A DNA stretch of 59,813 nucleotides from Clostridia bacterium (GCA_016287565.1 JAEFAM010000002.1:71648-131460), one strand, 5' to 3'. Positions 1 to 59,813 are shown, counted from the first letter of the stretch. The notes: generated by a model from the letters alone, not told the origin. Made by a program: numbers and translations.

Positions 1-248
1 CTGCTTTTCTTTCAGCATCCTGGTGTACTTTTCGGTGAGAGCCTCGAGTTCCTCCTGGCGGGAGGCTATCTTGGAATTTACGGCGGCGATCTCGTCGGCC
101 AGATCGTCCTTCCGGTCTCCTTTATCGCCTATCTGATCTTTTATGTCGTCGAGTGACGAAGACAGCACCCTGCTCCCTCCGACTACGAAGGAGGTCAGCA
201 GGACAGCTGCGAGAAGTGTTATGATAATTATATAGCGCTTTTTCATTT
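1..248 (-). CDS. Membrane-anchored coiled-coil protein, N-terminal part only
   Basis: The gene runs off the left edge, so only about 82 residues are visible. They start with MKKR and a hydrophobic helix (residues 4-24) that could be a signal peptide or a membrane anchor. From about residue 30 the sequence is charged and heptad-like (KDQIGDKGDRKDDL, then AAVNSKIASRQEEL), as in a coiled coil. This arrangement is seen in peptidoglycan hydrolase activators and other envelope proteins, but the functional domain is outside the window, so no function is assigned. The start ATG at 248 is preceded by an AGAGG-type ribosome binding site and lies about 55 bases downstream of a good promoter. Confidence 0.7.
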
Positions 249-308
249 GTAGCCTCTTTTTCGGATCGAAACGGGCATTCCGCCCCATGCCTGCAAAGAA
301 TCATGGTA

Positions 309-337
309 ATTATATCATCACAGGTCCGAAAGCGCAA
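309..337 (-). promoter_or_regulatory. Sigma-A type promoter for the partial gene 1-248
   Basis: Read on the minus strand there is TTGCGC at 337-332, a 17-base spacer and a perfect TATAAT at 314-309. It lies just downstream of the ttcA-like stop codon and points into the truncated gene. Confidence 0.7.
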
Positions 338-349
338 ATGTATTTTTTG

Positions 350-1081
350 TTACGAAACCGTGTCCTTGTCCCATATACCCCGCTTTACGGCGCCGAAAAT
401 GTTGAGGCGCAGCATCTCGTTGTCCATGGGAAGGTTCCGGAGGAGCTCCTTCATATTTGCCCGCTCGCTGGTCTTGTCCGAGGGGCAGGGATTGAACATC
501 ACCGGCAGGCCCGCGACTTTGGCATACTGCTTTATGAGTTTTTCTTCTACGTATATGAAGGGCCTGGCCACGTGCACGCCGGCGCGCTCCAGCCAGGTGT
601 CCGGCTCGAAGCAGAAGAAGCGCCCTTCGTAAAAGAGGCTCAGCATAGCCGTCTCGATAACGTCGTCTTTGTGATGGGCAAGGGCCACCACGCTGGCGCC
701 CAGCCGTTTCGCTTCGTTGTTCAGGGCTCCCCTTCTGAGGTTGGCGCACAGCGCGCAGGGGTTCGGCTCTTTTTTTACGTCGAAAACTATTTCAGCGATC
801 CGCGTGTCGACGATATGCAGCGGCACTCCCAGAGAGTCGCAGAACCCCCGTATGGATTTCGGGTCAACGCCTTCGAACCCCAGGGACACGTGCACCGCCT
901 CCAGCGTGAACCGCTTCGGGTAGAACCGCCTCAGCTGCGCCAGCACCGCCAGCAGCGCCAGGCTGTCCTTGCCCCCGGACAATCCCACGCATACCACGTC
1001 TCCGTCGCGTATGAGGTTGTATTCCTGCACCGCCCGCCTGGTGAGGCTGAGCAGTCTTCGCATCAGATCTTTTTCAGTCAT
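350..1081 (-). CDS. ttcA: TtcA-family tRNA 2-thiocytidine biosynthesis protein
   Basis: This 243-residue PP-loop ATPase is expected to adenylate cytidine 32 of certain tRNAs and replace its oxygen with sulfur, using an iron-sulfur cluster. The PP-loop SGGKDS is at residues 35-40. Cys109 and Cys112 form the family CxxC in the sequence PCALC, and Cys199 in NPCPSD fits the third cluster ligand. The length is slightly shorter than the proteobacterial enzyme. It lies 33 bases downstream of the GH99-like lipoprotein gene on the same strand, so it may be read through from that operon, although there is no functional link. TilS (tRNA lysidine synthetase) is the main alternative, but TilS lacks the CxxC and is longer. 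Confidence 0.85.
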   Translation of the reverse strand: MTEKDLMRRLLSLTRRAVQEYNLIRDGDVVCVGLSGGKDSLALLAVLAQLRRFYPKRFTLEAVHVSLGFEGVDPKSIRGFCDSLGVPLHIVDTRIAEIVFDVKKEPNPCALCANLRRGALNNEAKRLGASVVALAHHKDDVIETAMLSLFYEGRFFCFEPDTWLERAGVHVARPFIYVEEKLIKQYAKVAGLPVMFNPCPSDKTSERANMKELLRNLPMDNEMLRLNIFGAVKRGIWDKDTVS

Positions 1082-1114
1082 AATCCTGACCCTTTACCGG
1101 CCTCGCGTGCGGGC

Positions 1115-3022
1115 TCAGCCCAGATATTGATAGCTGAGGCGTCCCATGGGCAAGGACAGGCCGGTCACGTAATAATCCATTATGTCGGAGGGATTTTCCA
1201 CTCCGTCCGCCAGCTTGAAATAGAACCGGTCGACGCCCTCGTCCATCCCCAGCACGGAGCGGGGCAGCTTCACCTGCATTACGCTGCCGTCGATGATATA
1301 TTCCGCCTCTCCCGCTTTGGTACCGGAAAAGTCCGCGGACAGTTTTTCCACCGTCAGCTTCCCTTCTCCCGCGTCTGCGCGGCCGATTACGAATTCGTAG
1401 CTTTCCCAGCCTTTGGCCTCTACTTTTCCGGTGCCGATGAATATGTTCATCCAGCCCGTATCCCCGTCTTTCCTGGCCTCGATATCCCCCTCCGCCCGGA
1501 TGAGGAAGTAGAAATTGTCCGCGTCGTGGGCGACTCTGATCTCGTTGACGTTGGTGCGGAAAGCGGCGGTCTCGTAATGGACGGTGGGAGCGGCCCCGTT
1601 GCTGTTGCGGGCTTTATTGACCACTATCTGGTTGCGGAACACTGATGCCACGCCGTCCCAGGCGGAAAGGTCGGAAGTCATGGGCACCGTCACGTCCGGG
1701 GAGTCGAACTGGCTGCCCGGTCCGATCGCAACGTTTTTGTACGCCCTTATATTCCTGGCCAGCTGCACGTAGAACGCGTCGTTGTAGCCGCCTTTCATCA
1801 TCTCGATGTCCCGGGAGAATTCCATGTCCGCCAGGTCCACCATGGCATATTCGCCGTCGTAGAGGCTCTTTCCGGCCACCCACTCGTTCCAGCCAAGCAC
1901 GAACACCGTGCCCGGGTCCTCTTTAAGGGCCACGTCCCAGGTGGACTGGAAGAACTGGCCTTCATATGCTTTTTCGGGCTCGTTTTTGCCGGTCTCCACG
2001 TTCCAGCCGCGGCCCCAGTTCTTGTCCCCTCTGGTGATGGAGAAAGACATGGGAATGGCGGGGTGGCTGGCCACGGCAACGTTTATGACGTCGTTGTGCA
2101 CCGGCGCCGGATAGGTCCATTCGATCCAGGGGAAGCCGTTTTCCTTGTACGCTTCGCTGGGCCACTGGGAGTCGCGGAAGGAGAAGAATTCCAGTATCTC
2201 GTCGGACAATTTATTGGACTTGTAGTCTTTCTCTCTCGACCGCACCTCCATATAATCCGCCTCTTCGCTGATGTTGCCGATGATCAGGGGCTTTCCGTCA
2301 ACATAGTACCACACGTCCTTGTAGGAGCCTTTTTTGTAGTAGCTGTTGTACAGGTTGGTGATGACCCGGTGGGAATAGGCGTTGGTGTAGAAGACGAGCC
2401 CCGGGACCTTCCAGCCGGCGTTGATCAGCTTCATGGATTCGTTTATGATCTTGCCCACCACAGTGTCGTAGGTGACGGCGTTGGTAACGTCGAAGGCGAT
2501 GAAATCCACGCCTGCCATGGACAACAGCGCCAGATGGCGGCGGATGACCCAGCTGTCGGAGGAGTTGTAGTACCCGTACAGCGGCTGGCCCCAGAAGTAT
2601 CCGGCGCCGGCGGGGGCAATTTCGTTGTCCGTCTTGAACATCAGCTCGATGCCGTTGTCCAGCTTCAATATCTCGGTGACGTCATATATCTTGTCGCCGC
2701 CGTGCTGCCCGAGAGTGCAGAAGTAGAAGATGCCTACGTTGCGCTCCTTGTCCTTCTTTTCTCCGGCCGCCGGTTCGACGGTGCGCTGAAACTGGTCGAT
2801 GCCGACTATATAGTTGTTGGTATATCCGTTCCTGTAATATTCCGCAGGCGTAATATCGCTGATGATCTTCACGGAATCGTCCTCCTCTTCACCGTCGCCC
2901 GTGCCGCTGCCGCCGCCTCCGCCTGCGCAGCCTGCAAGTCCCAGGACGCCCAGTGCCAGTACCGCGCACAGTATCAGGCTCAACGATCTTTTTAAAATAT
3001 CCGAAACGTTAAAACGACTCAT
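1115..3022 (-). CDS. Lipoprotein with GH99/GH71-like barrel and CBM9-like C-terminal domain
   Basis: The 635-residue product begins with a lipoprotein signal peptide whose lipobox LAGC places the lipid-modified Cys near residue 32, followed by a Gly/Ser/Asp/Glu-rich linker. The central part (about 90-470) resembles the (beta/alpha)8 enzymes of the GH99/GH71 group (motifs VGIFYFCTLGQ, YFWGQPLYGYY, GWNEWVAG). The C-terminal 150 residues (NEIRVAHDADNFYFLIRA) look like a family-9-type carbohydrate-binding domain. It is a paralog of the protein at 50251-52410: both share the 'F-W-x-PIYGYY', 'GWNEW' and C-terminal patterns. The ATG overlaps the stop of the upstream glycosidase by 4 bases (ATGA), so the two are translationally coupled. 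Substrate is unknown; mannan or another glycan is a guess from the family. Confidence 0.75.
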   Translation of the reverse strand: MSRFNVSDILKRSLSLILCAVLALGVLGLAGCAGGGGGSGTGDGEEEDDSVKIISDITPAEYYRNGYTNNYIVGIDQFQRTVEPAAGEKKDKERNVGIFYFCTLGQHGGDKIYDVTEILKLDNGIELMFKTDNEIAPAGAGYFWGQPLYGYYNSSDSWVIRRHLALLSMAGVDFIAFDVTNAVTYDTVVGKIINESMKLINAGWKVPGLVFYTNAYSHRVITNLYNSYYKKGSYKDVWYYVDGKPLIIGNISEEADYMEVRSREKDYKSNKLSDEILEFFSFRDSQWPSEAYKENGFPWIEWTYPAPVHNDVINVAVASHPAIPMSFSITRGDKNWGRGWNVETGKNEPEKAYEGQFFQSTWDVALKEDPGTVFVLGWNEWVAGKSLYDGEYAMVDLADMEFSRDIEMMKGGYNDAFYVQLARNIRAYKNVAIGPGSQFDSPDVTVPMTSDLSAWDGVASVFRNQIVVNKARNSNGAAPTVHYETAAFRTNVNEIRVAHDADNFYFLIRAEGDIEARKDGDTGWMNIFIGTGKVEAKGWESYEFVIGRADAGEGKLTVEKLSADFSGTKAGEAEYIIDGSVMQVKLPRSVLGMDEGVDRFYFKLADGVENPSDIMDYYVTGLSLPMGRLSYQYLG

Positions 3023-4554
3023 TTCTTTCCTCCCGCGTGTACGACCACAGTCTTTCCTCCGGCGCGTATCTCCACGTCGGCTTCTACGGTGCTCTCTATC
3101 TTTATCTCAGGGAATTCGTCTGCGCTTTTTCGGGCTCCGGCGAACAGATCCAGCGTGCCGCCTTTGAAAGGATAGCGGCGTATACCGTGGCTCTCGGTGA
3201 GGCGCAGATCCCAGACGATCTTTCCGTCCAGGGCATATGGCCTGATGCCGAAAACGTACTCGAAAAACACGGATATCGGAGCCAGCCCGGTCCAGCCCAC
3301 GAACTCGTCCTTGGCAGGGATCCCCGGTCCGTCCCGCTCCGGAGCGTAATTCTCGAAAAGCGTCCCGGTCTCGTTGAACGTCCTGACGACGCAGCCCAGG
3401 TAGTCTTTCGCTATCTCGTGGGCAAGCTTCCCTGCCCTTTCGGTCCCCAGGCCGTCGAGCCCTTTCAGGATCATATAATTGGTGGGCGCCCAGACAGAGC
3501 CCAGCCAGTACCCTCCGTCGGGGCAATAATGGGGATCGTCCGCGGACAGCGTGGGCACGCGGTTGTGGCGTTTGAACTCCGCCGGATCGTCCAGGTGGCC
3601 GATAAATCTCGCTCTTCTCTCTTCCGGCACGATCCCCGCCAGCAGCGTCCAGTATGCGCCCGCGGACTTGACCCCGGTGAGCGTACCGTCCCGCCGCCTG
3701 TCGAAATAGAATCCGTCAACGTCGCTCCACATGGTCCTGTTGATCACGTCTTTAAGGAACTCCGCCTCCCGCTTCAGCTCCCCGGTCTCTTCCTGCCTCC
3801 CCAGCAGCTCCCCCATCTGCGTCAATATCCTCGCGGACAGGTATTGCTGTGCGCATGCGTCTATCCAGCTCAAAAAGCCGTGGGACGAACCCGGATCGTA
3901 CCCCGCTTCAGCCCTCGGCTGGTTGTCCATGCCGCAGGCAAGGCCGCAGCTCCAGTAGGTACCGTCCTGCCAGGAGCGGTGGAGCCGGAGCCAGTTGTGG
4001 TACGCCATCAGCGGGTCGAAGACCTTGCCAAGCCTGGAGCCGTTGCCGGTGGTCTGGTAGTATTCCCACTCCGCCCAGGGAAGCACGTTGGGCCCGGTCG
4101 ATGCGGGATCGTCCCTGGAAAACTGCTCCATGCCGTCGGTCTCGCTTATCTCGCGGCAGATGAATCCGTCCCTGTGCTGATGGGAATAGAAATTGTCCAG
4201 CGTCTTCTGGAAATCGAAGGCCAGGACGCCGTACTTGCCGAACATCACTATAAAGGAAGAGTCCCACATAAACAAAAAGCCGTTGAACGCCGTGTCGATG
4301 AAATCCGACACGAACCCGGCTTTCCGGTTGGCTTTTCTGAGGTTTTTGAATGCGGTCCGCCAGGCTTTGTCATAGGCGGCCACCGCGTCGCCGTGGCCTT
4401 CCCAGAAGGGTTCCGGCAGCAGGTCCTTTACCCGGTCGTATTCGGGAAGAGGCGATCCTTCGCAGGAGGCTCCTTCCGTCAAAAAAACGTTTTTCTGAAC
4501 GTGTGGTTCAGGCACGTAAAACAGATTTCCGTCGCGTGTAAAAATATCGTGCAT
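3019..4554 (-). CDS. Trehalase/GH63-like (alpha/alpha)6 glycosidase
   Basis: This 511-residue protein has no signal peptide and is probably cytoplasmic. Its motifs FMWDSSFIVMFGKYG, LPWAEWEYYQTTGN, DGFYFDRRRDG and GSVWAPTNYMILKGL fit the alpha-alpha toroid of GH63/MGH-type glycosidases, often annotated as 'trehalase family'. The family hydrolyses alpha-linked glucosides or mannosyl compounds; the exact substrate cannot be read from sequence. The start ATG has a strong GGAGG site 8 bases upstream and a promoter directly in front. It is the first gene of an operon with the GH99-like lipoprotein, which suggests that the lipoprotein acts outside and this enzyme finishes the product inside. Confidence 0.75.
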   Translation of the reverse strand: MHDIFTRDGNLFYVPEPHVQKNVFLTEGASCEGSPLPEYDRVKDLLPEPFWEGHGDAVAAYDKAWRTAFKNLRKANRKAGFVSDFIDTAFNGFLFMWDSSFIVMFGKYGVLAFDFQKTLDNFYSHQHRDGFICREISETDGMEQFSRDDPASTGPNVLPWAEWEYYQTTGNGSRLGKVFDPLMAYHNWLRLHRSWQDGTYWSCGLACGMDNQPRAEAGYDPGSSHGFLSWIDACAQQYLSARILTQMGELLGRQEETGELKREAEFLKDVINRTMWSDVDGFYFDRRRDGTLTGVKSAGAYWTLLAGIVPEERRARFIGHLDDPAEFKRHNRVPTLSADDPHYCPDGGYWLGSVWAPTNYMILKGLDGLGTERAGKLAHEIAKDYLGCVVRTFNETGTLFENYAPERDGPGIPAKDEFVGWTGLAPISVFFEYVFGIRPYALDGKIVWDLRLTESHGIRRYPFKGGTLDLFAGARKSADEFPEIKIESTVEADVEIRAGGKTVVVHAGGKK

Positions 4555-4587
4555 CCCGAAGGCCTCCGCATTTGATCAGGTGCCTTT

Positions 4588-4617
4588 ATTTTACATTCGC
4601 GGAGCGGGCGTTGTCAA
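4588..4617 (-). promoter_or_regulatory. Promoter of the GH63-like/GH99-like operon
   Basis: On the minus strand a perfect TTGACA (4617-4612) is followed by an 18-base spacer and TAAAAT (4593-4588). The -35 box overlaps the stop codon of the transglutaminase gene, so the glycosidase genes have their own start even though they follow the preceding operon closely. Confidence 0.7.
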
Positions 4618-7600
4618 TTCCGGCCGCCCTCTGCGGGCTCTTTCTTTTTGTGAAAATAATATCTGCACAGCACGAATATCAGGATGCCGATCTCGGCGGC
4701 AACCACCGCGGTGATGATGATATATACGGCGGGATCCGTTTCGTCGGGAGCCTCGAACACGCTGACCGTGACGCTGGAAGCGGTGTCGATAAAGTCGTTG
4801 ACGCCGTCGCCGTTGAGGTCCGCGGCCCGGAGCGTGGCAGAGACTTCTCTTGTCCCGGGATTGAGGCCGGTGAGCAGGTCGCTGTCGGTAAACACCGCCA
4901 CGAAATCGCTTTCGTTGGAATAATCCACCGCGACATTGGAGACCTTGTCCGTCCATTTAAGCGACGCCAGGTCTGCGGTCTCGTCCACCTGCAGGCTCAC
5001 GGACAATCCCTGCACGTCGTATCTGCCGGGCTTCACCGTCAATTTTCCGGGAGTGAAATATATGATATATTCTCCGGTCACGTCGTTGCCCTCTGCGTCA
5101 ACGATCTGCAGCATCGCCATCGTATTGTCGCTCTCTCCCGCGTACAGCCCGGCGCCTCCTGCCTTGAAGCGTATGGCATGTCCCTCTTTCAGTACGCCGT
5201 GAGTCAGCGAATATCCGTCGGAAGTGAGGTACGTGCCGTCGAATTCTTTCTCAGCGCTGTCGCTTTCGATATGGAGAAGCACGTATTCTCTGCCGTTCTC
5301 GGCGGTGATATATACGATGCCGTCGCGGGAATATTTGCCCTCGATCTTTCCGTAGTCCTCCGGATCAGGCAGCATGCGGATATGCTCCAGAGGCAGCACG
5401 GTGACGGTGCGGGAGACGGTCACTTCGGGTGTATGCACGTCCCTGGGAGAATCTTCTCCGAGGTCGTAGGAGGCAAGATAGGTGTAGCTGCCCGCATGGC
5501 TCATTACCAGCTCCGTGACGTAATCCCCTGCCGCGGTCTCCAGATCCCTGAACCGCACCGTTTCGCCGTACTGATCGCTGAAAAGCGCGGTGTCCGGCAG
5601 CCTGTCTCCGGTATATGCGGTCCATTCTCCGGTCCCGCCGCCGTCCAGGTCGTTCCGGGTCAACGTCTGGCCCACGTATATCTCCACGGGGTCAAGCTCG
5701 ATCTCCCTGGCCCTGACTTCGATGGTGCACTTGCCGTTCTCTATCACCTCGTACTCGCCGGTCACGTCGTTGCCCTCCGCGTCGACCACTTTAAACTCCT
5801 CGGAGCCCGTGATCAGTTTGCCCACGTTGGTTATGGCGGGAGTCCTGGCAACGATCCTGTGCCCTTCCTGCAATATACCCTGCACGCGCAGCTGAACGGT
5901 CTCGGAACGGAGCGGTTCTCCGTCGTAGATCTTTATTGCGCCGCCCATGGTATACACCAGAAGGTTGTATTTCAGCTGAAGCTCTTCCGCCGGTCTGACA
6001 AGGCCTTCCAGGTCTTCGGGAGTCTGGTCCTCTTCCTCCCCGGAAGAAGGCGGCGTCACTTCTACGGGGATCCAGCCTATGCCTTCCAGGAGGACTTCCA
6101 CCCAGGCGTGGGCCTGCTTGAAAGTATAATCGTTGCCGTTTACCGTGTCGGTCACGTTGGCAAGGAATCCGGTGGTATATCTGGCGGGTATTCCCAGGGC
6201 GCGGTAAAGGGCGACCGCCGCCGAAGCGAAGTGGTTGCATATGCCCTGCCTGCTCTCGGTGAGGAAATATATGATGGGATCGGCGTCCGAAGGGATCGCG
6301 GGGAATTTCATTTTATATTCGCACCGGGAGGTGATATACTCCTGAACGTCCCGGATGACCGTAGGAGAATCGGCCCTTATCCCGGCCTCCGCCAGAAGCG
6401 TTTTAGCCGTGTTCAGCACGTTCTCCGGAAGCTCGGTGCACAGGTCCGCGGCCTTGATATAGTAGTTTCCGGTGCCGGAGACGCGGGGCAGCGAGACCAG
6501 CTTCGAAATATCGAACTGGGTCACCTGGCTGTAGGTCAGCTCATATCCCGTGTCAAGGTATACGGCATCATCGTCGTAGGAAGCGTTCCTGGAAATGCAG
6601 TCGGAGAAACAGGGCACCGCCAGGACGCCGTCGGCAATAAGATCGGTCACCCTGACTTTGTTGTTCTGGATATAACCGGCGGAAATAAGCGTCGAGTAAG
6701 TCATAGTGAGCGGAGTCACGGACAGGTCGATCAGATGTTTCTGGTCGTTGACCCAGCTCTTTCCGTTGTAGTCCGTATAGCTCTTCACCCTGAGATATAT
6801 CTGGCCGGGGCGGTCGCTGACAACGTGGCCGGCTACGTTGTCCGAGGGGTCGAATGATTCGGTGGATATTCCACCGTTCAGCATTTCCTTGGAGCCGGAT
6901 TCTACGGGGTTGCCTCCCTGGCTTTCTCCTCCGTGGGTATCGGGCTGGCCGTCCTCTCCCGGGATGCCGTCTTCCCCGGTGCCGTGGCCCTTTACTTCTT
7001 CGTCGTATCTGATCTGTTCCAGTTCGTCCTTGTCGAATACCACTATGTACGTTATATCGTAGCTGGAATTCCGCATGGAATTGTCCCTGCCGCAATATAT
7101 ATCCACAGCTGCTTTCTTTTCGAACTGGTCGAATGGAACGCTGAAGCCGATCCCTCTCGGTATGATAAAGTCGTGGTCGGCGATGGAGCCTTTAACTACA
7201 GCGAAACTGCCCACTTCGTAGGATCTGGTGGTGAGATTAGCTCTGGTGTAATATAGTTTTATGGTGATGGGCCGTTTCGTTATCGTAAAGGTGCCGGTCT
7301 CGCAGGTAACGTCGTAGCAGTTGTTGACCAGGCGGCCGTTGTTGTACAGGTTCACGTTGAATGTGTTGCGCCAGGTTCCGGCGGTGACCTTGGAGGCAAA
7401 TTCAAAATAGCCTATCGTATCCGTTTCCGCCACGGTCCCTTTCACCACTTCGGCGCCGTGATACTCTTTCGCATAGCCGTCGTACACGGTGGTGTCTCCG
7501 TCGATGCTGCGGACGGTTATGGGCCTTGGATATATGTTCAGGTCTCCGTATTCGTACGATACGTCGTAATGGCCGGTGACGTTCTTTCCGGTACTTTCCT

Positions 7601-8684
7601 CGAAAACTTCCGCCGTGATCCTGTTTTTGTACGTTCCTACCACCAGGATCTTTTCGCCGGCGATCTCCAGGCGGTCTCCCTCCAGAAGCGCTCCGGAGGC
7701 GATGGAATACTCGCCGCTCTCGAACTCGTACCCGTCGTATACCTTGTCCGTATCCGGCGTGGCCAGTTTCAGTTCGATGGGGTCAACGCGCAGTTCTCCC
7801 GGCAGCACGGTAATTTCGTAGCAATAGGTCACGTTGCCCAGAGGCCCTTCGATCTCAAATCCGTCAATTGCGTTTTTATACTTTCCCACTTCCGTATGGC
7901 GCGTGTCCGGGAACTTCACCGTCAGCATATCGCCCCCGGCAAGAGATCCTTCCCGGATCTCATATTCTTCCGCCGTGATGGGAAGCCTGTCGTAGGTCTT
8001 CCGGGCCGAACCGGTGACGATGGTAACGGGCCGGGGCAATACTTCCACGTTGCCCGCTTCGAAGGTGACTTCGTAGCAGAACGTAACGTCCTCGCCTCTG
8101 GCATTGACGATCTTCGCGGTCAATATCTCCGCCTTTCCTGCCCCTGCCGTTTTTACGTGATCTATCTGCGCGAAGGCCAGCCTGTCCCCCTCCGCCAGAT
8201 TGTCGCAATCTATCACGTCCAGCGGATCGGTCTCATCGCCGTAAACGGTACTGAAATCCGTTATCCTTAAAGTGAGAGGCCGCTTTTCCACCTGGAGCGC
8301 CGCTTCCTGGGTCCTGACCATTCCGAAAGGATTTACTGTGCGCGCCTCCACGGAATACTCACCTATAGTCAGCTCCCTGAGGGAATCTACGGCTGCGGGA
8401 TCAACCGCCACGGCTGCCTGACCGCTCTCTGGGCCCTCTTTTACGCTGTAGTCGACGCCGCTTAAAAACGCCTTCGTGGAACTCAGCCTGGCGTCTCCGT
8501 ACACGTACCGTCCGGAAGCGAGGGTGCCCAGATAAGCGCCCGTGAAGAACAGCAGGAGAAATACGGCGGCAACCGCAAGTACCGCGGCGACGGTCAAAAG
8601 GACGCGATGCTTCTTCAGCCAGTTTTCCATGGCCGTTCTTCTTGCCGCGCGCTTTTTTATTTTTGACACGTATTCGTCGTACAT
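4614..8684 (-). CDS. Giant membrane-anchored transglutaminase with MBG-type repeats
   Basis: The product (about 1356 residues from the chosen start) has a short basic cytoplasmic tail, a membrane helix (about 27-50), a long outer region and a C-terminal helix plus basic tail (about 1316-1345). The outer region starts with at least five MBG/YDG-like beta repeats (VYDGYEF, TVYDGYAKEY, 'V..G.Y.N', 'RPITI'). A transglutaminase core follows: Cys in QGICNHFASA (near 813), His in QAHAWVEV (near 857) and Glu in WIPVEVTPP where many relatives have Asp. More Ig-like repeats follow, then a Ca-binding-like DLNGDGVND loop. An ATG at 8684 with GGAG seven bases upstream was chosen; a GTG at 8765 extends the frame by 27 residues but has no ribosome binding site. 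It is the last gene of the McrB-like operon. Confidence 0.85.
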   Translation of the reverse strand: MYDEYVSKIKKRAARRTAMENWLKKHRVLLTVAAVLAVAAVFLLLFFTGAYLGTLASGRYVYGDARLSSTKAFLSGVDYSVKEGPESGQAAVAVDPAAVDSLRELTIGEYSVEARTVNPFGMVRTQEAALQVEKRPLTLRITDFSTVYGDETDPLDVIDCDNLAEGDRLAFAQIDHVKTAGAGKAEILTAKIVNARGEDVTFCYEVTFEAGNVEVLPRPVTIVTGSARKTYDRLPITAEEYEIREGSLAGGDMLTVKFPDTRHTEVGKYKNAIDGFEIEGPLGNVTYCYEITVLPGELRVDPIELKLATPDTDKVYDGYEFESGEYSIASGALLEGDRLEIAGEKILVVGTYKNRITAEVFEESTGKNVTGHYDVSYEYGDLNIYPRPITVRSIDGDTTVYDGYAKEYHGAEVVKGTVAETDTIGYFEFASKVTAGTWRNTFNVNLYNNGRLVNNCYDVTCETGTFTITKRPITIKLYYTRANLTTRSYEVGSFAVVKGSIADHDFIIPRGIGFSVPFDQFEKKAAVDIYCGRDNSMRNSSYDITYIVVFDKDELEQIRYDEEVKGHGTGEDGIPGEDGQPDTHGGESQGGNPVESGSKEMLNGGISTESFDPSDNVAGHVVSDRPGQIYLRVKSYTDYNGKSWVNDQKHLIDLSVTPLTMTYSTLISAGYIQNNKVRVTDLIADGVLAVPCFSDCISRNASYDDDAVYLDTGYELTYSQVTQFDISKLVSLPRVSGTGNYYIKAADLCTELPENVLNTAKTLLAEAGIRADSPTVIRDVQEYITSRCEYKMKFPAIPSDADPIIYFLTESRQGICNHFASAAVALYRALGIPARYTTGFLANVTDTVNGNDYTFKQAHAWVEVLLEGIGWIPVEVTPPSSGEEEDQTPEDLEGLVRPAEELQLKYNLLVYTMGGAIKIYDGEPLRSETVQLRVQGILQEGHRIVARTPAITNVGKLITGSEEFKVVDAEGNDVTGEYEVIENGKCTIEVRAREIELDPVEIYVGQTLTRNDLDGGGTGEWTAYTGDRLPDTALFSDQYGETVRFRDLETAAGDYVTELVMSHAGSYTYLASYDLGEDSPRDVHTPEVTVSRTVTVLPLEHIRMLPDPEDYGKIEGKYSRDGIVYITAENGREYVLLHIESDSAEKEFDGTYLTSDGYSLTHGVLKEGHAIRFKAGGAGLYAGESDNTMAMLQIVDAEGNDVTGEYIIYFTPGKLTVKPGRYDVQGLSVSLQVDETADLASLKWTDKVSNVAVDYSNESDFVAVFTDSDLLTGLNPGTREVSATLRAADLNGDGVNDFIDTASSVTVSVFEAPDETDPAVYIIITAVVAAEIGILIFVLCRYYFHKKKEPAEGGRN

Positions 8685-8798
8685 ATCCGTTCTCCGTCCG
8701 TATCGTCCCTGTGTTTTCTCTTCGACCTGTCGTCTCTGTTCAGTCGTTTTGTCCCGGTCCTTCACCTGCGGCCCGTTATTTTCATAAACCTGACCGCC

Positions 8799-9383
8799 TT
8801 AATAACGGCCTGTCCTGTCGTCGCTGCGTATGATCCGCGTGCCCTCTCGACCTTCCGAGTCCTCCCATATCACCGTGACTTCGGCTCTCAACTCGCCCAT
8901 GCCCTTCAGAAAACTCAGATCCGTCTCAAGCATTTTAGCGCTCAAGGGCTGAACGGTAAATAATTCACCCAATATTCCCGAATTTATCAACTTGTCGTCT
9001 TCCGTATAGATGCGGTAGAACGCCGAGAGCACCTTTACGGCACCTTTTTCGGTATCGTTTTCGTTGGAAACGGAGACGCCCAGTTTGTAATGCTCTAATT
9101 CTACGCCCTCGGAGTACCCGGTACCGACCAGACTCAAGAAGCAGTACCCGGAAACCTCCGCTTCGGAAGGGGCGTATGGCGTTTGCGCGGGAGGGACGGT
9201 GTTCTCTCTGGGAGGAGCGGTAAATTCCGGCCTGACCGTGGCGATCTCCCTGGAGGATTCGACTTTGAACACGCCCGTTTTAGCGCATATCACCAGCACG
9301 AGGCCCACCAGCGCCAGCGCGGCGATCACTCCCGCCAGCGGCAGCACGATCCTGTTCATACCGGCTTTTTCGCTGTCACGCAT
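8799..9383 (-). CDS. Small membrane-anchored protein of the McrB-like operon
   Basis: The 194-residue protein has one N-terminal membrane helix (about 12-32), a Pro/Thr-rich stretch (APPRENTVPPAQTPYAP) and an outer beta-rich domain of about 130 residues (VSVSNENDTEKGAVKVL, MLETDLSFLKGMGELRAEVTVI). The domain could be an FxLYD-like or Ig-like fold with a role in complex assembly, but it is not recognised with confidence. Its ATG overlaps the stop of the first ATPase gene (TGATG), so the two are translationally coupled, and the transglutaminase follows. This tight linkage suggests that it bridges the cytoplasmic ATPases and the surface enzyme; that is inference. Confidence 0.75.
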   Translation of the reverse strand: MRDSEKAGMNRIVLPLAGVIAALALVGLVLVICAKTGVFKVESSREIATVRPEFTAPPRENTVPPAQTPYAPSEAEVSGYCFLSLVGTGYSEGVELEHYKLGVSVSNENDTEKGAVKVLSAFYRIYTEDDKLINSGILGELFTVQPLSAKMLETDLSFLKGMGELRAEVTVIWEDSEGREGTRIIRSDDRTGRY

Positions 9384-10732
9384 CAGACCTCACCTCCCCT
9401 GAACCGCTCTAAGAAAGCGTGGGAGCGCTTCATCTCTTCCTTGCCGAACAACGCGTCCAGCATACGGTCAAGGCCTTCCGCCTCTCTGCGGCAGACCACG
9501 GGATTCAGGCCGTCCATCCGGCGCAGTATCTTGTTGGCCACCACCGCGTCAACCGCGTCGGTCTCGCTGCCTCCGGCCGCCTTGAACACGGGCACGAAGC
9601 GCAGGAACTGCTTCATGGTCCTGTTGCCGAAGGTGATGCCCAGGTGCGCTCTTAAGTACCTGTCAAGCTCTTCCAGCCTGTTCTGCTGCTCCTGTGAAAG
9701 CGGATCCGCTGTTACCGCCGCGTCGAACAGCCTGCTCAGTTCCGAAGCGGAGATGGGCGCTGGCCCGGTGGGGGGCGCCGCAAAAGGCTGGCTGCGGCTG
9801 TTGAGGGAGATCACGAAGGCCCTGTCGTACACTTTGTCCGAGATGGCCAGGGTGGAATCGTCGTTGTTGGCGGTGCCTGCGAACCAGACGTTGTCCGGGA
9901 GCTTCAGGGTGCCGCCGGTGAGCAGCGGAGGGTCCGAGGGCCTGCTGTCGGAAGTCACCCGGAGCCTTCTTGCCTCGGTGTCCGGCAGCTCCAGCAGGGA
10001 CAGGAATTCGGCGAAATAATATTCCACGCGGGCGATGTTCATCTCGTCCAGGACCACTGTATACACTTTATCGGTGAGATTGGCCTCGTACAGTTTGCAC
10101 AGCAGTTCCGTCTCCGTGTACGCGCCGGTGAACTCGTTGTAGTAGCCCAGCAGGTCGGTGCGGTCTTTCCAGGAAGGCTGCACGGGAGTCACCACGGAAG
10201 TGTTGCCCACGTATTTCCCGAAAGCGTATGCCAGCGACGTTTTGCCGGTGCCGGAAATGCCCTCCAGGATCGTCAGCTTCGTTGACGCCATGCCTGCGAT
10301 ATACGCCCGGATAACGTCCGGTTCGTAGTACAGGCCGCACTCGTAAGCCGCGTAATTCCTGAAACCGGAGGCGAAGCTCTTGAGAGACGCGGTACCGGCC
10401 GCTGCCGGGACGCCGGGCTGCTTCTGAATCTTCTTGCCGCCGTAAGCCTTCTCCACGTCTTCGAGCCGGGAGAACCTGGGCTTTTCTGCCTTTTTGGATT
10501 CGGCTTTATGGATCTTATTCAATCTGACCGCGGACACGGTCAATGCTACGGCCATCGCCACGCAGGCCACGTCAAGCAATATGAGCACGGCCGCCACGGC
10601 GATCGCGGCGTTTTTTGGCATCATCAATACTTTGCTCCAGCTCTCGGCGCTCTCGACGGCGTCGTGTCTGGCCAGGGCAATGCACAAAACAAATCCAGCA
10701 GCGGTCACGAAGGCCGCCAGGATCGAACTCAA
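9383..10732 (-). CDS. Membrane-anchored McrB-like AAA+ ATPase (copy 1)
   Basis: This 449-residue protein has two N-terminal membrane helices (about 3-20 and 42-68), a basic linker (PRFSRLEDVEKAYGGKK) and an AAA+ module. The Walker A is GISGTGKTS (158-166), the Walker B region is VVLDEMNIARVEYYF, and the sensor-1 region is FAGTANNDDS, which keeps the N-x-x-D spacing of McrB GTPases. It is a close paralog of the ATPase at 12534-13907. The given TTG start has no clear Shine-Dalgarno. A CTG at 10759 would overlap the upstream stop as CTGA, has AGGTG seven bases before it, and adds LKKVAVFAI, so the true protein may be nine residues longer. It probably forms hexamers, perhaps mixed with copy 2. 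Nucleotide preference (ATP or GTP) cannot be decided. Confidence 0.85.
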   Translation of the reverse strand: MSSILAAFVTAAGFVLCIALARHDAVESAESWSKVLMMPKNAAIAVAAVLILLDVACVAMAVALTVSAVRLNKIHKAESKKAEKPRFSRLEDVEKAYGGKKIQKQPGVPAAAGTASLKSFASGFRNYAAYECGLYYEPDVIRAYIAGMASTKLTILEGISGTGKTSLAYAFGKYVGNTSVVTPVQPSWKDRTDLLGYYNEFTGAYTETELLCKLYEANLTDKVYTVVLDEMNIARVEYYFAEFLSLLELPDTEARRLRVTSDSRPSDPPLLTGGTLKLPDNVWFAGTANNDDSTLAISDKVYDRAFVISLNSRSQPFAAPPTGPAPISASELSRLFDAAVTADPLSQEQQNRLEELDRYLRAHLGITFGNRTMKQFLRFVPVFKAAGGSETDAVDAVVANKILRRMDGLNPVVCRREAEGLDRMLDALFGKEEMKRSHAFLERFRGGEV

Positions 10733-10755
10733 TATGGCAAATACCGCAACTTTTT

Positions 10756-12429
10756 TCAGATCCCGTCACCTGCCTTCTCGTCGGTACCGGATGCTTCCGG
10801 CGCCCCTTCTTTTTTCGCTTTCCGCCTCTGTGAATATATCTCTTTCTTTATGCGCTTCTTGTTCTTTTTCCACTGGCCTTCGAAATAGCCGTCGAAAGCC
10901 TTTTTCTCGGCTTCCAGCCTGATGAAATCCTCCCGGTTGTCCACCTCCGGCGCCGCGCCGTCTTCTCCTGCGGCAATGCCCGCGGCCCTCAGCCGGGCGC
11001 TCAGCAGGTCGATCTTCTCCTTATATTCGGCATTGATCCTGTCTATCTCGGCGGCGTGCAGGGCGCGTTCAGAATCGAGCCGGTCTTCATATTCTTTTCC
11101 GATCCTGGCGGTCTCCCTGTCGATCCTGGCAAGGGCGTCGCTTTCCACTCTCCGAAGATCTTCTTTCAGCCCCTCGTTTTCGGCCTTCAGCCTCTCGTTG
11201 TTCTTCTGGGCCTCCTGGCGGTCGCCCAGCAGCCCTAACCGCTCTTCCGCCGCGGCTTCCAGTTCGCCGGAAAGGGAGACGTTCTGCTCCTCTAAGAGCC
11301 GCATATAATCGTCTTTACCGGCAGCCGCCACGGACAAAGCGGCCTTCATGCGCTCCACCGCGGCCCGGCGTGAATCCAGCTCCGCAATGATCCTTTCGTT
11401 GTCCTCCAGCCGGAACTGCTCTTTTATCTCGTCCCAGCTGCGGAACGCGGACTGATAGCCGGTGAAAAGCTGCAGGACGGCCAGTTCCCGCATCGTCCCC
11501 AGTTCCGCGCCGGTCAATACCACCGTTCCGCTCTCTTCTTTCGTCACCCTGTAGCCCTGCCCCGGATCGGAGCTGATGAACGTGTACAGCTCGAATGCCT
11601 TCTGGAAATCCACGTTGTTCTTGATAACGTTGGTGCGGACAACGGGCGGTATCAGCCTGGGGGCGTCCGCCACTCTAACCATAAGCTGATTGGCCAGGAA
11701 TCCGTCAACCGCCGCGGCAATATCGTCCAGCCGCCCCATCACGGCCTCCAGCTCGCTGTCGACCGCGCCTGTGCCTTCCACGGAGGATTCGGATATCTCC
11801 GAAAGATAATCCGCCTTGCCGCCTCCGCTTCCGCCTTTTACGTGTATGCTGATCCTGATCCCGCTGCCCGAGGCGGCCTTTTTGATCTGGGAATACCTCA
11901 GTGCCACGAAGGCTCTCAGCTCCGTCAGCGTCAGGTACAGGAACCGGTTCTCGTATATGCCGAAATCTTCGTCGTTTTCCGTGACGTATATCTCTTCCGG
12001 CAGCACCTTCCCGCCCTCGTCCACGCGCTTGATCATATTGCTGTGCCGTGACAAATGGCTTACGGACTCCCGGGAGAATTTTTTGGCGCGGTCGATGCGC
12101 ACCACTTCTCCGTCTTTTTTTATCAGGCTCCTGGCCTGTTCGATGGCTTTTTCCAGGTGCGGCAACGCTGCTTCCACGGTGTCGATCCAGGCCGTGTCAA
12201 CTTCGCACTTCTGACGGACGGCGGATACCATTGCCCGGGGAGCGTCTTCTTCTCCTTCGGCGGCAGGCAACGTGCCGGTGGAACTTGCGGCGGTCCTGAA
12301 GGCGCTCTCCAGCCCGGGAGACACGGTAAATCCCCGCGTACGGGCGCTCTCTTCAAGCTCTTTTATCAGCCTGTAGAGTTCCGACCCCTCGCTGTATTTA
12401 AAAACCGTTGTCCCGCCGCTGTTTATCAT
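10756..12429 (-). CDS. DUF2357-like protein with long coiled coil, partner of McrB-like ATPases
   Basis: The 557-residue soluble protein has an alpha/beta N-terminal half with the sequence DFGIYENRFLYLTLTELRAF, which resembles the 'ENR' signature of DUF2357 proteins that accompany McrB-type ATPases. Residues about 355-490 are highly charged and heptad-like (EEQNVSLSGELEAAAEERL, KNNERLKAENEGLKEDL), a long coiled coil. The C-terminus is very basic (KKNKKRIKKEIYSQRRKAKK). No PD-(D/E)xK nuclease motif was seen, unlike McrC. The gene sits between the two ATPase genes, 23 bases from one and 104 bases from the other. The McrC-partner role is inferred from context; the DUF2357 match is moderate. Confidence 0.7.
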   Translation of the reverse strand: MINSGGTTVFKYSEGSELYRLIKELEESARTRGFTVSPGLESAFRTAASSTGTLPAAEGEEDAPRAMVSAVRQKCEVDTAWIDTVEAALPHLEKAIEQARSLIKKDGEVVRIDRAKKFSRESVSHLSRHSNMIKRVDEGGKVLPEEIYVTENDEDFGIYENRFLYLTLTELRAFVALRYSQIKKAASGSGIRISIHVKGGSGGGKADYLSEISESSVEGTGAVDSELEAVMGRLDDIAAAVDGFLANQLMVRVADAPRLIPPVVRTNVIKNNVDFQKAFELYTFISSDPGQGYRVTKEESGTVVLTGAELGTMRELAVLQLFTGYQSAFRSWDEIKEQFRLEDNERIIAELDSRRAAVERMKAALSVAAAGKDDYMRLLEEQNVSLSGELEAAAEERLGLLGDRQEAQKNNERLKAENEGLKEDLRRVESDALARIDRETARIGKEYEDRLDSERALHAAEIDRINAEYKEKIDLLSARLRAAGIAAGEDGAAPEVDNREDFIRLEAEKKAFDGYFEGQWKKNKKRIKKEIYSQRRKAKKEGAPEASGTDEKAGDGI

Positions 12430-12533
12430 GATCTAAAACTGCTTTCTCGTATTGCCCTGACGGTCCGCCGCGCCTGACCGTTCCGTTCGTTTGCCCCATT
12501 TGTCCGCTTACCGGTCCGCCGCCTGCCTCCGTC

Positions 12534-13907
12534 TCAGTTCCTTACGTACCCGCTTACGTACGCCTTGCACAGCGGAAGCGCGTCTTCGCCGAACAGCCCG
12601 TCCATGGTCTCGATCAGTTCCCTCGCACCGGCGCTCACGTAGACCGGGTTCTGGTTTTCCAGTTTTCTAAGCACTTTTTTGCACAGGATCAGATCGATGG
12701 CCTCGTTTTCAGTGCCTCCCGCCGCGATATAGACAGGAACGAACTGCTCCGTCTGCTTCATCACGCGGTTTCCGAAAGTGACGCGCATGCGCGACGTCAA
12801 AAATTCGTCCAGCCTGGCGATCTTGAGCCTCGCGGAATCAGACAGCGAATATGCGCTGCGCGCGGCCCGGAACATTTCCTCCAGCCGAAGCGCCGATACG
12901 GGCTCCGGAGCCACCGCGGGTGCCGTAAAAGGCCTGGCCCTGTCGCTGAGCTCCAGCACCATTGCCCTGTCGTAAACTTTATCGGAGATGGCCATGGTGG
13001 AATCGTCGTTGTTGGCCGTTCCGGCGAACCAGATGTTTTCGGGTATCAGTAGCTTGCCGTCGGTCAGGAGCGCGGGGTCGTTGTCACGGCGGGACGATAC
13101 CACTTCGATCTTTCGCGAAGCGGGATCGGGCAGTTCCAGCAGGGACAAGAATTCCGCAAAATAGTATTCCACCCGGGCAATGTTCATCTCGTCCAGCACG
13201 GTCATGTACACGCCGCCCCGGAGGTTGGCCTCGTACAATTTGCACAGCAGCTCCGTCTCGGTGAACGAATCGGTAAATTCGTTATAATAACCCAGCATAT
13301 CCGTCTTGTCGCGCCAGGAAGGCTGCACGGGAACGATCACGGCGTCGTTGGCCACGAATTTGCCGAAAGCGTAGGGCAGCGAAGTCTTGCCGGTGCCGGA
13401 AATGCCCTGCAGAATGATCAGTTTGGTGACGCTGAGGGAGGATACGAAGGCCCTTATGGTGCGGTGATCGTAATAAAGTCCCATGGTTCCGGCCGCGAAA
13501 TTGCGGAAATCATCGCAAAATTGCTCCAGCGCATCGGGACTCGAGGCGGCGCGCTTCTCTTTGGCCTTTTCTTTCTTCCAGCCCTCGGCGGCCTCGTCCA
13601 TTGCCGCCAGCCTGCTGAATCTTTTCTTTTTTAGCTTGTTCTTTTTCTCCGCTTCCCGGGCTTTTATGTCCCGGCCCGTCCTGACGATCATCAATATCAT
13701 TATGAGCAGGATCGCGGCAAGCAGTATGATCAGATACGTCAGGATAGCGTTTCTCGAGGTCAATTTGTCCCACAGCCCCGTATCGGCCGGGACCTGTTCG
13801 CTGTAAACGTACGAGCCTTCCGCCTCGGCTTCGCTGCCTCCGCGGATCACGTAGTCGGTATATTCTTTTAATCGCGTCAACTGGTCGATAAATAAAAGCC
13901 TGGACAT
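12534..13907 (-). CDS. Membrane-anchored McrB-like AAA+ ATPase (copy 2)
   Basis: The 457-residue product has an acidic N-terminal segment likely outside the cell, one membrane helix (about 53-76), a lysine-rich linker with KKRFSRLAAMDEA (the same motif as in copy 1) and an AAA+ domain. Walker A is GISGTGKTS (about 168-176), Walker B region TVLDEMNIARVEYYF, sensor-1 region FAGTANNDDS. The core is nearly collinear with copy 1, so the pair arose by duplication. The open frame extends to a TTG at 13955, but the perfect -10 box of the operon promoter (13944-13949) lies inside that extension. The first usable start is therefore the ATG at 13907, with GGAG nine bases upstream. It is the first gene of the five-gene operon. 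Confidence 0.85.
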   Translation of the reverse strand: MSRLLFIDQLTRLKEYTDYVIRGGSEAEAEGSYVYSEQVPADTGLWDKLTSRNAILTYLIILLAAILLIMILMIVRTGRDIKAREAEKKNKLKKKRFSRLAAMDEAAEGWKKEKAKEKRAASSPDALEQFCDDFRNFAAGTMGLYYDHRTIRAFVSSLSVTKLIILQGISGTGKTSLPYAFGKFVANDAVIVPVQPSWRDKTDMLGYYNEFTDSFTETELLCKLYEANLRGGVYMTVLDEMNIARVEYYFAEFLSLLELPDPASRKIEVVSSRRDNDPALLTDGKLLIPENIWFAGTANNDDSTMAISDKVYDRAMVLELSDRARPFTAPAVAPEPVSALRLEEMFRAARSAYSLSDSARLKIARLDEFLTSRMRVTFGNRVMKQTEQFVPVYIAAGGTENEAIDLILCKKVLRKLENQNPVYVSAGARELIETMDGLFGEDALPLCKAYVSGYVRN

Positions 13908-13943
13908 ATCTGATTGCTCCGGTTCCACGTATTTGTCGCTGAG

Positions 13944-13972
13944 ATTATACCACAAGGGGCGCCGTACCGCAA
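13944..13972 (-). promoter_or_regulatory. Promoter of the McrB-like/transglutaminase operon
   Basis: Minus-strand TTGCGG (13972-13967), a 17-base spacer ending in TGG (extended -10) and TATAAT (13949-13944). It fixes the start of the first ATPase at 13907. No internal promoter was noticed before the transglutaminase. Confidence 0.75.
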
Positions 13973-14069
13973 CTTTCCCGCCTCCGAGTCTCTCCTGCCT
14001 TCCCTATTACAGTAACGTTTTTGTGCATTATCGTAACGGCCGGACAAGGCGACCGTCCGCAGCAATCGG

Positions 14070-14166
14070 GCGCGGCAAACGGTTGCGGCAAACGGCGGCG
14101 GTAAACGGACGCGACAGAAGGCTGCGGTAAACGACCGCGTAAATCGCTCGCGCCAACCGGCGGCAA
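14070..14166. repeat. Short imperfect repeats with core GCGGYAAACG
   Basis: Five or so degenerate copies of a 10-13 base unit (GCGGCAAACG, GCGGTAAACG) lie between the McrB-like operon promoter and the terminator of the ribosomal operon. They carry no convincing open frame. They may be low-complexity expansion without function. Confidence 0.4.
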
Positions 14167-14167
14167 T

Positions 14168-14205
14168 AAAAAAGGCCTTCCGCGCTCACGCGGAAAGCCT
14201 TTTTA
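14168..14205 (-). terminator. Intrinsic terminator after rplQ
   Basis: The stem AAAGGC.TTCCGCG pairs with CGCGGAA.GCCTTT around a four-base loop, with A-runs on the left and T-runs on the right, so it can work in both directions. It ends the ribosomal protein super-operon, 27 bases after the rplQ stop. Confidence 0.85.
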
Positions 14206-14232
14206 AAATTATCCTGTTATGCCGGACGTTTC

Positions 14233-14757
14233 TCAGGCCAGTTCAAGGATGGCCATGGAAGCGGCGTCGCCCCTGCGGGTGCCGGTCTTGTAGATGCGGG
14301 TGTATCCGCCCTTGCGGTCCTTGTATTTCGGGCCGATCTCGTCGAACAGTTTGTTGACGACGCGGTTCTCTTCGCCGTTGGCATTCTTGGTCTTGTAGAC
14401 CCACTCGGATGCGCGCTTTCTGGCGGCAAGCCTGGAGGGTTTGTCGACTCTCACCAGTTCGGTGGAAGTGACACGGTCGGCAAATTTGGTGAACTTGCGG
14501 CCGTTCTTGGACGTTACGACGACAGTCAGCTTTCTGCCCTTGGAATCTACGGGCACTTTGCTCACTTTGACCTGCTTGGACTCGAAATTATCCGCTTCCT
14601 TGACGGCGGAAGAGATGAGACGCTCCACGATGCTCTGCACTTCTTTAGCGCGGGCCTCGGTGGTAACGATCCTGCCGTTTTCAAGGAGACCGGTTGTAAG
14701 ACTTCTCAGGATGGCTTTTCTCTGATCGGCTTTGCGGCCTAATTTTCTGTATGCCAT
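14233..14757 (-). CDS. rplQ: 50S ribosomal protein L17, enlarged form
   Basis: L17 binds 23S rRNA near the exit tunnel. The N-terminus ([20 protein letters not shown]) and C-terminus ([20 protein letters not shown]) are typical. At 174 residues it is about 50 longer than the usual 112-130, because an extra basic segment lies between about residues 55 and 120 ([19 protein letters not shown], then [14 protein letters not shown]). The reading frame is intact. The ATG has GGAGG about 10 bases upstream, and rplQ is the last gene of the operon, directly after rpoA as in other Bacillota. Confidence 0.97.
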
Positions 14758-14776
14758 GGTTTATGTACCTCCAATA

Positions 14777-15727
14777 TTACTCTTCGTTCGTCTTAAGTGA
14801 GAGACCGAGAGAGTTAAGTTTAAGAATAACTTCTTCAAGTGACTTCCGGCCAAGATTCCGGACTTTGATCATCTCATCCTCTGTCTTATTCACCAGATCG
14901 CGAACGGTATTGACGTTGGCTCTCTTAAGGCAATTGAAAGAACGCACGGAAAGGTCAAGGTCTTCGATGCTCATGTCGAGGTTGCTGCCGTCGATCTCCT
15001 GGTTCCCGTTCTCGGACGCCTTCTCTTTGAGAGGCATGGGAGAATTGAGATCCATGAACAGCTGCAGCTGGTCGACAAGAATCTGGGCGCTCTGCCCGAT
15101 GGCTTCCTTGGGCGTGAGGGCGCCGTTGGTCCAGACTTCAAGGGTGAGTTTATCGTAATCGATCATGTTTCCCACGCGGGTATTTTCAACGTAGTAGTTG
15201 ACCTTCTTCACGGGAGAGAAAATGGAATCGATGGGAATGACTCCGATAGCCATATTGTCCGTCTTGTTCTTGTCGGCGCTGCGCCATCCGGTGGCGGTCC
15301 CCACTTCCATAACGATGTCCAGTTCTCCGTCGCCGTTCATGGTGCAGATATACTGGTCGGGGTTAAGGATCTCCACGTCGGAGCCGCACTCGATATCCTT
15401 TGCAGTAACGATACCGCGCTTGTTCGCCTTGAGGGAGACTGTCTGGTTGCCTTCGGAATAGAGCTTGAAACCTATATTTTTAATATTAAGTACAATTTCC
15501 GTTACATCTTCCACAACGCCGGGAATAGTAGAGAATTCGTGACTTACACCTTCAATCTTTACGTTCAGAGCAGCCGATCCCGGAAGCGACGACAAAAGTA
15601 TTCTTCTTAATGAGTTACCCAGTGTGATGCCATAGCCTCTCTCGAGAGGTTCCACGACAAACTTGCCGTAAGTTTCCAGTTCATCGGTTTCCACACATTC
15701 AATGTTTGGCTGTACCTTATCGCTCAC
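14777..15727 (-). CDS. rpoA: RNA polymerase alpha subunit
   Basis: The 316-residue subunit nucleates RNA polymerase assembly and contacts UP elements and activators. The N-terminal domain ([20 protein letters not shown]) covers about residues 1-225. The C-terminal domain ([19 protein letters not shown], then [12 protein letters not shown]) carries the helix-hairpin-helix DNA-binding fold. The start is GTG at 15727, with GGAGG eight bases upstream. The gene lies between rpsD and rplQ in the standard order. Confidence 0.98.
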
Positions 15728-15765
15728 AGATTACTCCTCCTTTTGTAATGAAATGAAGATGAATA

Positions 15766-16377
15766 TTACTTGCTGTACAACTCGACGATCAGATGCTCCT
15801 GTACAGGGAAATCGATGTCTTCCCTCTTGGGCATATCGACCACTTTACCCTGGAGGGCTTCCGCGTCAAACGTGAGCCACTGGGGAAGGAGTCTTCCTGA
15901 AGTCTCGTCAACGATGATCTTCATGGCGCTGTTGCTTCTGTATTTTTCTCTTACGGCAACAACGTCGTCCGCGCTGACAAGATAAGAGGGAATGTTTACA
16001 GCTTTACCGTTGACGGAGAAGAATCCGTGGGTGACCAGCTGGCGCGCCTCTCTGCGGGTGCGGGCAAGTCCGAGACGGAAAACGACGTTGTCCAGACGGC
16101 GCTCGATGGTGGTGAGAAGGATCTCGCCGGTGATGCCTTTGGTCTTTGCCGCTTTTTCGTAGTACATCCTGAACTGTTTCTCGAGGATGCCGTACACGAA
16201 TTTGACTTTCTGCTTCTCGTTCAGCTGATTTGCGTACTCGCTCTTCTTATGTCTCCTCTGTCCGCCGGGATTGCGCTTTTTGGACTCGGTCTTAGATTTT
16301 TTCGTATAACCCATAACTGCGGGAGAAATATCCAGCGCCCTGCAGCGTTTTACTATGGGCTGCATATTCTTTGCCAT
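15766..16377 (-). CDS. rpsD: 30S ribosomal protein S4
   Basis: S4 is a primary 16S rRNA-binding protein that starts assembly of the 30S body. At 203 residues it has normal length. The N-terminus (QPIVKRCRALDISPAVMGY, then RNPGGQRRHKKSEYANQL) is the zinc-free clostridial type, and the S4 RNA-binding domain is at about 95-155 (RLDNVVFRLGLARTRREARQ). It follows rpsK within the alpha operon, where S4 is often the autoregulator. No S4 target structure could be recognised here. Confidence 0.97.
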   Translation of the reverse strand: MAKNMQPIVKRCRALDISPAVMGYTKKSKTESKKRNPGGQRRHKKSEYANQLNEKQKVKFVYGILEKQFRMYYEKAAKTKGITGEILLTTIERRLDNVVFRLGLARTRREARQLVTHGFFSVNGKAVNIPSYLVSADDVVAVREKYRSNSAMKIIVDETSGRLLPQWLTFDAEALQGKVVDMPKREDIDFPVQEHLIVELYSK

Positions 16378-16400
16378 AATAAAATTCCTCCTTTACCTGA

Positions 16401-16802
16401 TCAAACTCTACGTCTCTTGGGCGGTCTGCAGCCGTTGTGCGGGATGGGCGTCTCGTCTTTGATCATCGTGACGTCCAGGCCTGCGACCTGCAGAGCGCGG
16501 ATGGCGGATTCGCGACCTTGACCGGGGCCTTTTACGAAGACCTCGACAGTCTTGAGTCCGTGCTCCATAGCGGCCTTTGCGGCAGCTTCCGCGGCAGACT
16601 GAGCGGCGAAGGGTGTATTTTTCTTGGAACCGCGGAATCCGAGGCCGCCTGCGCTGGCCCAGGAGATCGTGTTTCCGTTCATATCGGTGATGGTAACTAT
16701 GGTATTGTTGAAGCTGGAGCGAATGTGAGCCTGGCCGTTTTCAATATACTTACGCTCTTTTTTCTTGCCTCTGACAGCTCTTTTCTGTCCCTGTGCAGCC
16801 AT
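16401..16802 (-). CDS. rpsK: 30S ribosomal protein S11
   Basis: S11 sits on the 30S platform near the mRNA exit and E site. The 133-residue product has the family segments [38 protein letters not shown] and the C-terminal [18 protein letters not shown]. Its start is 14 bases after the rpsM stop, and a GGGAGG-type site precedes it. Order rpsM-rpsK-rpsD-rpoA-rplQ is the standard alpha operon. Confidence 0.97.
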
Positions 16803-16816
16803 GATTCATTCCCTCC

Positions 16817-17185
16817 TTATTTCTTCTTACCGGCGACCGTCTTGCTGGGGCCTTTTCTGGTCCTGGCATTGGTCTTGGTGCGCTGACCGCGTACGGGGAG
16901 ACCCATTCTGTGGCGTCTGCCTCTGTAGCAGTTGATTTCAATAAGGCGCTTGATATTAAGCTGAGTCGCTCTGCGAACGTCGCCTTCAACAGTATATTCT
17001 TTATCGATGACATCCCTGAGTTTACCGATGTCGTCTTCCGTCAGGTCCTTAACTCTGACGTCGGGATCTACGCCTGTTTTCGCAATGATCTCTTTGGCTT
17101 TGGTACGGCCGATGCCGTATATATAGGTAAGTCCGATCTCTATGCGTTTGTCTCTGGGTAAATCCACACCTGCAATTCGAGCCAT
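16817..17185 (-). CDS. rpsM: 30S ribosomal protein S13
   Basis: S13 contacts the P-site tRNA and forms the intersubunit bridge B1. It is 122 residues long, beginning [19 protein letters not shown] and ending in a lysine-rich tail ([14 protein letters not shown]). An in-frame TTG six codons upstream is not the start, because it overlaps the GGAGG site that serves the ATG at 17185. It is the first gene after an internal terminator and a probable new promoter, so the alpha operon may be controlled apart from the spc genes. Confidence 0.97.
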
Positions 17186-17226
17186 GTGTTTGTACACCTC
17201 CAAAAATATTAAACCTTGCTCAAGTT

Positions 17227-17256
17227 TCTATATCGACATTTTGAGGTTCATGTCTA
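17227..17256 (-). promoter_or_regulatory. Probable internal promoter for rpsM-rpsK-rpsD-rpoA-rplQ
   Basis: Minus-strand TAGACA (17256-17251), an 18-base spacer and TATAGA (17232-17227), located after the terminator hairpin and 42 bases before the rpsM start. The boxes each deviate from consensus, so this is a moderate call. Confidence 0.45.
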
Positions 17257-17289
17257 TGCATGCAGCCGCACCGCAAAATGAGAATATTC

Positions 17290-17332
17290 AAAAAACCGCA
17301 CACTGCACCCGTTTTTTACGGGATGCAGTGCG
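17290..17332 (-). terminator. Intrinsic terminator/attenuator between rpmJ and rpsM
   Basis: On the minus strand CGCA.CTGCAtCCCGT pairs with ACGGGTGCAGTGTGCG over a five-A loop, with a two-base bulge, and is followed by GTTTTTT. It lies inside the ribosomal super-operon, 13 bases after the rpmJ stop, so it should reduce or gate transcription into the alpha genes. Confidence 0.75.
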
Positions 17333-17345
17333 ATAATTATTAAGT

Positions 17346-17462
17346 TCAGCCCTGCTTCTGCTTATGCTTCGGATAAGCGTCGCAAATGACCATGACTTTG
17401 CCTTTTCTCTTTATGACCTTGCATTTATCGCAAATAGGTTTCACAGACGGTCTTACTTTCAT
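17346..17462 (-). CDS. rpmJ: 50S ribosomal protein L36, zinc form
   Basis: This 38-residue protein is too short for most gene finders. It reads [20 protein letters not shown] and then [15 protein letters not shown], with the CxxC, third Cys and His that bind zinc in the C+ form of L36. It lies between infA and rpsM, its usual place, and stabilises 23S rRNA folding near the base of the L7/L12 stalk. Confidence 0.96.
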
Positions 17463-17526
17463 TATTTTTGCCCTCCCCTGCTTGTATTCTCCGGTAGTCC
17501 GCCAAGGTCCGGTATCCGGTACCGGA

Positions 17527-17742
17527 TCATCTTCTGCGGACGATCCTGCCGCGGCTCAGATCGTACGGAGACAGTTCCATGGTCACCGAGTCGCCTTTGA
17601 CTATTCTTATGTAGTTCGTTCTGATCTTTCCGGACACGTGAGCGATAACTACGTGGCCGTTTTCCAGCGCAACACGAAAGACGCAGTTAGGTAATACTTC
17701 CTGCACTACGCCGTCAACTTCGATTACATCCTCTTTCGACAA
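17527..17742 (-). CDS. infA: Translation initiation factor IF-1
   Basis: IF-1 binds the 30S A site during initiation. The 71-residue OB-fold protein reads [19 protein letters not shown] and ends [14 protein letters not shown], which is full length for the family. The start codon is TTG at 17742, supported by GGAGG about 10 bases upstream; no ATG fits. It lies between map and rpmJ, and no KOW-domain gene intervenes as in some clostridia. Confidence 0.97.
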
Positions 17743-17772
17743 GCTTTGATTCCTCCAATGCGCAAAGAATGC

Positions 17773-18534
17773 TTACAGTGTGGTTACGATGGGCTCTCCT
17801 GCCGTTATGATGACAGTGTTTTCATAATGGGAGCAGAGCTTTCTGTCTTTAGTATATACAGTCCATTTGTTCGGGGCCACTTCCACGTCGTACGTGCCTT
17901 GATTTATCATAGGCTCGATGGCGATGGCCATTCCGGGCATAAGCCTGGGACCTCTTCTGGCGGTCCTGAAGTTGGGCACTTCCGGATCTTCGTGCATCTC
18001 CCGTCCTATCCCGTGTCCGGTGTAATCCCTGACAACAGAATATCCGTTGCTCTCAGCGTAATCCTGTACCGCTCCGGATATGTCGATGATCCTGTTTCCG
18101 GCAACGCACTGTTCGAGTCCTTTGAAGAAACATTCTTCGGTAACTCTGACCAGTCTGTCGGCTTCGGGACTCACGTCTCCGACGCGGTAGGTACGGCAGG
18201 CGTCCGCTTGCAGACCTTTAAGAACGGCTCCCACGTCAACGCTGACGATGTCCCCGTTCTTAAGTATTCTGTCCCCCGGAATGCCGTGGATGAGCTCTTC
18301 GTTTACCGACGCGCACACCGCTCCGGGGAAGTCGATCCCGCCGAAATAATTGGGTACGCCGAGAAACGACGGAAGCGCACCATTCTTTATTATACACTCT
18401 CTGGCGATTTTGTCAATATCTTTTGTGCTGATTCCGGCAATTATTTTTTCGGAAAGTACAGAAAAAACCTCCTGAAGCACTTTTCCGGCATCTATCATCC
18501 TGGCGATCTCGCCGTGAGACTTGATCGTGATCAT
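17773..18534 (-). CDS. map: Methionine aminopeptidase, type I
   Basis: The enzyme removes the initiator methionine from nascent proteins. The 253-residue product has the dinuclear metal ligands: Asp in VSVDVG, Asp in LQADACRTY, His in YTGHGIGREMH, Glu in IAIEPM and Glu in HYENTVII. A longer open frame begins at 18792, but its first 86 residues are an out-of-frame reading of adk. The true ATG at 18534 overlaps the adk stop by 4 bases (ATGA). The gene has no N-terminal SEC-C zinc finger. Confidence 0.97.
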   Translation of the reverse strand: MITIKSHGEIARMIDAGKVLQEVFSVLSEKIIAGISTKDIDKIARECIIKNGALPSFLGVPNYFGGIDFPGAVCASVNEELIHGIPGDRILKNGDIVSVDVGAVLKGLQADACRTYRVGDVSPEADRLVRVTEECFFKGLEQCVAGNRIIDISGAVQDYAESNGYSVVRDYTGHGIGREMHEDPEVPNFRTARRGPRLMPGMAIAIEPMINQGTYDVEVAPNKWTVYTKDRKLCSHYENTVIITAGEPIVTTL

Positions 18535-19187
18535 TGATCGGCTCCTTTTATGCCCAGGGCGGCAAGAACGTTGGCGAAGGTGTCGCTGACGACTTCCTCG
18601 CTGTTGACCCGGACCAGTTTCCTCTTGCCTACGTAGTAGTCGATGAGCGGTTCGGTGTCCTTGTGATACGCAGCCATCCTTGCCGCGATCACTTCTTCCT
18701 TGTCGTCGTCCCGCATAATGAGGGCGCCGCCGCAGGCCGGACATACGCTGTCGTTGATGTCGTGGACCTTGAGGTTGTATGAAAGCTTGCACACCGCGCA
18801 GATCCTGCGGTTGGTGAGGCGCTCCACCAGTTTGGCTTCGCTGAGGACGATGTCGACCACCCGGTCGATCTTTCTTCCTTCGGACTCCAGATATTCGTCA
18901 AGTGCCGCAGCCTGTTTAAGGGTGCGGGGGAATCCGTCAAGAATGAATCCTCCGGCGCAGTCGGCTTCGGACAATCTGGCTTTCACCATTCCGATGGTCA
19001 CGTCGTCCGGAACGAGGCTCCCCTTAGAGATGTACTGCTCCGCCAGTTTGCCCAGCTCGGTGCCCGTGGATATATTGTTTCTGAAGATCTCTCCGGTAGA
19101 GATGTGAGGGATGCCGAGCAGGCCGGACAGCTTCGTGGCCGCCGTTCCCTTCCCCGCTCCGGGAGCTCCGAGAAAAATCAAGTTCAT
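18531..19187 (-). CDS. adk: Adenylate kinase, zinc-binding LID type
   Basis: It interconverts AMP plus ATP and two ADP. The 218-residue sequence shows the P-loop GAPGAGKGT near residue 7, GFILDGFPRTLKQAA, and a long LID with two Cys pairs (CAVC and CPAC) that bind structural zinc as in Gram-positive bacteria. It lies between secY and map in the usual order and is coupled to map by an ATGA overlap. Confidence 0.97.
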   Translation of the reverse strand: MNLIFLGAPGAGKGTAATKLSGLLGIPHISTGEIFRNNISTGTELGKLAEQYISKGSLVPDDVTIGMVKARLSEADCAGGFILDGFPRTLKQAAALDEYLESEGRKIDRVVDIVLSEAKLVERLTNRRICAVCKLSYNLKVHDINDSVCPACGGALIMRDDDKEEVIAARMAAYHKDTEPLIDYYVGKRKLVRVNSEEVVSDTFANVLAALGIKGADQ

Positions 19188-19237
19188 AAAGGTTCTACCT
19201 CTTTCGTACAGACCTTAAAAAGGCTGAAAATCAGACA

Positions 19238-19273
19238 GAACATCCGCTTCTCGCATAAGGGAAGCGGATGTTC
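19238..19273 (-). other. Perfect 13-bp hairpin between secY and adk
   Basis: GAACATCCGCTTC and GAAGCGGATGTTC are exact inverted repeats around a 10-base loop, 14 nt before the secY stop on the plus strand side. No T-run follows on the minus strand, so it is more likely an mRNA processing or stability structure than a terminator. Confidence 0.6.
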
Positions 19274-19286
19274 CTGAAAAATACCA

Positions 19287-20645
19287 TCAGTCAAGGAATC
19301 CCTTGTAGTTTCTCATAAGGAGCTGAGCTTCGAGCTGCTTCACAGTCTCGAGAGCAACACCTACGAGGATCAGGATGGTGGTGCCGCCGAATCCGATGCT
19401 GACAGCCGCCACGTCCTTGCTGAACAGTCCCGCGATCAGTTTGATGACGTTGGGGAAGATAGCGAGTACGGCAAGGAAGATGGCGCCGAACCAGGTCAGT
19501 CTGCGAGAGGAAGTCTTGATGAAATCCGCCGTGGGCTGGCCGGGACGAATGCCGGGCACGAAGCCGCCGTTCTTCTTGAGGTTGTTGGCCATATCGTTAG
19601 GATCGAAGTAAACGATATTGTAGAAGAACGTGAAGGCGATGATCAGCAGGGCGTACACGATCACGTAAGTGACGGAATTGCCCTCGGAAAATCTGTTTAT
19701 CCAGCCGGCGAAACCGGTTTTGGCGTCGGACTTCTGCATGAACGCGACGATAGTGGCCGGGAACTGCAGCATTGACATGGCGAAGATGATGGGAAGCACT
19801 CCGGAGGAGTTGACCTTCAGCGGGATGTGAGTATTCTGTCCGCCGTAGATCTTGCGTCCCACGACGCGCTTCGCGTACTGTACGGGGATCCTTCTCTCTC
19901 CGCCTTCCATCCAGACGACCGCTATAATGACGGCCAGGAAGATGACGATGAGGCCGACCACGACGCACACGTTAAGCACGGTGCTGTCGGAAAGCCTGCC
20001 GGCATCTTTGGAGCTGGCGAAGATGTAGTTCCAGAGGGTCTTGGCAGCGTTAGGTCCGTTGGCCACGATACCTGCGAAGATCAGCATGGAGATACCGTTA
20101 CCGATACCGACTTCGGTGATCTTTTCGCCGAGCCACATGAGCAGCATGGTGCCTGCGGAGAAGGCTATGACGACTACAAGGAACGTAAGGAGATCGAAGC
20201 TTCCGCCGGTGGCTCCGGTGGTAACATTAATGGTCGCGCTCTGAATGTTGAAGTAGAGCATTATGGACTGGAAGACCGCCAGACCCAGCGCAGTGTAGCG
20301 GGTGATCTGGGAGATCTTCTGCCTGCCCTCTTCGCCGCCCTCTTTGGAAAGTCTTTCCAGAGCGGGGATGGCAACAGTCAGAAGCTGAATGATAATCGAC
20401 GCGTTAATGTAGGGGCTGATACCGAGGGAGAACAGGGATACCTGCTGGAAAGCGCCGCCGGTAAGCAGATCCATGAACTTGAAAAGTCCGTTGCCCGCGA
20501 GATCCGAAAGAGCGTCCGAAGACAGTCCGGGAACCGCGATGTGGCAGCCCACGCGGAAAATAACGATGAGCAAGAGTGTCATAAGTATCTTCTTCCTGAG
20601 TTCAGGGACCCGGAATGCGTTCTTAATAACCTCTAAAGTCTTCAT
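19287..20645 (-). CDS. secY: Preprotein translocase subunit SecY
   Basis: SecY forms the channel of the general secretion system. The 452-residue protein has about ten membrane helices. Family segments include GGAFQQVSLFSLGISPYINAS, GERRIPVQYAKR, the lateral gate region and the cytoplasmic loop GFVPGIRPGQPT. The ATG at 20645 is one base after the rplO stop, so the two are translationally coupled. A stable hairpin follows the gene. Confidence 0.98.
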   Translation of the reverse strand: MKTLEVIKNAFRVPELRKKILMTLLLIVIFRVGCHIAVPGLSSDALSDLAGNGLFKFMDLLTGGAFQQVSLFSLGISPYINASIIIQLLTVAIPALERLSKEGGEEGRQKISQITRYTALGLAVFQSIMLYFNIQSATINVTTGATGGSFDLLTFLVVVIAFSAGTMLLMWLGEKITEVGIGNGISMLIFAGIVANGPNAAKTLWNYIFASSKDAGRLSDSTVLNVCVVVGLIVIFLAVIIAVVWMEGGERRIPVQYAKRVVGRKIYGGQNTHIPLKVNSSGVLPIIFAMSMLQFPATIVAFMQKSDAKTGFAGWINRFSEGNSVTYVIVYALLIIAFTFFYNIVYFDPNDMANNLKKNGGFVPGIRPGQPTADFIKTSSRRLTWFGAIFLAVLAIFPNVIKLIAGLFSKDVAAVSIGFGGTTILILVGVALETVKQLEAQLLMRNYKGFLD

Positions 20646-20646
20646 C

Positions 20647-21093
20647 TCAGATCACCTCGGCCTTTCCTCCGGCCTGGGCAATTTTTTCAGCTGCGGATTT
20701 AGTGAAGCGCGTAGCCTGTATGGTAACTTTCTTGGTGAGATCGCCGTTGCCCAGGATGCTGAGTCCGTCGAATTCCTTGCGGACCAGGCCCTTGGCTGCG
20801 AGGGTCTCGAGATTCACGGTATCGCCGTCGGCAAAGTTCTCGTCGATGATATGGAGATTGATCTCGGCATACACGTCTGCGAAGCGCTTGCGGTTGAAGC
20901 CCCTCTTAGGCATTCTTCTGTAAAGAGGAGTCTGGCCGCCTTCGAAGCCGGGACGTACGCCTCCGCCCGAGCGGGCGTTCTGACCCTTGTGTCCCCTGCC
21001 GGCAGTTTTGCCGTTGCCTGAACCGTGTCCGCGGCCTTTTCTGTAAGCCTGGCGGTTTGCTCCCGGTCCGGGTTGTAATTCATAAATTTTCAT
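20647..21093 (-). CDS. rplO: 50S ribosomal protein L15
   Basis: L15 is a late assembly protein of the large subunit. The 148-residue product starts MKIYELQPGPGANRQAYRKG, has the glycine-rich HGSGNGKTAGRGHKGQNARSG extension and the C-terminal KSAAEKIAQAGGKAEVI. It is between rpmD and secY, as in most Bacillota. Confidence 0.97.
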   Translation of the reverse strand: MKIYELQPGPGANRQAYRKGRGHGSGNGKTAGRGHKGQNARSGGGVRPGFEGGQTPLYRRMPKRGFNRKRFADVYAEINLHIIDENFADGDTVNLETLAAKGLVRKEFDGLSILGNGDLTKKVTIQATRFTKSAAEKIAQAGGKAEVI

Positions 21094-21108
21094 CAGTAAG
21101 CCCTCCTG

Positions 21109-21285
21109 TCAGATCTCTTCAACTTTTACCAGATGAGACACGACTTTGATCATGCCTTTAATCTGGTCGTTGTCGGGCTGAGTAACGGTGCTGCCGATCT
21201 TCTTAAGGCCGAGAGCCCTGACGGTAGCTTTCTGTTTCTCAACAACCTTGTTAGTGCTTTTTACCAGTGTGATTTTCAGTGCCAT
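21109..21285 (-). CDS. rpmD: 50S ribosomal protein L30
   Basis: This 58-residue protein reads [20 protein letters not shown] and ends [12 protein letters not shown], which matches L30 over its full length. L30 is non-essential in some bacteria and lies on the 50S surface. The ATG at 21285 has a GGAGG site; it is located between rpsE and rplO. Confidence 0.96.
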
Positions 21286-21300
21286 TGTCGCGCCTCCTCA

Positions 21301-21798
21301 TCAAAGAATCTCGTCAATGGCCTTGCCGCGGAGGGCAGCCACTTCTTCGACAGTCTTGAGAGACTTCAGCGCCTGAACGGTAGCTTCGACCATATTGTGA
21401 GGATTGTTGGATCTCAGAGATTTGGTACGGATGTCCTTGATACCCGCCAGCTCTACCACCGCGCGCACGGGGCCGCCGGCAATGACGCCGGTACCTTCGG
21501 CAGCGGGCTTGAGCAGAACGCGTCCGGCTCCGAACTCACCGATGATCTCGTGAGGGATCGTGGTGCCTACCATAGGCACAGTGATCAGGTTCTTCTTGGC
21601 GTCTTCGGTGCCTTTGCGGACAGCTTCGGTCACTTCAGCGGCCTTTCCAAGGCCAACGCCCACGCGTCCGTTCTCGTCGCCGACAACGACCAGCGCGCTC
21701 CATCTGAAATTACGGCCGCCTTTAACAACCTTAGTCACCTTTCCGAGGTGTACAAGCTTCTCTTTGAATTCACTTGCGTTAGCATCTTTATGTTCCAT
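21301..21798 (-). CDS. rpsE: 30S ribosomal protein S5
   Basis: S5 contributes to decoding accuracy and mRNA unwinding at the entry channel. The 165-residue protein has the N-terminal dsRNA-binding-like domain ([19 protein letters not shown]) and the C-terminal domain ([20 protein letters not shown]). It is in the standard position between rplR and rpmD. Confidence 0.97.
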
Positions 21799-21815
21799 AT
21801 TGCTCCTCCTTGTGA

Positions 21816-22184
21816 TTAAAAGTTGAGGCCGGCTTCGCGGGCTGCGTCAGCAAGCGCCTGGACTCTGCCGTGATACGGATAACCGCCGCGGTCGAACACC
21901 ACGTCTTTGATCCCGGCTTCCAGGGCCTTCTCGGCGATCCTCTTGCCGACTGCTTTCGCTGCGGCAACGTTTCCGCCGAATTCCACTTCGCTCTTCAGAT
22001 CGGCTTCCAGGGTGGAAGCGGAAACGAGCGTCTTGCCGGTGGTATCGTCGATGACCTGAGCGTAGATATGGGAAAGACTTCTGAAAACATTCAGCCTCGG
22101 GCACTCGGGAGTACCGGAAACCTTGCGTCTCACGCGCACGTGTCTTCTCTGGCGGACCTGATTCTTACTAAGTTTTTTTGCCAT
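21816..22184 (-). CDS. rplR: 50S ribosomal protein L18
   Basis: L18 carries 5S rRNA into the 50S subunit. The 122-residue product has the basic N-terminus ([19 protein letters not shown]), [18 protein letters not shown] and the C-terminal [20 protein letters not shown]. Length is normal. It lies between rplF and rpsE. Confidence 0.97.
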
Positions 22185-22202
22185 TTTGAGTCAACCCCCT
22201 TC

Positions 22203-22751
22203 TTACTTCTTCGAGGCGCCGGTCTTGCCCTCTTTGCGCCTGATGTGCTCATCGGAATACTTGATGCCTTTGCCTTTGTAGGGCTCGGGAGGCCTCTTGC
22301 CGCGGACTTTGGCGGCAAACTCACCTACGACCTGCTTGTCGCAGCCGCTGATGGTGATGTGGTTCTGATCGGGCACTTCGATCTTGATCCCGGCGGGCGG
22401 GACCATTTCGATATTGTGGGAGTAGCCGAGGTACAGCATCAGGTTTCCGTTCTGGAGAACCGCTCTGTAACCTACGCCGTTGATCTCGAGCTTCTTGGAG
22501 AAGCCTTTGGTCACGCCGTCAACCATATTGTGAATGAGGGACCTTGTGAGTCCGTGCAGTGAGCGCTCGAATTTGTCGTCGCTCGCTCTCTCGACCGTGA
22601 TATTGCCGTTGTCAACGGTGATCTTCATCGTGGGATGGAACGTGCGGGTCATTTCGCCGTTGGGTCCCTTAACGGTGAGAGTGTTGCCCTCCGCCAGCTT
22701 TACGTCAACGCCGGCAGGAATGGCGATAGGTTGTTTGCCTATTCTTGACAT
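22203..22751 (-). CDS. rplF: 50S ribosomal protein L6
   Basis: L6 binds near the sarcin-ricin loop and the GTPase centre. It is 182 residues long, reading MSRIGKQPIAIPAGVDVKLA at the start and KPPEPYKGKGIKYSDEH-like residues (RPPEPYKGKGIKYSDEH) near the end. Both L6 half-repeats are present. A GC-rich hairpin sits just upstream, between rpsH and this gene. Confidence 0.97.
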   Translation of the reverse strand: MSRIGKQPIAIPAGVDVKLAEGNTLTVKGPNGEMTRTFHPTMKITVDNGNITVERASDDKFERSLHGLTRSLIHNMVDGVTKGFSKKLEINGVGYRAVLQNGNLMLYLGYSHNIEMVPPAGIKIEVPDQNHITISGCDKQVVGEFAAKVRGKRPPEPYKGKGIKYSDEHIRRKEGKTGASKK

Positions 22752-22778
22752 TTATTTTTCCTCCAATCTTAAAATTCA

Positions 22779-22812
22779 GAGCTTCGGCCCGGGATGGCGG
22801 GCCTGGAAGCCC
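22779..22812 (-). other. Stable hairpin between rpsH and rplF
   Basis: On the minus strand GGCTTC.CA.GGCCCG pairs with CGGGCC.GAAGC around a short loop. It is followed by TGAATTTTAAG rather than a T-run, so it is not a good terminator; it may mark an RNA processing site or a protein-binding site. Confidence 0.5.
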
Positions 22813-22823
22813 TTTTCAGATTT

Positions 22824-23222
22824 TTACCAAACGTAAGCCATAACTTCTCCGCCGATTCCGAGCTTCCTGGCCTTCTTATCGGTCATGATGCCCTGAGAAG
22901 TGGAGATGATAGCGATTCCGAGGCCGCCCAGAACTTTGGGAAGGTCGCTGGATCCGGCGTAAACGCGCAGACCGGGCTTGGAGATCCTTTTGATACCGGA
23001 GATGACGGACTTCTTGTTGGCCGTGTATTTAAGCGTAAGGCGGATGACGCCCTGCTTGTCGTCCTCGATCTTCTTGACCTCTTTAATGTAGCCTTCTTCT
23101 AAAAGGATGTCGGCAATCGCGAGCTTGATATTGGAAGCCGGGATGTCCACGGTCTCTAATTTTGCTGTTCCGGCATTGCGGATCCTGGTGAGCATGTCGG
23201 CAATTACATCTGTGATTTGCAT
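22824..23222 (-). CDS. rpsH: 30S ribosomal protein S8
   Basis: S8 binds helix 21 of 16S rRNA and in some bacteria represses the spc operon. The 132-residue product begins [18 protein letters not shown] and ends [20 protein letters not shown] then [12 protein letters not shown], which is canonical. It lies between rpsN and rplF. Confidence 0.97.
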
Positions 23223-23235
23223 GGCGATTCCTCCT

Positions 23236-23421
23236 TTACCAGCTGGCTTTCTTCACGCCCGGGATCTGACCCTTGTATGCCAGTTCACGGAAGCAGATAC
23301 GGCAGATACCGTATTTTCTGATGTAAGCGTGAGGGCGTCCGCATATTTTGCATCTGTTGTATGCTCTGGTGGAATATTTGGGCTCTCTCTGTTGTTTAAG
23401 CTTCATTGCTAACTTTGCCAT
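23236..23421 (-). CDS. rpsN: 30S ribosomal protein S14, zinc type (type Z)
   Basis: This short 61-residue S14 has CKIC and CRIC pairs that bind zinc, the C+ form usual in Gram-positive bacteria. It ends [13 protein letters not shown]. It helps assemble the 30S head. It lies between rplE and rpsH, the standard position for the zinc type. Confidence 0.97.
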
Positions 23422-23434
23422 AATTTACCTCCGA

Positions 23435-23977
23435 TCAGTTCTTTTCAAAGGGCATACCCATCAGCTTGAGCAGATAGCGGGCTTCCTCGTCGGTCTTAGC
23501 AGTGGTGACGAAAATGATGTCCATTCCTCTGACCTTGTCGATCTTATCGTACTCGATCTCGGGGAAAATGATTTGCTCTTTAAGTCCGAGCGCGTAATTG
23601 CCGCGTCCGTCGAAAGCGTTGGCGGGAACACCGTGGAAGTCGCGGATACGCGGAAGCGCGATGTTGATCAGCTTGTCGGCAAATACGTACATGCGCAGAT
23701 CGCGAAGGGTAACTTTGCAGCCTACGTTCATTCCGGAACGTACTTTGAAGTTAGCGATGGACTTCTTGGCTTTGGTGACTATGGGTTTCTGGCCGGTGAT
23801 CTTCATAAGGTCGCCGCAGGCAGACTCGATAGCCTTGGGGTTGTCTCTGGCTTCGCCGAGACCCATGTTGATGACGATCTTCTCGAGTTTCGGGATCTCC
23901 ATCGTGCTCTTGTACTTGAACTGCTCCATCATCGCGGGGGCAATCTCGTTTATATACTTTTCCTTAAGTCTTAACAT
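23435..23977 (-). CDS. rplE: 50S ribosomal protein L5
   Basis: L5 binds 5S rRNA and the P-site tRNA. The 180-residue protein shows [39 protein letters not shown], and [20 protein letters not shown]. Length is typical. It follows rplX in the spc order. Confidence 0.97.
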
Positions 23978-23996
23978 AATTCAGCCTCCTAAACGA

Positions 23997-24335
23997 TCAG
24001 CGGTCGATGGGCGTCTTGATGTCGGCGCCGCACTTTTTGCATACGCGGACCTTCGTCTTCTTGTCGCCGTTAACGACGATCTTGTGTCCGACTCTGGTGG
24101 GTTTTCCGCAGGAAGGGCAGATGAGCATCACGTTGGAAACGTGCACGGGGCCCTCTTTCTTGATGATACCGCCCTGATCGGCAGCGGATCTGGCCTTCAC
24201 ATGCTTGGAGATCATGTTGTAGCCTTCAACGGTAACGGTCTCGTTCTTAACGTCTACAGCAAGGACCTTGCCTTCTCTGGCTTTGGTGCTGCGGGTACCG
24301 ATCACGTAAACTTTATCGCCTTTTTTAATATTCAT
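23997..24335 (-). CDS. rplX: 50S ribosomal protein L24
   Basis: L24 starts assembly of the 50S subunit. The 112-residue product has the KOW motif (KKGDKVYVIGTRSTKAREGKV region) and, in the second half, two Cys pairs (CPSCG and CKKCG) that form a zinc ribbon, as in many Gram-positive L24 proteins. It lies between rplN and rplE. Confidence 0.97.
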   Translation of the reverse strand: MNIKKGDKVYVIGTRSTKAREGKVLAVDVKNETVTVEGYNMISKHVKARSAADQGGIIKKEGPVHVSNVMLICPSCGKPTRVGHKIVVNGDKKTKVRVCKKCGADIKTPIDR

Positions 24336-24354
24336 AAATTTACCCTCCTGTACA

Positions 24355-24723
24355 TTACAGCACTTCAGGTGCCAGAGATACGATCTTCATGTAATCGTCG
24401 TCTCTCAGTTCTCTTGCCACAGGGCCAAAGATACGGGTGCCGCGGGGGTTCTTGTCCTCTTTGATCAGCACCGCCGCGTTCTCGTCGAAGCGGATGTACG
24501 TACCGTCGTTTCTGCGGATGCCGCGCTTGGTGCGCACGATAACGCATTTAACGACTTCGCCCTTCTTAACCATACCGCCGGGAGTGGCAGTCTTCACGGA
24601 GCAGACGATGACGTCTCCGATGTTGGCGTAGCGCCTTTTGCTGCCGCCCAGGACCTTGATGCACATGAGCTCTTTTGCACCGGTGTTGTCCGCCGCTTTA
24701 AGCATTGTCTGAACTTGAATCAT
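24355..24723 (-). CDS. rplN: 50S ribosomal protein L14
   Basis: L14 contacts the 30S subunit and is the docking site of the silencing factor RsfS. The 122-residue protein begins [20 protein letters not shown] and ends [15 protein letters not shown], canonical over its full length. It lies between rpsQ and rplX. Confidence 0.97.
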
Positions 24724-24743
24724 AACGTACTACCTCCTGTGCC

Positions 24744-25001
24744 TCAGCGAGCCTTCTCGATGATGGACACCAGCCTGTAACGCTTGTCCTTGCTGAGAGG
24801 CCTGGTCTGCATTACTTCGACGGTATCGCCTACGTGGGCTTCGTTTGCTTCGTCGTGAGCTTTCAATTTGTAGGTTCTCTTGATGACCTTCTGGTAAAGG
24901 GGATGCTTTACACTGTCGGTAACGGTGACAACGATGGTCTTGTCCATTTTATCGCTGGTGACAACGCCGACCATGGTCTTTCTTAAATTTCTTTCAGCCA
25001 A
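24744..25001 (-). CDS. rpsQ: 30S ribosomal protein S17
   Basis: S17 is a primary binder of 16S rRNA in the 30S body. The 85-residue OB-fold protein has [19 protein letters not shown] and [20 protein letters not shown], which is typical. It is 24 bases after rpmC, with a GGAGG site before the ATG. Confidence 0.97.
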
Positions 25002-25025
25002 TTGAATTACCTCCTTCGCGAAGCA

Positions 25026-25244
25026 TTACTGCTCGTTTGCAGCCTGGAGCTGCTTTTCTTTGATGACGGTCCTGACGCGGGCGATATCGCGCTTGATATA
25101 ACGCACCTGCACGGGATTGTCGATCGGAGTGGTGGCGCCTTTGAAGCGGAGCCTGAAAAGCTGGGCCTTCAGTTCCTGCTCTTCCGCCCGAAGTTCTTCA
25201 ACAGACATCTTACGGATCTTTTCTTTGTATTCTTTTGCTTTCAT
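25026..25244 (-). CDS. rpmC: 50S ribosomal protein L29
   Basis: L29 sits at the exit of the nascent peptide tunnel beside L23. The 72-residue protein has MSVEELRAEEQELKAQLFRL and ends with a short acidic/basic tail. The ATG at 25244 shares one base with the rplP stop (TAATG), so it is translationally coupled. Confidence 0.96.
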   Translation of the reverse strand: MKAKEYKEKIRKMSVEELRAEEQELKAQLFRLRFKGATTPIDNPVQVRYIKRDIARVRTVIKEKQLQAANEQ

Positions 25245-25699
25245 TATGCGTTCTCCTCCGTTTCTGTCTCTTCAACTACGGCTTCGGCAGCCTCTTCTTT
25301 CGCGATGATCTTGCACTTCAGCGGGAGCTTGTGCATCGCCAGTCTCAGCGCTTCCCTGCTCTGCTCTTCGGGTATTCCGCCGATCTCGAACAGAACTCTG
25401 CCGGGCTTGACCACGGCTACCCAGTACTCGGGAGATCCTTTACCGGAACCCATTCGGGTCTCGGCGGGCTTCTTCGTGACCGGTTTGTCGGGGAAGATCT
25501 TGATCCATACCTGACCGCCTCTTTTTACGGAACGGGTCAGAGCGATACGTGCCGCTTCGATCTGGTTGCTGGTGATCCAGCCGCATTCCGTTGCCTGAAG
25601 GCCGTAATCGCCTTCGTAGACTTTATTTCCGCGGTATGCCTTGCCTTTCATGCGGCCTCTCTGAACTTTTCTATGTTTTACTCTTTTAGGCATTAACAT
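25244..25699 (-). CDS. rplP: 50S ribosomal protein L16
   Basis: L16 organises the A site and peptidyl transferase region. The 151-residue product begins [20 protein letters not shown] and includes [20 protein letters not shown] and [20 protein letters not shown]. An extra acidic tail of about ten residues ([17 protein letters not shown]) follows the conserved core. It lies between rpsC and rpmC. Confidence 0.97.
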
Positions 25700-25701
25700 G
25701 A

Positions 25702-26370
25702 TTATTCAGCACTCCCTTCTGCGGCAGGGGCGGCCTTTGCGACGGGCAGCACCTCGCCTTTGTAGATCCAGACTTTTACGCCGATCTTTCCGTAAGTGGT
25801 GTTCGCTTCGGAGAAACCGTAGTCGATGTCGGCGCGCAGAGTCTGCAGCGGGATAGTTCCTTCGTGGTAGTGTTCGGTACGGGCAATTTCGGCGCCGCCG
25901 AGTCTTCCGCCGCAGGCCGTCTTGATTCCCAGAGCGCCTGCGCGCATGGTGCGCTGCATGACCGACTTCATGGCTTTTCTGAAGGAAGTCCTCTTCTCAA
26001 GCTGAGCGGCAATGTTCTCGGCGCAGAGCTGCGCGTCAAGGTCGGGATTCTTGATCTCGAAAACGCTGATGTTGATGGCCTTTCCGGTGAGTTTCTCAAG
26101 TTCGGCCTTGAGCTCGTCTCTGACCACGCCGTTCTTGCCGATCACCGCGCCGGGCTTGCCGGTCTCGATGTTGACCAGAACTTTGTTAGCGTTGCGCTCG
26201 ATGACAACTTTGGAAATTCCGGCGGTGTACAGTTTCTTTTTGATATGCTCGCGGATCTTGTGATCTTCGATCAGGTAATCTGCGAAATTCTTTTTATCGG
26301 CATACCACTTGGAATCCCAGTCTTTAATGATTCCTACTCTAAGTCCGTGAGGATTAACTTTCTGTCCCAT
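25702..26370 (-). CDS. rpsC: 30S ribosomal protein S3
   Basis: S3 forms part of the mRNA entry channel. The 222-residue product has the N-terminal [20 protein letters not shown], a type-2 KH domain with the GKNG loop near residue 86, and the C-terminal domain ([20 protein letters not shown]). Length is normal. The ATG has a GGAGG site and follows rplV by 11 bases. Confidence 0.97.
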
Positions 26371-26381
26371 AATAAACCTCC

Positions 26382-26858
26382 TCAGTCTCTTTCCTTAAGC
26401 ACAACGGTGATGTTGCTGGTTCTCTTGTTGATGCGCATTCCGCGGCCTCTGGCTGCGGCTCTCATTCTCTTGAGGGTAGCGCCCTGGTTCGCGTAGCACT
26501 CTGCGACGTAGAGTTTCTCGCCGTCCAGCTCGAAATTGTTCACCGCGTTGGCCTCTGCGGATTTGAGAAGCTTGTAAATAAGCTCGGAAGCTGCTTTGGG
26601 AGTGAAGCGCACGATGGCGTATGCCTCTTCGAGAGATTTGCCGCGGATCAGGTCGAGAACGATCTTGACTTTCCTGGCGGAGATCCTCGCGTAATTCAGC
26701 GTCGCCTTGCCCTGGTCTCTTCCGATGCCGAGCACCTTGCGCTCGCGTTTGGAAAGGATGACGGGCTTGTTGGCCTTGCGGCTCTGCGCGTTGTACATCT
26801 CTATGAGCTCTTCTCTTCTGTCTAAAAGCTCCTGGCTGCTCATTATTTTACGTTCCAA
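26382..26858 (-). CDS. rplV: 50S ribosomal protein L22 with N-terminal extension
   Basis: L22 lines the exit tunnel. The canonical part starts near residue 45 ([20 protein letters not shown]) and ends [17 protein letters not shown]. About 40-45 extra N-terminal residues ([19 protein letters not shown], then KREKVLGIG-like [13 protein letters not shown]) make it 158 long against about 110-115. The TTG at 26858 is the likely start, because GGGAGG lies eight bases upstream. An internal ATG at 26843 has no ribosome binding site and would still keep most of the extension. Confidence 0.95.
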
Positions 26859-26876
26859 TGAAAATCCCTCCCCTTA

Positions 26877-27164
26877 TCAGCGTCTTACAGAGCTGGAATT
26901 TTCGCTCTTGTTGGTGTGGCCTCTGAACGTTCTGGTAGGCGCGAATTCGCCCAGCTTGTGTCCGACCATTTCTTCGGTGATGTATACCGGAACGTGCTTT
27001 CTGCCGTCATGCACCGCGATAGTGTGTCCCACCATCTGGGGGAAGATCGTGGAAGCGCGCGACCAGGTCTTGATAACGACTTTCTCGTTCTTCTCGTTCA
27101 TCGCAAGGATTCTGTCCAGAAGACGCTTTTCAACGAAAGGTCCTTTTTTAATCGATCTGCTCAT
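26877..27164 (-). CDS. rpsS: 30S ribosomal protein S19
   Basis: S19 forms a complex with S13 in the 30S head. The 95-residue protein begins [20 protein letters not shown] and includes [20 protein letters not shown] and [17 protein letters not shown]. It lies between rplB and rplV. Confidence 0.97.
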
Positions 27165-27180
27165 AACTTACCTCCTACGA

Positions 27181-28014
27181 TTACTTTCCGTTTCTTCTTC
27201 TGACGATCATCTTGTCAGAAGCTTTCTTCTTATGCCTGGTCTTGTATCCCAGAGTGGGTTTGCCCCAGGGAGTGACAGGGCTGGGCATACCGACGGGGGA
27301 TTTGCCTTCGCCGCCGCCGTGGGGGTGATCCACAGGGTTCATTACCACGCCGCGTACGTGAGGACGGATGCCCATCCATCTCTTGCGGCCGGCTTTGCCG
27401 AGGCTGATGTTCTCGTGATCGGAGTTGCCCACGGTTCCGATAGTGGCCTTGCAGCCGATGGGGACCATGCGGACTTCGCCGGAGCCGAGACGTACGGAGG
27501 CGTAAACGCCTTCCTTGGCCATCAGCTGAGCGCTGGCGCCGGCGCTGCGGACGAGCTGCGCGCCTTTACCGGGCTTCATCTCGATATTGTGGATGACGGT
27601 ACCTACGGGGATGTCGGAGAGCGGAAGGGCGTTGCCGGGTTTGATGTCGGCGCCTTTGCCGGACTCGACGGTGTCGCCTACGTTCAGTCCCTGAGGATGA
27701 AGGATGTATCTCTTCTCTCCGTCAGCGTAAACGAGCAGGGCGATGTTGGCCGAGCGGTTGGGATCGTACTCGATGGAAGCGACTTTTGCGGGGATGCCGT
27801 CTTTGTTGCGCTTGAAGTCGACGATCCTGTACTGTCTCTTGTTGCCGCCGCCGTGATGACGCACCGTGATGCGTCCGTAGGAGTTCCTGCCGGCGTTCTT
27901 CTTTACGGAAGACATGAGCGTCTTGATCTCGCTCTTGCCGGTGATCTCTTCGAAAGTGGAGACGGTCATCTGCCTTCTGGCAGGTGTGGTCGGATTATAT
28001 TTCTTAATACCCAT
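27181..28014 (-). CDS. rplB: 50S ribosomal protein L2
   Basis: L2 is needed for subunit joining and peptidyl transfer. The 277-residue product starts [20 protein letters not shown] and contains the conserved [17 protein letters not shown] segment with the key His. It ends [19 protein letters not shown]. It is between rplW and rpsS. Confidence 0.98.
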
Positions 28015-28032
28015 AATTCACGTCCTCCTGCA

Positions 28033-28386
28033 TCACTGAGCAAAACCGTAATCTTCGATAACGGATTTGTACTTCTTGGTCTTCTTCTCGCCGTCGACGG
28101 TGTATTCAAGCGTCTTGGGATCGGTGTCGATGCGGACAACGGCTTTCTTCCACTTGGGAGTGTATCCGATGATCGCTCCGCCGCCGCCGTTCCTGGTGCG
28201 CTTCTTGCCGTCGTAGCGCGTGGTGTTGACGGACAGCACCTTTACGCTGAAGATCTTCTCTACGGCGTTCTTAATGTCAATCTTTGTGGCAGCGTTGTTG
28301 ACCACAAACGTGTACTGTCCCAGAGCCGCTGCTTCTGTGCTTTTCTCAGTTATGTGCGGACGGACAATGATATCATACTCGTTCAT
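28033..28386 (-). CDS. rplW: 50S ribosomal protein L23
   Basis: L23 is the docking site for trigger factor and SRP at the tunnel exit. The 117-residue protein reads MNEYDIIVRPHITEKSTEAA and NAVEKIFSVKVLSVNTTRYD. It is about 15-20 residues longer than usual because of a lysine-rich C-terminus (VDGEKKTKKYKSVIEDYGFA). Its ATG overlaps the rplD stop by 4 bases (ATGA). Confidence 0.96.
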   Translation of the reverse strand: MNEYDIIVRPHITEKSTEAAALGQYTFVVNNAATKIDIKNAVEKIFSVKVLSVNTTRYDGKKRTRNGGGGAIIGYTPKWKKAVVRIDTDPKTLEYTVDGEKKTKKYKSVIEDYGFAQ

Positions 28387-29006
28387 GCGTACACCTCCGA
28401 AATCTTGCTGAGTGCGTCGACGGTAACAATGAGCTTTTCATGGCGGAGTATGTCGTACACGTTGATGGTGTTCACATACGCGGTGTCGAAAGCCGGAATG
28501 TTGGCCGAGGACCTTACGACGTTCTCGTCTCTGCCGGGGATGACCAGCAGCGCGGAATCGTCAACCTTAAGGTTGTTCTTTACGGCAACCATGTTCTTGG
28601 TCTTGTGGCTGTCAAGCTTGAGATCCTTGACAACGATGACGTTGCCGTCAATGGCTTTGGTGGTAAGCGCGGATTTGAGGGCGTTCCTCTTCACCTTCTT
28701 GGGGATTGTGAAGCTGTAGTCACGGGGAGAAGGTCCGAAAACGATGCCGCCGTGTCTCCACTGGGCGCTTCTGGTAGAACCCTGACGCGCGCAGCCGCCG
28801 CCCTTCTGGCGTCTGGGCTTGCGTCCGCCGCCGCTGACTTCGCTCTTGGTAAGAGTGGAGTGCGTTCCCTGACGGGCGTTGGCCTGCATGCAGACGAGCG
28901 CAGCGTGCATACAATAAGTATTTACTTCTAATCCGAAAATATTCTGGTCGAGCTCGATCTCGTCCACGATATTTCCCTGCATATCGAATACGTTAACTTT
29001 AGACAT
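28383..29006 (-). CDS. rplD: 50S ribosomal protein L4
   Basis: L4 lines the tunnel and in Gammaproteobacteria regulates the S10 operon by attenuation. The 207-residue product has KVNVFDMQGNIVDEIELDQN, the extended loop GGGRKPRRQKGGGCARQGST and GIVFGPSPRDYSFTIPKKVK. It lies between rplC and rplW. Whether it controls the terminator-like leader upstream of rpsJ here is unknown. Confidence 0.97.
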   Translation of the reverse strand: MSKVNVFDMQGNIVDEIELDQNIFGLEVNTYCMHAALVCMQANARQGTHSTLTKSEVSGGGRKPRRQKGGGCARQGSTRSAQWRHGGIVFGPSPRDYSFTIPKKVKRNALKSALTTKAIDGNVIVVKDLKLDSHKTKNMVAVKNNLKVDDSALLVIPGRDENVVRSSANIPAFDTAYVNTINVYDILRHEKLIVTVDALSKISEVYA

Positions 29007-29025
29007 TTATGCTTCCTCCTTCCGA

Positions 29026-29661
29026 TCAGGCCTTGACCGATTCGGCGATCTCGAGAAGAGCGCCCTTCGGACCGGGAACCGCGCCTTTGATAAGGAGCAG
29101 GTTGCGTTCGCCGTCAACTTTAACGACAGTCAGATTCTGTACGGTGACCGTATCGGAACCCATATGTCCGGGCATGTGCTTGCCGGGCATTACGCGGCCG
29201 GGGTCGGTGTTGGGACCCATGGAGCCGAGGCCTCTGTGATACTTGGAACCGTGGGTGATGGGGCCGATCTTGTTGCCGTAGCGTTTGATGGTGCCGGCAT
29301 AGCCCTTGCCCTTGGAAGTTCCGCGCACGTCGACGGCGTCTCCGTCGGAGAACATCGCGGCAACGGAAATTTCCTGTCCGACTTCGAATTCGTCAGCGTT
29401 TTCGGCTCTGAATTCTTTAAGATGTTTGTAGCCCTTCTTCATGTCAAGCTTTTCGAACACGCCGCGCTCGGGCTTGTTCAGCTTGTTGAGCTCGGTCTCG
29501 CCGAAGCCGATGCGCACCGCGCAGTAGCCGTCGGTCTCTTCGCTCTTTTTCTGTACCACCGCGCAGGGGCCCGCCTGCACGACGGTAACCGGAGTGCAGG
29601 TACCGTCTTCCGCGAATATCTGCGTCATTCCGATCTTAGTTCCTAAAATAAACTTCTTCAT
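29026..29661 (-). CDS. rplC: 50S ribosomal protein L3
   Basis: L3 helps shape the peptidyl transferase centre. The 211-residue protein begins MKKFILGTKIGMTQIFAEDG and contains the central loop THGSKYHRGLGSMGPNTDPG and VMPGKHMPGHMG. The ATG has a strong GGGAGG site. A 157-base gap separates it from rpsJ; it holds short hairpins but no gene and no clear promoter. Confidence 0.97.
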   Translation of the reverse strand: MKKFILGTKIGMTQIFAEDGTCTPVTVVQAGPCAVVQKKSEETDGYCAVRIGFGETELNKLNKPERGVFEKLDMKKGYKHLKEFRAENADEFEVGQEISVAAMFSDGDAVDVRGTSKGKGYAGTIKRYGNKIGPITHGSKYHRGLGSMGPNTDPGRVMPGKHMPGHMGSDTVTVQNLTVVKVDGERNLLLIKGAVPGPKGALLEIAESVKA

Positions 29662-29818
29662 CTAATTACCTCCCTGGTTATTGGTTCCGCCGCTCCGAAG
29701 CTTTCCGCCCGGGCGTCTTCCGGAACATGACCGGCTCTGTCCGAACTAAATGACAAAGCCTTTTGAAGAATCATACCTTTTCTTGCTGCTAACTTTCTTA
29801 GCTGTCCTTTGCTGCCGC

Positions 29819-30136
29819 TTACTGCTTCACTTTGATCTCGATGTCCACGCCTGCGGGCAGGTCAAGTCTCATCAGAGCGTCTACGGTCTTCGGAGAAGGC
29901 ATAAGGACGTCGATAAGTCTCTTATGGGTCCTCATCTCGAACTGCTCTCTCGCGTCCTTATATTTATGAGGAGCGCGGAGGATGGTGACGATCTCTTTTT
30001 CCGTGGGAAGCGGAATGGGTCCGGAAACCATAGCGTCGGTCCTTCTGGCGGTGTCGACGATCTTCTGAGCCGCCTGGTCAAGGAGCTGGTGATCGTACGC
30101 CTTAAGTTTGATCCTGATTTTCTGCTTGTTTGCCAT
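29819..30136 (-). CDS. rpsJ: 30S ribosomal protein S10, first gene of the ribosomal super-operon
   Basis: S10 is in the 30S head and also takes part in transcription antitermination with NusB. The 105-residue protein starts [20 protein letters not shown] and ends [18 protein letters not shown] longer in-frame reading from 30211 was rejected, because the ATG at 30136 has AGAGG nine bases upstream and matches the family start. A leader of about 310 bases with a terminator-like hairpin lies between this gene and its likely promoter. Confidence 0.97.
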
Positions 30137-30154
30137 ACATAATCCTCTCTTTCG

Positions 30155-30177
30155 CGGCGTCCCTGGCATTGGACGCC
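30155..30177 (-). promoter_or_regulatory. Hairpin directly before the rpsJ ribosome binding site
   Basis: GGCGTCC pairs with GGACGCC around a nine-base loop, ending about 5 bases before the AGAGG site of rpsJ on the minus strand. On the plus strand it is followed by T7, so it could also stop transcripts entering from the left. Confidence 0.5.
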
Positions 30178-30253
30178 CCTGTATTTTTTTGTTACGTATA
30201 ACAGCCGGCACATCAGATCAACCACTGCTTCGTGCGTTTCCTAACTGTCCCGT

Positions 30254-30302
30254 AAAAAAATCCAAATTGAAATATCCGAACTGTTACGGATTTCAAATTG
30301 GG
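30254..30302 (-). terminator. Attenuator-like terminator in the rpsJ leader
   Basis: On the minus strand CCAATTTGAAAT.CCG pairs with CGGATATTTCAATTTGG around an eight-base loop, with one mismatch and a two-base bulge, and is followed by ATTTTTTT. It lies downstream of the promoter candidate at 30454-30483 and 118 bases before rpsJ. A second small hairpin (CCGGTT/AACCGG) lies upstream at about 30358-30375. This arrangement suggests transcription attenuation of the ribosomal operon. Confidence 0.7.
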
Positions 30303-30453
30303 CCACACGGTAGACCGGACACGTGAGTGTCGTGAGCTGTAGTGCAAGGACTTGCCGCCCGGTTTCTCGAACCGGACATTCTCCATCGAAGTTACCTGCC
30401 TTTTCTCCGGCAGCAATCTCCGACTTCACAGTCTGTCAAGCCGCAACGGGCGA

Positions 30454-30483
30454 ATTCTACCATACCCCGCAGGGCAATTGCAA
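30454..30483 (-). promoter_or_regulatory. Likely promoter of the S10 super-operon
   Basis: Minus-strand TTGCAA (30483-30478), 18-base spacer ending in TATGG (extended -10) and TAGAAT (30459-30454). A/T-rich sequence lies upstream (30485-30525), which could act as an UP element. It is about 318 bases before the rpsJ start. Confidence 0.6.
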
Positions 30484-30587
30484 GCACTTTTTTATATTTT
30501 TTTAAAAATTTTTTTCGGGGGAAAATCAGGGGCGATTTGGTGTCAAAAAGGGCGTAAAAAGGGGGCCGAAGGGGGTGAAAGGGCAAT

Positions 30588-30765
30588 TTCGGCGGCGGCG
30601 AAGGCGGGAACGGGAGCGGCGGATTCGGTGTTGTGGTAAACGGTGGCGAAGGGGCGGCAAAGGCTGCGTAGGGGCGGCAACGGGAGCGGCGGATTCGGTG
30701 TCGTGGTACGCAGTGGCGATGAGGCGGCGAAAGCGGCGGAGGGGCGGCAATACAGCCCAGGGGAT
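30588..30765. repeat. GC-rich low-complexity region with a 70-bp tandem duplication
   Basis: The segment starting AACGGGAGCGGCGGATTCGG at 30609 recurs at 30679, a 70-base period, inside purine-rich sequence full of GGCGG. Short open frames on both strands here look like compositional artefacts. No function is visible. Confidence 0.6.
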
Positions 30766-30802
30766 CGTCGCCGTGGCACGGCTCTGCCTGTGAGCCTTAA
30801 CC

Positions 30803-31187
30803 GAACGCAAAACGCCCTAATTTTACCTCTTATCCCCTATTCCTGGGTGTTTGAAAGAAGGCCGCGCTATCTTCAGGCCGGAAATGAGCGCAAAACGCCC
30901 TGATTTTACCTCTTAACCCGGATTTCTGGGCGTTTGAAAGAGAGCGGCGCTGTCTCAAAGCCAGAAATGAACGCAAAACGCCCTGATTTTACCTCTTCCC
31001 CACGGATTCTGGGCGTTTGAAAGAGAGCGGCGCTGTCTCAAAGCCAGAAACGAGCGCAAAACGCCCTGATTTTACCTCTTAGCCCGGATTTCTGGGCGTT
31101 TGAAAGAAGGTGGCGCTGTCTCGAAGCCCGAAATGAGCGCGAAATACATAAAATATCCCTCCTTTTCCCAAATCTTATGTGTTTGAA
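30803..31187. repeat. 83-bp tandem repeat array with conserved inverted arms (5 units)
   Basis: Units begin at about 30805, 30888, 30971, 31054 and 31137, an exact 83-base period. Each unit has a left arm AAACGCCC, a loop of 27 bases and a right arm GGGCGTTT, then a second pair GCGCT/AGCGC that closes across the unit border. The fifth unit is diverged and its right arm lies in the last codons and stop of hemZ; its arms are AAATACAT and ATGTGTTT, so they still pair. Related units are at 57290-57520 and 59698-59813, all in the same orientation. They are not CRISPR-like, since nothing but repeat sequence separates the arms. Confidence 0.8.
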
Positions 31188-32617
31188 AAAAGGTCCCGCT
31201 TCCTGTCCGCCATCTCCTGCCACCGGGCAATATATTCCTCCACGCTCTTGACGTTGAACGCCCGCCGGATCACGCCCGGGGCAACGAATTTCGACACTCC
31301 TCCGGCTCCTGCGGCCAGTATCGTCTGATCCTCTTCCATAATATGTATATTGTACGGGCTCTCGTACCCGGGCAGGCAGTAGGCAACGTTCTCGTGATTG
31401 CCCAGCATGTTTTTCTGGCGGTACATATAATAGGGGCGCATTCCCCGCGCCGCGAGCCTTGCCGCAGCCGCTTCCACCATATTGCCCACGACGGAACTTT
31501 CCAGCATGTTCCTGCGCTCGTCCCTCTTAAGATCGGCGGCGCGCTTGACGCTGAGCGTGTGCACGGTGACGGATTCGGGGCCCAGCCGGGCGATCTCGTC
31601 CAGCGTATGCGAAAACATTTCCATATCTTCCCCCGGGAGGCCGCAAATGATATCCGTATTTATGTTGCCGAACCCGGCGGCCCTTGCCGCATCGAAGGCG
31701 TCAACAGTCTGCGCGGCGGTGTGCCTTCGGCCGATGAGCCTGAGCGTTCCGTCGTTCATAGTCTGAGGATTGATGCTGATCCTGCCGACTCCCGCGGACT
31801 TCATTGCCGCGAGCTTGACCGCCGTAATGCTGTCCGGGCGCCCGGCTTCCACGGAAAATTCACGCAGATGCTCCGAAGGCTCAATAAAGATCCTGACAAC
31901 TTCCGAAATGAACCGGGAGAATTGACCCTCGCCCAATGACGTGGGAGTGCCTCCGCCTATATAGACCGACTCGACTTTGAGAGCATTGTCCCGGATGATC
32001 TCCGCCGTCGCCTCCATCTCGGCCCGCAAAAGGTCAATATAAGTATCCACCGATTTTTTGTATTTTTCGATGGAATTGGACGTGAAGGAACAATATAAGC
32101 AGCGCGACGGACAAAAAGGTATTCCGATATATACGCCGATGCGGTCCGGATCCGCCGCCTGCATATCCAGGAACGGCTTCTGCCCCAGGGCGGTCTCCAG
32201 AGCCAGGGACGCTTTCTGCTCCGACGCCAGGTAGAACCCGGTGAGTTCCCGCATCACTTCGTCACGGGACAAGCCCTCCGACAGCAGCTGGTTCACTATC
32301 TTGGTAGGGCGAACGCCGGTGAGGCAGCCCCAGGGGGAACTGTAGCCGGTGATATCGCGCATCAATATATAGATATACCTCTCGAGGTCCTTGCTGTCGG
32401 AAAAGACCGGTATCTCTTCCCGAACGCCTTTCGCGCCGGTCCCTTCGGCATCTGCGCGGCCCTCGGCGCCTTCCGCAACGTCCTCTTCCGCCCGCAGCCA
32501 CATAGTCTCCTGCCACGGCACGAATTCAGGCATACCGCATGCGCCCCCGAATATCTGGAGCGCTTCGTAAGCGTGATAGTCCGGCTGATCTCCCGGATGA
32601 CCGAAATACAGTTTCAT
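31175..32617 (-). CDS. hemZ: Oxygen-independent coproporphyrinogen III oxidase-like protein HemZ
   Basis: This 480-residue radical SAM protein has the cluster motif CPSRCLYC (YIGIPFCPSRCLYCSF) near residue 175, followed by VESVYIGGGTPTSLGEGQF. It is the HemZ branch, which has an N-terminal domain of about 160 residues before the radical SAM core. It may act in heme synthesis or be a related radical SAM enzyme, since no other heme gene is visible. Its ATG overlaps the upstream MBL stop by 4 bases. The last codons lie inside a diverged copy of the 83-bp repeat. Confidence 0.88.
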   Translation of the reverse strand: MKLYFGHPGDQPDYHAYEALQIFGGACGMPEFVPWQETMWLRAEEDVAEGAEGRADAEGTGAKGVREEIPVFSDSKDLERYIYILMRDITGYSSPWGCLTGVRPTKIVNQLLSEGLSRDEVMRELTGFYLASEQKASLALETALGQKPFLDMQAADPDRIGVYIGIPFCPSRCLYCSFTSNSIEKYKKSVDTYIDLLRAEMEATAEIIRDNALKVESVYIGGGTPTSLGEGQFSRFISEVVRIFIEPSEHLREFSVEAGRPDSITAVKLAAMKSAGVGRISINPQTMNDGTLRLIGRRHTAAQTVDAFDAARAAGFGNINTDIICGLPGEDMEMFSHTLDEIARLGPESVTVHTLSVKRAADLKRDERRNMLESSVVGNMVEAAAARLAARGMRPYYMYRQKNMLGNHENVAYCLPGYESPYNIHIMEEDQTILAAGAGGVSKFVAPGVIRRAFNVKSVEEYIARWQEMADRKRDLFSNT

Positions 32618-33243
32618 ATCATATAAAGGATGGGATTTTCCAGCTTCTCGCGGCCGATGGTAGTGGCGGTGCCGTGGCCCGGATGGACCCTCGTTTCATC
32701 GGGAAGTTCGAACAGCCTGTCGATGGACCTTTTAAGCGTCAGCATATCTCCCCTGCCCAGATCCGTGCGGCCGAAGCTGTCGTAAAACAGCGTATCGCCG
32801 GAAAACAGGTGATCGCCCGTCAGCAGGCAGATGCCTCCCTCCGTGTGCCCCGGAGTGTGCAGGACCTTGACCTCCTCGCCGCCCAGCCGCAGCGTATCGC
32901 CTTCGCTTAGCATCAGCTCCGCCCTGGGGAAACGGCATTCGGACCCGAACAGCAGCGAACAGTTCAGCCTCGGATCCTCCATTATGGCGTCGTCCAGCGG
33001 GTGTATTGCCGTCAATGCCTCCGGAAACGCTTCGGCGTGTTCATCTATATAGAGCACGTGATCGTAGTGGGCGGGGGTCAACACGATATATTTCACCCGG
33101 AGCCCGCGATCGTTGGAAAACGCCAGCGGCCCGTCGGGAGGCCTGCCCACGTCGATCACGCAGGCCTCTTTCGAAACGTCGTCGTACAGCAGATATGTAT
33201 TCGAGCCCAGCAGCCCGTCAGTAAATCTCTTAAAATTTATCAT
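32614..33243 (-). CDS. MBL-fold metallo-hydrolase (glyoxalase II-like), altered metal motif
   Basis: The 209-residue protein has the MBL layout: LTPAHYDHV near residue 57, TPGHTEGGICLL, DHLFSGDTLFYDSFGRTDLG and the C-terminal VHPGHGTATTIG. Most relatives have HxHxDH in the first motif; here the first His is Pro (PxHxDH), which could arise by a single base change. The remaining ligands look intact. Relatives hydrolyse thioesters such as S-lactoylglutathione, but the substrate is unknown. It is between dtd and hemZ, coupled to both by ATGA overlaps, as in other clostridia. Confidence 0.85.
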   Translation of the reverse strand: MINFKRFTDGLLGSNTYLLYDDVSKEACVIDVGRPPDGPLAFSNDRGLRVKYIVLTPAHYDHVLYIDEHAEAFPEALTAIHPLDDAIMEDPRLNCSLLFGSECRFPRAELMLSEGDTLRLGGEEVKVLHTPGHTEGGICLLTGDHLFSGDTLFYDSFGRTDLGRGDMLTLKRSIDRLFELPDETRVHPGHGTATTIGREKLENPILYMI

Positions 33244-33704
33244 AGCCTGTCCGTGTCAAGAATGATTGTCACCGGCCCGTCGTTGACCAGCGACACCTTC
33301 ATGTCCGCTTGAAATATGCCCGTCTCTATATGGAGGCCGCGCTTCCTTAAATTGTCCACGAAATATTCGTACAGGGGCCTGGCGGCTTCCGGCGGCGCCG
33401 CGTCGATATAGGAAGGCCTGTTGCCGTGGCTCGTATCGGCGCACAGCGTAAACTGGCTGACCACCAGCATCTCCGGCTTCATGCCTCGGGCGTCGCAATA
33501 ATCGGGCAGGCTGAGGTTCATAACGCCCCTGTCGTCGTCGCAGATCCGGAGCGCCGTGAGTTTTTTGGCAAGCTTGTCCGCCTCCGCCTCTCCGTCGGAA
33601 CGGCGTATGCCCAGGAGCACGGCGAATCCCTGCCCTATCTCCCCCACGGTCTCTCCGTCCACTTTAACGTCCGCGCAAAGCACGCGCTGCACCACGGCTG
33701 TCAT
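33240..33704 (-). CDS. dtd: D-aminoacyl-tRNA deacylase
   Basis: DTD removes D-amino acids and glycine mischarged on tRNA. The 154-residue enzyme shows the two active-site motifs SQFTLCADTSHGNRPSY and NDGPVT (the cross-subunit Gly-Pro motif), and starts MTAVVQRVLCADVKVDG. It follows rel by 14 bases, the order seen in most Bacillota, and overlaps the MBL gene by 4 bases. Confidence 0.96.
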   Translation of the reverse strand: MTAVVQRVLCADVKVDGETVGEIGQGFAVLLGIRRSDGEAEADKLAKKLTALRICDDDRGVMNLSLPDYCDARGMKPEMLVVSQFTLCADTSHGNRPSYIDAAPPEAARPLYEYFVDNLRKRGLHIETGIFQADMKVSLVNDGPVTIILDTDRL

Positions 33705-33718
33705 AGCAAGTCCTTCCC

Positions 33719-35929
33719 TCAGTTGGCGCTTCTTCCCACGTCCACCACGTTCTCGATCCGCCTGATGCGCCTCACCAGCCTGTCAAGTTCGTCTCTTTCC
33801 GTGATCTCCACTTTAAGGTCAACAAGTTCGTAATTGTCCCTGGTCTTTCTGGCGTTGATGGCGGTCATCGACAGGTTGCAGTCGGCAACGGTCTTCACGA
33901 TGTCCATCAGCAGCGTGCGGCTGTCAACGGCCTTGACCCCGATCTGCACCACGTACGAGCTCTTCACTTTTTCAGCCCAGCGCACGTCGATCATGCGGTT
34001 GTCCCCCTCGGACAACGACACAATGTTGGGGCAGTCGGTCCTGTGCACCGAAACTCCTCTGCCCCGGGTAATATATCCCACGATGGAGTCTCCGGGCACC
34101 GGGTTGCAGCACCGGGACAGGCGCACCAGGCAGTTGTCAAGGCCCTTGACGATGACGCCTCCGGAACCGGCTCCGTACTCGTCCCCTGACCTGGCCGCCT
34201 GCTCCGCCTCCCGCTTCGCCGCGGCTTCTGCCTTTTTCAGCGCCCCTTCGTCTTTATCGTTCTGCTCTTTCTGATACTCGCTGTACAGGCTCCCCACGAA
34301 CTTCTGGGCGGAAACGTCTCCGAAACCGATGACGTTGTACATATCGTCCATAGAGCTGAAATGGTGGCGCTGGAGATGGGGCTGTATCCACTCGTCGCGC
34401 ATCACCTGGGCATTGCTGACGCCCAGGCGCTTGAGCTCACGCTCCACGGCTTCCTTTCCCCGCTCGATGTTCTCCTCACGGCGCTCCTTCTTGAACCACT
34501 GCTTGATCTTGCTCTTGGCCTCTGAACTTTTTACGATGTTCAGCCAGTCTCTCGAAGGGCCGCGGCCGGGAGCGGCGGAGGTTATAATCTCCACGAAATC
34601 GCCGGTCTTGAGCTTGTAGTTAAGCGGCTTGATCTCGCCGTTGACCTTGGCGCCGGTCATGCGGTTGCCGATGGCGCTGTGGATGGAATAGGCGAAATCG
34701 ATGGGCGTGGAACCGGTGGGAAATACCTTGACCTCGCCTTTGGGGGTGAACACGAATACCTCGTCTGTGAAAAGGTCCATCTTGAAGGTTTCCGCGAATT
34801 CGCTGGCGTCGTCGATGTCCTTCTGAGTCTCCAGCAGGTTCCTCACCCACTCCAGCTTCAGGTCCGTGTCCGTGGCCTTGTAGTCCATATCCTCCTTATA
34901 TTTCCAGTGCGCCGCGATCCCGTTCTCGGCCACTCTGTGCATCTCCCAGGTGCGTATCTGGGCCTCGAAAGGCTTGCCCCTGGGGCCGATCAGCGTGGTG
35001 TGCAGCGACTGGTACATATTAGGTTTGGGCATGGCGATATAATCTTTAAAACGCCCGGGAATAGGTTTGTAAAGTTCGTGGATGATGCCCAGCACAGTGT
35101 AGCATTCCTGCACCGTGTCAACGATCACGCGGATGGCCAGCAGGTCGTATATCTGCTCCAGCGTCTTGTTCTGGGTTATCATCTTGCGGTGGATACTGTA
35201 AAGGTGCTTGGGCCTGCCGTCCAGTTTCGCCTTGAGCCCGGCTTCGTCCAACTTTGCCTTGATCTCGGACAGCACGTTGGAGATGTAAGCTTCCTGCTCT
35301 TCCCGCTTCTGGTTGATCTGCTTTTCCAGGGAAGCGTACGCTTCGGGCTCCAGATATTTGAAGCACAGATCCTCCAGTTCCCACTTGATCTTGGTCATAC
35401 CGAGGCGGTGAGCCAGGGGGGTGTATATCTCCAGCGTCTCTCTCGCCTTGGTGATCTGTGAATCGGTATTGACGTACTGGAGGGTGCGCATATTGTGCAG
35501 CCGGTCCACCAGTTTTATGACTATGACGCGGATGTCCGACGCCATCGAAAGGAACATTTTGCGCAGGTTCTCGGCCTGCAGTTCCTCCTTGGTGGTCATC
35601 GGTATGTGTTTTAATTTGGTGACTCCGTCAACGAGATAGGCTATGTCCTGGCCGAATACGGCGGCCACCTGTTCGATCGTAACGTCCGTATCCTCCACGG
35701 TGTCGTGGAGCATTCCGGCAATTACGGTGGCAAGGTCCATATCCATATCCGCCAGCATGGACGCCACGGCAACGGGATGTACGATAAAAGGCTCTCCGGA
35801 CTTGCGCTTCTGGTCGTGATGGGCCTCGTCCGCCAGTTTATAAGCTTTTTCGAGCAGGGCAATATCGGCATTGGGATTATGCCTGAGGACTCTTGTTTTC
35901 AGGATCTCATACTCTTCGTTGACCGTCAT
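33719..35929 (-). CDS. relA: Bifunctional (p)ppGpp synthetase/hydrolase
   Basis: The 736-residue Rel protein makes and degrades the starvation signal ppGpp. Domains in order: HD hydrolase (HDTVEDTDV near 75, also KRKSGEPFIVHPVAVASML), synthetase (FKDYIAMPKPNMYQSLHTTL and EIQIRTWEMHRVAE-like AQIRTWEMHRVAENGIAAHW), TGS (VFTPKGEVKVFPTGSTPIDF), zinc-finger/conserved Cys region (CLVRLSRCCNPVPGD) and a C-terminal ACT domain. Both catalytic halves look complete. It lies in the operon recJ-relA-dtd-MBL-hemZ. Confidence 0.97.
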   Translation of the reverse strand: MTVNEEYEILKTRVLRHNPNADIALLEKAYKLADEAHHDQKRKSGEPFIVHPVAVASMLADMDMDLATVIAGMLHDTVEDTDVTIEQVAAVFGQDIAYLVDGVTKLKHIPMTTKEELQAENLRKMFLSMASDIRVIVIKLVDRLHNMRTLQYVNTDSQITKARETLEIYTPLAHRLGMTKIKWELEDLCFKYLEPEAYASLEKQINQKREEQEAYISNVLSEIKAKLDEAGLKAKLDGRPKHLYSIHRKMITQNKTLEQIYDLLAIRVIVDTVQECYTVLGIIHELYKPIPGRFKDYIAMPKPNMYQSLHTTLIGPRGKPFEAQIRTWEMHRVAENGIAAHWKYKEDMDYKATDTDLKLEWVRNLLETQKDIDDASEFAETFKMDLFTDEVFVFTPKGEVKVFPTGSTPIDFAYSIHSAIGNRMTGAKVNGEIKPLNYKLKTGDFVEIITSAAPGRGPSRDWLNIVKSSEAKSKIKQWFKKERREENIERGKEAVERELKRLGVSNAQVMRDEWIQPHLQRHHFSSMDDMYNVIGFGDVSAQKFVGSLYSEYQKEQNDKDEGALKKAEAAAKREAEQAARSGDEYGAGSGGVIVKGLDNCLVRLSRCCNPVPGDSIVGYITRGRGVSVHRTDCPNIVSLSEGDNRMIDVRWAEKVKSSYVVQIGVKAVDSRTLLMDIVKTVADCNLSMTAINARKTRDNYELVDLKVEITERDELDRLVRRIRRIENVVDVGRSAN

Positions 35930-35989
35930 GTTTTCACTCCCCTGCCGGGCGTAAGATCGTTGCCCGGAGCCGCTTCAAAAACGCGGGAG

Positions 35990-38146
35990 TCAGGGGCGGT
36001 CTCCGGATCCCTCCGGCGTTCCGGCGGCGGGTACCGTCACAGCTTCCGTCATAAGCGAGCGATACGTCCGGGAAGACTCCAGGTCCGTCTTGGCAACGCT
36101 TCTGTCAAGCGCGAATTGCGTCTTGGAACGGCGGATCAGAAGTTTCAGCTCGGTAAAAATATCGATGCAGCATTTGAGCCGGTACCAGGAACAGTACGAA
36201 CCTTCTCCCGTCAGCCTCGCCCGGAGTCCGATCAGGTCGTTGAAGGTGAATTCGTCAGGCAGTTTCGAGATACCTCTGTATACGGCTCTCATGAATTCCG
36301 CGTCCGGCGCGAAACTCTCGAAGGTCGTATAGGGTTTATTATACATACAAAGGCGCCTTTTTTCAACATCGAGGTCGAAATCGTGAAGGTCGGTGACCTG
36401 AAGCGAAAGCTGGTCGGGCCTGAATCCGTCCCGCTTGGGAGTGCACAGCGCGGACACCCGGCCCATGTGGCGCACGGTCTCGTAGAGATTGCCGCAGCGG
36501 AACGCGATGCCGTCGATCCTGAGAATCTCTCCTCCGGGGCCTGTGGCGGAGAACGAGAGCCTTAGATGGGCATTGTCCGCGCCTATCCTGGCGGCGCTTA
36601 CGAGCGTCAGGCCGGTGACGATGATCTGGGGAGGACGGTTGCCCTCGCCGAAGGGCTCGAAGGCATTTATCATATCCGCGAAAGCCACGTCCACCATAGA
36701 GGCGTGCATCATCAGATCCGCCGTGTACTCCTGAACGTTGCCGGCTTCCGCAGCTCCCCTGTCGACGTAATATTTGTTGAAGGCGTCGATAAACGGCCTC
36801 AGGTTCGACCGTTTTATGGACAATCCCGCGGCTCTGGAATGGCCTCCGAACCTCTCGAAAAAGGCGGAGCAGCTCAGCATAGCGTCGTATATGTCGATGC
36901 CTTCCACGGATCTGCCCGAGCCTTTATAGATAGGATCCTCCCCGTCTTCCTGCAGCGTCAATACGATCGCAGGCCTGACGAATTTTTCTGCCAGCCTTGA
37001 GGCGACGATCCCCAGCACGCCCTGGTGCCACGTCTCCCCGAGGCTCACTACCAGCTTGTCGTCGGGCCCCGTCAGCATCCTTTCGGGATTCAGGGAGTCG
37101 TTGAATATTTCCTGCTCAATGTTTTTGCGAAGGGCGTTGTCGTCGGAAAGCTTCTGGGCGGCTTCCGCGGCCTCGTCGTCGGTGTCAGAGAGCATCACTC
37201 TGATGGCGTTCTCGGCGGAACCCAGGCGGCCCGCGGCGTTGATCTTGGGGATGACTTTAAACGAAAGGTCGTTGGCGGTGAAATTACTGTCGCCGTAAAT
37301 GCCTGCGGCGGTGAGCAGCGCCCTGATGCCCGGGCCGAAAGCCGTCGACTCTTCCTCTCCGGAGGTCCCGGATCCGAATCCCGTGCGGCGGATGGCCCTT
37401 CGCATAGCCTCAAGGCCGAGGCGTACGTAGGTGCGGTTCTTGTCCTTAAGAGGCACGCTGTCTGCCACAGTGGCAATGGCGGCGCACATCAGATAGCCTT
37501 CGGTTTCCCTGTCGCTGATGCCCAGCTCCCGGGCAATGGCTCTCACCAGCGTGTACGCCACTCCCGCGCCGCATTCGTCCCTGAACCCGAACTCACTCTC
37601 TTCGAGATGGGGGTCAACGATCACCGCGCAGCCGGGCAGGTCTCCCGAAGGCAGGTGATGGTCCGTGATCACCATGGTGATGCCCAGCGCCTCCGCCCTG
37701 GCGGCCGCAGCCACCGCGGTGATGCCGTTGTCCACCGTAACGATCAGCTCCACGCCCTGCTCGCACATCCGGTCAACCGCTTCAGGCGTGATGCCGTATC
37801 CTTCTCCGAACCTGTCGGGAATGTGATACTCCGCATCGGCCTCCAGGTAGTTGACCAGGAAATGGTATATGATAGCCGTGGCGCAGATGCCGTCGCAGTC
37901 GTAATCTCCAAACACGGCGATCCTGCCGCCGTCCTCGGCAGTCGACATTATAAGTTCCGCAGCCGCCAACAGCGACGGATCCTCCGGCACCTCGGGAAGC
38001 ACCTGAGGCACGAAGAACGAATTGACCTCTTCCGGGGCAACGTTTCTGGCGCGCAAAAGCAGTTCCTCCGCTTTTTCCGCCGCGGAGGAAGGATCTCCTG
38101 CCTCTATTATATTTCGAGGATCTATGATCCATCTTCTGTCAAGCAT
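35990..38146 (-). CDS. recJ: Single-stranded-DNA-specific exonuclease RecJ
   Basis: RecJ degrades single-stranded DNA 5' to 3' in recombination and repair. The 718-residue protein has the DHH-family motifs AVFGDYDCDGICATAI, VITDHHLPSGDLPG and a DHHA1 domain with GGHSRAAGLSI near residue 435, followed by the OB fold and a clostridial C-terminal extension. Its ATG has GGAG four bases upstream. It is the first gene of the operon with relA; the two-component system lies upstream. Confidence 0.95.
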   Translation of the reverse strand: MLDRRWIIDPRNIIEAGDPSSAAEKAEELLLRARNVAPEEVNSFFVPQVLPEVPEDPSLLAAAELIMSTAEDGGRIAVFGDYDCDGICATAIIYHFLVNYLEADAEYHIPDRFGEGYGITPEAVDRMCEQGVELIVTVDNGITAVAAAARAEALGITMVITDHHLPSGDLPGCAVIVDPHLEESEFGFRDECGAGVAYTLVRAIARELGISDRETEGYLMCAAIATVADSVPLKDKNRTYVRLGLEAMRRAIRRTGFGSGTSGEEESTAFGPGIRALLTAAGIYGDSNFTANDLSFKVIPKINAAGRLGSAENAIRVMLSDTDDEAAEAAQKLSDDNALRKNIEQEIFNDSLNPERMLTGPDDKLVVSLGETWHQGVLGIVASRLAEKFVRPAIVLTLQEDGEDPIYKGSGRSVEGIDIYDAMLSCSAFFERFGGHSRAAGLSIKRSNLRPFIDAFNKYYVDRGAAEAGNVQEYTADLMMHASMVDVAFADMINAFEPFGEGNRPPQIIVTGLTLVSAARIGADNAHLRLSFSATGPGGEILRIDGIAFRCGNLYETVRHMGRVSALCTPKRDGFRPDQLSLQVTDLHDFDLDVEKRRLCMYNKPYTTFESFAPDAEFMRAVYRGISKLPDEFTFNDLIGLRARLTGEGSYCSWYRLKCCIDIFTELKLLIRRSKTQFALDRSVAKTDLESSRTYRSLMTEAVTVPAAGTPEGSGDRP

Positions 38147-38212
38147 TTTTCTCCGTTCCGTTCTGTTCCCGCACCTTGACGGTATCCGCGCGCCGTCGGT
38201 TCCCGCGCTGCC

Positions 38213-39805
38213 TCAGGCCACTCCGCCTCCCACGAAATCGAATATAAATTCCGTATCGCCGCCTGGCACGCTCCGCACCGAGATGCCTATCCCGTGGCGC
38301 ACCGCTATCTGCCTGGCGATCGAAAGCCCCAGCCCCGTGCCGTTCTTGTTGGTCTCGGACCTGGTGCGGTAAAATCTCTCGAAAATATAAGGCAACTCTT
38401 CAGCCTCGATGCCTTTTCCCACGTTCTTCACCGTCAACGTCCCGTTCTGCAGCGCCACGTTCACCGGGTTCGACACGTCCTCCGTAAACTTGACGGCGTT
38501 GTCAAGCACGATCAGCAGCATCTGGCGCACTCTGTCGTAGTCGCCCTTGAACGGGAACTCCGTGGTATCGAACTCGAAATCCACTGCCAGCTCTCTGGCG
38601 TCCGCCACCCGCCTTGCCGAACGCACCGCGTCCGATATGGCGTCGTAGAGATTGAACTGGGAGATGTTCATGGAGAAGTCCGGATTCTGCAACCTGGAAA
38701 GATCCAGCAGGTCGTTGACCAGCCGCTGCATATATTTGCTCTCCTTCAGCATCTCGCCGTGGTAGTTCCTGACCAGCTCCGGATCCTTTACGACGCCGTC
38801 GCACAGCGCCTCCAGCGAGCCGCGCATCACGGTCACGGGCGTTCTCAGCTCGTGGGAGATGTTGGCGATGAAATCCTGCCTCAGCTTCTGCAGCTTCTCG
38901 CTCTCCGCGTTGGCCTTCTCCAGCTTCTCGCCCATATTGTCGACGGTCTCGGCCAGCACGCCTATCTCGTCGTCCCGCCTGACTCCCGTCCTGGCGGTGT
39001 AGTCGCCCTCGGATATCATCGTCGCGGCGTCGTTGATCTTTAAAAGGGGCCTGGTGAAGTTTCTCGACATCAGCATCGCCACCAGGAAACCGATCCCCAG
39101 CGCGCCTACGATACTGACCGCCATCGTGATCAGACCGCTCTTCATATCGTCGAGAATGCCCAGTGACGAAGCGTGAATTACCACGGCTCCTATAGTGGTG
39201 CCGTCCCGCTTCAGCATCGGTTCTCCCACTGAGATCGTGCCCTCGGAAAACAGGTTTCCAAAGATCCTCGTGGTGCCTTTATTGCCTTCGAACAGCATCT
39301 CTATGAACTGCTTCTGCGACTCTCCCAGATGTTCGAATTCCGTGTCAACGTACTTTTCGTTCCGCATCAGGAACAGCATGTCGTATCCGTCGCCTGTTTC
39401 GTTGGGGGCAATGAGCCACACGGTGGCGTTGGTCAATTTAGATATCAGTCTGGCAAGGATCGACACGCTGAGCCGCACCTCGCCGTCGGGCATGAATCCG
39501 CCGCCGAACTCTCCTCCCGCCTGATCGGACTGCCTCTCCCCGTCCTCAGATTCCGCCCGGTACGGGTCGTTCCCCTGATTCTCGGGCCAGCCCAGCGTAA
39601 AAGTGCCCTGTCTCTGGGTGATGGAAAGCACCATCTCGCTGATACCGGCGGCAACGCTGCCGAGGTTGTTCTCGTATGCGTTTTTGGAATTGATATAAAG
39701 CAGCGACGAGAAGACGGAACCGATCACCACCACGAACAACAGCAGGCACGTAGTGATATAAACGGTCAATCTTCTCGCGATCCCGAATTTTATGTTGCGT
39801 TTCAT
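38213..39805 (-). CDS. Sensor histidine kinase with HAMP domain
   Basis: The 530-residue kinase has an N-terminal membrane helix (about 14-35), a sensor domain outside the cell with acidic stretches, a second helix (about 225-247), a HAMP domain (FTRPLLKINDAATMI), the phosphorylated His318 in FIANISHELRTPVTVMRGS, then the N box (MLLIVLDNAVKFTEDV) and G2 box GTGLGLSIA. The outer domain resembles a PAS/dCache-type region but the signal is unknown. It is 11 bases after its response regulator gene, and recJ lies downstream. Confidence 0.95.
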   Translation of the reverse strand: MKRNIKFGIARRLTVYITTCLLLFVVVIGSVFSSLLYINSKNAYENNLGSVAAGISEMVLSITQRQGTFTLGWPENQGNDPYRAESEDGERQSDQAGGEFGGGFMPDGEVRLSVSILARLISKLTNATVWLIAPNETGDGYDMLFLMRNEKYVDTEFEHLGESQKQFIEMLFEGNKGTTRIFGNLFSEGTISVGEPMLKRDGTTIGAVVIHASSLGILDDMKSGLITMAVSIVGALGIGFLVAMLMSRNFTRPLLKINDAATMISEGDYTARTGVRRDDEIGVLAETVDNMGEKLEKANAESEKLQKLRQDFIANISHELRTPVTVMRGSLEALCDGVVKDPELVRNYHGEMLKESKYMQRLVNDLLDLSRLQNPDFSMNISQFNLYDAISDAVRSARRVADARELAVDFEFDTTEFPFKGDYDRVRQMLLIVLDNAVKFTEDVSNPVNVALQNGTLTVKNVGKGIEAEELPYIFERFYRTRSETNKNGTGLGLSIARQIAVRHGIGISVRSVPGGDTEFIFDFVGGGVA

Positions 39806-39816
39806 AAAGGTCCGTT

Positions 39817-40515
39817 TCAGCCGTTGGAAGCGGTCTCGGCAAATTTGTATCCCACGCCCCAGAAGGTCTCGATCTCCCAGCCCTCATGGGGGAACTCGTC
39901 CAGCTTGGCCCTCAGGCGCTTGATGTGCGAGTCAACGGTCCGGCTGTCTCCGTAATAATCGTAGCCCCAGATCTTGTCCAACAGCGAATCTCTGGAAAAG
40001 ACCTTGTTTTTGTTGTTGGCCAGCAGCCACAGTATCTCGATCTCTTTTTTAGTGAGTTTGACGACGTTGCCCCCGACTTCCACCACGTAATTTTCCAGGT
40101 TGATCTCCAGGTTTCCGCAGGTGAACACCTTCTCCTGGACCGTATTGACCGTGATGCGCCTCATAATGGCTCTGACTCTGGCCATGACTTCGTCGTTGGC
40201 GAAAGGTTTGACTATATAGTCATCGGCGCCTATGTCGAGGCCCATGATCTTCTCGAAATCCTCTCCCCTGGCGGTGATCATGATGATGGGTACGGAGGAC
40301 TCTTTTCTGATCTCTCTGCAGACCTGGAAGCCGTCGCGCTTTGGCATCATAACGTCCAGCAAAATGATATCCGGCTTGTCTTTGCGGAAGGACTCCAGGG
40401 CCGCTTCGCCGTCGTGGGCAAGTATCACGCTGTAGCCTTCGTTTATGGCGTACTGCTCCAGCACCGAGGTGATCTGAACGTTATCGTCGGCAATTAACAT
40501 TTTAGGTCGTGTCAT
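39817..40515 (-). CDS. OmpR-family response regulator
   Basis: The 232-residue protein has a receiver domain (phosphoacceptor Asp in IILLDVMMPKRDG, near 51; KPFAND near 103) and a winged-helix DNA-binding domain (RDSLLDKIWGYDYYGDSRTV). A frame from 40551 adds 12 residues, but the ATG at 40515 has GGAGG seven bases upstream. Its promoter carries a direct repeat typical of binding sites for this family, so autoregulation is likely. It pairs with the kinase at 38213-39805. Confidence 0.95.
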   Translation of the reverse strand: MTRPKMLIADDNVQITSVLEQYAINEGYSVILAHDGEAALESFRKDKPDIILLDVMMPKRDGFQVCREIRKESSVPIIMITARGEDFEKIMGLDIGADDYIVKPFANDEVMARVRAIMRRITVNTVQEKVFTCGNLEINLENYVVEVGGNVVKLTKKEIEILWLLANNKNKVFSRDSLLDKIWGYDYYGDSRTVDSHIKRLRAKLDEFPHEGWEIETFWGVGYKFAETASNG

Positions 40516-40541
40516 CTGAAAACCTCCGTTTCTTTTGCGTA

Positions 40542-40570
40542 ATTGTAGCATAAAAAACGGGCGCGAACAA
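40542..40570 (-). promoter_or_regulatory. Promoter of the two-component system
   Basis: Minus-strand TTGTTC (40570-40565), 17-base spacer ending TATGC (extended -10), and TACAAT (40547-40542), 27 bases before the start of the response regulator. Confidence 0.65.
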
Positions 40571-40601
40571 CCGCCGCGGCAGATCGTTTCTCGGACGTTT
40601 T

Positions 40602-40619
40602 TTTGACGAATCTTTGACG
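40602..40619 (+). promoter_or_regulatory. Direct repeat TTTGACG, possible regulator binding site
   Basis: TTTGACG occurs at 40602-40608 and again at 40613-40619, an 11-base spacing typical of tandem binding by OmpR-family winged-helix regulators. It lies 32-49 bases upstream of the -35 box of the response regulator gene. Confidence 0.5.
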
Positions 40620-40671
40620 GAGCGGCCGCGTTCAGGGCAATGAGACCGGGGCGGAGAGCAACCGGGCGCGG

Positions 40672-41610
40672 CTAATCTTTGATCTTTCCGGCCTTTTTCA
40701 GCATATCCACCGTTTCTGACAGCCACTCGTTGTAATGATCGTATTCAGGTCCAGTCCACCAGTCTAGTAGCTTGTTAAGCGCTTCGCGGTCTTCCTCGAT
40801 ATCGGAACATCTATACTGATCCGGATCTCTGTTGACGGTCACAAGGTGATTCCCGTCTTTTTTAAATTCGATGACGTATATGCAGAAACCCGTCCAGCTC
40901 CGGTGAGCGAACAAAGTGTCGTTCTCCATATACCAAAACCATTTGTCTTCCATCTCCTGGGGGATATTGCCTCTCCGCAAGGCGTCCATCTGGTCAGCCG
41001 TGAACGTTCGGGCAAGAACAAAAGTGTCATGGCTCTCTGGCATTTCCAGGGTATTCCAGTCTTTTTTATCCGCTATCTTATATTTCGAAGCGCCGGTTTG
41101 CCGGAACGCTTTTATCCCGTTCGACATCACGCTCTCACTCAGCACGGCAAAAACGATGTCGATATGCACTTCCGGGTGCTCGTCAAGGAACGTTCCGCAT
41201 GCCGTCAACGCTTCGAACCAGGCGTCCTGCTCCGGATAACCGAAAATGCCGGATGAGATCAGAGGAAATCCTACGGAGCGGCAATGATTACTGACGGCAA
41301 GATCCAAAGCGTTTATATAAGCGCTTCTAAGGAGTTCCGGTTCCCCTTGCCTTCCGCCGCGCCAGATCGGGCCAACGGCATGAATGATATATTTGGATCT
41401 GCTTTTAAACCCCGGCGTGATCACGGCGTCTCCGACGCTGCAGTGACCGATGGCATCGCACGCTTTTTGCAAGTCATTGTATCCGGCCGCTATGAAAATA
41501 GCTCCGCAAACTCCTCCGCCTGCGGCAAGTCGTTCGTTGGCGGCGTTGACGATTGCGTCGGTGTCTAATTCTGTAATACTTTTTATTTTGATTTCTATCG
41601 TGCTTTTCAT
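40672..41610 (-). CDS. Macro-domain protein with additional C-terminal domain
   Basis: The first about 170 residues form a macro domain (DAIVNAANERLAAGGGVCGAIF and the ligand loop SSGIFGYP) that binds or hydrolyses ADP-ribose derivatives. Residues about 185-312 form a second domain with FVLARTFTADQMDALRRGNI, EDKWFWYMENDTLFAHRSWTG and CIYVIEFKKDG. I recognise this pattern from small stand-alone bacterial proteins but not its function. The start ATG has no evident Shine-Dalgarno. Codon use looks somewhat more A/T-rich than in the ribosomal region. It may be a de-ADP-ribosylation enzyme, perhaps in stress or defence; uncertain. Confidence 0.8.
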   Translation of the reverse strand: MKSTIEIKIKSITELDTDAIVNAANERLAAGGGVCGAIFIAAGYNDLQKACDAIGHCSVGDAVITPGFKSRSKYIIHAVGPIWRGGRQGEPELLRSAYINALDLAVSNHCRSVGFPLISSGIFGYPEQDAWFEALTACGTFLDEHPEVHIDIVFAVLSESVMSNGIKAFRQTGASKYKIADKKDWNTLEMPESHDTFVLARTFTADQMDALRRGNIPQEMEDKWFWYMENDTLFAHRSWTGFCIYVIEFKKDGNHLVTVNRDPDQYRCSDIEEDREALNKLLDWWTGPEYDHYNEWLSETVDMLKKAGKIKD

Positions 41611-41676
41611 AGTATCTTATCAATTACAGTTGCTTAGTAGACTTTTATGCCTTAATTTCCTCTCATACCCTGCCTC

Positions 41677-42720
41677 TCACTCCCCCGCCTTACTCTCTTC
41701 CGCTATTGCCGTGGGTTCAAGTTGTTGCCTGGGCTTGATCATGAAATCGAGCCGTGACAACTTGTTCAGCGCCAGCGTGAATGGCTTCAGGGAGCAGATG
41801 AAAGTGATCGCCAGGGAGATGGCGACGCAGGAGGCCAGGAGTACGTAATTCTTGCCCAGGTAGTTGTCCAGGCCGGTGCGCGTGATGACATCCCGGATGA
41901 GGCGGTGCAGGACGTATATTGCCAGGGTCCTTTCGCCGATATAGGTGAAGAATAGCCGCCTGCGTGGGATCAGGCACATCAATGCGAACAATACGATCGT
42001 TGACGCAACCAGCCAGACCGGGCGGAATACCAGCCCTTCTTTGTTGGACAAGCCGGTGAGGCTGAATGCTCTTGTCCCGAAAACGACCTTTAAGAACGTT
42101 GACAGTTTGTCGAAGAACAGGAACAGCGCTACGGTGTACGCGGCGAATAGGGCGCCGCCTGCGGCCCGGACCCAGGGCTTTATCTTTTTGATCAGTCCCC
42201 CGTCGAAATAAAACCCGGCCAGGAAGAACGGGAAGAATACGATGGCTTTCTGCAGCACCAGGAACGTCCCGCAGTCCTTGAAGAGGCCCACCGCCACGGA
42301 CAGACCGGCAAACAGTGGAAAACTGTATATGGGCTTTATCCGGGAAACGAACGGAATGAGCAAATGCCACATAAACATTGCCAGCATATACCATGTGGCG
42401 CTGCTGGTCTGAAGCAGTGAATCGGGACTGAAACGGTGCGTGAATATCAGATCTATGATCCAGATACAGACGGTATATGCCACGTACAAAATAAGGAATC
42501 CAACCAGTTTCTGTGTCTTTCCGTCTTTCCGGACGTAGCTTTTGGAGAAGTACCCGGACACGAAAACGAATGCGGGCATATGGAAAAAGTAGACCCAGTA
42601 AAGGGTCTCACGGACGGCATCCCCTTCGTCCATAACGACAAGTAGGAAATGGCCTAAAACGACAAGGAAGATCAATACGGCTTTGAGGTTGTCCCAATAC
42701 GCGTCCCGCGTTTCTTTCAT
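41677..42720 (-). CDS. Acyltransferase 3 family membrane protein
   Basis: The 347-residue integral membrane protein has about ten predicted helices and the family motif AYWDNLKAVLIFLVVLGHF with the conserved His, then FFHMPAFVFVSGYFSK. Relatives O-acylate sugars of cell wall or exported polysaccharides. A TTG at 42741 extends the frame by seven codons, but that stretch contains the AGAGGTG site serving the ATG at 42720. The gene stands alone between the macro-domain gene and divergent asnS. Confidence 0.88.
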   Translation of the reverse strand: MKETRDAYWDNLKAVLIFLVVLGHFLLVVMDEGDAVRETLYWVYFFHMPAFVFVSGYFSKSYVRKDGKTQKLVGFLILYVAYTVCIWIIDLIFTHRFSPDSLLQTSSATWYMLAMFMWHLLIPFVSRIKPIYSFPLFAGLSVAVGLFKDCGTFLVLQKAIVFFPFFLAGFYFDGGLIKKIKPWVRAAGGALFAAYTVALFLFFDKLSTFLKVVFGTRAFSLTGLSNKEGLVFRPVWLVASTIVLFALMCLIPRRRLFFTYIGERTLAIYVLHRLIRDVITRTGLDNYLGKNYVLLASCVAISLAITFICSLKPFTLALNKLSRLDFMIKPRQQLEPTAIAEESKAGE

Positions 42721-42775
42721 AATTCTTTGCACCTCTGGCAATAAAGCGGCATCTCAGTGGAAGCCTTCGGCTGCG

Positions 42776-42805
42776 GTTATATTAATAAAATACAGCATGT
42801 TACAA
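42776..42805 (-). promoter_or_regulatory. Promoter candidate of the acyltransferase gene
   Basis: Minus-strand TTGTAA (42805-42800), 18-base spacer and TATAAC (42781-42776). It lies 56 bases upstream of the ATG in an A/T-rich region. Confidence 0.45.
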
Positions 42806-42931
42806 TTAAAGACAACAAAAATCTTTAAAAAAGCACAATGCATCACACTTTTTTCGAAAATCACGAAAAACGTTATGGTGCTGTCCTTTGACGCCTTATT
42901 TCCGCTCTGTTCCGGGAAGCGACGATCAGTC

Positions 42932-42960
42932 TTTACTCAGCCGCGAAAAAGTGATAAAAT
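42932..42960 (+). promoter_or_regulatory. Promoter of asnS
   Basis: Plus-strand TTTACT (42932-42937), 17-base spacer, TAAAAT (42955-42960), about 32 bases before the ATG. The short distance leaves no room for a T-box leader. Confidence 0.65.
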
Positions 42961-42991
42961 CTCCCGGTAAAACTTTCCCAAGGGGAGATGT

Positions 42992-44392
42992 ATGACCATG
43001 CAGAGAACAGCGATAAAAGAATTGTTCGAGATTTTCAAAAACGGAGCGGAAGGCCTTGACGGCAGGAACGTCACGGTCTGCGGCTGGGCACGCACGGTGC
43101 GCGCTTCCAACGCCTTCGGATTCATTGAGCTCAACGACGGCAGCTATTTCACGTCGCTTCAGGTGGTTTTCGAGAACGGAAAGCTTCCCAACTACGCCGA
43201 GATCGCCGCGCTGAACGTGGGTTCCGCCGTCATCGTTAAGGGCAATATCGTTGTCACGCCCCAGGCCAAGCAGCCTTTCGAGATCCACGCGGAGGAAATA
43301 CAGATCGAGGGCGCGTCAACGCCGGATTATCCCCTTCAGAAGAAGAAGCACTCCCTTGAATACCTCAGGACCATCGCTCATCTGAGGGCGCGCACCAACA
43401 CTTTCAGCGCCGCTTTCAGGATCCGCAGCGCAGCGGCCTTCGCGATCCACAAGTTCTTCCAGAGCCGCGGCTTCGTGTACGTGCACACTCCCATCATTTC
43501 CTGCTCTGACGCCGAGGGCGCCGGAGAGATGTTCCAGGTGACCACGATCGATCCTGCGGAAGTTAAGGGGCCGGTGGATTATTCCGAAGACTTTTTCGGG
43601 AAAAAGGCGTACCTCACCGTGTCCGGACAGCTGCAGGGCGAGGCCATGGCAATGGCTTTCGGCAGCATATACACCTTCGGACCCACCTTCCGCGCAGAGC
43701 GTTCCTACACCCAGCGCCACGCCGCCGAATTCTGGATGATCGAGCCCGAGATCGCATTTGCAGATCTCAGCGACAATATGGAACTGGCCGAAGCAATGAT
43801 CAAATCCGTGCTGGGCGACATACTTGACGGATATATGCCGGAGCTGGAATTCCTGAACAGATTTTACGACAACGGCCTCATCGAGCGGCTTCGTTTCGTG
43901 AAGGACTCCCCCTTCGCCCGCGTCACCTACACCGAGGCCATCGAGATACTGGAGAAGGTCAACGACCGTTTTGAGTACAAGGTCCACTGGGGTTCCGATC
44001 TGCAGACGGAGCACGAGAGATATCTTACGGAAGAAGTGTTCAAGCGCCCGTTGTTCGTCACGGACTATCCCAAGGAGATCAAGGCGTTCTATATGCGCCT
44101 GAACGACGACGGCAAGACCGTTGCCGCCATGGACTGCCTGGTCCCGGGCATCGGCGAGATCATCGGCGGAAGCCAGCGTGAGGAGCGCATCGACGTGCTG
44201 GACGCCAGGATCAAGGAGCTGGGGCTCGACCCGGATTCTTACGACTGGTATATGGATCTGCGCAGGTACGGCGGCACAAACCACGCGGGCTTCGGCCTGG
44301 GCTTCGAGCGCCTTATTATGTACCTTACCGGCATCAGCAACATCCGCGACGTGCTGCCCTTCCCCAGGACAACCGGTTCGGCGCTGTTCTGA
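42992..44392 (+). CDS. asnS: Asparaginyl-tRNA synthetase
   Basis: The enzyme charges tRNA-Asn. The 466-residue class II synthetase has an N-terminal OB fold ([20 protein letters not shown]), motif 2 ([20 protein letters not shown]) and motif 3 ([20 protein letters not shown]). The DNA contains a GGGGAG site before two candidate ATGs, at 42992 and 42998; the first is only four bases from it, so the second cannot be excluded. A 17-base piece including the last codons is duplicated just after the stop (see the repeat at 44375-44415). Confidence 0.97.
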
Positions 44393-44415
44393 TCAGTTGG
44401 TTCGGCGCTGTTCTG
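44375..44415 (+). repeat. 17-bp direct duplication at the 3' end of asnS
   Basis: GGTTCGGCGCTGTTCTG occurs at 44375-44391 and at 44399-44415, a 24-base period. The first copy includes the asnS stop codon region. It looks like a local replication slippage event. Confidence 0.7.
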
Positions 44416-44476
44416 GTCCGCCGCGTTTGCGACCGCTTGTAAAACCGTTTTTTAGACTGCGAAGGAGGTCAACGTT

Positions 44477-45043
44477 ATGAGAAAAGATCTTGGTGTTTTT
44501 CCGGCTGTATTCCCTATGCCGGTGCTGATGATAGCCACCTACGGAGAAGACGGCAGCGTTGACGTTATGAACGCCGCCTGGGGCACCGCCTGCGGCATGG
44601 ACAAGGTAGCGCTCTGCATCTACGGGCACGAGACCAACAAAAATATTGACCGGAGCAAGGCCTTTACGGTGGCCGTGGCGGATGCCGCCCACGTTGCAGA
44701 AGCCGATTTCTTCGGTATCGCCAGCGCCGGAAAGCTGAAGGACAAGTTCGCCCGCACCGGCCTGACCGCCACCAAGAGCAAGTGGGTCAACGCTCCGGTC
44801 ATCGAGGAGTTCCCCATCACGATGGAATGCGAATACGTGGAGACGGTCAATACCGAAGGCGTCCGCTGCGTCGTTGGCCGCATCGTCAACGTGACGGCTA
44901 AGGAGGAAGTGCTGGACGACAAGGGCAAAGTGGATGCTTCCAAACTGGACGCGATCCTGTTCGACCAGTTTGGCCGTAAATATTTCAAGATCGGCGAGGA
45001 AGCCGGCGGCGCCTGGCAGGCGGGAATGGGATTGATGAAGTGA
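44477..45043 (+). CDS. Flavin reductase-like (flavoredoxin-type) protein
   Basis: The 188-residue protein has the FMN-binding split barrel of flavin reductases: FPMPVLMIATYGEDGSVDV, AFTVAVADAAHVAEADFFG and VVGRIVNVTAKEEVLDD. Relatives reduce flavins or take part in anaerobic redox reactions. GGAGG lies eight bases before the ATG. It is downstream of asnS but no pathway link is evident; it may be co-transcribed. A terminator follows. Confidence 0.85.
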   Translation: MRKDLGVFPAVFPMPVLMIATYGEDGSVDVMNAAWGTACGMDKVALCIYGHETNKNIDRSKAFTVAVADAAHVAEADFFGIASAGKLKDKFARTGLTATKSKWVNAPVIEEFPITMECEYVETVNTEGVRCVVGRIVNVTAKEEVLDDKGKVDASKLDAILFDQFGRKYFKIGEEAGGAWQAGMGLMK

Positions 45044-45103
45044 TCGAAACGGCGCTTCACTCTGGCCCTTAAAAGTCGGCAGCTAATTGAAACAACTAAA
45101 AAT

Positions 45104-45140
45104 AAAACGGTATCGCCTCCGTGGCAATACCGTTTTTTTT
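45104..45140. terminator. Bidirectional terminator between flavin reductase gene and polC
   Basis: AAACGGTAT.GCC pairs with GGC.ATACCGTTT around a short loop, with A-rich sequence before and T8 after. It serves the plus-strand gene and the converging polC transcript. Confidence 0.85.
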
Positions 45141-45166
45141 GCGTCTTAAAATCGATTTCAATGCGT

Positions 45167-48100
45167 TTAAAACAGGTCGAACAGCGACATCTGGTTGCTG
45201 TCGGGAAGCCCCTCCAGGCAGCCCTCCGCCTTCAGCACTTCCACCACTGCTTTGTTGGCGCCGGTGGTGGCCTGGAAGTCGTCGATGGAAATGAATTTCT
45301 CGCCCCTCGCCTTGCGGGCGCGGCTTTCATTGACGATGCCTTCGGCAGCGGCGGAACCGATGCCCTGGAGGCAGGCCACGGGAGGCCTGATGCCTTCGGG
45401 TGTGGGAACGAAAGCGGTGGCGGCAGATTCGTAAATGTCCACGGGCAGGAACTTCAGGCCCCTGGCGTAGAATTCCACCAGCAGGTAATAAAGAGCGGCC
45501 TGGCTCTTGTCCTTGGCCGTGAGGTCGCCAGGACCCTCGTCATCGTCGCCGTCGTCGGAATCGTCCGCTTCGATATCGTCGGAAGCGGCCCCGTCGCCCA
45601 GCAGGTTCATTGACGCCATACGGCTGTACATCCGGTCAAGACCGTGGAGCATATTGACCCCGTCGAAATCGTCGATCTTCAGTGAGAACCTGGCGGCGTA
45701 GTACGCGTCCGGCCTGTACACCTTGAACCAGGCGATCCTGAGGGACAGGATGACGTAGGCAACGGCGTGCGCCTTGGGGAACATATATTTTATCTTGTTG
45801 CAGGACTCGATGTACCATTCCGGCACGTCGTGGGCCCGCATCTCCGCCTCCCACTCAGGCGTAAGGCCCTTGCCCTTTCTGACCTTTTCCATGATGTTGA
45901 AGGACATCTTTTTATCCAGGCCTTTTTTGATCAGGTAGAGCATTATATCGTCGCGGCAGCAGATGGCTTCGGACAACGTACACGTGCCGCTCTGGATCAG
46001 CGTCTGGACGTTGCCCGACCACACGTCGGTGCCGTGGGACAGGCCGGATATCCTGACCAGCTCGGACAATCTCTTCGGCCGCGTCTCCATCAGCATTTTG
46101 ATGACGAAATTGGTGCCCAGCTCAGGCACGCCGTAGGTGCCCAGAGGCATGCTGATCCTGACCTTGTTCATATCCATCCCCAGCGCGTCGGGAGAACTGA
46201 ATATGGTAAGCATGTTCTCGTCGTTGATGTCAACGTTCCGGCTGTCGACGCCCGTATAGTTTTCCAGCAGCTTCAGCATTTCCGGACCTTCGTGCCCCAG
46301 TATGTCCAGCTTCAGGATCGTGTCGTGGAGATATTTGAACTCGAAATGGGTGGTGATGATGTCCGAATCCGCCTTGTCTGCGGGATGCTGTACCGGCGTG
46401 AAATCGTGTATGTCCTTGTTTCTTGGAATGACGATGATACCTCCGGGATGCTGGCCCGTAGTCTTTTTAACGCCTTCGAAACCGGACGCCAGCCTGTCTA
46501 TCTCGGCGTTGCTGGCGGTCTTGCCGCTGCGCTCCAGGTACTTCAGCACGTAGCCCCGGGCGTTCTTTTCCGCCAGGCCCGAGACCGTACCGGCGCGGAA
46601 CACCTTGCCCTTGCCGAAGAGCACTTCCGTGTACTTGTGGGCGTTGGGCTGGTCGTCGGAAGCGAAGTTCAGGTCGATATCAGGGACCTTGTCCCCTTCG
46701 AATCCCAGGAACGTTTCGAAGGGTATGTCGTAACCGTCTCTTATAAGTTCCCTGCCGCATTTGGGGCATTTCTTCTTGGGCATATCGAAGCCGCAGTCGT
46801 ACCCTTCGTTTTCGTGGAACTCGAGGTAGCCGCAGGGGCAGCGGTAATGGGCAGGAAGGGAGTTGACCTCCGTTATGCCGGCCATGTAGGCGGCCAGCGA
46901 GGAACCGACGGAACCTCTGGAACCCACCTGGTATCCGTTGCGCGCGGACTCGGCCACAAGTTCCTTGGCGGTGATGTACATTATAGAGTAGCCGTTGCCG
47001 ATGATGGCGTTCAGCTCTCGCTCCAGGCGCTTTTCGACTATTTCAGGCAGCGGATCGCCGTATATACTCCTGGCTTTTTCGTAGGCGGAAGTGCGCAGGA
47101 GCTCGTCGGAACCGGGTATGTCGGGAGGATAGAAGCCGTCGGGCACCGGTTTGATCTTCTCGATCATTGACGCGATCTTTAAAGTATTGTCCACCACGAT
47201 CTCCCGGGCCCTGTCTCCCAGATAGTCGAATTCCGCCAGCATCTCGTCGGTGGTGCGGAGGTACACGGGAGGCTGGTTCATATAGTCGTCGTAGCCTTGC
47301 CCGGCCTGGAGCACGGTGCGGTAGATGGCGTCCTCGGGCCTCAGGTAGTGCACGTCGCAGGTGGCCACCACGGGCTTGCCCAGTTTATCGGCGATCTCGA
47401 TCATCTTGAGATTGCACTTCCTGATCTCCTCTTCGGAATCCAGCGTGCCTTCCCGGACCAGATACATATTGTTCCCCGTGGGCTGTATCTCGAAATAGTC
47501 GTACCAGGAGCCGATCTCCATCAGCCTCTCGTCGGACTCTTTATTGATCACCGCATCATAAAGCTCGCCCAGTGAACAGGCGGGAGATATGATGAGCCCT
47601 TCCCTGTGGGCGTCGATCTCGAACCGGGGCATCCTGGGCCTTTTATGGTAGTAATCCAGATTGGACTTGGTTATCAGCTGATACAGATTTTTAAGGCCGA
47701 CGGTGTTTTTCACCAGTATTATACAGTGATAAGTAGGCAGCTTTTTCGCCTCTTCCGGATTCATATCGGGAGTCTGGTGGCAGAGGTACGCCTCGCAGCC
47801 GTAAATGAATTTGAAATCCGGATTGGACTTGGCGTATTTGGAATTGTAGATGGAAGTGATCTCTGAATAGCCCTGGACAACGCCGTGGTCCGTTATGGCG
47901 CAGGCGTTCCATCCCCATCTGATCAGCGTCTCCATCAGCTCGGAGGGTCTGGTGATGGCGTCAACGGCGCTCATCAGCGTATGCAGATGGAGCTCCACCC
48001 TTTTTACCTCCGCGCCGTCGCTTCTCTCTTTATGCTCGTCTCCGGTGATCGCCCGGGCCATCACGGTAAGCTCGTGGGAAAACTTGTCCAGCGCCGCTTC

Positions 48101-49039
48101 GCCGTAAAGGCGGATGTATTTGTTCTTTTTGAAATATTCGTCAACGTAGTCCTTGTCCTCGGGCTGGAAGAAGAATTTCGCCACCACGGAGTAGCTCTCG
48201 TCCGTTACGGAGACGAGGGCAATGAACGACCCGCTGCTGAGCTTTTTCGTGTCGTACTTGAACACTCTTCCGCGAAGGGCAACGAATCCGGAGTCCGCCG
48301 TCAGGTCCGCCATCCGCAATTCGGGCTGGTCGAAATCCCGCCCTATAAGTATGGTCTTCCCGAACCTGTCTTTTGGCGGCTCGGCGCCTTCGGGAGGCGT
48401 TATCCTGGTCCTTTTATTGCGCTTGCCGTCGCCGCGGCCGTTGTACATTCCGGCGGCGGGATTCGAGGAGCCTCCCGGGAAATACCCGCCTCCGAAGCCT
48501 TCCCGGCGGCGGTTCTGAGAGTCTGCGCGAAGCAGCGCCTCCTGCTCTTTTTCATATTCTTCTTCGGAAAAATCCACCACCACGGTGTCGCCCAGAAGAT
48601 CGGTCTCGGGCAGCGCCGAAGCTCCGTTAGGGCCTGATTCGGAAACGGCAGATTCGAAAGATTCGGATGGTCCGGAAAACTCGGATCCATCGGCGTTTTC
48701 AGAGGCTTCCTCGGATCCCGTATTGTCGCCCGGTTCCGGAGGTTCGGGAGGCAGCGGACTGTCGGCGGGGTCGCTTTCTTCGGCTTTTTCGCCGGTCTCA
48801 TCGGCTTTTTCGGCGGTTTCGGCAGCTTTTTCGGCGATTTCCTCCCCTTCGGAGGCCTTTTCGTTCATGAAGACTACCTTAAGTTCCTGGAAACCCGACC
48901 GCTTCCTGAGCAGCCTCTCCGCGTTTTTCTTGTCCTCTTCAGAGGCATCTTCCGGCGCGTAAAAACAGTACGCGGTAATGCCGCGGCTGGCTTCTGATAT
49001 CTCAACTCTGTCTATTCTTATTCTGAAATCGGAACTCAT
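45167..49039 (-). CDS. polC: DNA polymerase III, PolC type, without the inserted exonuclease
   Basis: The 1290-residue replicase has: domain I (about 1-110), an acidic disordered linker (about 65-160), an OB fold (about 215-330), PHP (VELHLHTLMSAVDA near 350; AITDHGVVQGYSE), zinc finger (CGYLEFHENEGYDCGF and CPKCGREL), palm with PDIDLNFASDD and KLDILGHEGPEM, and SGLSHGTDVWSGN. In canonical PolC a DnaQ-like 3'-5' exonuclease (starting with a VxDxETTGL motif) is inserted into PHP. Here PHP continues from FIYGCEAYLC to TYHCIILVKNTVGL with about 20 residues between, and no DxETTG motif was found. Catalytic Asp residues remain. Confidence 0.95.
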   Translation of the reverse strand: MSSDFRIRIDRVEISEASRGITAYCFYAPEDASEEDKKNAERLLRKRSGFQELKVVFMNEKASEGEEIAEKAAETAEKADETGEKAEESDPADSPLPPEPPEPGDNTGSEEASENADGSEFSGPSESFESAVSESGPNGASALPETDLLGDTVVVDFSEEEYEKEQEALLRADSQNRRREGFGGGYFPGGSSNPAAGMYNGRGDGKRNKRTRITPPEGAEPPKDRFGKTILIGRDFDQPELRMADLTADSGFVALRGRVFKYDTKKLSSGSFIALVSVTDESYSVVAKFFFQPEDKDYVDEYFKKNKYIRLYGEAALDKFSHELTVMARAITGDEHKERSDGAEVKRVELHLHTLMSAVDAITRPSELMETLIRWGWNACAITDHGVVQGYSEITSIYNSKYAKSNPDFKFIYGCEAYLCHQTPDMNPEEAKKLPTYHCIILVKNTVGLKNLYQLITKSNLDYYHKRPRMPRFEIDAHREGLIISPACSLGELYDAVINKESDERLMEIGSWYDYFEIQPTGNNMYLVREGTLDSEEEIRKCNLKMIEIADKLGKPVVATCDVHYLRPEDAIYRTVLQAGQGYDDYMNQPPVYLRTTDEMLAEFDYLGDRAREIVVDNTLKIASMIEKIKPVPDGFYPPDIPGSDELLRTSAYEKARSIYGDPLPEIVEKRLERELNAIIGNGYSIMYITAKELVAESARNGYQVGSRGSVGSSLAAYMAGITEVNSLPAHYRCPCGYLEFHENEGYDCGFDMPKKKCPKCGRELIRDGYDIPFETFLGFEGDKVPDIDLNFASDDQPNAHKYTEVLFGKGKVFRAGTVSGLAEKNARGYVLKYLERSGKTASNAEIDRLASGFEGVKKTTGQHPGGIIVIPRNKDIHDFTPVQHPADKADSDIITTHFEFKYLHDTILKLDILGHEGPEMLKLLENYTGVDSRNVDINDENMLTIFSSPDALGMDMNKVRISMPLGTYGVPELGTNFVIKMLMETRPKRLSELVRISGLSHGTDVWSGNVQTLIQSGTCTLSEAICCRDDIMLYLIKKGLDKKMSFNIMEKVRKGKGLTPEWEAEMRAHDVPEWYIESCNKIKYMFPKAHAVAYVILSLRIAWFKVYRPDAYYAARFSLKIDDFDGVNMLHGLDRMYSRMASMNLLGDGAASDDIEADDSDDGDDDEGPGDLTAKDKSQAALYYLLVEFYARGLKFLPVDIYESAATAFVPTPEGIRPPVACLQGIGSAAAEGIVNESRARKARGEKFISIDDFQATTGANKAVVEVLKAEGCLEGLPDSNQMSLFDLF

Positions 49040-49077
49040 AAACGAACCCCCGGAAAGATGTCATGGAATGTTTTTTG

Positions 49078-49106
49078 ATTATAGCAGAAACCCCGCCGGA
49101 ATAAAA
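49078..49106 (-). promoter_or_regulatory. Promoter candidate of polC
   Basis: Minus-strand extended -10 TGCTATAAT (TATAAT at 49083-49078) with a weak TTTTAT at 49106-49101 and a 17-base spacer, 39 bases before the polC ATG. Confidence 0.55.
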
Positions 49107-49206
49107 GTGAAACATCACCGTTTTTTGCACGTTTTTTGTCCCGTTTTTGACCGCCGGGCAGGGCCGTTTTCCTCCGCCCCGAACAGCCGTCTTTCTCCGC
49201 CGGGGC

Positions 49207-49251
49207 AACAAAAGAGCCCGGCCTTGCCGGATAGCTCCGGCCCGGTCGGGC
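49207..49251 (-). terminator. Terminator after the membrane protein gene 49280-50113
   Basis: On the minus strand a GC-rich stem (inner GCCGGA/TCCGGC, outer GCCCG/CGGGC) is followed by TCTTTTGTT. It separates the 49280-50113 gene from polC. Confidence 0.6.
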
Positions 49252-49279
49252 AACCGCTAAAGAAGCCTCTAACAAAGGC

Positions 49280-50113
49280 TCATTTTTTCTCTTTCTTTTT
49301 AGGCAGGTACCTGAGCGCCTTGTCGTATTCCGTGTCAATAAAGTCGAGATACAGCGATTTGCCGTCTTCTCCCGCTATCTCCAGGATCCCGGCATCGGGC
49401 CTGATCTTTCCGCCCGAAGTGTTGACGGAGGCAGGATAGGCGGAGAACCTGCCGAATGAAACTATATCGTCCTCGCCGCACCTGATCTCGCCCTGGGGAT
49501 TGGCCCAGTTGAAATCGAAGAAAACGTACTCGTTGCCTTCTTTTTTCATATAAAGCCTTGCCCGCTGCTGGGTGAAAAGCTGAGGCACGGAAGTGATGAG
49601 GCGGCAGACCGGAAGATCCGGATTGTTCCTGCGGGTGAGGTCGTCGTAAACGTCTTTAAGGGCGTTCTTCAGCACCTCGTCCTGTTCCCTCAGAGAAAGC
49701 TTCTTCACCTGGTCCTGGAAATCGCCTGCCAGCACCTTTTCTCCCAGTTCCTCTTCGGTACCGAAAAGCGAGAAATATTCGTTGCGCTTTTCATTGATGG
49801 TAGAAGGCCTTCCGGCAGCCTTAAGATAGGCGTTCCTGGTCTTTATGTACTTATAGATCACGTAGATGAGGATGGCAACGGCCAGGCCTGTAAGCACGTA
49901 CCAGAGCACCGCTTCGGAGGCGTAGCTCCTGGCCGTAAACAGGAACATGCCCACCAGCATCACCATACTAATGACGGTGCACACCAGCGTCGCCGTGTCA
50001 GGCGGGACAGCTTCCTGGGTATCCGCGTATCTGGCATAGCTCCTGGAGAAGGACTCGCTGAGCAGCGCCTTCGGTTCCACGTTGTATTGATCGGTTTCTG
50101 AGATCTTGTACAT
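49280..50113 (-). CDS. Membrane protein of unknown function
   Basis: The 277-residue protein starts with about 45 cytoplasmic residues (ETDQYNVEPKALLSESFS), then two close membrane helices (about 44-65 and 69-88), then a cytoplasmic domain of about 185 residues. That domain has an alpha-helical first half (LREQDEVLKNALKDVYDDLT) and a beta-rich second half (QRARLYMKKEGNEYVFFDFN). The family is not recognised. No close gene partners suggest a role: polC is downstream and a surface glycosidase is upstream. It ends in a run of lysines (KKKEKK). Confidence 0.7.
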   Translation of the reverse strand: MYKISETDQYNVEPKALLSESFSRSYARYADTQEAVPPDTATLVCTVISMVMLVGMFLFTARSYASEAVLWYVLTGLAVAILIYVIYKYIKTRNAYLKAAGRPSTINEKRNEYFSLFGTEEELGEKVLAGDFQDQVKKLSLREQDEVLKNALKDVYDDLTRRNNPDLPVCRLITSVPQLFTQQRARLYMKKEGNEYVFFDFNWANPQGEIRCGEDDIVSFGRFSAYPASVNTSGGKIRPDAGILEIAGEDGKSLYLDFIDTEYDKALRYLPKKKEKK

Positions 50114-50250
50114 TTTGATTTATCCCGTTCTGTAAGATATACTGCCGCTCTGGGGACGAACTCCCCTGCGGCGCCTTTCGGGCGAAGGTTATTATAACCC
50201 AGCGGCGGCAGATAATTCAAGCGGATGGTCAACGCTTTTTATCTTCCCCG

Positions 50251-52410
50251 TCAATCGTTTTTATCTTCCGGTCTGTCCTTTTTCTTTTTTCCGGCGATCA
50301 GCACCGCCGCCGTTGCCGCCACCGCCGCTCCGGCAACTCCTATTCCGATCCAGGCGTATGCCGGAAGCCCGGAACCGCTCTGCTTCGAATCATTGCCGGA
50401 CCCGCCGGGAGTCGCCTCTTCGGCGCCGCCGGGAGTGGCGTCAGGCTTCTCGTTTTCAGAGACCTTTTCAGAGTTGAACACGAATGTGAAGCGGCCGCCG
50501 GGGGCAACGTCTCCTGAAAGGTAGAAGTCCATCACGTCGCCGTCCGTTTGCATATTGTCCGACCACTTGAATTCGAGATTCACGGCTTTTTCGGAGAGGC
50601 CCAGCAGCGCCCGCGGGATCTCAAGCTGAAGAGCGTTGCCCCTGATCCTGTATCTGACGGTGCCAGCGGTCTCCCAGTTCCAGCCGCCGGTGCTCTTTTC
50701 CAGCGTGGCGGTGCCGAGGCCCGAGCCGTCGGGAGCCGAAGGAGAAACTCTGTTGACGATATAGTCGAAGCCTTCCCAGGTCTCGCCGCCGGAGCGGGTG
50801 CGGAGCAGGAGCCTCATCCAGGCGGGGCCGTCGGGCGAAGTGAGCTCATCGGCGGTCTTGACGAGGAAATATACGTTTTCATCGTCGTAGGCCACTTTGG
50901 AGAGCACGATGTCGTTTCGCATGGTGTCGGATTCGTACTTAAGGCCCTTGTAACCGGCGGCGCTGCGCTTCATGGTGCTGCCCGTGTAATGCGCGTACCC
51001 GGCGGGAACGGCGTCCCATTCTTCGAGGGCGGCGTCGACTCCCACGGTATGCTTTTCGGAATAGATCCTGGCCTCGGGCACTCCTTTGTAGCGGCGCACG
51101 TTGGTGACCAGCTGGTAGTAGTAATAGTCTTTCAATATGCCTTTGGAGGGCTCGATGTCGCGGCTGAATTCGTCGGTGTACTCGTCAGGGAAAGCGTTCT
51201 CGGTGATGGCGGTGCCGCCTCCCCAGGTCTCCCAGCGCCCCGCGATCCACTCGTTCCAGCCTGTGACGAAAACGATATCCGGATCGACCTCTATTGCCCG
51301 GTCCCACTGCTGCTGGAAGTTCAGGCCGTAAAGCAGCGCGTCGGGATCGCCGGTGCCCACGCTCTTATAGCCGCTGTCGGTGAGGTAGGAATACGAATAT
51401 TGTCCTTCGGTGAAAGCTCTGCCGTGGACGGTGCCTCTGGGGTCGTTCATTGCCGTGAGGCCGTATTTCTGATCCGCCGAGCCCTTCATACCGAACTCGT
51501 TGGCGTTCTGGGCCACGCCCACCGCCATCTCTTCCACTGAGCCGTCGGAACGCACTCCGTAGCGGGTCTGAGGATAGACGGAGAGCCAGCCCCAGATATT
51601 GTCGCCTATCTTCGTATCGGCGGTGAAGAAGGAGTCGTCGCTGCGGCGGAAAGTGTAATATTCAAGCAGGTCGCCGTCCTTGCCCGGGTCGAAACAGTCC
51701 GCGGGAGACAGGACCAGGGGCTTACCTTCCCAGTAGAACCAGAGGCCTTCTCCCACGCCTTTTTTGTATATCTGGCGGTAGAGCTGCCTGAGCTCTATGG
51801 GGTTGTTGTCGTAAAGCGTGTTCGGGTTGATGTTCAGCATAAAAGCGAGTTTCGGAACGTTGACGCCCTGCTCCGCCGCTTTTTCGAAGGCGCTCACAAT
51901 AAGTTTGAACTCCGAGAGGTACGTTTCCGTGCCGTTGGTGCAGTCCAGGAACAGCACGTCGATGCCCGCGTCCGCCAGCAGTTCCGCCTGCTTTCTAAGC
52001 ACGTACTCGTCGGAGGTAGAATAGTAACCGTAGATCGGCTCGTTCCAGAAATAAGGCGTGCCGCTGTCCCTGCCGCCCCAGGCCTCATGTTTGAAATCGT
52101 TGGCCGCTTCGGGATGGGCCGCGATGATCTCGGTGACGTTCATAGGTGCGTGCACGCTGAAGAACCGGTGCCAGTCCCAGAAAAACATACCTACGTAACG
52201 GCCTTTTTTGGGCCGCTCCGCGTTAAGCGTATTGCTGTCGGGCAATACTCTTCCCAGTCCGTCAACGCCTCCGTACAGCTCCGGTTCCGCTTTTCCCGCA
52301 TCGTTCTCCGCCGCCGTCGCCGCACACACGCTTCCGGTCAATATAGCCGGAAACAGGGCGCAGATCAGAAATATCCTAATGAACGTTTTGAATATCTTTA
52401 TACCTCTCAT
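50251..52410 (-). CDS. Surface GH99/GH71-like protein with CBM9-like domain and C-terminal anchor
   Basis: The 719-residue protein has a signal peptide (about 8-32), a catalytic barrel (about 55-470: GMFFWDWHRFFSVHAPMNVT, YFWNEPIYGYY, DVLFLDCTNGTETY, VTGWNEWIAG), a CBM9-like domain (about 510-650), a Thr/Gly/Ser-rich linker and a C-terminal membrane helix with basic tail (AWIGIGVAGAAVAATAAVL). It is the paralog of the lipoprotein at 1115-3022 but uses a different anchor. The gene is 52 bases downstream of the AlbA_2-type regulator on the same strand and probably shares its promoter. Endo-acting glycan hydrolysis is likely; the substrate is unknown. Confidence 0.78.
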   Translation of the reverse strand: MRGIKIFKTFIRIFLICALFPAILTGSVCAATAAENDAGKAEPELYGGVDGLGRVLPDSNTLNAERPKKGRYVGMFFWDWHRFFSVHAPMNVTEIIAAHPEAANDFKHEAWGGRDSGTPYFWNEPIYGYYSTSDEYVLRKQAELLADAGIDVLFLDCTNGTETYLSEFKLIVSAFEKAAEQGVNVPKLAFMLNINPNTLYDNNPIELRQLYRQIYKKGVGEGLWFYWEGKPLVLSPADCFDPGKDGDLLEYYTFRRSDDSFFTADTKIGDNIWGWLSVYPQTRYGVRSDGSVEEMAVGVAQNANEFGMKGSADQKYGLTAMNDPRGTVHGRAFTEGQYSYSYLTDSGYKSVGTGDPDALLYGLNFQQQWDRAIEVDPDIVFVTGWNEWIAGRWETWGGGTAITENAFPDEYTDEFSRDIEPSKGILKDYYYYQLVTNVRRYKGVPEARIYSEKHTVGVDAALEEWDAVPAGYAHYTGSTMKRSAAGYKGLKYESDTMRNDIVLSKVAYDDENVYFLVKTADELTSPDGPAWMRLLLRTRSGGETWEGFDYIVNRVSPSAPDGSGLGTATLEKSTGGWNWETAGTVRYRIRGNALQLEIPRALLGLSEKAVNLEFKWSDNMQTDGDVMDFYLSGDVAPGGRFTFVFNSEKVSENEKPDATPGGAEEATPGGSGNDSKQSGSGLPAYAWIGIGVAGAAVAATAAVLIAGKKKKDRPEDKND

Positions 52411-52462
52411 GTCAGATCACCTTTCTTCATACCGTATGCAGGCCTTCTTCTGCGGATATGTT

Positions 52463-53938
52463 TTATGTTTCAGCCTGACCTCTCTTTGCCCTGAAAACCA
52501 CACCGTTATTCTCGGAATAAACCTTTTCTAAGACGCCGGTTTTATAAAGGCTGCTCACCGCTTTGGCAAGCTTTTTTGTAATACCTTTGTAACCCATTTC
52601 TTTTGCGATCTCAGTCAGGTTCAGTTCTCGGTTTCCGAGAGCAGAAAGTATCCGGGAACCGTATTCACTGCCGTTTGCATCTTCCTTTTTCAAGAAAACC
52701 GGATGAACGGGTATTTTTACCGTAAGATATCCGCGCTCGGCATCCATCTCAAACGACGGCATGCCGGAACCGTTTTCACGAAGTGCGTTAAACGCGGTGG
52801 GTAATCCCGTATTCCGTCCTTCGGTCAACTTCAGTTCCTTCAAAAAATCTCCGATCCTCCTGTTCCTGTATACCATCGAGCGTATATCAAGCAATCTGAT
52901 CTTTTCATCCGTTATGCTTCGGTCAAACCCCGGAAAACTGGTGATCTCGATCGAGGCAGGAGTTATTCTTACGGTTATAGGTTCGTTGATCTGGTATGAC
53001 CTGTGATAAACGGCATTGGAGAGGATCTCTTCGATCGCCGCGTACGGATAGTTCATAACTCTGTCTGCTTCCGCTTTCTCACTGCTTTTTATCACGGCCT
53101 CTTTGATCACGTAATTTTTTATATACAGAAGCGCTTCGGAAAGCTGTCTCTGGATCGGACCGGTAAAAATCTTTTCGGTCATATTCATTCCCGTCGGATC
53201 AGGTATGTCTACGACTTCGATCCTGGCATATTTAAAATACTTTTCGGGATGCTCGGAAAACATGAGAAGTCCGACGTTCCTTGGCTTCCTGTATTCGGAT
53301 GGTCCGGATACAAGCTGCATATCCTCGGCAAGACGGTTAAGATCTTGAGCAAGAGAATAGCCATAGAGATCACTTCCGACTTTTTTCAGGTGTTCACGAA
53401 TAAGGCCGAGATCAAGGTCTGTTACGTCGGCGGCAAGGTTGGGTCTGTCATCAAAAGGAATATCCGAAGAAACGTAATACAACTGTTTTTCTTCCTCCGG
53501 AGAAGCAACGACGGTGCTGCTCGCTTTCCGTATGTAATATTTTTTTTCCGAACGACGGTCCGACAAGGAGATCGAGGCTTTATACGGACGGGAATATCCG
53601 CCTGAGACCCAGATAACGAGAACATGTCTGCCTTCAAAAAGGAACGGCTCCGCGACAGGCTGGTAAAATGGTTCAATATAATGACAACATTCGCGCAATT
53701 TTTTCTCAATACCGTCGATCCGGTCCAGTTCAATACCCTTTACCGGCAGGACAGGCACTCCGTTTTTCTCTTCGACACCGACAACTATATATCCGCCGCC
53801 CATATTGTCGATATCATTTGCAAAAGCGCATATAGTATGAAGGATCGGTTCCGGATTCCAGTCGGATTTGAATTCGATCCTGGTAGATTCGACAACTGTC
53901 CGGTTTATAAGGTCATTTATGTTTAGAGGTATTGCCAT
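52463..53938 (-). CDS. AlbA_2 (Schlafen-type) DNA-binding regulator with ATPase-like domain
   Basis: The 491-residue protein has an N-terminal AlbA_2 domain (TRIEFKSDWNPEPILHTICA and GGGYIVVGVEE), a middle domain with HATPase-like features (AIEEILSNAVYHRSYQINEP) and a C-terminal winged-helix-like end (LTEIAKEMGYKGITKKLAKA). Proteins with this layout are putative transcriptional regulators. A frame from 53998 adds 20 residues, but GGGGAGG is located before the ATG at 53938. The gene is clearly more A/T-rich than its neighbours, a sign of transfer. A consensus promoter and a long palindrome lie upstream, suggesting autoregulation and control of the two flanking sugar genes. Confidence 0.8.
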   Translation of the reverse strand: MAIPLNINDLINRTVVESTRIEFKSDWNPEPILHTICAFANDIDNMGGGYIVVGVEEKNGVPVLPVKGIELDRIDGIEKKLRECCHYIEPFYQPVAEPFLFEGRHVLVIWVSGGYSRPYKASISLSDRRSEKKYYIRKASSTVVASPEEEKQLYYVSSDIPFDDRPNLAADVTDLDLGLIREHLKKVGSDLYGYSLAQDLNRLAEDMQLVSGPSEYRKPRNVGLLMFSEHPEKYFKYARIEVVDIPDPTGMNMTEKIFTGPIQRQLSEALLYIKNYVIKEAVIKSSEKAEADRVMNYPYAAIEEILSNAVYHRSYQINEPITVRITPASIEITSFPGFDRSITDEKIRLLDIRSMVYRNRRIGDFLKELKLTEGRNTGLPTAFNALRENGSGMPSFEMDAERGYLTVKIPVHPVFLKKEDANGSEYGSRILSALGNRELNLTEIAKEMGYKGITKKLAKAVSSLYKTGVLEKVYSENNGVVFRAKRGQAET

Positions 53939-53969
53939 TTTAACCTCCCCTTGGTCATTCTGCGTATGT

Positions 53970-53998
53970 ATTATATTGCTTCTTTTCAGTCTTGTCAA
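53970..53998 (-). promoter_or_regulatory. Consensus promoter of the AlbA_2 regulator
   Basis: Minus-strand TTGACA (53998-53993), 17-base spacer, TATAAT (53975-53970): both boxes match the consensus exactly. The start codon is 32 bases beyond. Confidence 0.85.
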
Positions 53999-54003
53999 GT
54001 CAC

Positions 54004-54044
54004 TCGACGCAAATTTGTCGAGCGCCTCGACAAATTTGCGTCGA
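54004..54044. promoter_or_regulatory. Perfect 18-bp inverted repeat between divergent promoters
   Basis: TCGACGCAAATTTGTCGA (54004-54021) and its exact complement TCGACAAATTTGCGTCGA (54027-54044) flank GCGCC. Each arm also contains a near-palindrome (TCGAC..AAATTTGTCGA), and a further half-site TGTCGAG follows at about 54049. It lies between the -35 boxes of the AlbA_2 regulator and the GH127-like gene, the place expected for a shared operator. Confidence 0.75.
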
Positions 54045-54054
54045 ACGTGTCGAG

Positions 54055-54083
54055 TTGCGCCGCGGCCTGTATTGTAGTAAAAT
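54055..54083 (+). promoter_or_regulatory. Promoter of the GH127-like gene
   Basis: Plus-strand TTGCGC (54055-54060), 17-base spacer and TAAAAT (54078-54083), 28 bases before the ATG at 54111. Confidence 0.6.
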
Positions 54084-54110
54084 TGATGTCAACGACACGG
54101 ACCGGGAGAT

Positions 54111-55745
54111 ATGGATATGATCAGATTGACCGCACCTCGAGAATGCAGGATCGAACCAGTCGGAGAACTGGGAGAAAGGCTGGCGCTGAACGGAGCGAGA
54201 TTGTCCTCGCCCTGCTACAGGCCGGATGCCATTTATACGGCGGACCAGGCGGGATGGCCGGGAGACTGGGAAGGACGCACGCTGCTGGCGCTGGTGTCAT
54301 TGTGGAACGCCACGGGGGCCAAGCCTCCTTACCTGGACAGGATCATTGAAGACGTACCGAACCACCTTAACAGTGAAGGATATATCGGCCCGGTGAGAGG
54401 CCCCGGGGACCTGATCAACGAGCAGCAGCTTTCGGGCCACAACTGGCTGGTGAGAGGCCTTACGGAATATTATCTGAGCACCGGCGACGGCAATATCCGT
54501 GACGTGGTGCTCCGGATGGTGGAAAATCTCTACCTGCCCCTGAGGGGCCAATACAGGGACTATCCGCTGGACGCGGGTTCCAGGTCCGGAGGAGGCAGCT
54601 ACGCTGGCAATATCGACGGGGCGGCGGGTCAATGGAGCCTCTCCACCGACGTGGGCTGCGCTTTTATGTGCCTTGACGCGCTTTCTCAGATATACGCGGT
54701 GTTCGGGCTGCGGGAGGTCAAGGAGCTGCTGGAAGAGATGATCAAGGTGTTCACGGGGATCGACCTGGTTGCCGCGGGCCTGCAGACCCACGCCACGCTG
54801 AGCGCCACGAGGGGCATATTGACCTTTGCCCAGGCGCTGGGTGCGGACAATCAGGAAGGCAGCGCTTATCTCCGGGCCGCGGAGAAGGTGTTCGACGTTT
54901 ACGTCCGGTTTGGAATGACCGAGAATTATGCCAATTTCAACTGGTTCGGGCGCCGCGACACCTGGACGGAGCCCTGCGCCATAGTAGATTCTCTCATGGT
55001 GGCCATGGGGCTTTTCAGGCTCACGGAGGACGTGAAATATCTCACGCTTGCAAACAGGATAAGGTACAACGGCCTGGGTTACGCCCAGCGGCCCAACGGC
55101 GGTTTCGGCACAGATAAATGCGTTTTCGACGGAGGCGTTGACGGGGCGAATCCGGTCCTCTCCCCTTCGGGCGAAGGCATTTCGGAAGCGTTCTGGTGCT
55201 GCACCATGCGGGGCGCGGAAGGGCTTGCGGCCATCGCGCGAAACTCCGTGCTCATATCCGGCGGAGCAAACGGCGCGGATGGTATGGAGAAAGTCTGGCT
55301 CCCCTTCTGCTCCGATCTCAACGCGTTTTTTGCAGATTTCAGTATTAAAATCCGCTCGGAGCTCCCCTGCGAATGCAGCTTCTCCGTAGAAGTACAGGCG
55401 TACGCTTCGCCGGTGTCAACGCTTTTGATGATCTATACTCCCGCCGGCATCGAGCGCGTCAACGTTGACCTGGCTCCCGGGGAGGCCACCGTGATCTGCC
55501 GTCAATTTCCTCTGGAGGTCTCGAAGGTTCGTTCCGGCAGCGGCAGGTTCTTCAAGTATATGAAGGGCGATCTGATACTGGGCGAGAAACTGCCGTACGG
55601 CGATGCGGACAGCGGGGCGGCAGGATCCGGCAACGAAGACAGCGAACAGGAAAAAGAAACCGCCTCTCTCGCTCCGCTCACCGTTATGCGGGATCTTACG
55701 CTTGAAGAAGCGGGAAAAGACAGGCGGAAGATATTGTTCGAATAA
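54111..55745 (+). CDS. GH127-like (DUF1680) glycosidase
   Basis: The 544-residue protein has the alpha-alpha barrel pattern of GH127 beta-L-arabinofuranosidases: TEPCAIVDSLMVAMGLFRLT (Glu-x-Cys) and ISEAFWCCTMRG (Cys-Cys), which correspond to the zinc-binding Glu, Cys, Cys, Cys of the family. No signal peptide is evident, so it is likely cytoplasmic. It is divergent from the AlbA_2 regulator and the GH99-like surface protein, with a shared palindrome. The last 70 residues are low in conservation (EDSEQEKETASLAPL). Possible alternative: a broader DUF1680 enzyme with a different substrate. Confidence 0.82.
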   Translation: MDMIRLTAPRECRIEPVGELGERLALNGARLSSPCYRPDAIYTADQAGWPGDWEGRTLLALVSLWNATGAKPPYLDRIIEDVPNHLNSEGYIGPVRGPGDLINEQQLSGHNWLVRGLTEYYLSTGDGNIRDVVLRMVENLYLPLRGQYRDYPLDAGSRSGGGSYAGNIDGAAGQWSLSTDVGCAFMCLDALSQIYAVFGLREVKELLEEMIKVFTGIDLVAAGLQTHATLSATRGILTFAQALGADNQEGSAYLRAAEKVFDVYVRFGMTENYANFNWFGRRDTWTEPCAIVDSLMVAMGLFRLTEDVKYLTLANRIRYNGLGYAQRPNGGFGTDKCVFDGGVDGANPVLSPSGEGISEAFWCCTMRGAEGLAAIARNSVLISGGANGADGMEKVWLPFCSDLNAFFADFSIKIRSELPCECSFSVEVQAYASPVSTLLMIYTPAGIERVNVDLAPGEATVICRQFPLEVSKVRSGSGRFFKYMKGDLILGEKLPYGDADSGAAGSGNEDSEQEKETASLAPLTVMRDLTLEEAGKDRRKILFE

Positions 55746-55783
55746 AACGATATATTTATGTAAAATTTAAATGCCGAAGCAAT

Positions 55784-55810
55784 GAAAAAGCCGCGTCACA
55801 GCGCGGCTTT
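55784..55810 (-). terminator. Terminator at the end of thrH
   Basis: Minus-strand AAAGCCGCG...CGCGGCTTTTTC hairpin; the stem overlaps the thrH stop region and is followed by T5 on the minus strand. On the plus strand the T-run is short, so it is mainly for thrH. Confidence 0.65.
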
Positions 55811-56407
55811 GATCGCCTCCAGCAGATCTCCGAATTCGGTAAAAGCAGGAAGATCCGGATTGTCCTCAATTATCCTGGCGGTGCTCCTGAACAAGAAGCC
55901 GGCTTTGCCCGCCCGGATCATGCCCAGGTCGTTGTAACTGTCGCCCACGGCGATGGTCTGAAAGCCCATTGCCTGAAGTCCCCGTACCGTGGTGAGCTTC
56001 GTATTTTCGCACCGGAGTTTGTAGCCTGTGATCATGCCTTCTTTGCCTACTTCTAAGGTGTTGCACAGCAGCGTGGGGCGTCCCAGTTTTTCCATAAGCG
56101 GCGCCGCGAACTGGGTGAAAGTGTCGCTGAGGATCACCGCCTGGGTGACCGAACGGAGCTCGTCAAGAAACTTTTTTGCGCCTCTGAGGGGCTTGATAGT
56201 CCCGATGACTTCCTGGATCTCTTTGAGCCCCAGGCCCCGTTCCTTTAATATTTTAAGGCGATATTTCATCAATTTGTCGTAGTCGGGCTCGTCTCTGGTG
56301 GTGCGGCGAAGTTCCGGTATTCCGGTGACTTCGGAAAACGCGATCCATATCTCGGGCACCAGAACGCCCTCAAGATCCAGGCATACTATGTTAATGTCGC
56401 TGCTCAT
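55796..56407 (-). CDS. thrH: ThrH: phosphoserine phosphatase / homoserine phosphotransferase
   Basis: The 203-residue HAD enzyme transfers phosphate from phosphoserine to homoserine, linking serine and threonine synthesis. It has the ThrH signature VCLDLEGVLVPEIWIAFSEV, TRDEPDYDKLMKYRLKIL, VILSDTFTQFAAPLMEKLG and VGDSYNDLGMIRAGKAG. A frame from 56464 adds 19 residues, but the ATG at 56407 fits the family start and has a purine-rich site upstream. It follows the thioesterase gene. Confidence 0.92.
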   Translation of the reverse strand: MSSDINIVCLDLEGVLVPEIWIAFSEVTGIPELRRTTRDEPDYDKLMKYRLKILKERGLGLKEIQEVIGTIKPLRGAKKFLDELRSVTQAVILSDTFTQFAAPLMEKLGRPTLLCNTLEVGKEGMITGYKLRCENTKLTTVRGLQAMGFQTIAVGDSYNDLGMIRAGKAGFLFRSTARIIEDNPDLPAFTEFGDLLEAIKAAL

Positions 56408-56500
56408 TGTCCGTCCCCTGTTCAAAAAATGTCGCTGCCGGTCATTCGGCCGTCCGCTGTTCAAAAAATCGTTGCCGGTCCGCCGATTCCGTTTCGCCGG

Positions 56501-56947
56501 TCAACGCCTGCGCCTCCTGCGCTCAGCCGCTTCGTCCCATTCCCGCTGCTGCTCTTCGGTCTCGAGCTCCAGGCCGGGCACCGGGCAAGGCGTTTCGTTC
56601 TCGTCGATGGCCACCATCGTCACGTATGCCGTGTTGATGAGCCGCCGCGTTCCGTCAAGATTTTCTACGTACGTTTTTACGCATATCTCCATAGAAGTAC
56701 GTCCCACCCACACGATGTGGCCGCACAGCAGTATCGTGTCGTTGGCGTACGCGGGCGCCTTAAACACGAGCTCGGACACGCACACCGTGGTAACGTTCCG
56801 GTTGCTGTGCCTGCGGGCAACCACCGCGGCAACCACGTCGATCCACGCCATGAGCTGTCCACCGAACAGCCTCGAGTAGCCGTTCAGGTTGCTCTGGGTC
56901 AACACCTGCACCTGTTCCGTGTATGATTCAGATACCTTCTTATTCAT
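56501..56947 (-). CDS. Hotdog-fold acyl-CoA thioesterase
   Basis: The 148-residue protein has the YkhA-type motif LNGYSRLFGGQLMAWIDVVA and VTTVCVSELVFKAPAYANDT, followed by ICVKTYVENLDGT. Relatives hydrolyse acyl-CoA. An upstream in-frame start at 57064 would add 39 unlike residues, but GGAGG precedes the ATG at 56947. The C-terminus ends in an Arg-rich stretch (EAAERRRRRR). It is followed by thrH. Confidence 0.88.
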   Translation of the reverse strand: MNKKVSESYTEQVQVLTQSNLNGYSRLFGGQLMAWIDVVAAVVARRHSNRNVTTVCVSELVFKAPAYANDTILLCGHIVWVGRTSMEICVKTYVENLDGTRRLINTAYVTMVAIDENETPCPVPGLELETEEQQREWDEAAERRRRRR

Positions 56948-57043
56948 TGCCGTCCTCCGGGCGCTGTGATCCTGGGCGTCTGCCTGCTGCCGCGGGCTCG
57001 GTTTACGTCCGCCGCCGGTGCGTTTGCCGTCTGCCGCGAGGTT

Positions 57044-57049
57044 ATTATA
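57044..57049 (-). promoter_or_regulatory. Extended -10 promoter of the thioesterase gene
   Basis: Minus-strand TGTGCTATAAT with TATAAT at 57049-57044. The -35 region (TTCCAC at a 17-base spacing) is weak. It lies about 97 bases before the ATG. Confidence 0.5.
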
Positions 57050-57066
57050 GCACAAGTTTGGCAAAG

Positions 57067-57270
57067 GTGGAATGAGTGATATTGAACCCTGACGGGAAAG
57101 ACAATATTATCAGGGTTCAGCTAAATTCGGCCTGACGGCCGAGCGAAATTGTGCTTCGCACAGCTAAATTCGCACCGGCGTGCGAGTGATATTCGACTGG
57201 AGGCGAGTGATATTAAGTCTTAAAGTGAGTGATATTCGCCTGCAGCGAGTGATATTGCCGCGTTGCGAGC
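57067..57270. repeat. Array of GAGTGATATT modules and small hairpins
   Basis: GAGTGATATT occurs five times (about 57074, 57180, 57206, 57230, 57247), with related linkers AGCTAAATT and GAGCGAAATT. Between them lie small hairpins: GAACCCTGA/TCAGGGTTC, CGGCC/GGCCG, TGTGC/GCACA and CGCAC/GTGCG. I recall similar modular hairpin arrays in other Clostridia, but have no name for them. No open frame of note lies here. Confidence 0.7.
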
Positions 57271-57289
57271 AGTGAAACACTTTCTTCGC

Positions 57290-57520
57290 TTGTACCTAGG
57301 GCTTTGCGCTGTCTCGAATGGCGAGGCGAGGAAAAAACGCCCATTTTTTTCACTTACCTCCGGATTCCTTGGCGTTTGGAAGGAAGCGGCGCTGTCTCTG
57401 AAGCCGCAGATGAGCGAAACACCCGGAATTTACCGTTTGCCCCGGATTCGTAGGCGTTTGATAAGATGCAGCGCCGCCTCTATAGCCCGAAACGAACGAC
57501 CGCAAGACAAACAAAACCGC
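57290..57520. repeat. Two diverged units of the 83-bp repeat family
   Basis: The segments GCGCTGTCTCGAA, AAACGCCC, CCTCCGGATTCC, GGCGTTTGGAAG and again GCGCTGTCTCTGAAGCCGC recur with about an 82-base period. The arms are partly degenerate (AAACACCC in the second unit). Orientation is the same as in the array at 30803-31187. Confidence 0.7.
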
Positions 57521-57600
57521 CCGATCGACCGCCCGCCGGCCCAGCGCAAAAAAATGCGTAAAAATATCCTCCAAATGACGCTATTTAGTTAAAAAACCGA

Positions 57601-57629
57601 TTGACAGACGGGGCGGCAAAATATATAAT
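57601..57629 (+). promoter_or_regulatory. Consensus promoter of the HPr-like gene
   Basis: TTGACA (57601-57606), 17-base spacer and TATAAT (57624-57629) on the plus strand, an exact consensus match, 66 bases before the ATG at 57695. Confidence 0.85.
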
Positions 57630-57694
57630 CACAACAGTCGGCGCGGAGCCGGTGCATTGCCCGGAACGGCGCGTGACGGAGGTAGAACGGACGC

Positions 57695-57931
57695 ATGAAA
57701 AATTACAAAATAATGCTGAAGACCATTGACGACATTAAAGTCTTTGCAGCGGCGGCAGCAGCCTGCGAAGACGAGCTGGATCTTTCCAGCGGGAGGTACG
57801 TCGTTGACGCGAAATCGATCATGGGAATATTCAGTCTCGACCTCAGCAGGCCCATCACGCTCTCGGTGCCGGACGGATTTGACGGACGCGAATTCCTCAG
57901 CAAGATCGAAAAATTGATAGTTACAGAATAA
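57695..57931 (+). CDS. HPr-like protein lacking the phosphorylated histidine
   Basis: The 78-residue protein has the length and order of HPr: an N-terminal strand (KNYKIMLKTIDD), first helix (IKVFAAAAAACEDELDL), GRYVVDAKSIMGIFSLDLS in place of the HPr segment with 'VDAKSIMGVMSL', and a C-terminal helix. The active-site His15 and the GLHARPA motif are absent; the position is occupied by DIKVFAAA. It therefore cannot act as a standard phosphocarrier and may be a regulatory or moonlighting relative. A strong promoter precedes it and a terminator follows, then the permease gene. Confidence 0.82.
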   Translation: MKNYKIMLKTIDDIKVFAAAAAACEDELDLSSGRYVVDAKSIMGIFSLDLSRPITLSVPDGFDGREFLSKIEKLIVTE

Positions 57932-57932
57932 G

Positions 57933-57958
57933 AGCCCTCTTTCAGGGCTTTTATTTTT
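57933..57958 (+). terminator. Terminator after the HPr-like gene
   Basis: AGCCCT and AGGGCT pair around CTTTC and are followed by TTTATTTTT. Located two bases after the HPr-like stop. Confidence 0.8.
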
Positions 57959-57994
57959 GTGCTTATAAACCATTCATTCATCAGGAGGGAAAAC

Positions 57995-59461
57995 ATGAAA
58001 CTCATCTACAACGTGAAAGACCGTCCGCCCATCGGCCAGACACTGGTCTTCGCACTCCAGCAGCTGCTGGCCATCTTAGCGGCGACCATCGCCGTGCCCA
58101 GCATCGTCGGCAACGGCATGAGCCAGTCCGCCGCTCTGTTCGGCGCAGGCGTAGGCACGCTCGTCTACCTGCTCTTCACCAAATTCAAAAGCCCCGTGTT
58201 CCTGGGTTCGTCCTTCGCCTTCCTCGGCTCTATGTTCGCAGCCTTCGCGGGCGCGGGCAGCGCTGTTGCCCTTGGATTCCTGGGACTCCTCGTCGGAGCG
58301 ATCTTCGCCGGCCTCGTGTACGTTGTCATCGCGCTGGTAGTTAAATTCGCGGGAGTTGCGTGGATCAGCAAGATCATGCCTGCCGTCGTTATCGGCCCCA
58401 CGGTTGCCATCATCGGATTGTCCCTTTCCGGCAACGCCATCGGGGACCTGTTCACCGGTAAAGTCACCCACGCCGTCACCGAGCAGGTGGCCGTGATCAC
58501 CGAAGAAGGCACCGCAGCCATCGAGGAAGTGACAAACCAGGTCCAGAACGCCAACCCCTACCTCTGCCTGATCTGCGGTCTCATCACTCTCGCAGTCACC
58601 ATCATCGCCTCCGTTTACGGCAAGAAGATGATGAAGCTCATTCCGTTCATCATCGGTATCGCCGCCGGCTACGCGGTTGCCGCCATTATGACGGTCATCG
58701 GCAACGCCGCCAATATCCAGGCCCTTCAGATCATCGACTTCTCCGCTTTCAGCCATATGAGCTGGCTGCCCGACTTCACGTTCCTCAAGGCTTTCAGCAA
58801 AGAGAGCTTCGACGCGCTTAAAGAGAATCCCGCATTCCTCGGCACGATCGCTGTGGCCTACGTTCCCGTGGCCTTCGTGGTGTTCGCCGAGCACATCGCG
58901 GATCACAAGAACCTCTCCACCATCATCGAGTCCGACCTCCTCAAGGAACCCGGCCTCTCCCGCACCCTTCTTGGTGACGGCGTTGGCTCCATGGCCGGCG
59001 CGTTCTTCGGCGGCTGCCCCAACACCACTTACGGCGAATCCGTAGGCTGCGTAGCCATCACCGGCAACGCCTCCGTCATCACGATCTTCTGCACCGCCAT
59101 CATTGCCATCGTGGCATCCTTCATCGCTCCTTTCGTTACCCTCCTGGCAACGATTCCCAACTGCGTGATGGGCGGCGTCTGCGTGGCCCTGTACGGTTTC
59201 ATTGCCGTGTCCGGTCTTAAGATGATCCAGCACGTCGACCTGGGCGACAACAGCAACCTGTTCGTGGTCTCCGTTATCCTCATCGCCGGCGTCGGCGGCA
59301 TGACCCTCACCTTTGGCAACGTCACCATCACCGAAGTTGCCTGCGCTCTCATCCTGGGCATCCTTGTGAACCTGCTGGTCAAGAAAGGCCGCAAGTCCGA
59401 GGACAAGGTCGAGGCTGCCGTGGAAGCTGCCCCTGCCGAGGCCGAAGCCAAAGAGGAATGA
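57995..59461 (+). CDS. uraA: Uracil/xanthine permease (NCS2 family)
   Basis: The 488-residue membrane protein has about 12-14 helices and NCS2 features (QTLVFALQQLLAILAATIAV near the start, GLSLSGNAIGD, FAEHIADHKNLSTI and GGCPNTTYGESVGCVAITGN). It imports uracil or a related base with protons. A frame from 57959 adds 12 residues, but GGAGGG is located before the ATG at 57995. It ends in an Ala/Glu-rich tail. No pyr genes lie nearby, so the exact substrate (uracil, xanthine) is not fixed. Confidence 0.9.
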   Translation: MKLIYNVKDRPPIGQTLVFALQQLLAILAATIAVPSIVGNGMSQSAALFGAGVGTLVYLLFTKFKSPVFLGSSFAFLGSMFAAFAGAGSAVALGFLGLLVGAIFAGLVYVVIALVVKFAGVAWISKIMPAVVIGPTVAIIGLSLSGNAIGDLFTGKVTHAVTEQVAVITEEGTAAIEEVTNQVQNANPYLCLICGLITLAVTIIASVYGKKMMKLIPFIIGIAAGYAVAAIMTVIGNAANIQALQIIDFSAFSHMSWLPDFTFLKAFSKESFDALKENPAFLGTIAVAYVPVAFVVFAEHIADHKNLSTIIESDLLKEPGLSRTLLGDGVGSMAGAFFGGCPNTTYGESVGCVAITGNASVITIFCTAIIAIVASFIAPFVTLLATIPNCVMGGVCVALYGFIAVSGLKMIQHVDLGDNSNLFVVSVILIAGVGGMTLTFGNVTITEVACALILGILVNLLVKKGRKSEDKVEAAVEAAPAEAEAKEE

Positions 59462-59597
59462 TAACAACGCCGACAACAACGTTGAAGCGGCAATTGAACG
59501 ACGATGTCAACGACGTTGAAACGGCAACAAAAATGACGCGTTACGCGGCCTTAAGGGAGCCTGAGTTTCCCGAAGCCGATACGTGAAAACGAAAAGC

Positions 59598-59637
59598 AAA
59601 AAGCACTTCCGGCAACACCTGCCGGGAGTGCTTTTTT
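59598..59637 (+). terminator. Terminator after the permease gene
   Basis: AAAAGCACT.CCGGCA pairs with TGCCGG.AGTGCTTTT, ending in T6 on the plus strand. It also reads well on the minus strand. Between the gene and the terminator (59462-59597) there is only low-complexity sequence with two copies of a GTTGAARCGGCAA segment. Confidence 0.85.
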
Positions 59638-59697
59638 GTAAAGCGAAAGTTGTTTTTTCCTCCCCTATGTGAAGCGATGATTTCGATAAAGGCACAG

Positions 59698-59813
59698 GGC
59701 CTTGCCCTGCGCTGTCTCGAAGAAAGAGATGAGCGCAAAACGCCCTGATTTTTACCTCTTACCCCGGATTTCTGGGCGTTTGAAAGAAGGTGGCGCTGTC
59801 TCGAAGCCCGAAA
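59698..59813. repeat. 83-bp repeat family, one unit plus partial units, cut by the right edge
   Basis: GCGCTGTCTCGAAG, GAGCGCAAAACGCCCTGATTT, ACCTCTTACCCCGG and TGGGCGTTTGAAAGAAGG match the array at 30803-31187 almost exactly. The repeat continues beyond the window. Between 59638 and 59697 there is only a small hairpin (CAGGGC/GCCCTG). Confidence 0.8.

What the first reader, a model, noticed from the sequence alone, without database searches (positions are those of the whole stretch)
4614..13907. Five-gene operon: two membrane McrB-like ATPases, DUF2357-like coiled coil, and a giant surface transglutaminase
Seen in sequence: tight minus-strand linkage from a single clear promoter (13944-13972); two paralogous AAA+ proteins with N-terminal membrane helices and GTANNDD (McrB-type N-x-x-D spacing); a coiled-coil protein with an ENR signature; a small outer-domain protein; and a 1356-residue protein with MBG repeats and a transglutaminase Cys/His/Glu core. 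Established: MoxR ATPases accompany transglutaminases in TgpA-type clusters, and McrB ATPases accompany McrC or DUF2357 partners in type IV restriction and CoCoNuT systems. Inference: here a McrB-branch motor pair, tethered to the membrane, may drive assembly or regulation of a surface cross-linking or sensing enzyme. No nuclease was seen, so restriction of DNA or RNA is not supported. I know of no described system with this combination, but I cannot search.
Basis: partly seen in the sequence, partly recalled or inferred. Interest (0 to 1): 0.9.

Follow-up and report, generated by a model that had tools for sequence, protein, structure and literature searches.

The report
Twin McrB-like motors for surface transglutaminase
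A gut bacterium carries a five-gene unit that joins two membrane-anchored motor proteins, relatives of a DNA-restriction motor, to a giant cell-surface transglutaminase; the unit recurs across many gut Clostridia without any nuclease, which suggests that a restriction-type motor was recruited to build or operate cell-surface proteins.

Summary
The five-gene minus-strand operon (4614-13907) is real and is a unit. Four congeners carry the motor genes; in the three with a complete locus they sit between rplQ and a glycosidase, where another congener has an empty site. The two ATPases belong to the McrB branch, not MoxR; the same genome has a separate MoxR-DUF58-transglutaminase cluster. Gene B is a DUF2357 (McrC N-terminal) protein that ends in a long coiled coil, with no nuclease. 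The nearest known kind is CoCoPALM (named in Bell et al. 2024, not analysed there): one membrane McrB plus DUF2357 beside signal peptidases. The window's form has two motors flanking DUF2357, then repeat-rich membrane proteins, often with a transglutaminase core. Of 31 such loci none has SipW; of 40 SipW loci none has the transglutaminase. The DUF2357 tree groups all two-motor loci (SH-aLRT 100) inside the SipW-linked group. Most likely it is an NTP-driven surface-protein assembly or activation machine; the substrate contact (a conserved cytoplasmic YxxYxxK tail) is inferred. New variant of a known kind.

The parts
12534..13907 (-). Gene A: McrB-like AAA+ NTPase 1, 457 aa, one N-terminal hydrophobic segment (residues 49-81)
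   Evidence: PADLOC PDC-M26A E 3.8e-44; tree
13383..13406 (-). Walker A of gene A (GISGTGKT)
   Evidence: read; near-invariant in A1
12996..13022 (-). Signature GTANNDDST of gene A: N-x-D variant
   Evidence: definition in PMC11090510
10756..12429 (-). Gene B: DUF2357 (McrC N-terminal-like) protein, 557 aa, C-terminal long coiled coil, no nuclease
   Evidence: profile comparison with DUF2357/McrC sets
9383..10759 (-). Gene C: McrB-like AAA+ NTPase 2, two N-terminal hydrophobic segments; start inferred as CTG 10759 (listed ORF starts TTG 10732)
   Evidence: PDC-M26A E 1.2e-48
8799..9383 (-). Gene D: single-pass membrane protein with an Ig-like beta sandwich, 194 aa
4614..8684 (-). Gene E: repeat-rich membrane protein with transglutaminase core, 1356 aa
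8604..8684 (-). Predicted cytoplasmic N-terminal tail of E with the conserved YxxYxxK motif (MYDEYVSKIKKRAARR)
6060..6362 (-). Transglutaminase core of E (Cys in GICNHF, His in HAWVEV, Glu in PVEVT)
   Evidence: relatives
13944..13972 (-). Promoter-like TTGCGG-17-TATAAT before gene A (weak -35)
   Evidence: sequence; not flagged by the scan
4588..4617 (-). Promoter-like TTGACA-18-TAAAAT at the operon end, probably for the next gene (glycosidase 3019-4554)
14233..14757 (-). rplQ, upstream boundary (not part of the system)
3019..4554 (-). MGH1-like glycoside hydrolase, downstream boundary (not part of the system)

Best explanation
The operon encodes a membrane-anchored McrB-type motor without a nuclease that serves cell-surface proteins. 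A and C form one ring (probably mixed hexamers) on the cytoplasmic face, held by their N-terminal helices; the DUF2357 protein B inserts into the ring and stimulates NTP hydrolysis as McrC does for McrB; D is an accessory single-pass protein with an outside Ig-like domain. The ring acts on E, most likely by gripping its conserved cytoplasmic YxxYxxK tail, to assemble, position or activate E, whose outside transglutaminase core then cross-links or cleaves surface substrates. Shown: gene content, families, predicted membrane segments, conserved tail, co-inheritance, exclusive pairing with these surface proteins, no nuclease found. Inferred: ring composition, tail contact, direction of force, reaction and substrate of E, nucleotide used.
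For: ATPases: an HMM of the family scores the McrB references at 2e-9 to 7e-84, own MoxR 0.07, RavA no hit; the tree puts them with McrB; the only PDB profile hits are McrB. B: profile match to DUF2357 proteins (98.4%, E 7e-15) and to a McrC set (96.2%, E 3e-9). In the order, ATPase and DUF2357 occur in the same 11 of 31 genomes, adjacent; E-like protein only beside two-ATPase loci (7 of 8, the eighth at a contig end; 0 of 23 others; Fisher 3e-6). 31 two-ATPase loci: 0 with SipW; of 27 with room, all have a repeat-rich or transglutaminase protein, 17 a visible transglutaminase core, 22 the tail motif; 40 SipW loci: 0 transglutaminase. Empty site in a congener. Motor domain fused across a membrane helix to an outside repeat stalk in L036.
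Against: No experiment. The YxxYxxK tail may only be a membrane-insertion or anchoring signal. One relative (L020) has lost the transglutaminase Cys, so catalysis may not always matter. The Foldseek and VIA searches with the B model gave no McrC hit (coiled coil dominates). My repeat count is a loose text pattern that also fires in 14 of 40 SipW loci, so only the transglutaminase core and the tail discriminate.
Confidence: 0.55

Rival explanations
1. A defence system: the McrB-DUF2357 motor senses invasion at the membrane and E is the effector (protease or cross-linker), with the motor acting as in the candidate defence set PDC-M26.
For: Both ATPases hit PADLOC PDC-M26A (E 4e-44, 1e-48); the closest relatives on plasmids lie in PP2C-kinase-AAA-AAA-DUF2357 sets; patchy presence in the genus.
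Against: No nuclease or other defence gene in the unit or beside it; chromosomal site between rplQ and a glycosidase shared by congeners; the other genes of those plasmid sets are absent; partners are surface proteins throughout. PDC-M26 itself is only a candidate in its library.
Confidence: 0.15
2. A signalling or sensing device: E and D read the outside (cell wall state, host ligand) and the motor responds inside, so that information flows inwards.
For: E and D are anchored membrane proteins with outside domains; E has helices near both ends.
Against: No regulator, kinase or transcription factor in the unit; the related SipW loci deal with secreted subunits, which argues for outward traffic.
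Confidence: 0.2
3. A MoxR-type chaperone cluster like TgpA or PFNA, mislabelled as McrB.
For: Transglutaminase beside an AAA+ gene is typical of MoxR-DUF58-TgpA clusters (PMC8430577).
Against: Tree and profile results; DUF2357 instead of DUF58; the same genome has its own MoxR-DUF58-transglutaminase cluster.
Confidence: 0.03

Closest known systems
[quoted passage not shown] named in Bell et al. 2024, PMC11090510)
   Same: N-x-D McrB-like motor with an N-terminal membrane segment, DUF2357 partner with coiled coil, surface-protein context; the DUF2357 tree nests the window's type inside SipW-linked loci.
   Different: Two motors flank DUF2357 instead of one; no signal peptidase and no TYAWF-type secreted subunits; repeat-rich transglutaminase membrane proteins instead.
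McrBC type IV restriction (E. coli K-12)
   Same: AAA+ motor paired with a DUF2357 stimulator.
   Different: No DNA-binding domain found, no PD-(D/E)xK nuclease, membrane segments, N-x-D motif.
PDC-M26 (PADLOC candidate defence set); loci on plasmids of Rhodoferax, Deinococcus, Pseudanabaena
   Same: Closest motor and DUF2357 relatives among plasmid records.
   Different: Those loci carry PP2C, kinase and a large AAA-domain protein and no surface protein in the stretches read; here none of those genes is present.
MoxR-DUF58-TgpA clusters; PFNA operon of bifidobacteria (PMC8430577)
   Same: AAA+ protein with a membrane transglutaminase.
   Different: MoxR motor and DUF58; no DUF2357.

Membership tests
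McrB-like motors (against MoxR) | Sequence grouping with McrB | tested here: met
   E. coli McrB, RavA and MoxR are long branches
McrBC restriction | DUF2357 partner | tested here: met
McrBC restriction | Nuclease domain in the McrC partner or operon | tested here: not met
   Pfam, NCBIfam, PADLOC scans of all five proteins; B ends in coiled coil
McrBC restriction | N-x-x-D signature | tested here: not met
   GTANNDDST
CoCoNuT | N-x-D motif | tested here: met
   definition
CoCoNuT | Associated HEPN or other nuclease | tested here: not met
CoCoPALM | N-x-D motor with a membrane segment | tested here: met
CoCoPALM | FtsB-like coiled coil fused to the motor | not tested
   A and C have membrane segments; homology to FtsB was not compared
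CoCoPALM | Signal peptidase genes nearby | tested here: not met
   0 of 31 two-motor loci; none recognised among the large ORFs of window 1-20000
CoCoPALM | Common descent with SipW-linked loci | tested here: met
   DUF2357 tree: two-motor clade SH-aLRT 100, nested in a set with SipW loci, 100; root on a long branch
PDC-M26 | Full gene set of the candidate system | tested here: not met
   Only the motors match a PDC-M26 model; what the full set is was judged from plasmid loci, not from the library's own rule
MoxR-TgpA cluster | MoxR motor and DUF58 | tested here: not met
Transglutaminase core | Pfam match and Cys-His-acid residues | tested here: met
   acid position is Glu; activity not testable here

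The most novel reading that the evidence does not exclude
A previously undescribed surface-assembly machine in which a nuclease-free McrB/DUF2357 ring made of two different motor subunits engages the cytoplasmic tail of giant transglutaminase proteins and uses NTP hydrolysis to extrude, assemble or switch them on: a further fate for McrBC motors beside DNA and RNA restriction, with twin motor domains kept near-identical by gene conversion in many lineages.
Probability: 0.4. Interest if true: 0.85.

Novelty: new variant of a known kind. Interest (0 to 1): 0.66.

Why it matters
McrBC is known as a restriction motor. If this reading holds, the same motor and its stimulator were recruited to work on cell-surface proteins in Clostridia and Bacilli of animal guts. 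It gives the named but unexplained CoCoPALM kind a second, transglutaminase branch and makes its function testable, because this branch has a defined membrane substrate candidate with a short conserved cytoplasmic tail. It also warns that annotation tools may count these motors as candidate defence genes (PDC-M26A).

Tried and rejected
MoxR branch: rejected. Restriction: no nuclease found. Mobile island: not supported; the site is the same in congeners, with an empty site in G025. Foldseek and VIA with the B model: no useful hit, best Z 6.0 to a transcription factor, coiled coil dominates; replaced by profile comparison. PDB sequence search with the B profile: coiled-coil-type matches, none under E 0.01. 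Fold search for D: generic Ig-like sandwiches (ApaG, GH2, factor XIII barrels), no specific function. Test of the two-motor DUF2357 rows as one clade: formally rejected, but the set left out L015 and L037, cut-off loci that lie inside it; with these the clade of 35 has SH-aLRT 100. The ATPase tree does not resolve whether the two-motor type arose once. Literature: McrB with transglutaminase gives no such system; DUF2357 with transglutaminase gives none; the library holds only open-licence papers.

Full report
Observation. C and D share one base, B and C overlap by four bases if C starts at CTG 10759, and the A-B gap is 104 bases. C's start is inferred: relatives begin MKK in an ATGA overlap with the B stop, and the window has CTGA at that place. 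E most likely starts at ATG 8684, where relatives start. The proposed promoter has a perfect -10 and a poor -35 and is not flagged by the scan; a better match sits at the end of the operon, before the glycosidase gene.

Families. Pfam finds DUF2357 in B just over its cut-off and Transglut_core in E; A and C stay under every Pfam cut-off. A weak NCBIfam hit of A is McrB. PADLOC places both motors near PDC-M26A. A profile of 16 relatives finds only McrB in the PDB. A family HMM scores McrB references from 2e-9 to 7e-84, own MoxR at 0.07, RavA not at all. In the tree MoxR and RavA form one side of the root (support 89) and McrB, CoCoNuT, LlaJI and M26 motors lie with the window family; E. coli McrB and the MoxR rows are long branches, so I take the profile scores as the firmer evidence. 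The genome has its own MoxR-DUF58-transglutaminase cluster on another contig (DUF58 recognised by eye), so the two kinds sit side by side in one cell.

Signature motif. The motif reads GTANNDDST in both motors.

Gene B. Profile comparison matches the DUF2357 core of B to plasmid DUF2357 proteins (probability 98.4, E 7e-15) and to a set that includes E. coli McrC (96.2, E 3e-9). The predicted model (38 sequences, mean pLDDT 82.6) shows a mixed core and then long helices from 332 to 540. No nuclease model matches.

Co-occurrence. In 31 genomes of the order, ATPase and DUF2357 occur in the same 11, next to each other. Full E-like hits occur only beside two-ATPase loci: 7 of 8 (the eighth ends at a contig end) against 0 of 23. 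Four congeners have the motor genes; in the three with a complete locus they lie between rplQ and a glycosidase. In congener G025 rplQ is followed directly by that glycosidase. So the five genes come and go as a unit.

Two architectures. A scan of genome contigs gave 78 loci. They fall into (P) one motor plus DUF2357 with SipW-type signal peptidases (NCBIfam support) and proteins with a TYAWF-like N-terminus, and (T) motor, DUF2357, motor, then repeat-rich membrane proteins, often with a transglutaminase core. Counting distinct loci: 31 T loci, none with SipW; 40 SipW loci, none with the transglutaminase; of 27 T loci with at least 4.9 kb downstream all carry a repeat-rich or transglutaminase protein, 17 with a visible core, 22 with the tail motif Y/W-x-x-Y-x-x-K/R. 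My repeat count is loose. In a sample of 391 Clostridia genomes, drawn evenly and not by similarity, the strong single-motor hits again had SipW with one clear exception (L149), and the new two-motor locus (L136) had the repeat protein and no SipW.

Descent. In the DUF2357 tree all T loci, the window and two cut-off loci form one clade (35 rows, SH-aLRT 100), inside a larger set that holds six SipW-linked loci and L036 (100), rooted on M26. This suggests that T arose from a SipW-linked ancestor; the root is on a long branch.

Mechanism. Known McrC stimulates McrB through DUF2357 (established; PMC11090510). Here the ring parts carry membrane segments and the partner has no nuclease, so work on nucleic acid is unlikely. 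The constant company of membrane-anchored surface proteins, the conserved short cytoplasmic tail on them, and a natural fusion in L036 of signal peptide, outside Pro/Thr-rich repeats, one membrane helix and the motor domain all point to a motor coupled to the surface. Two different motors with one B suggests a mixed ring. I cannot say whether the motor pulls, holds or switches the substrate.

Side result on twin motors. In 13 T loci the roughly 1.1-kb segments that encode the AAA parts of the two motors are 98.5 to 100% identical in DNA although their N-termini differ, including the isolate Anaerocaecibacter muris (98.5%, longest exact run 182). Gene conversion is the simplest cause; most are metagenome assemblies, so exact identity needs long reads. 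The window's pair has diverged to 52% protein identity.

Verdict. It is not without relatives: CoCoPALM was named in 2024, and this is a second, transglutaminase-linked branch of that kind, which I did not find described in the papers I could search.

Noticed in passing
L031, L032, L034, L038, L040, L048, L058, L060, L064, L070, L073, L078, L087: The two motor genes flanking DUF2357 share about 1.1 kb at 98.5-100% DNA identity while their N-termini differ: concerted evolution, or partly an assembly effect.
   Followed up: partly
L050:6519-10010, L060:6135-9650 and about 15 other two-motor loci: A roughly 1100-aa protein upstream joins a GH3-like part (Glyco_hydro_3_C, Fn3-like in the two scanned) to a degenerate AAA domain without a recognisable Walker A.
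   Followed up: partly
L036:7820-11167: One polypeptide with signal peptide, long Pro/Thr-rich outside repeats, a membrane helix and an intact McrB-like domain.
   Followed up: partly
L020:2836-5859: A relative of E has lost the transglutaminase Cys (GVAPHF instead of GICxHF).
   Followed up: no
L022, L023, L025: EAL-domain-like (c-di-GMP) proteins lie in or near SipW-linked loci, judged by eye; no domain search was run.
   Followed up: no
window 30352-30438 (-) and 57118-57197 (+): Rfam S10-Clostridia ribosomal leader and Gut-1 RNA at gathering threshold.
   Followed up: no
window 1115-3022 (-): 635-aa protein with a lipoprotein-like start and no Pfam match; present after the glycosidase in one congener but absent in G025 between glycosidase and the PP-loop gene.
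   Followed up: no
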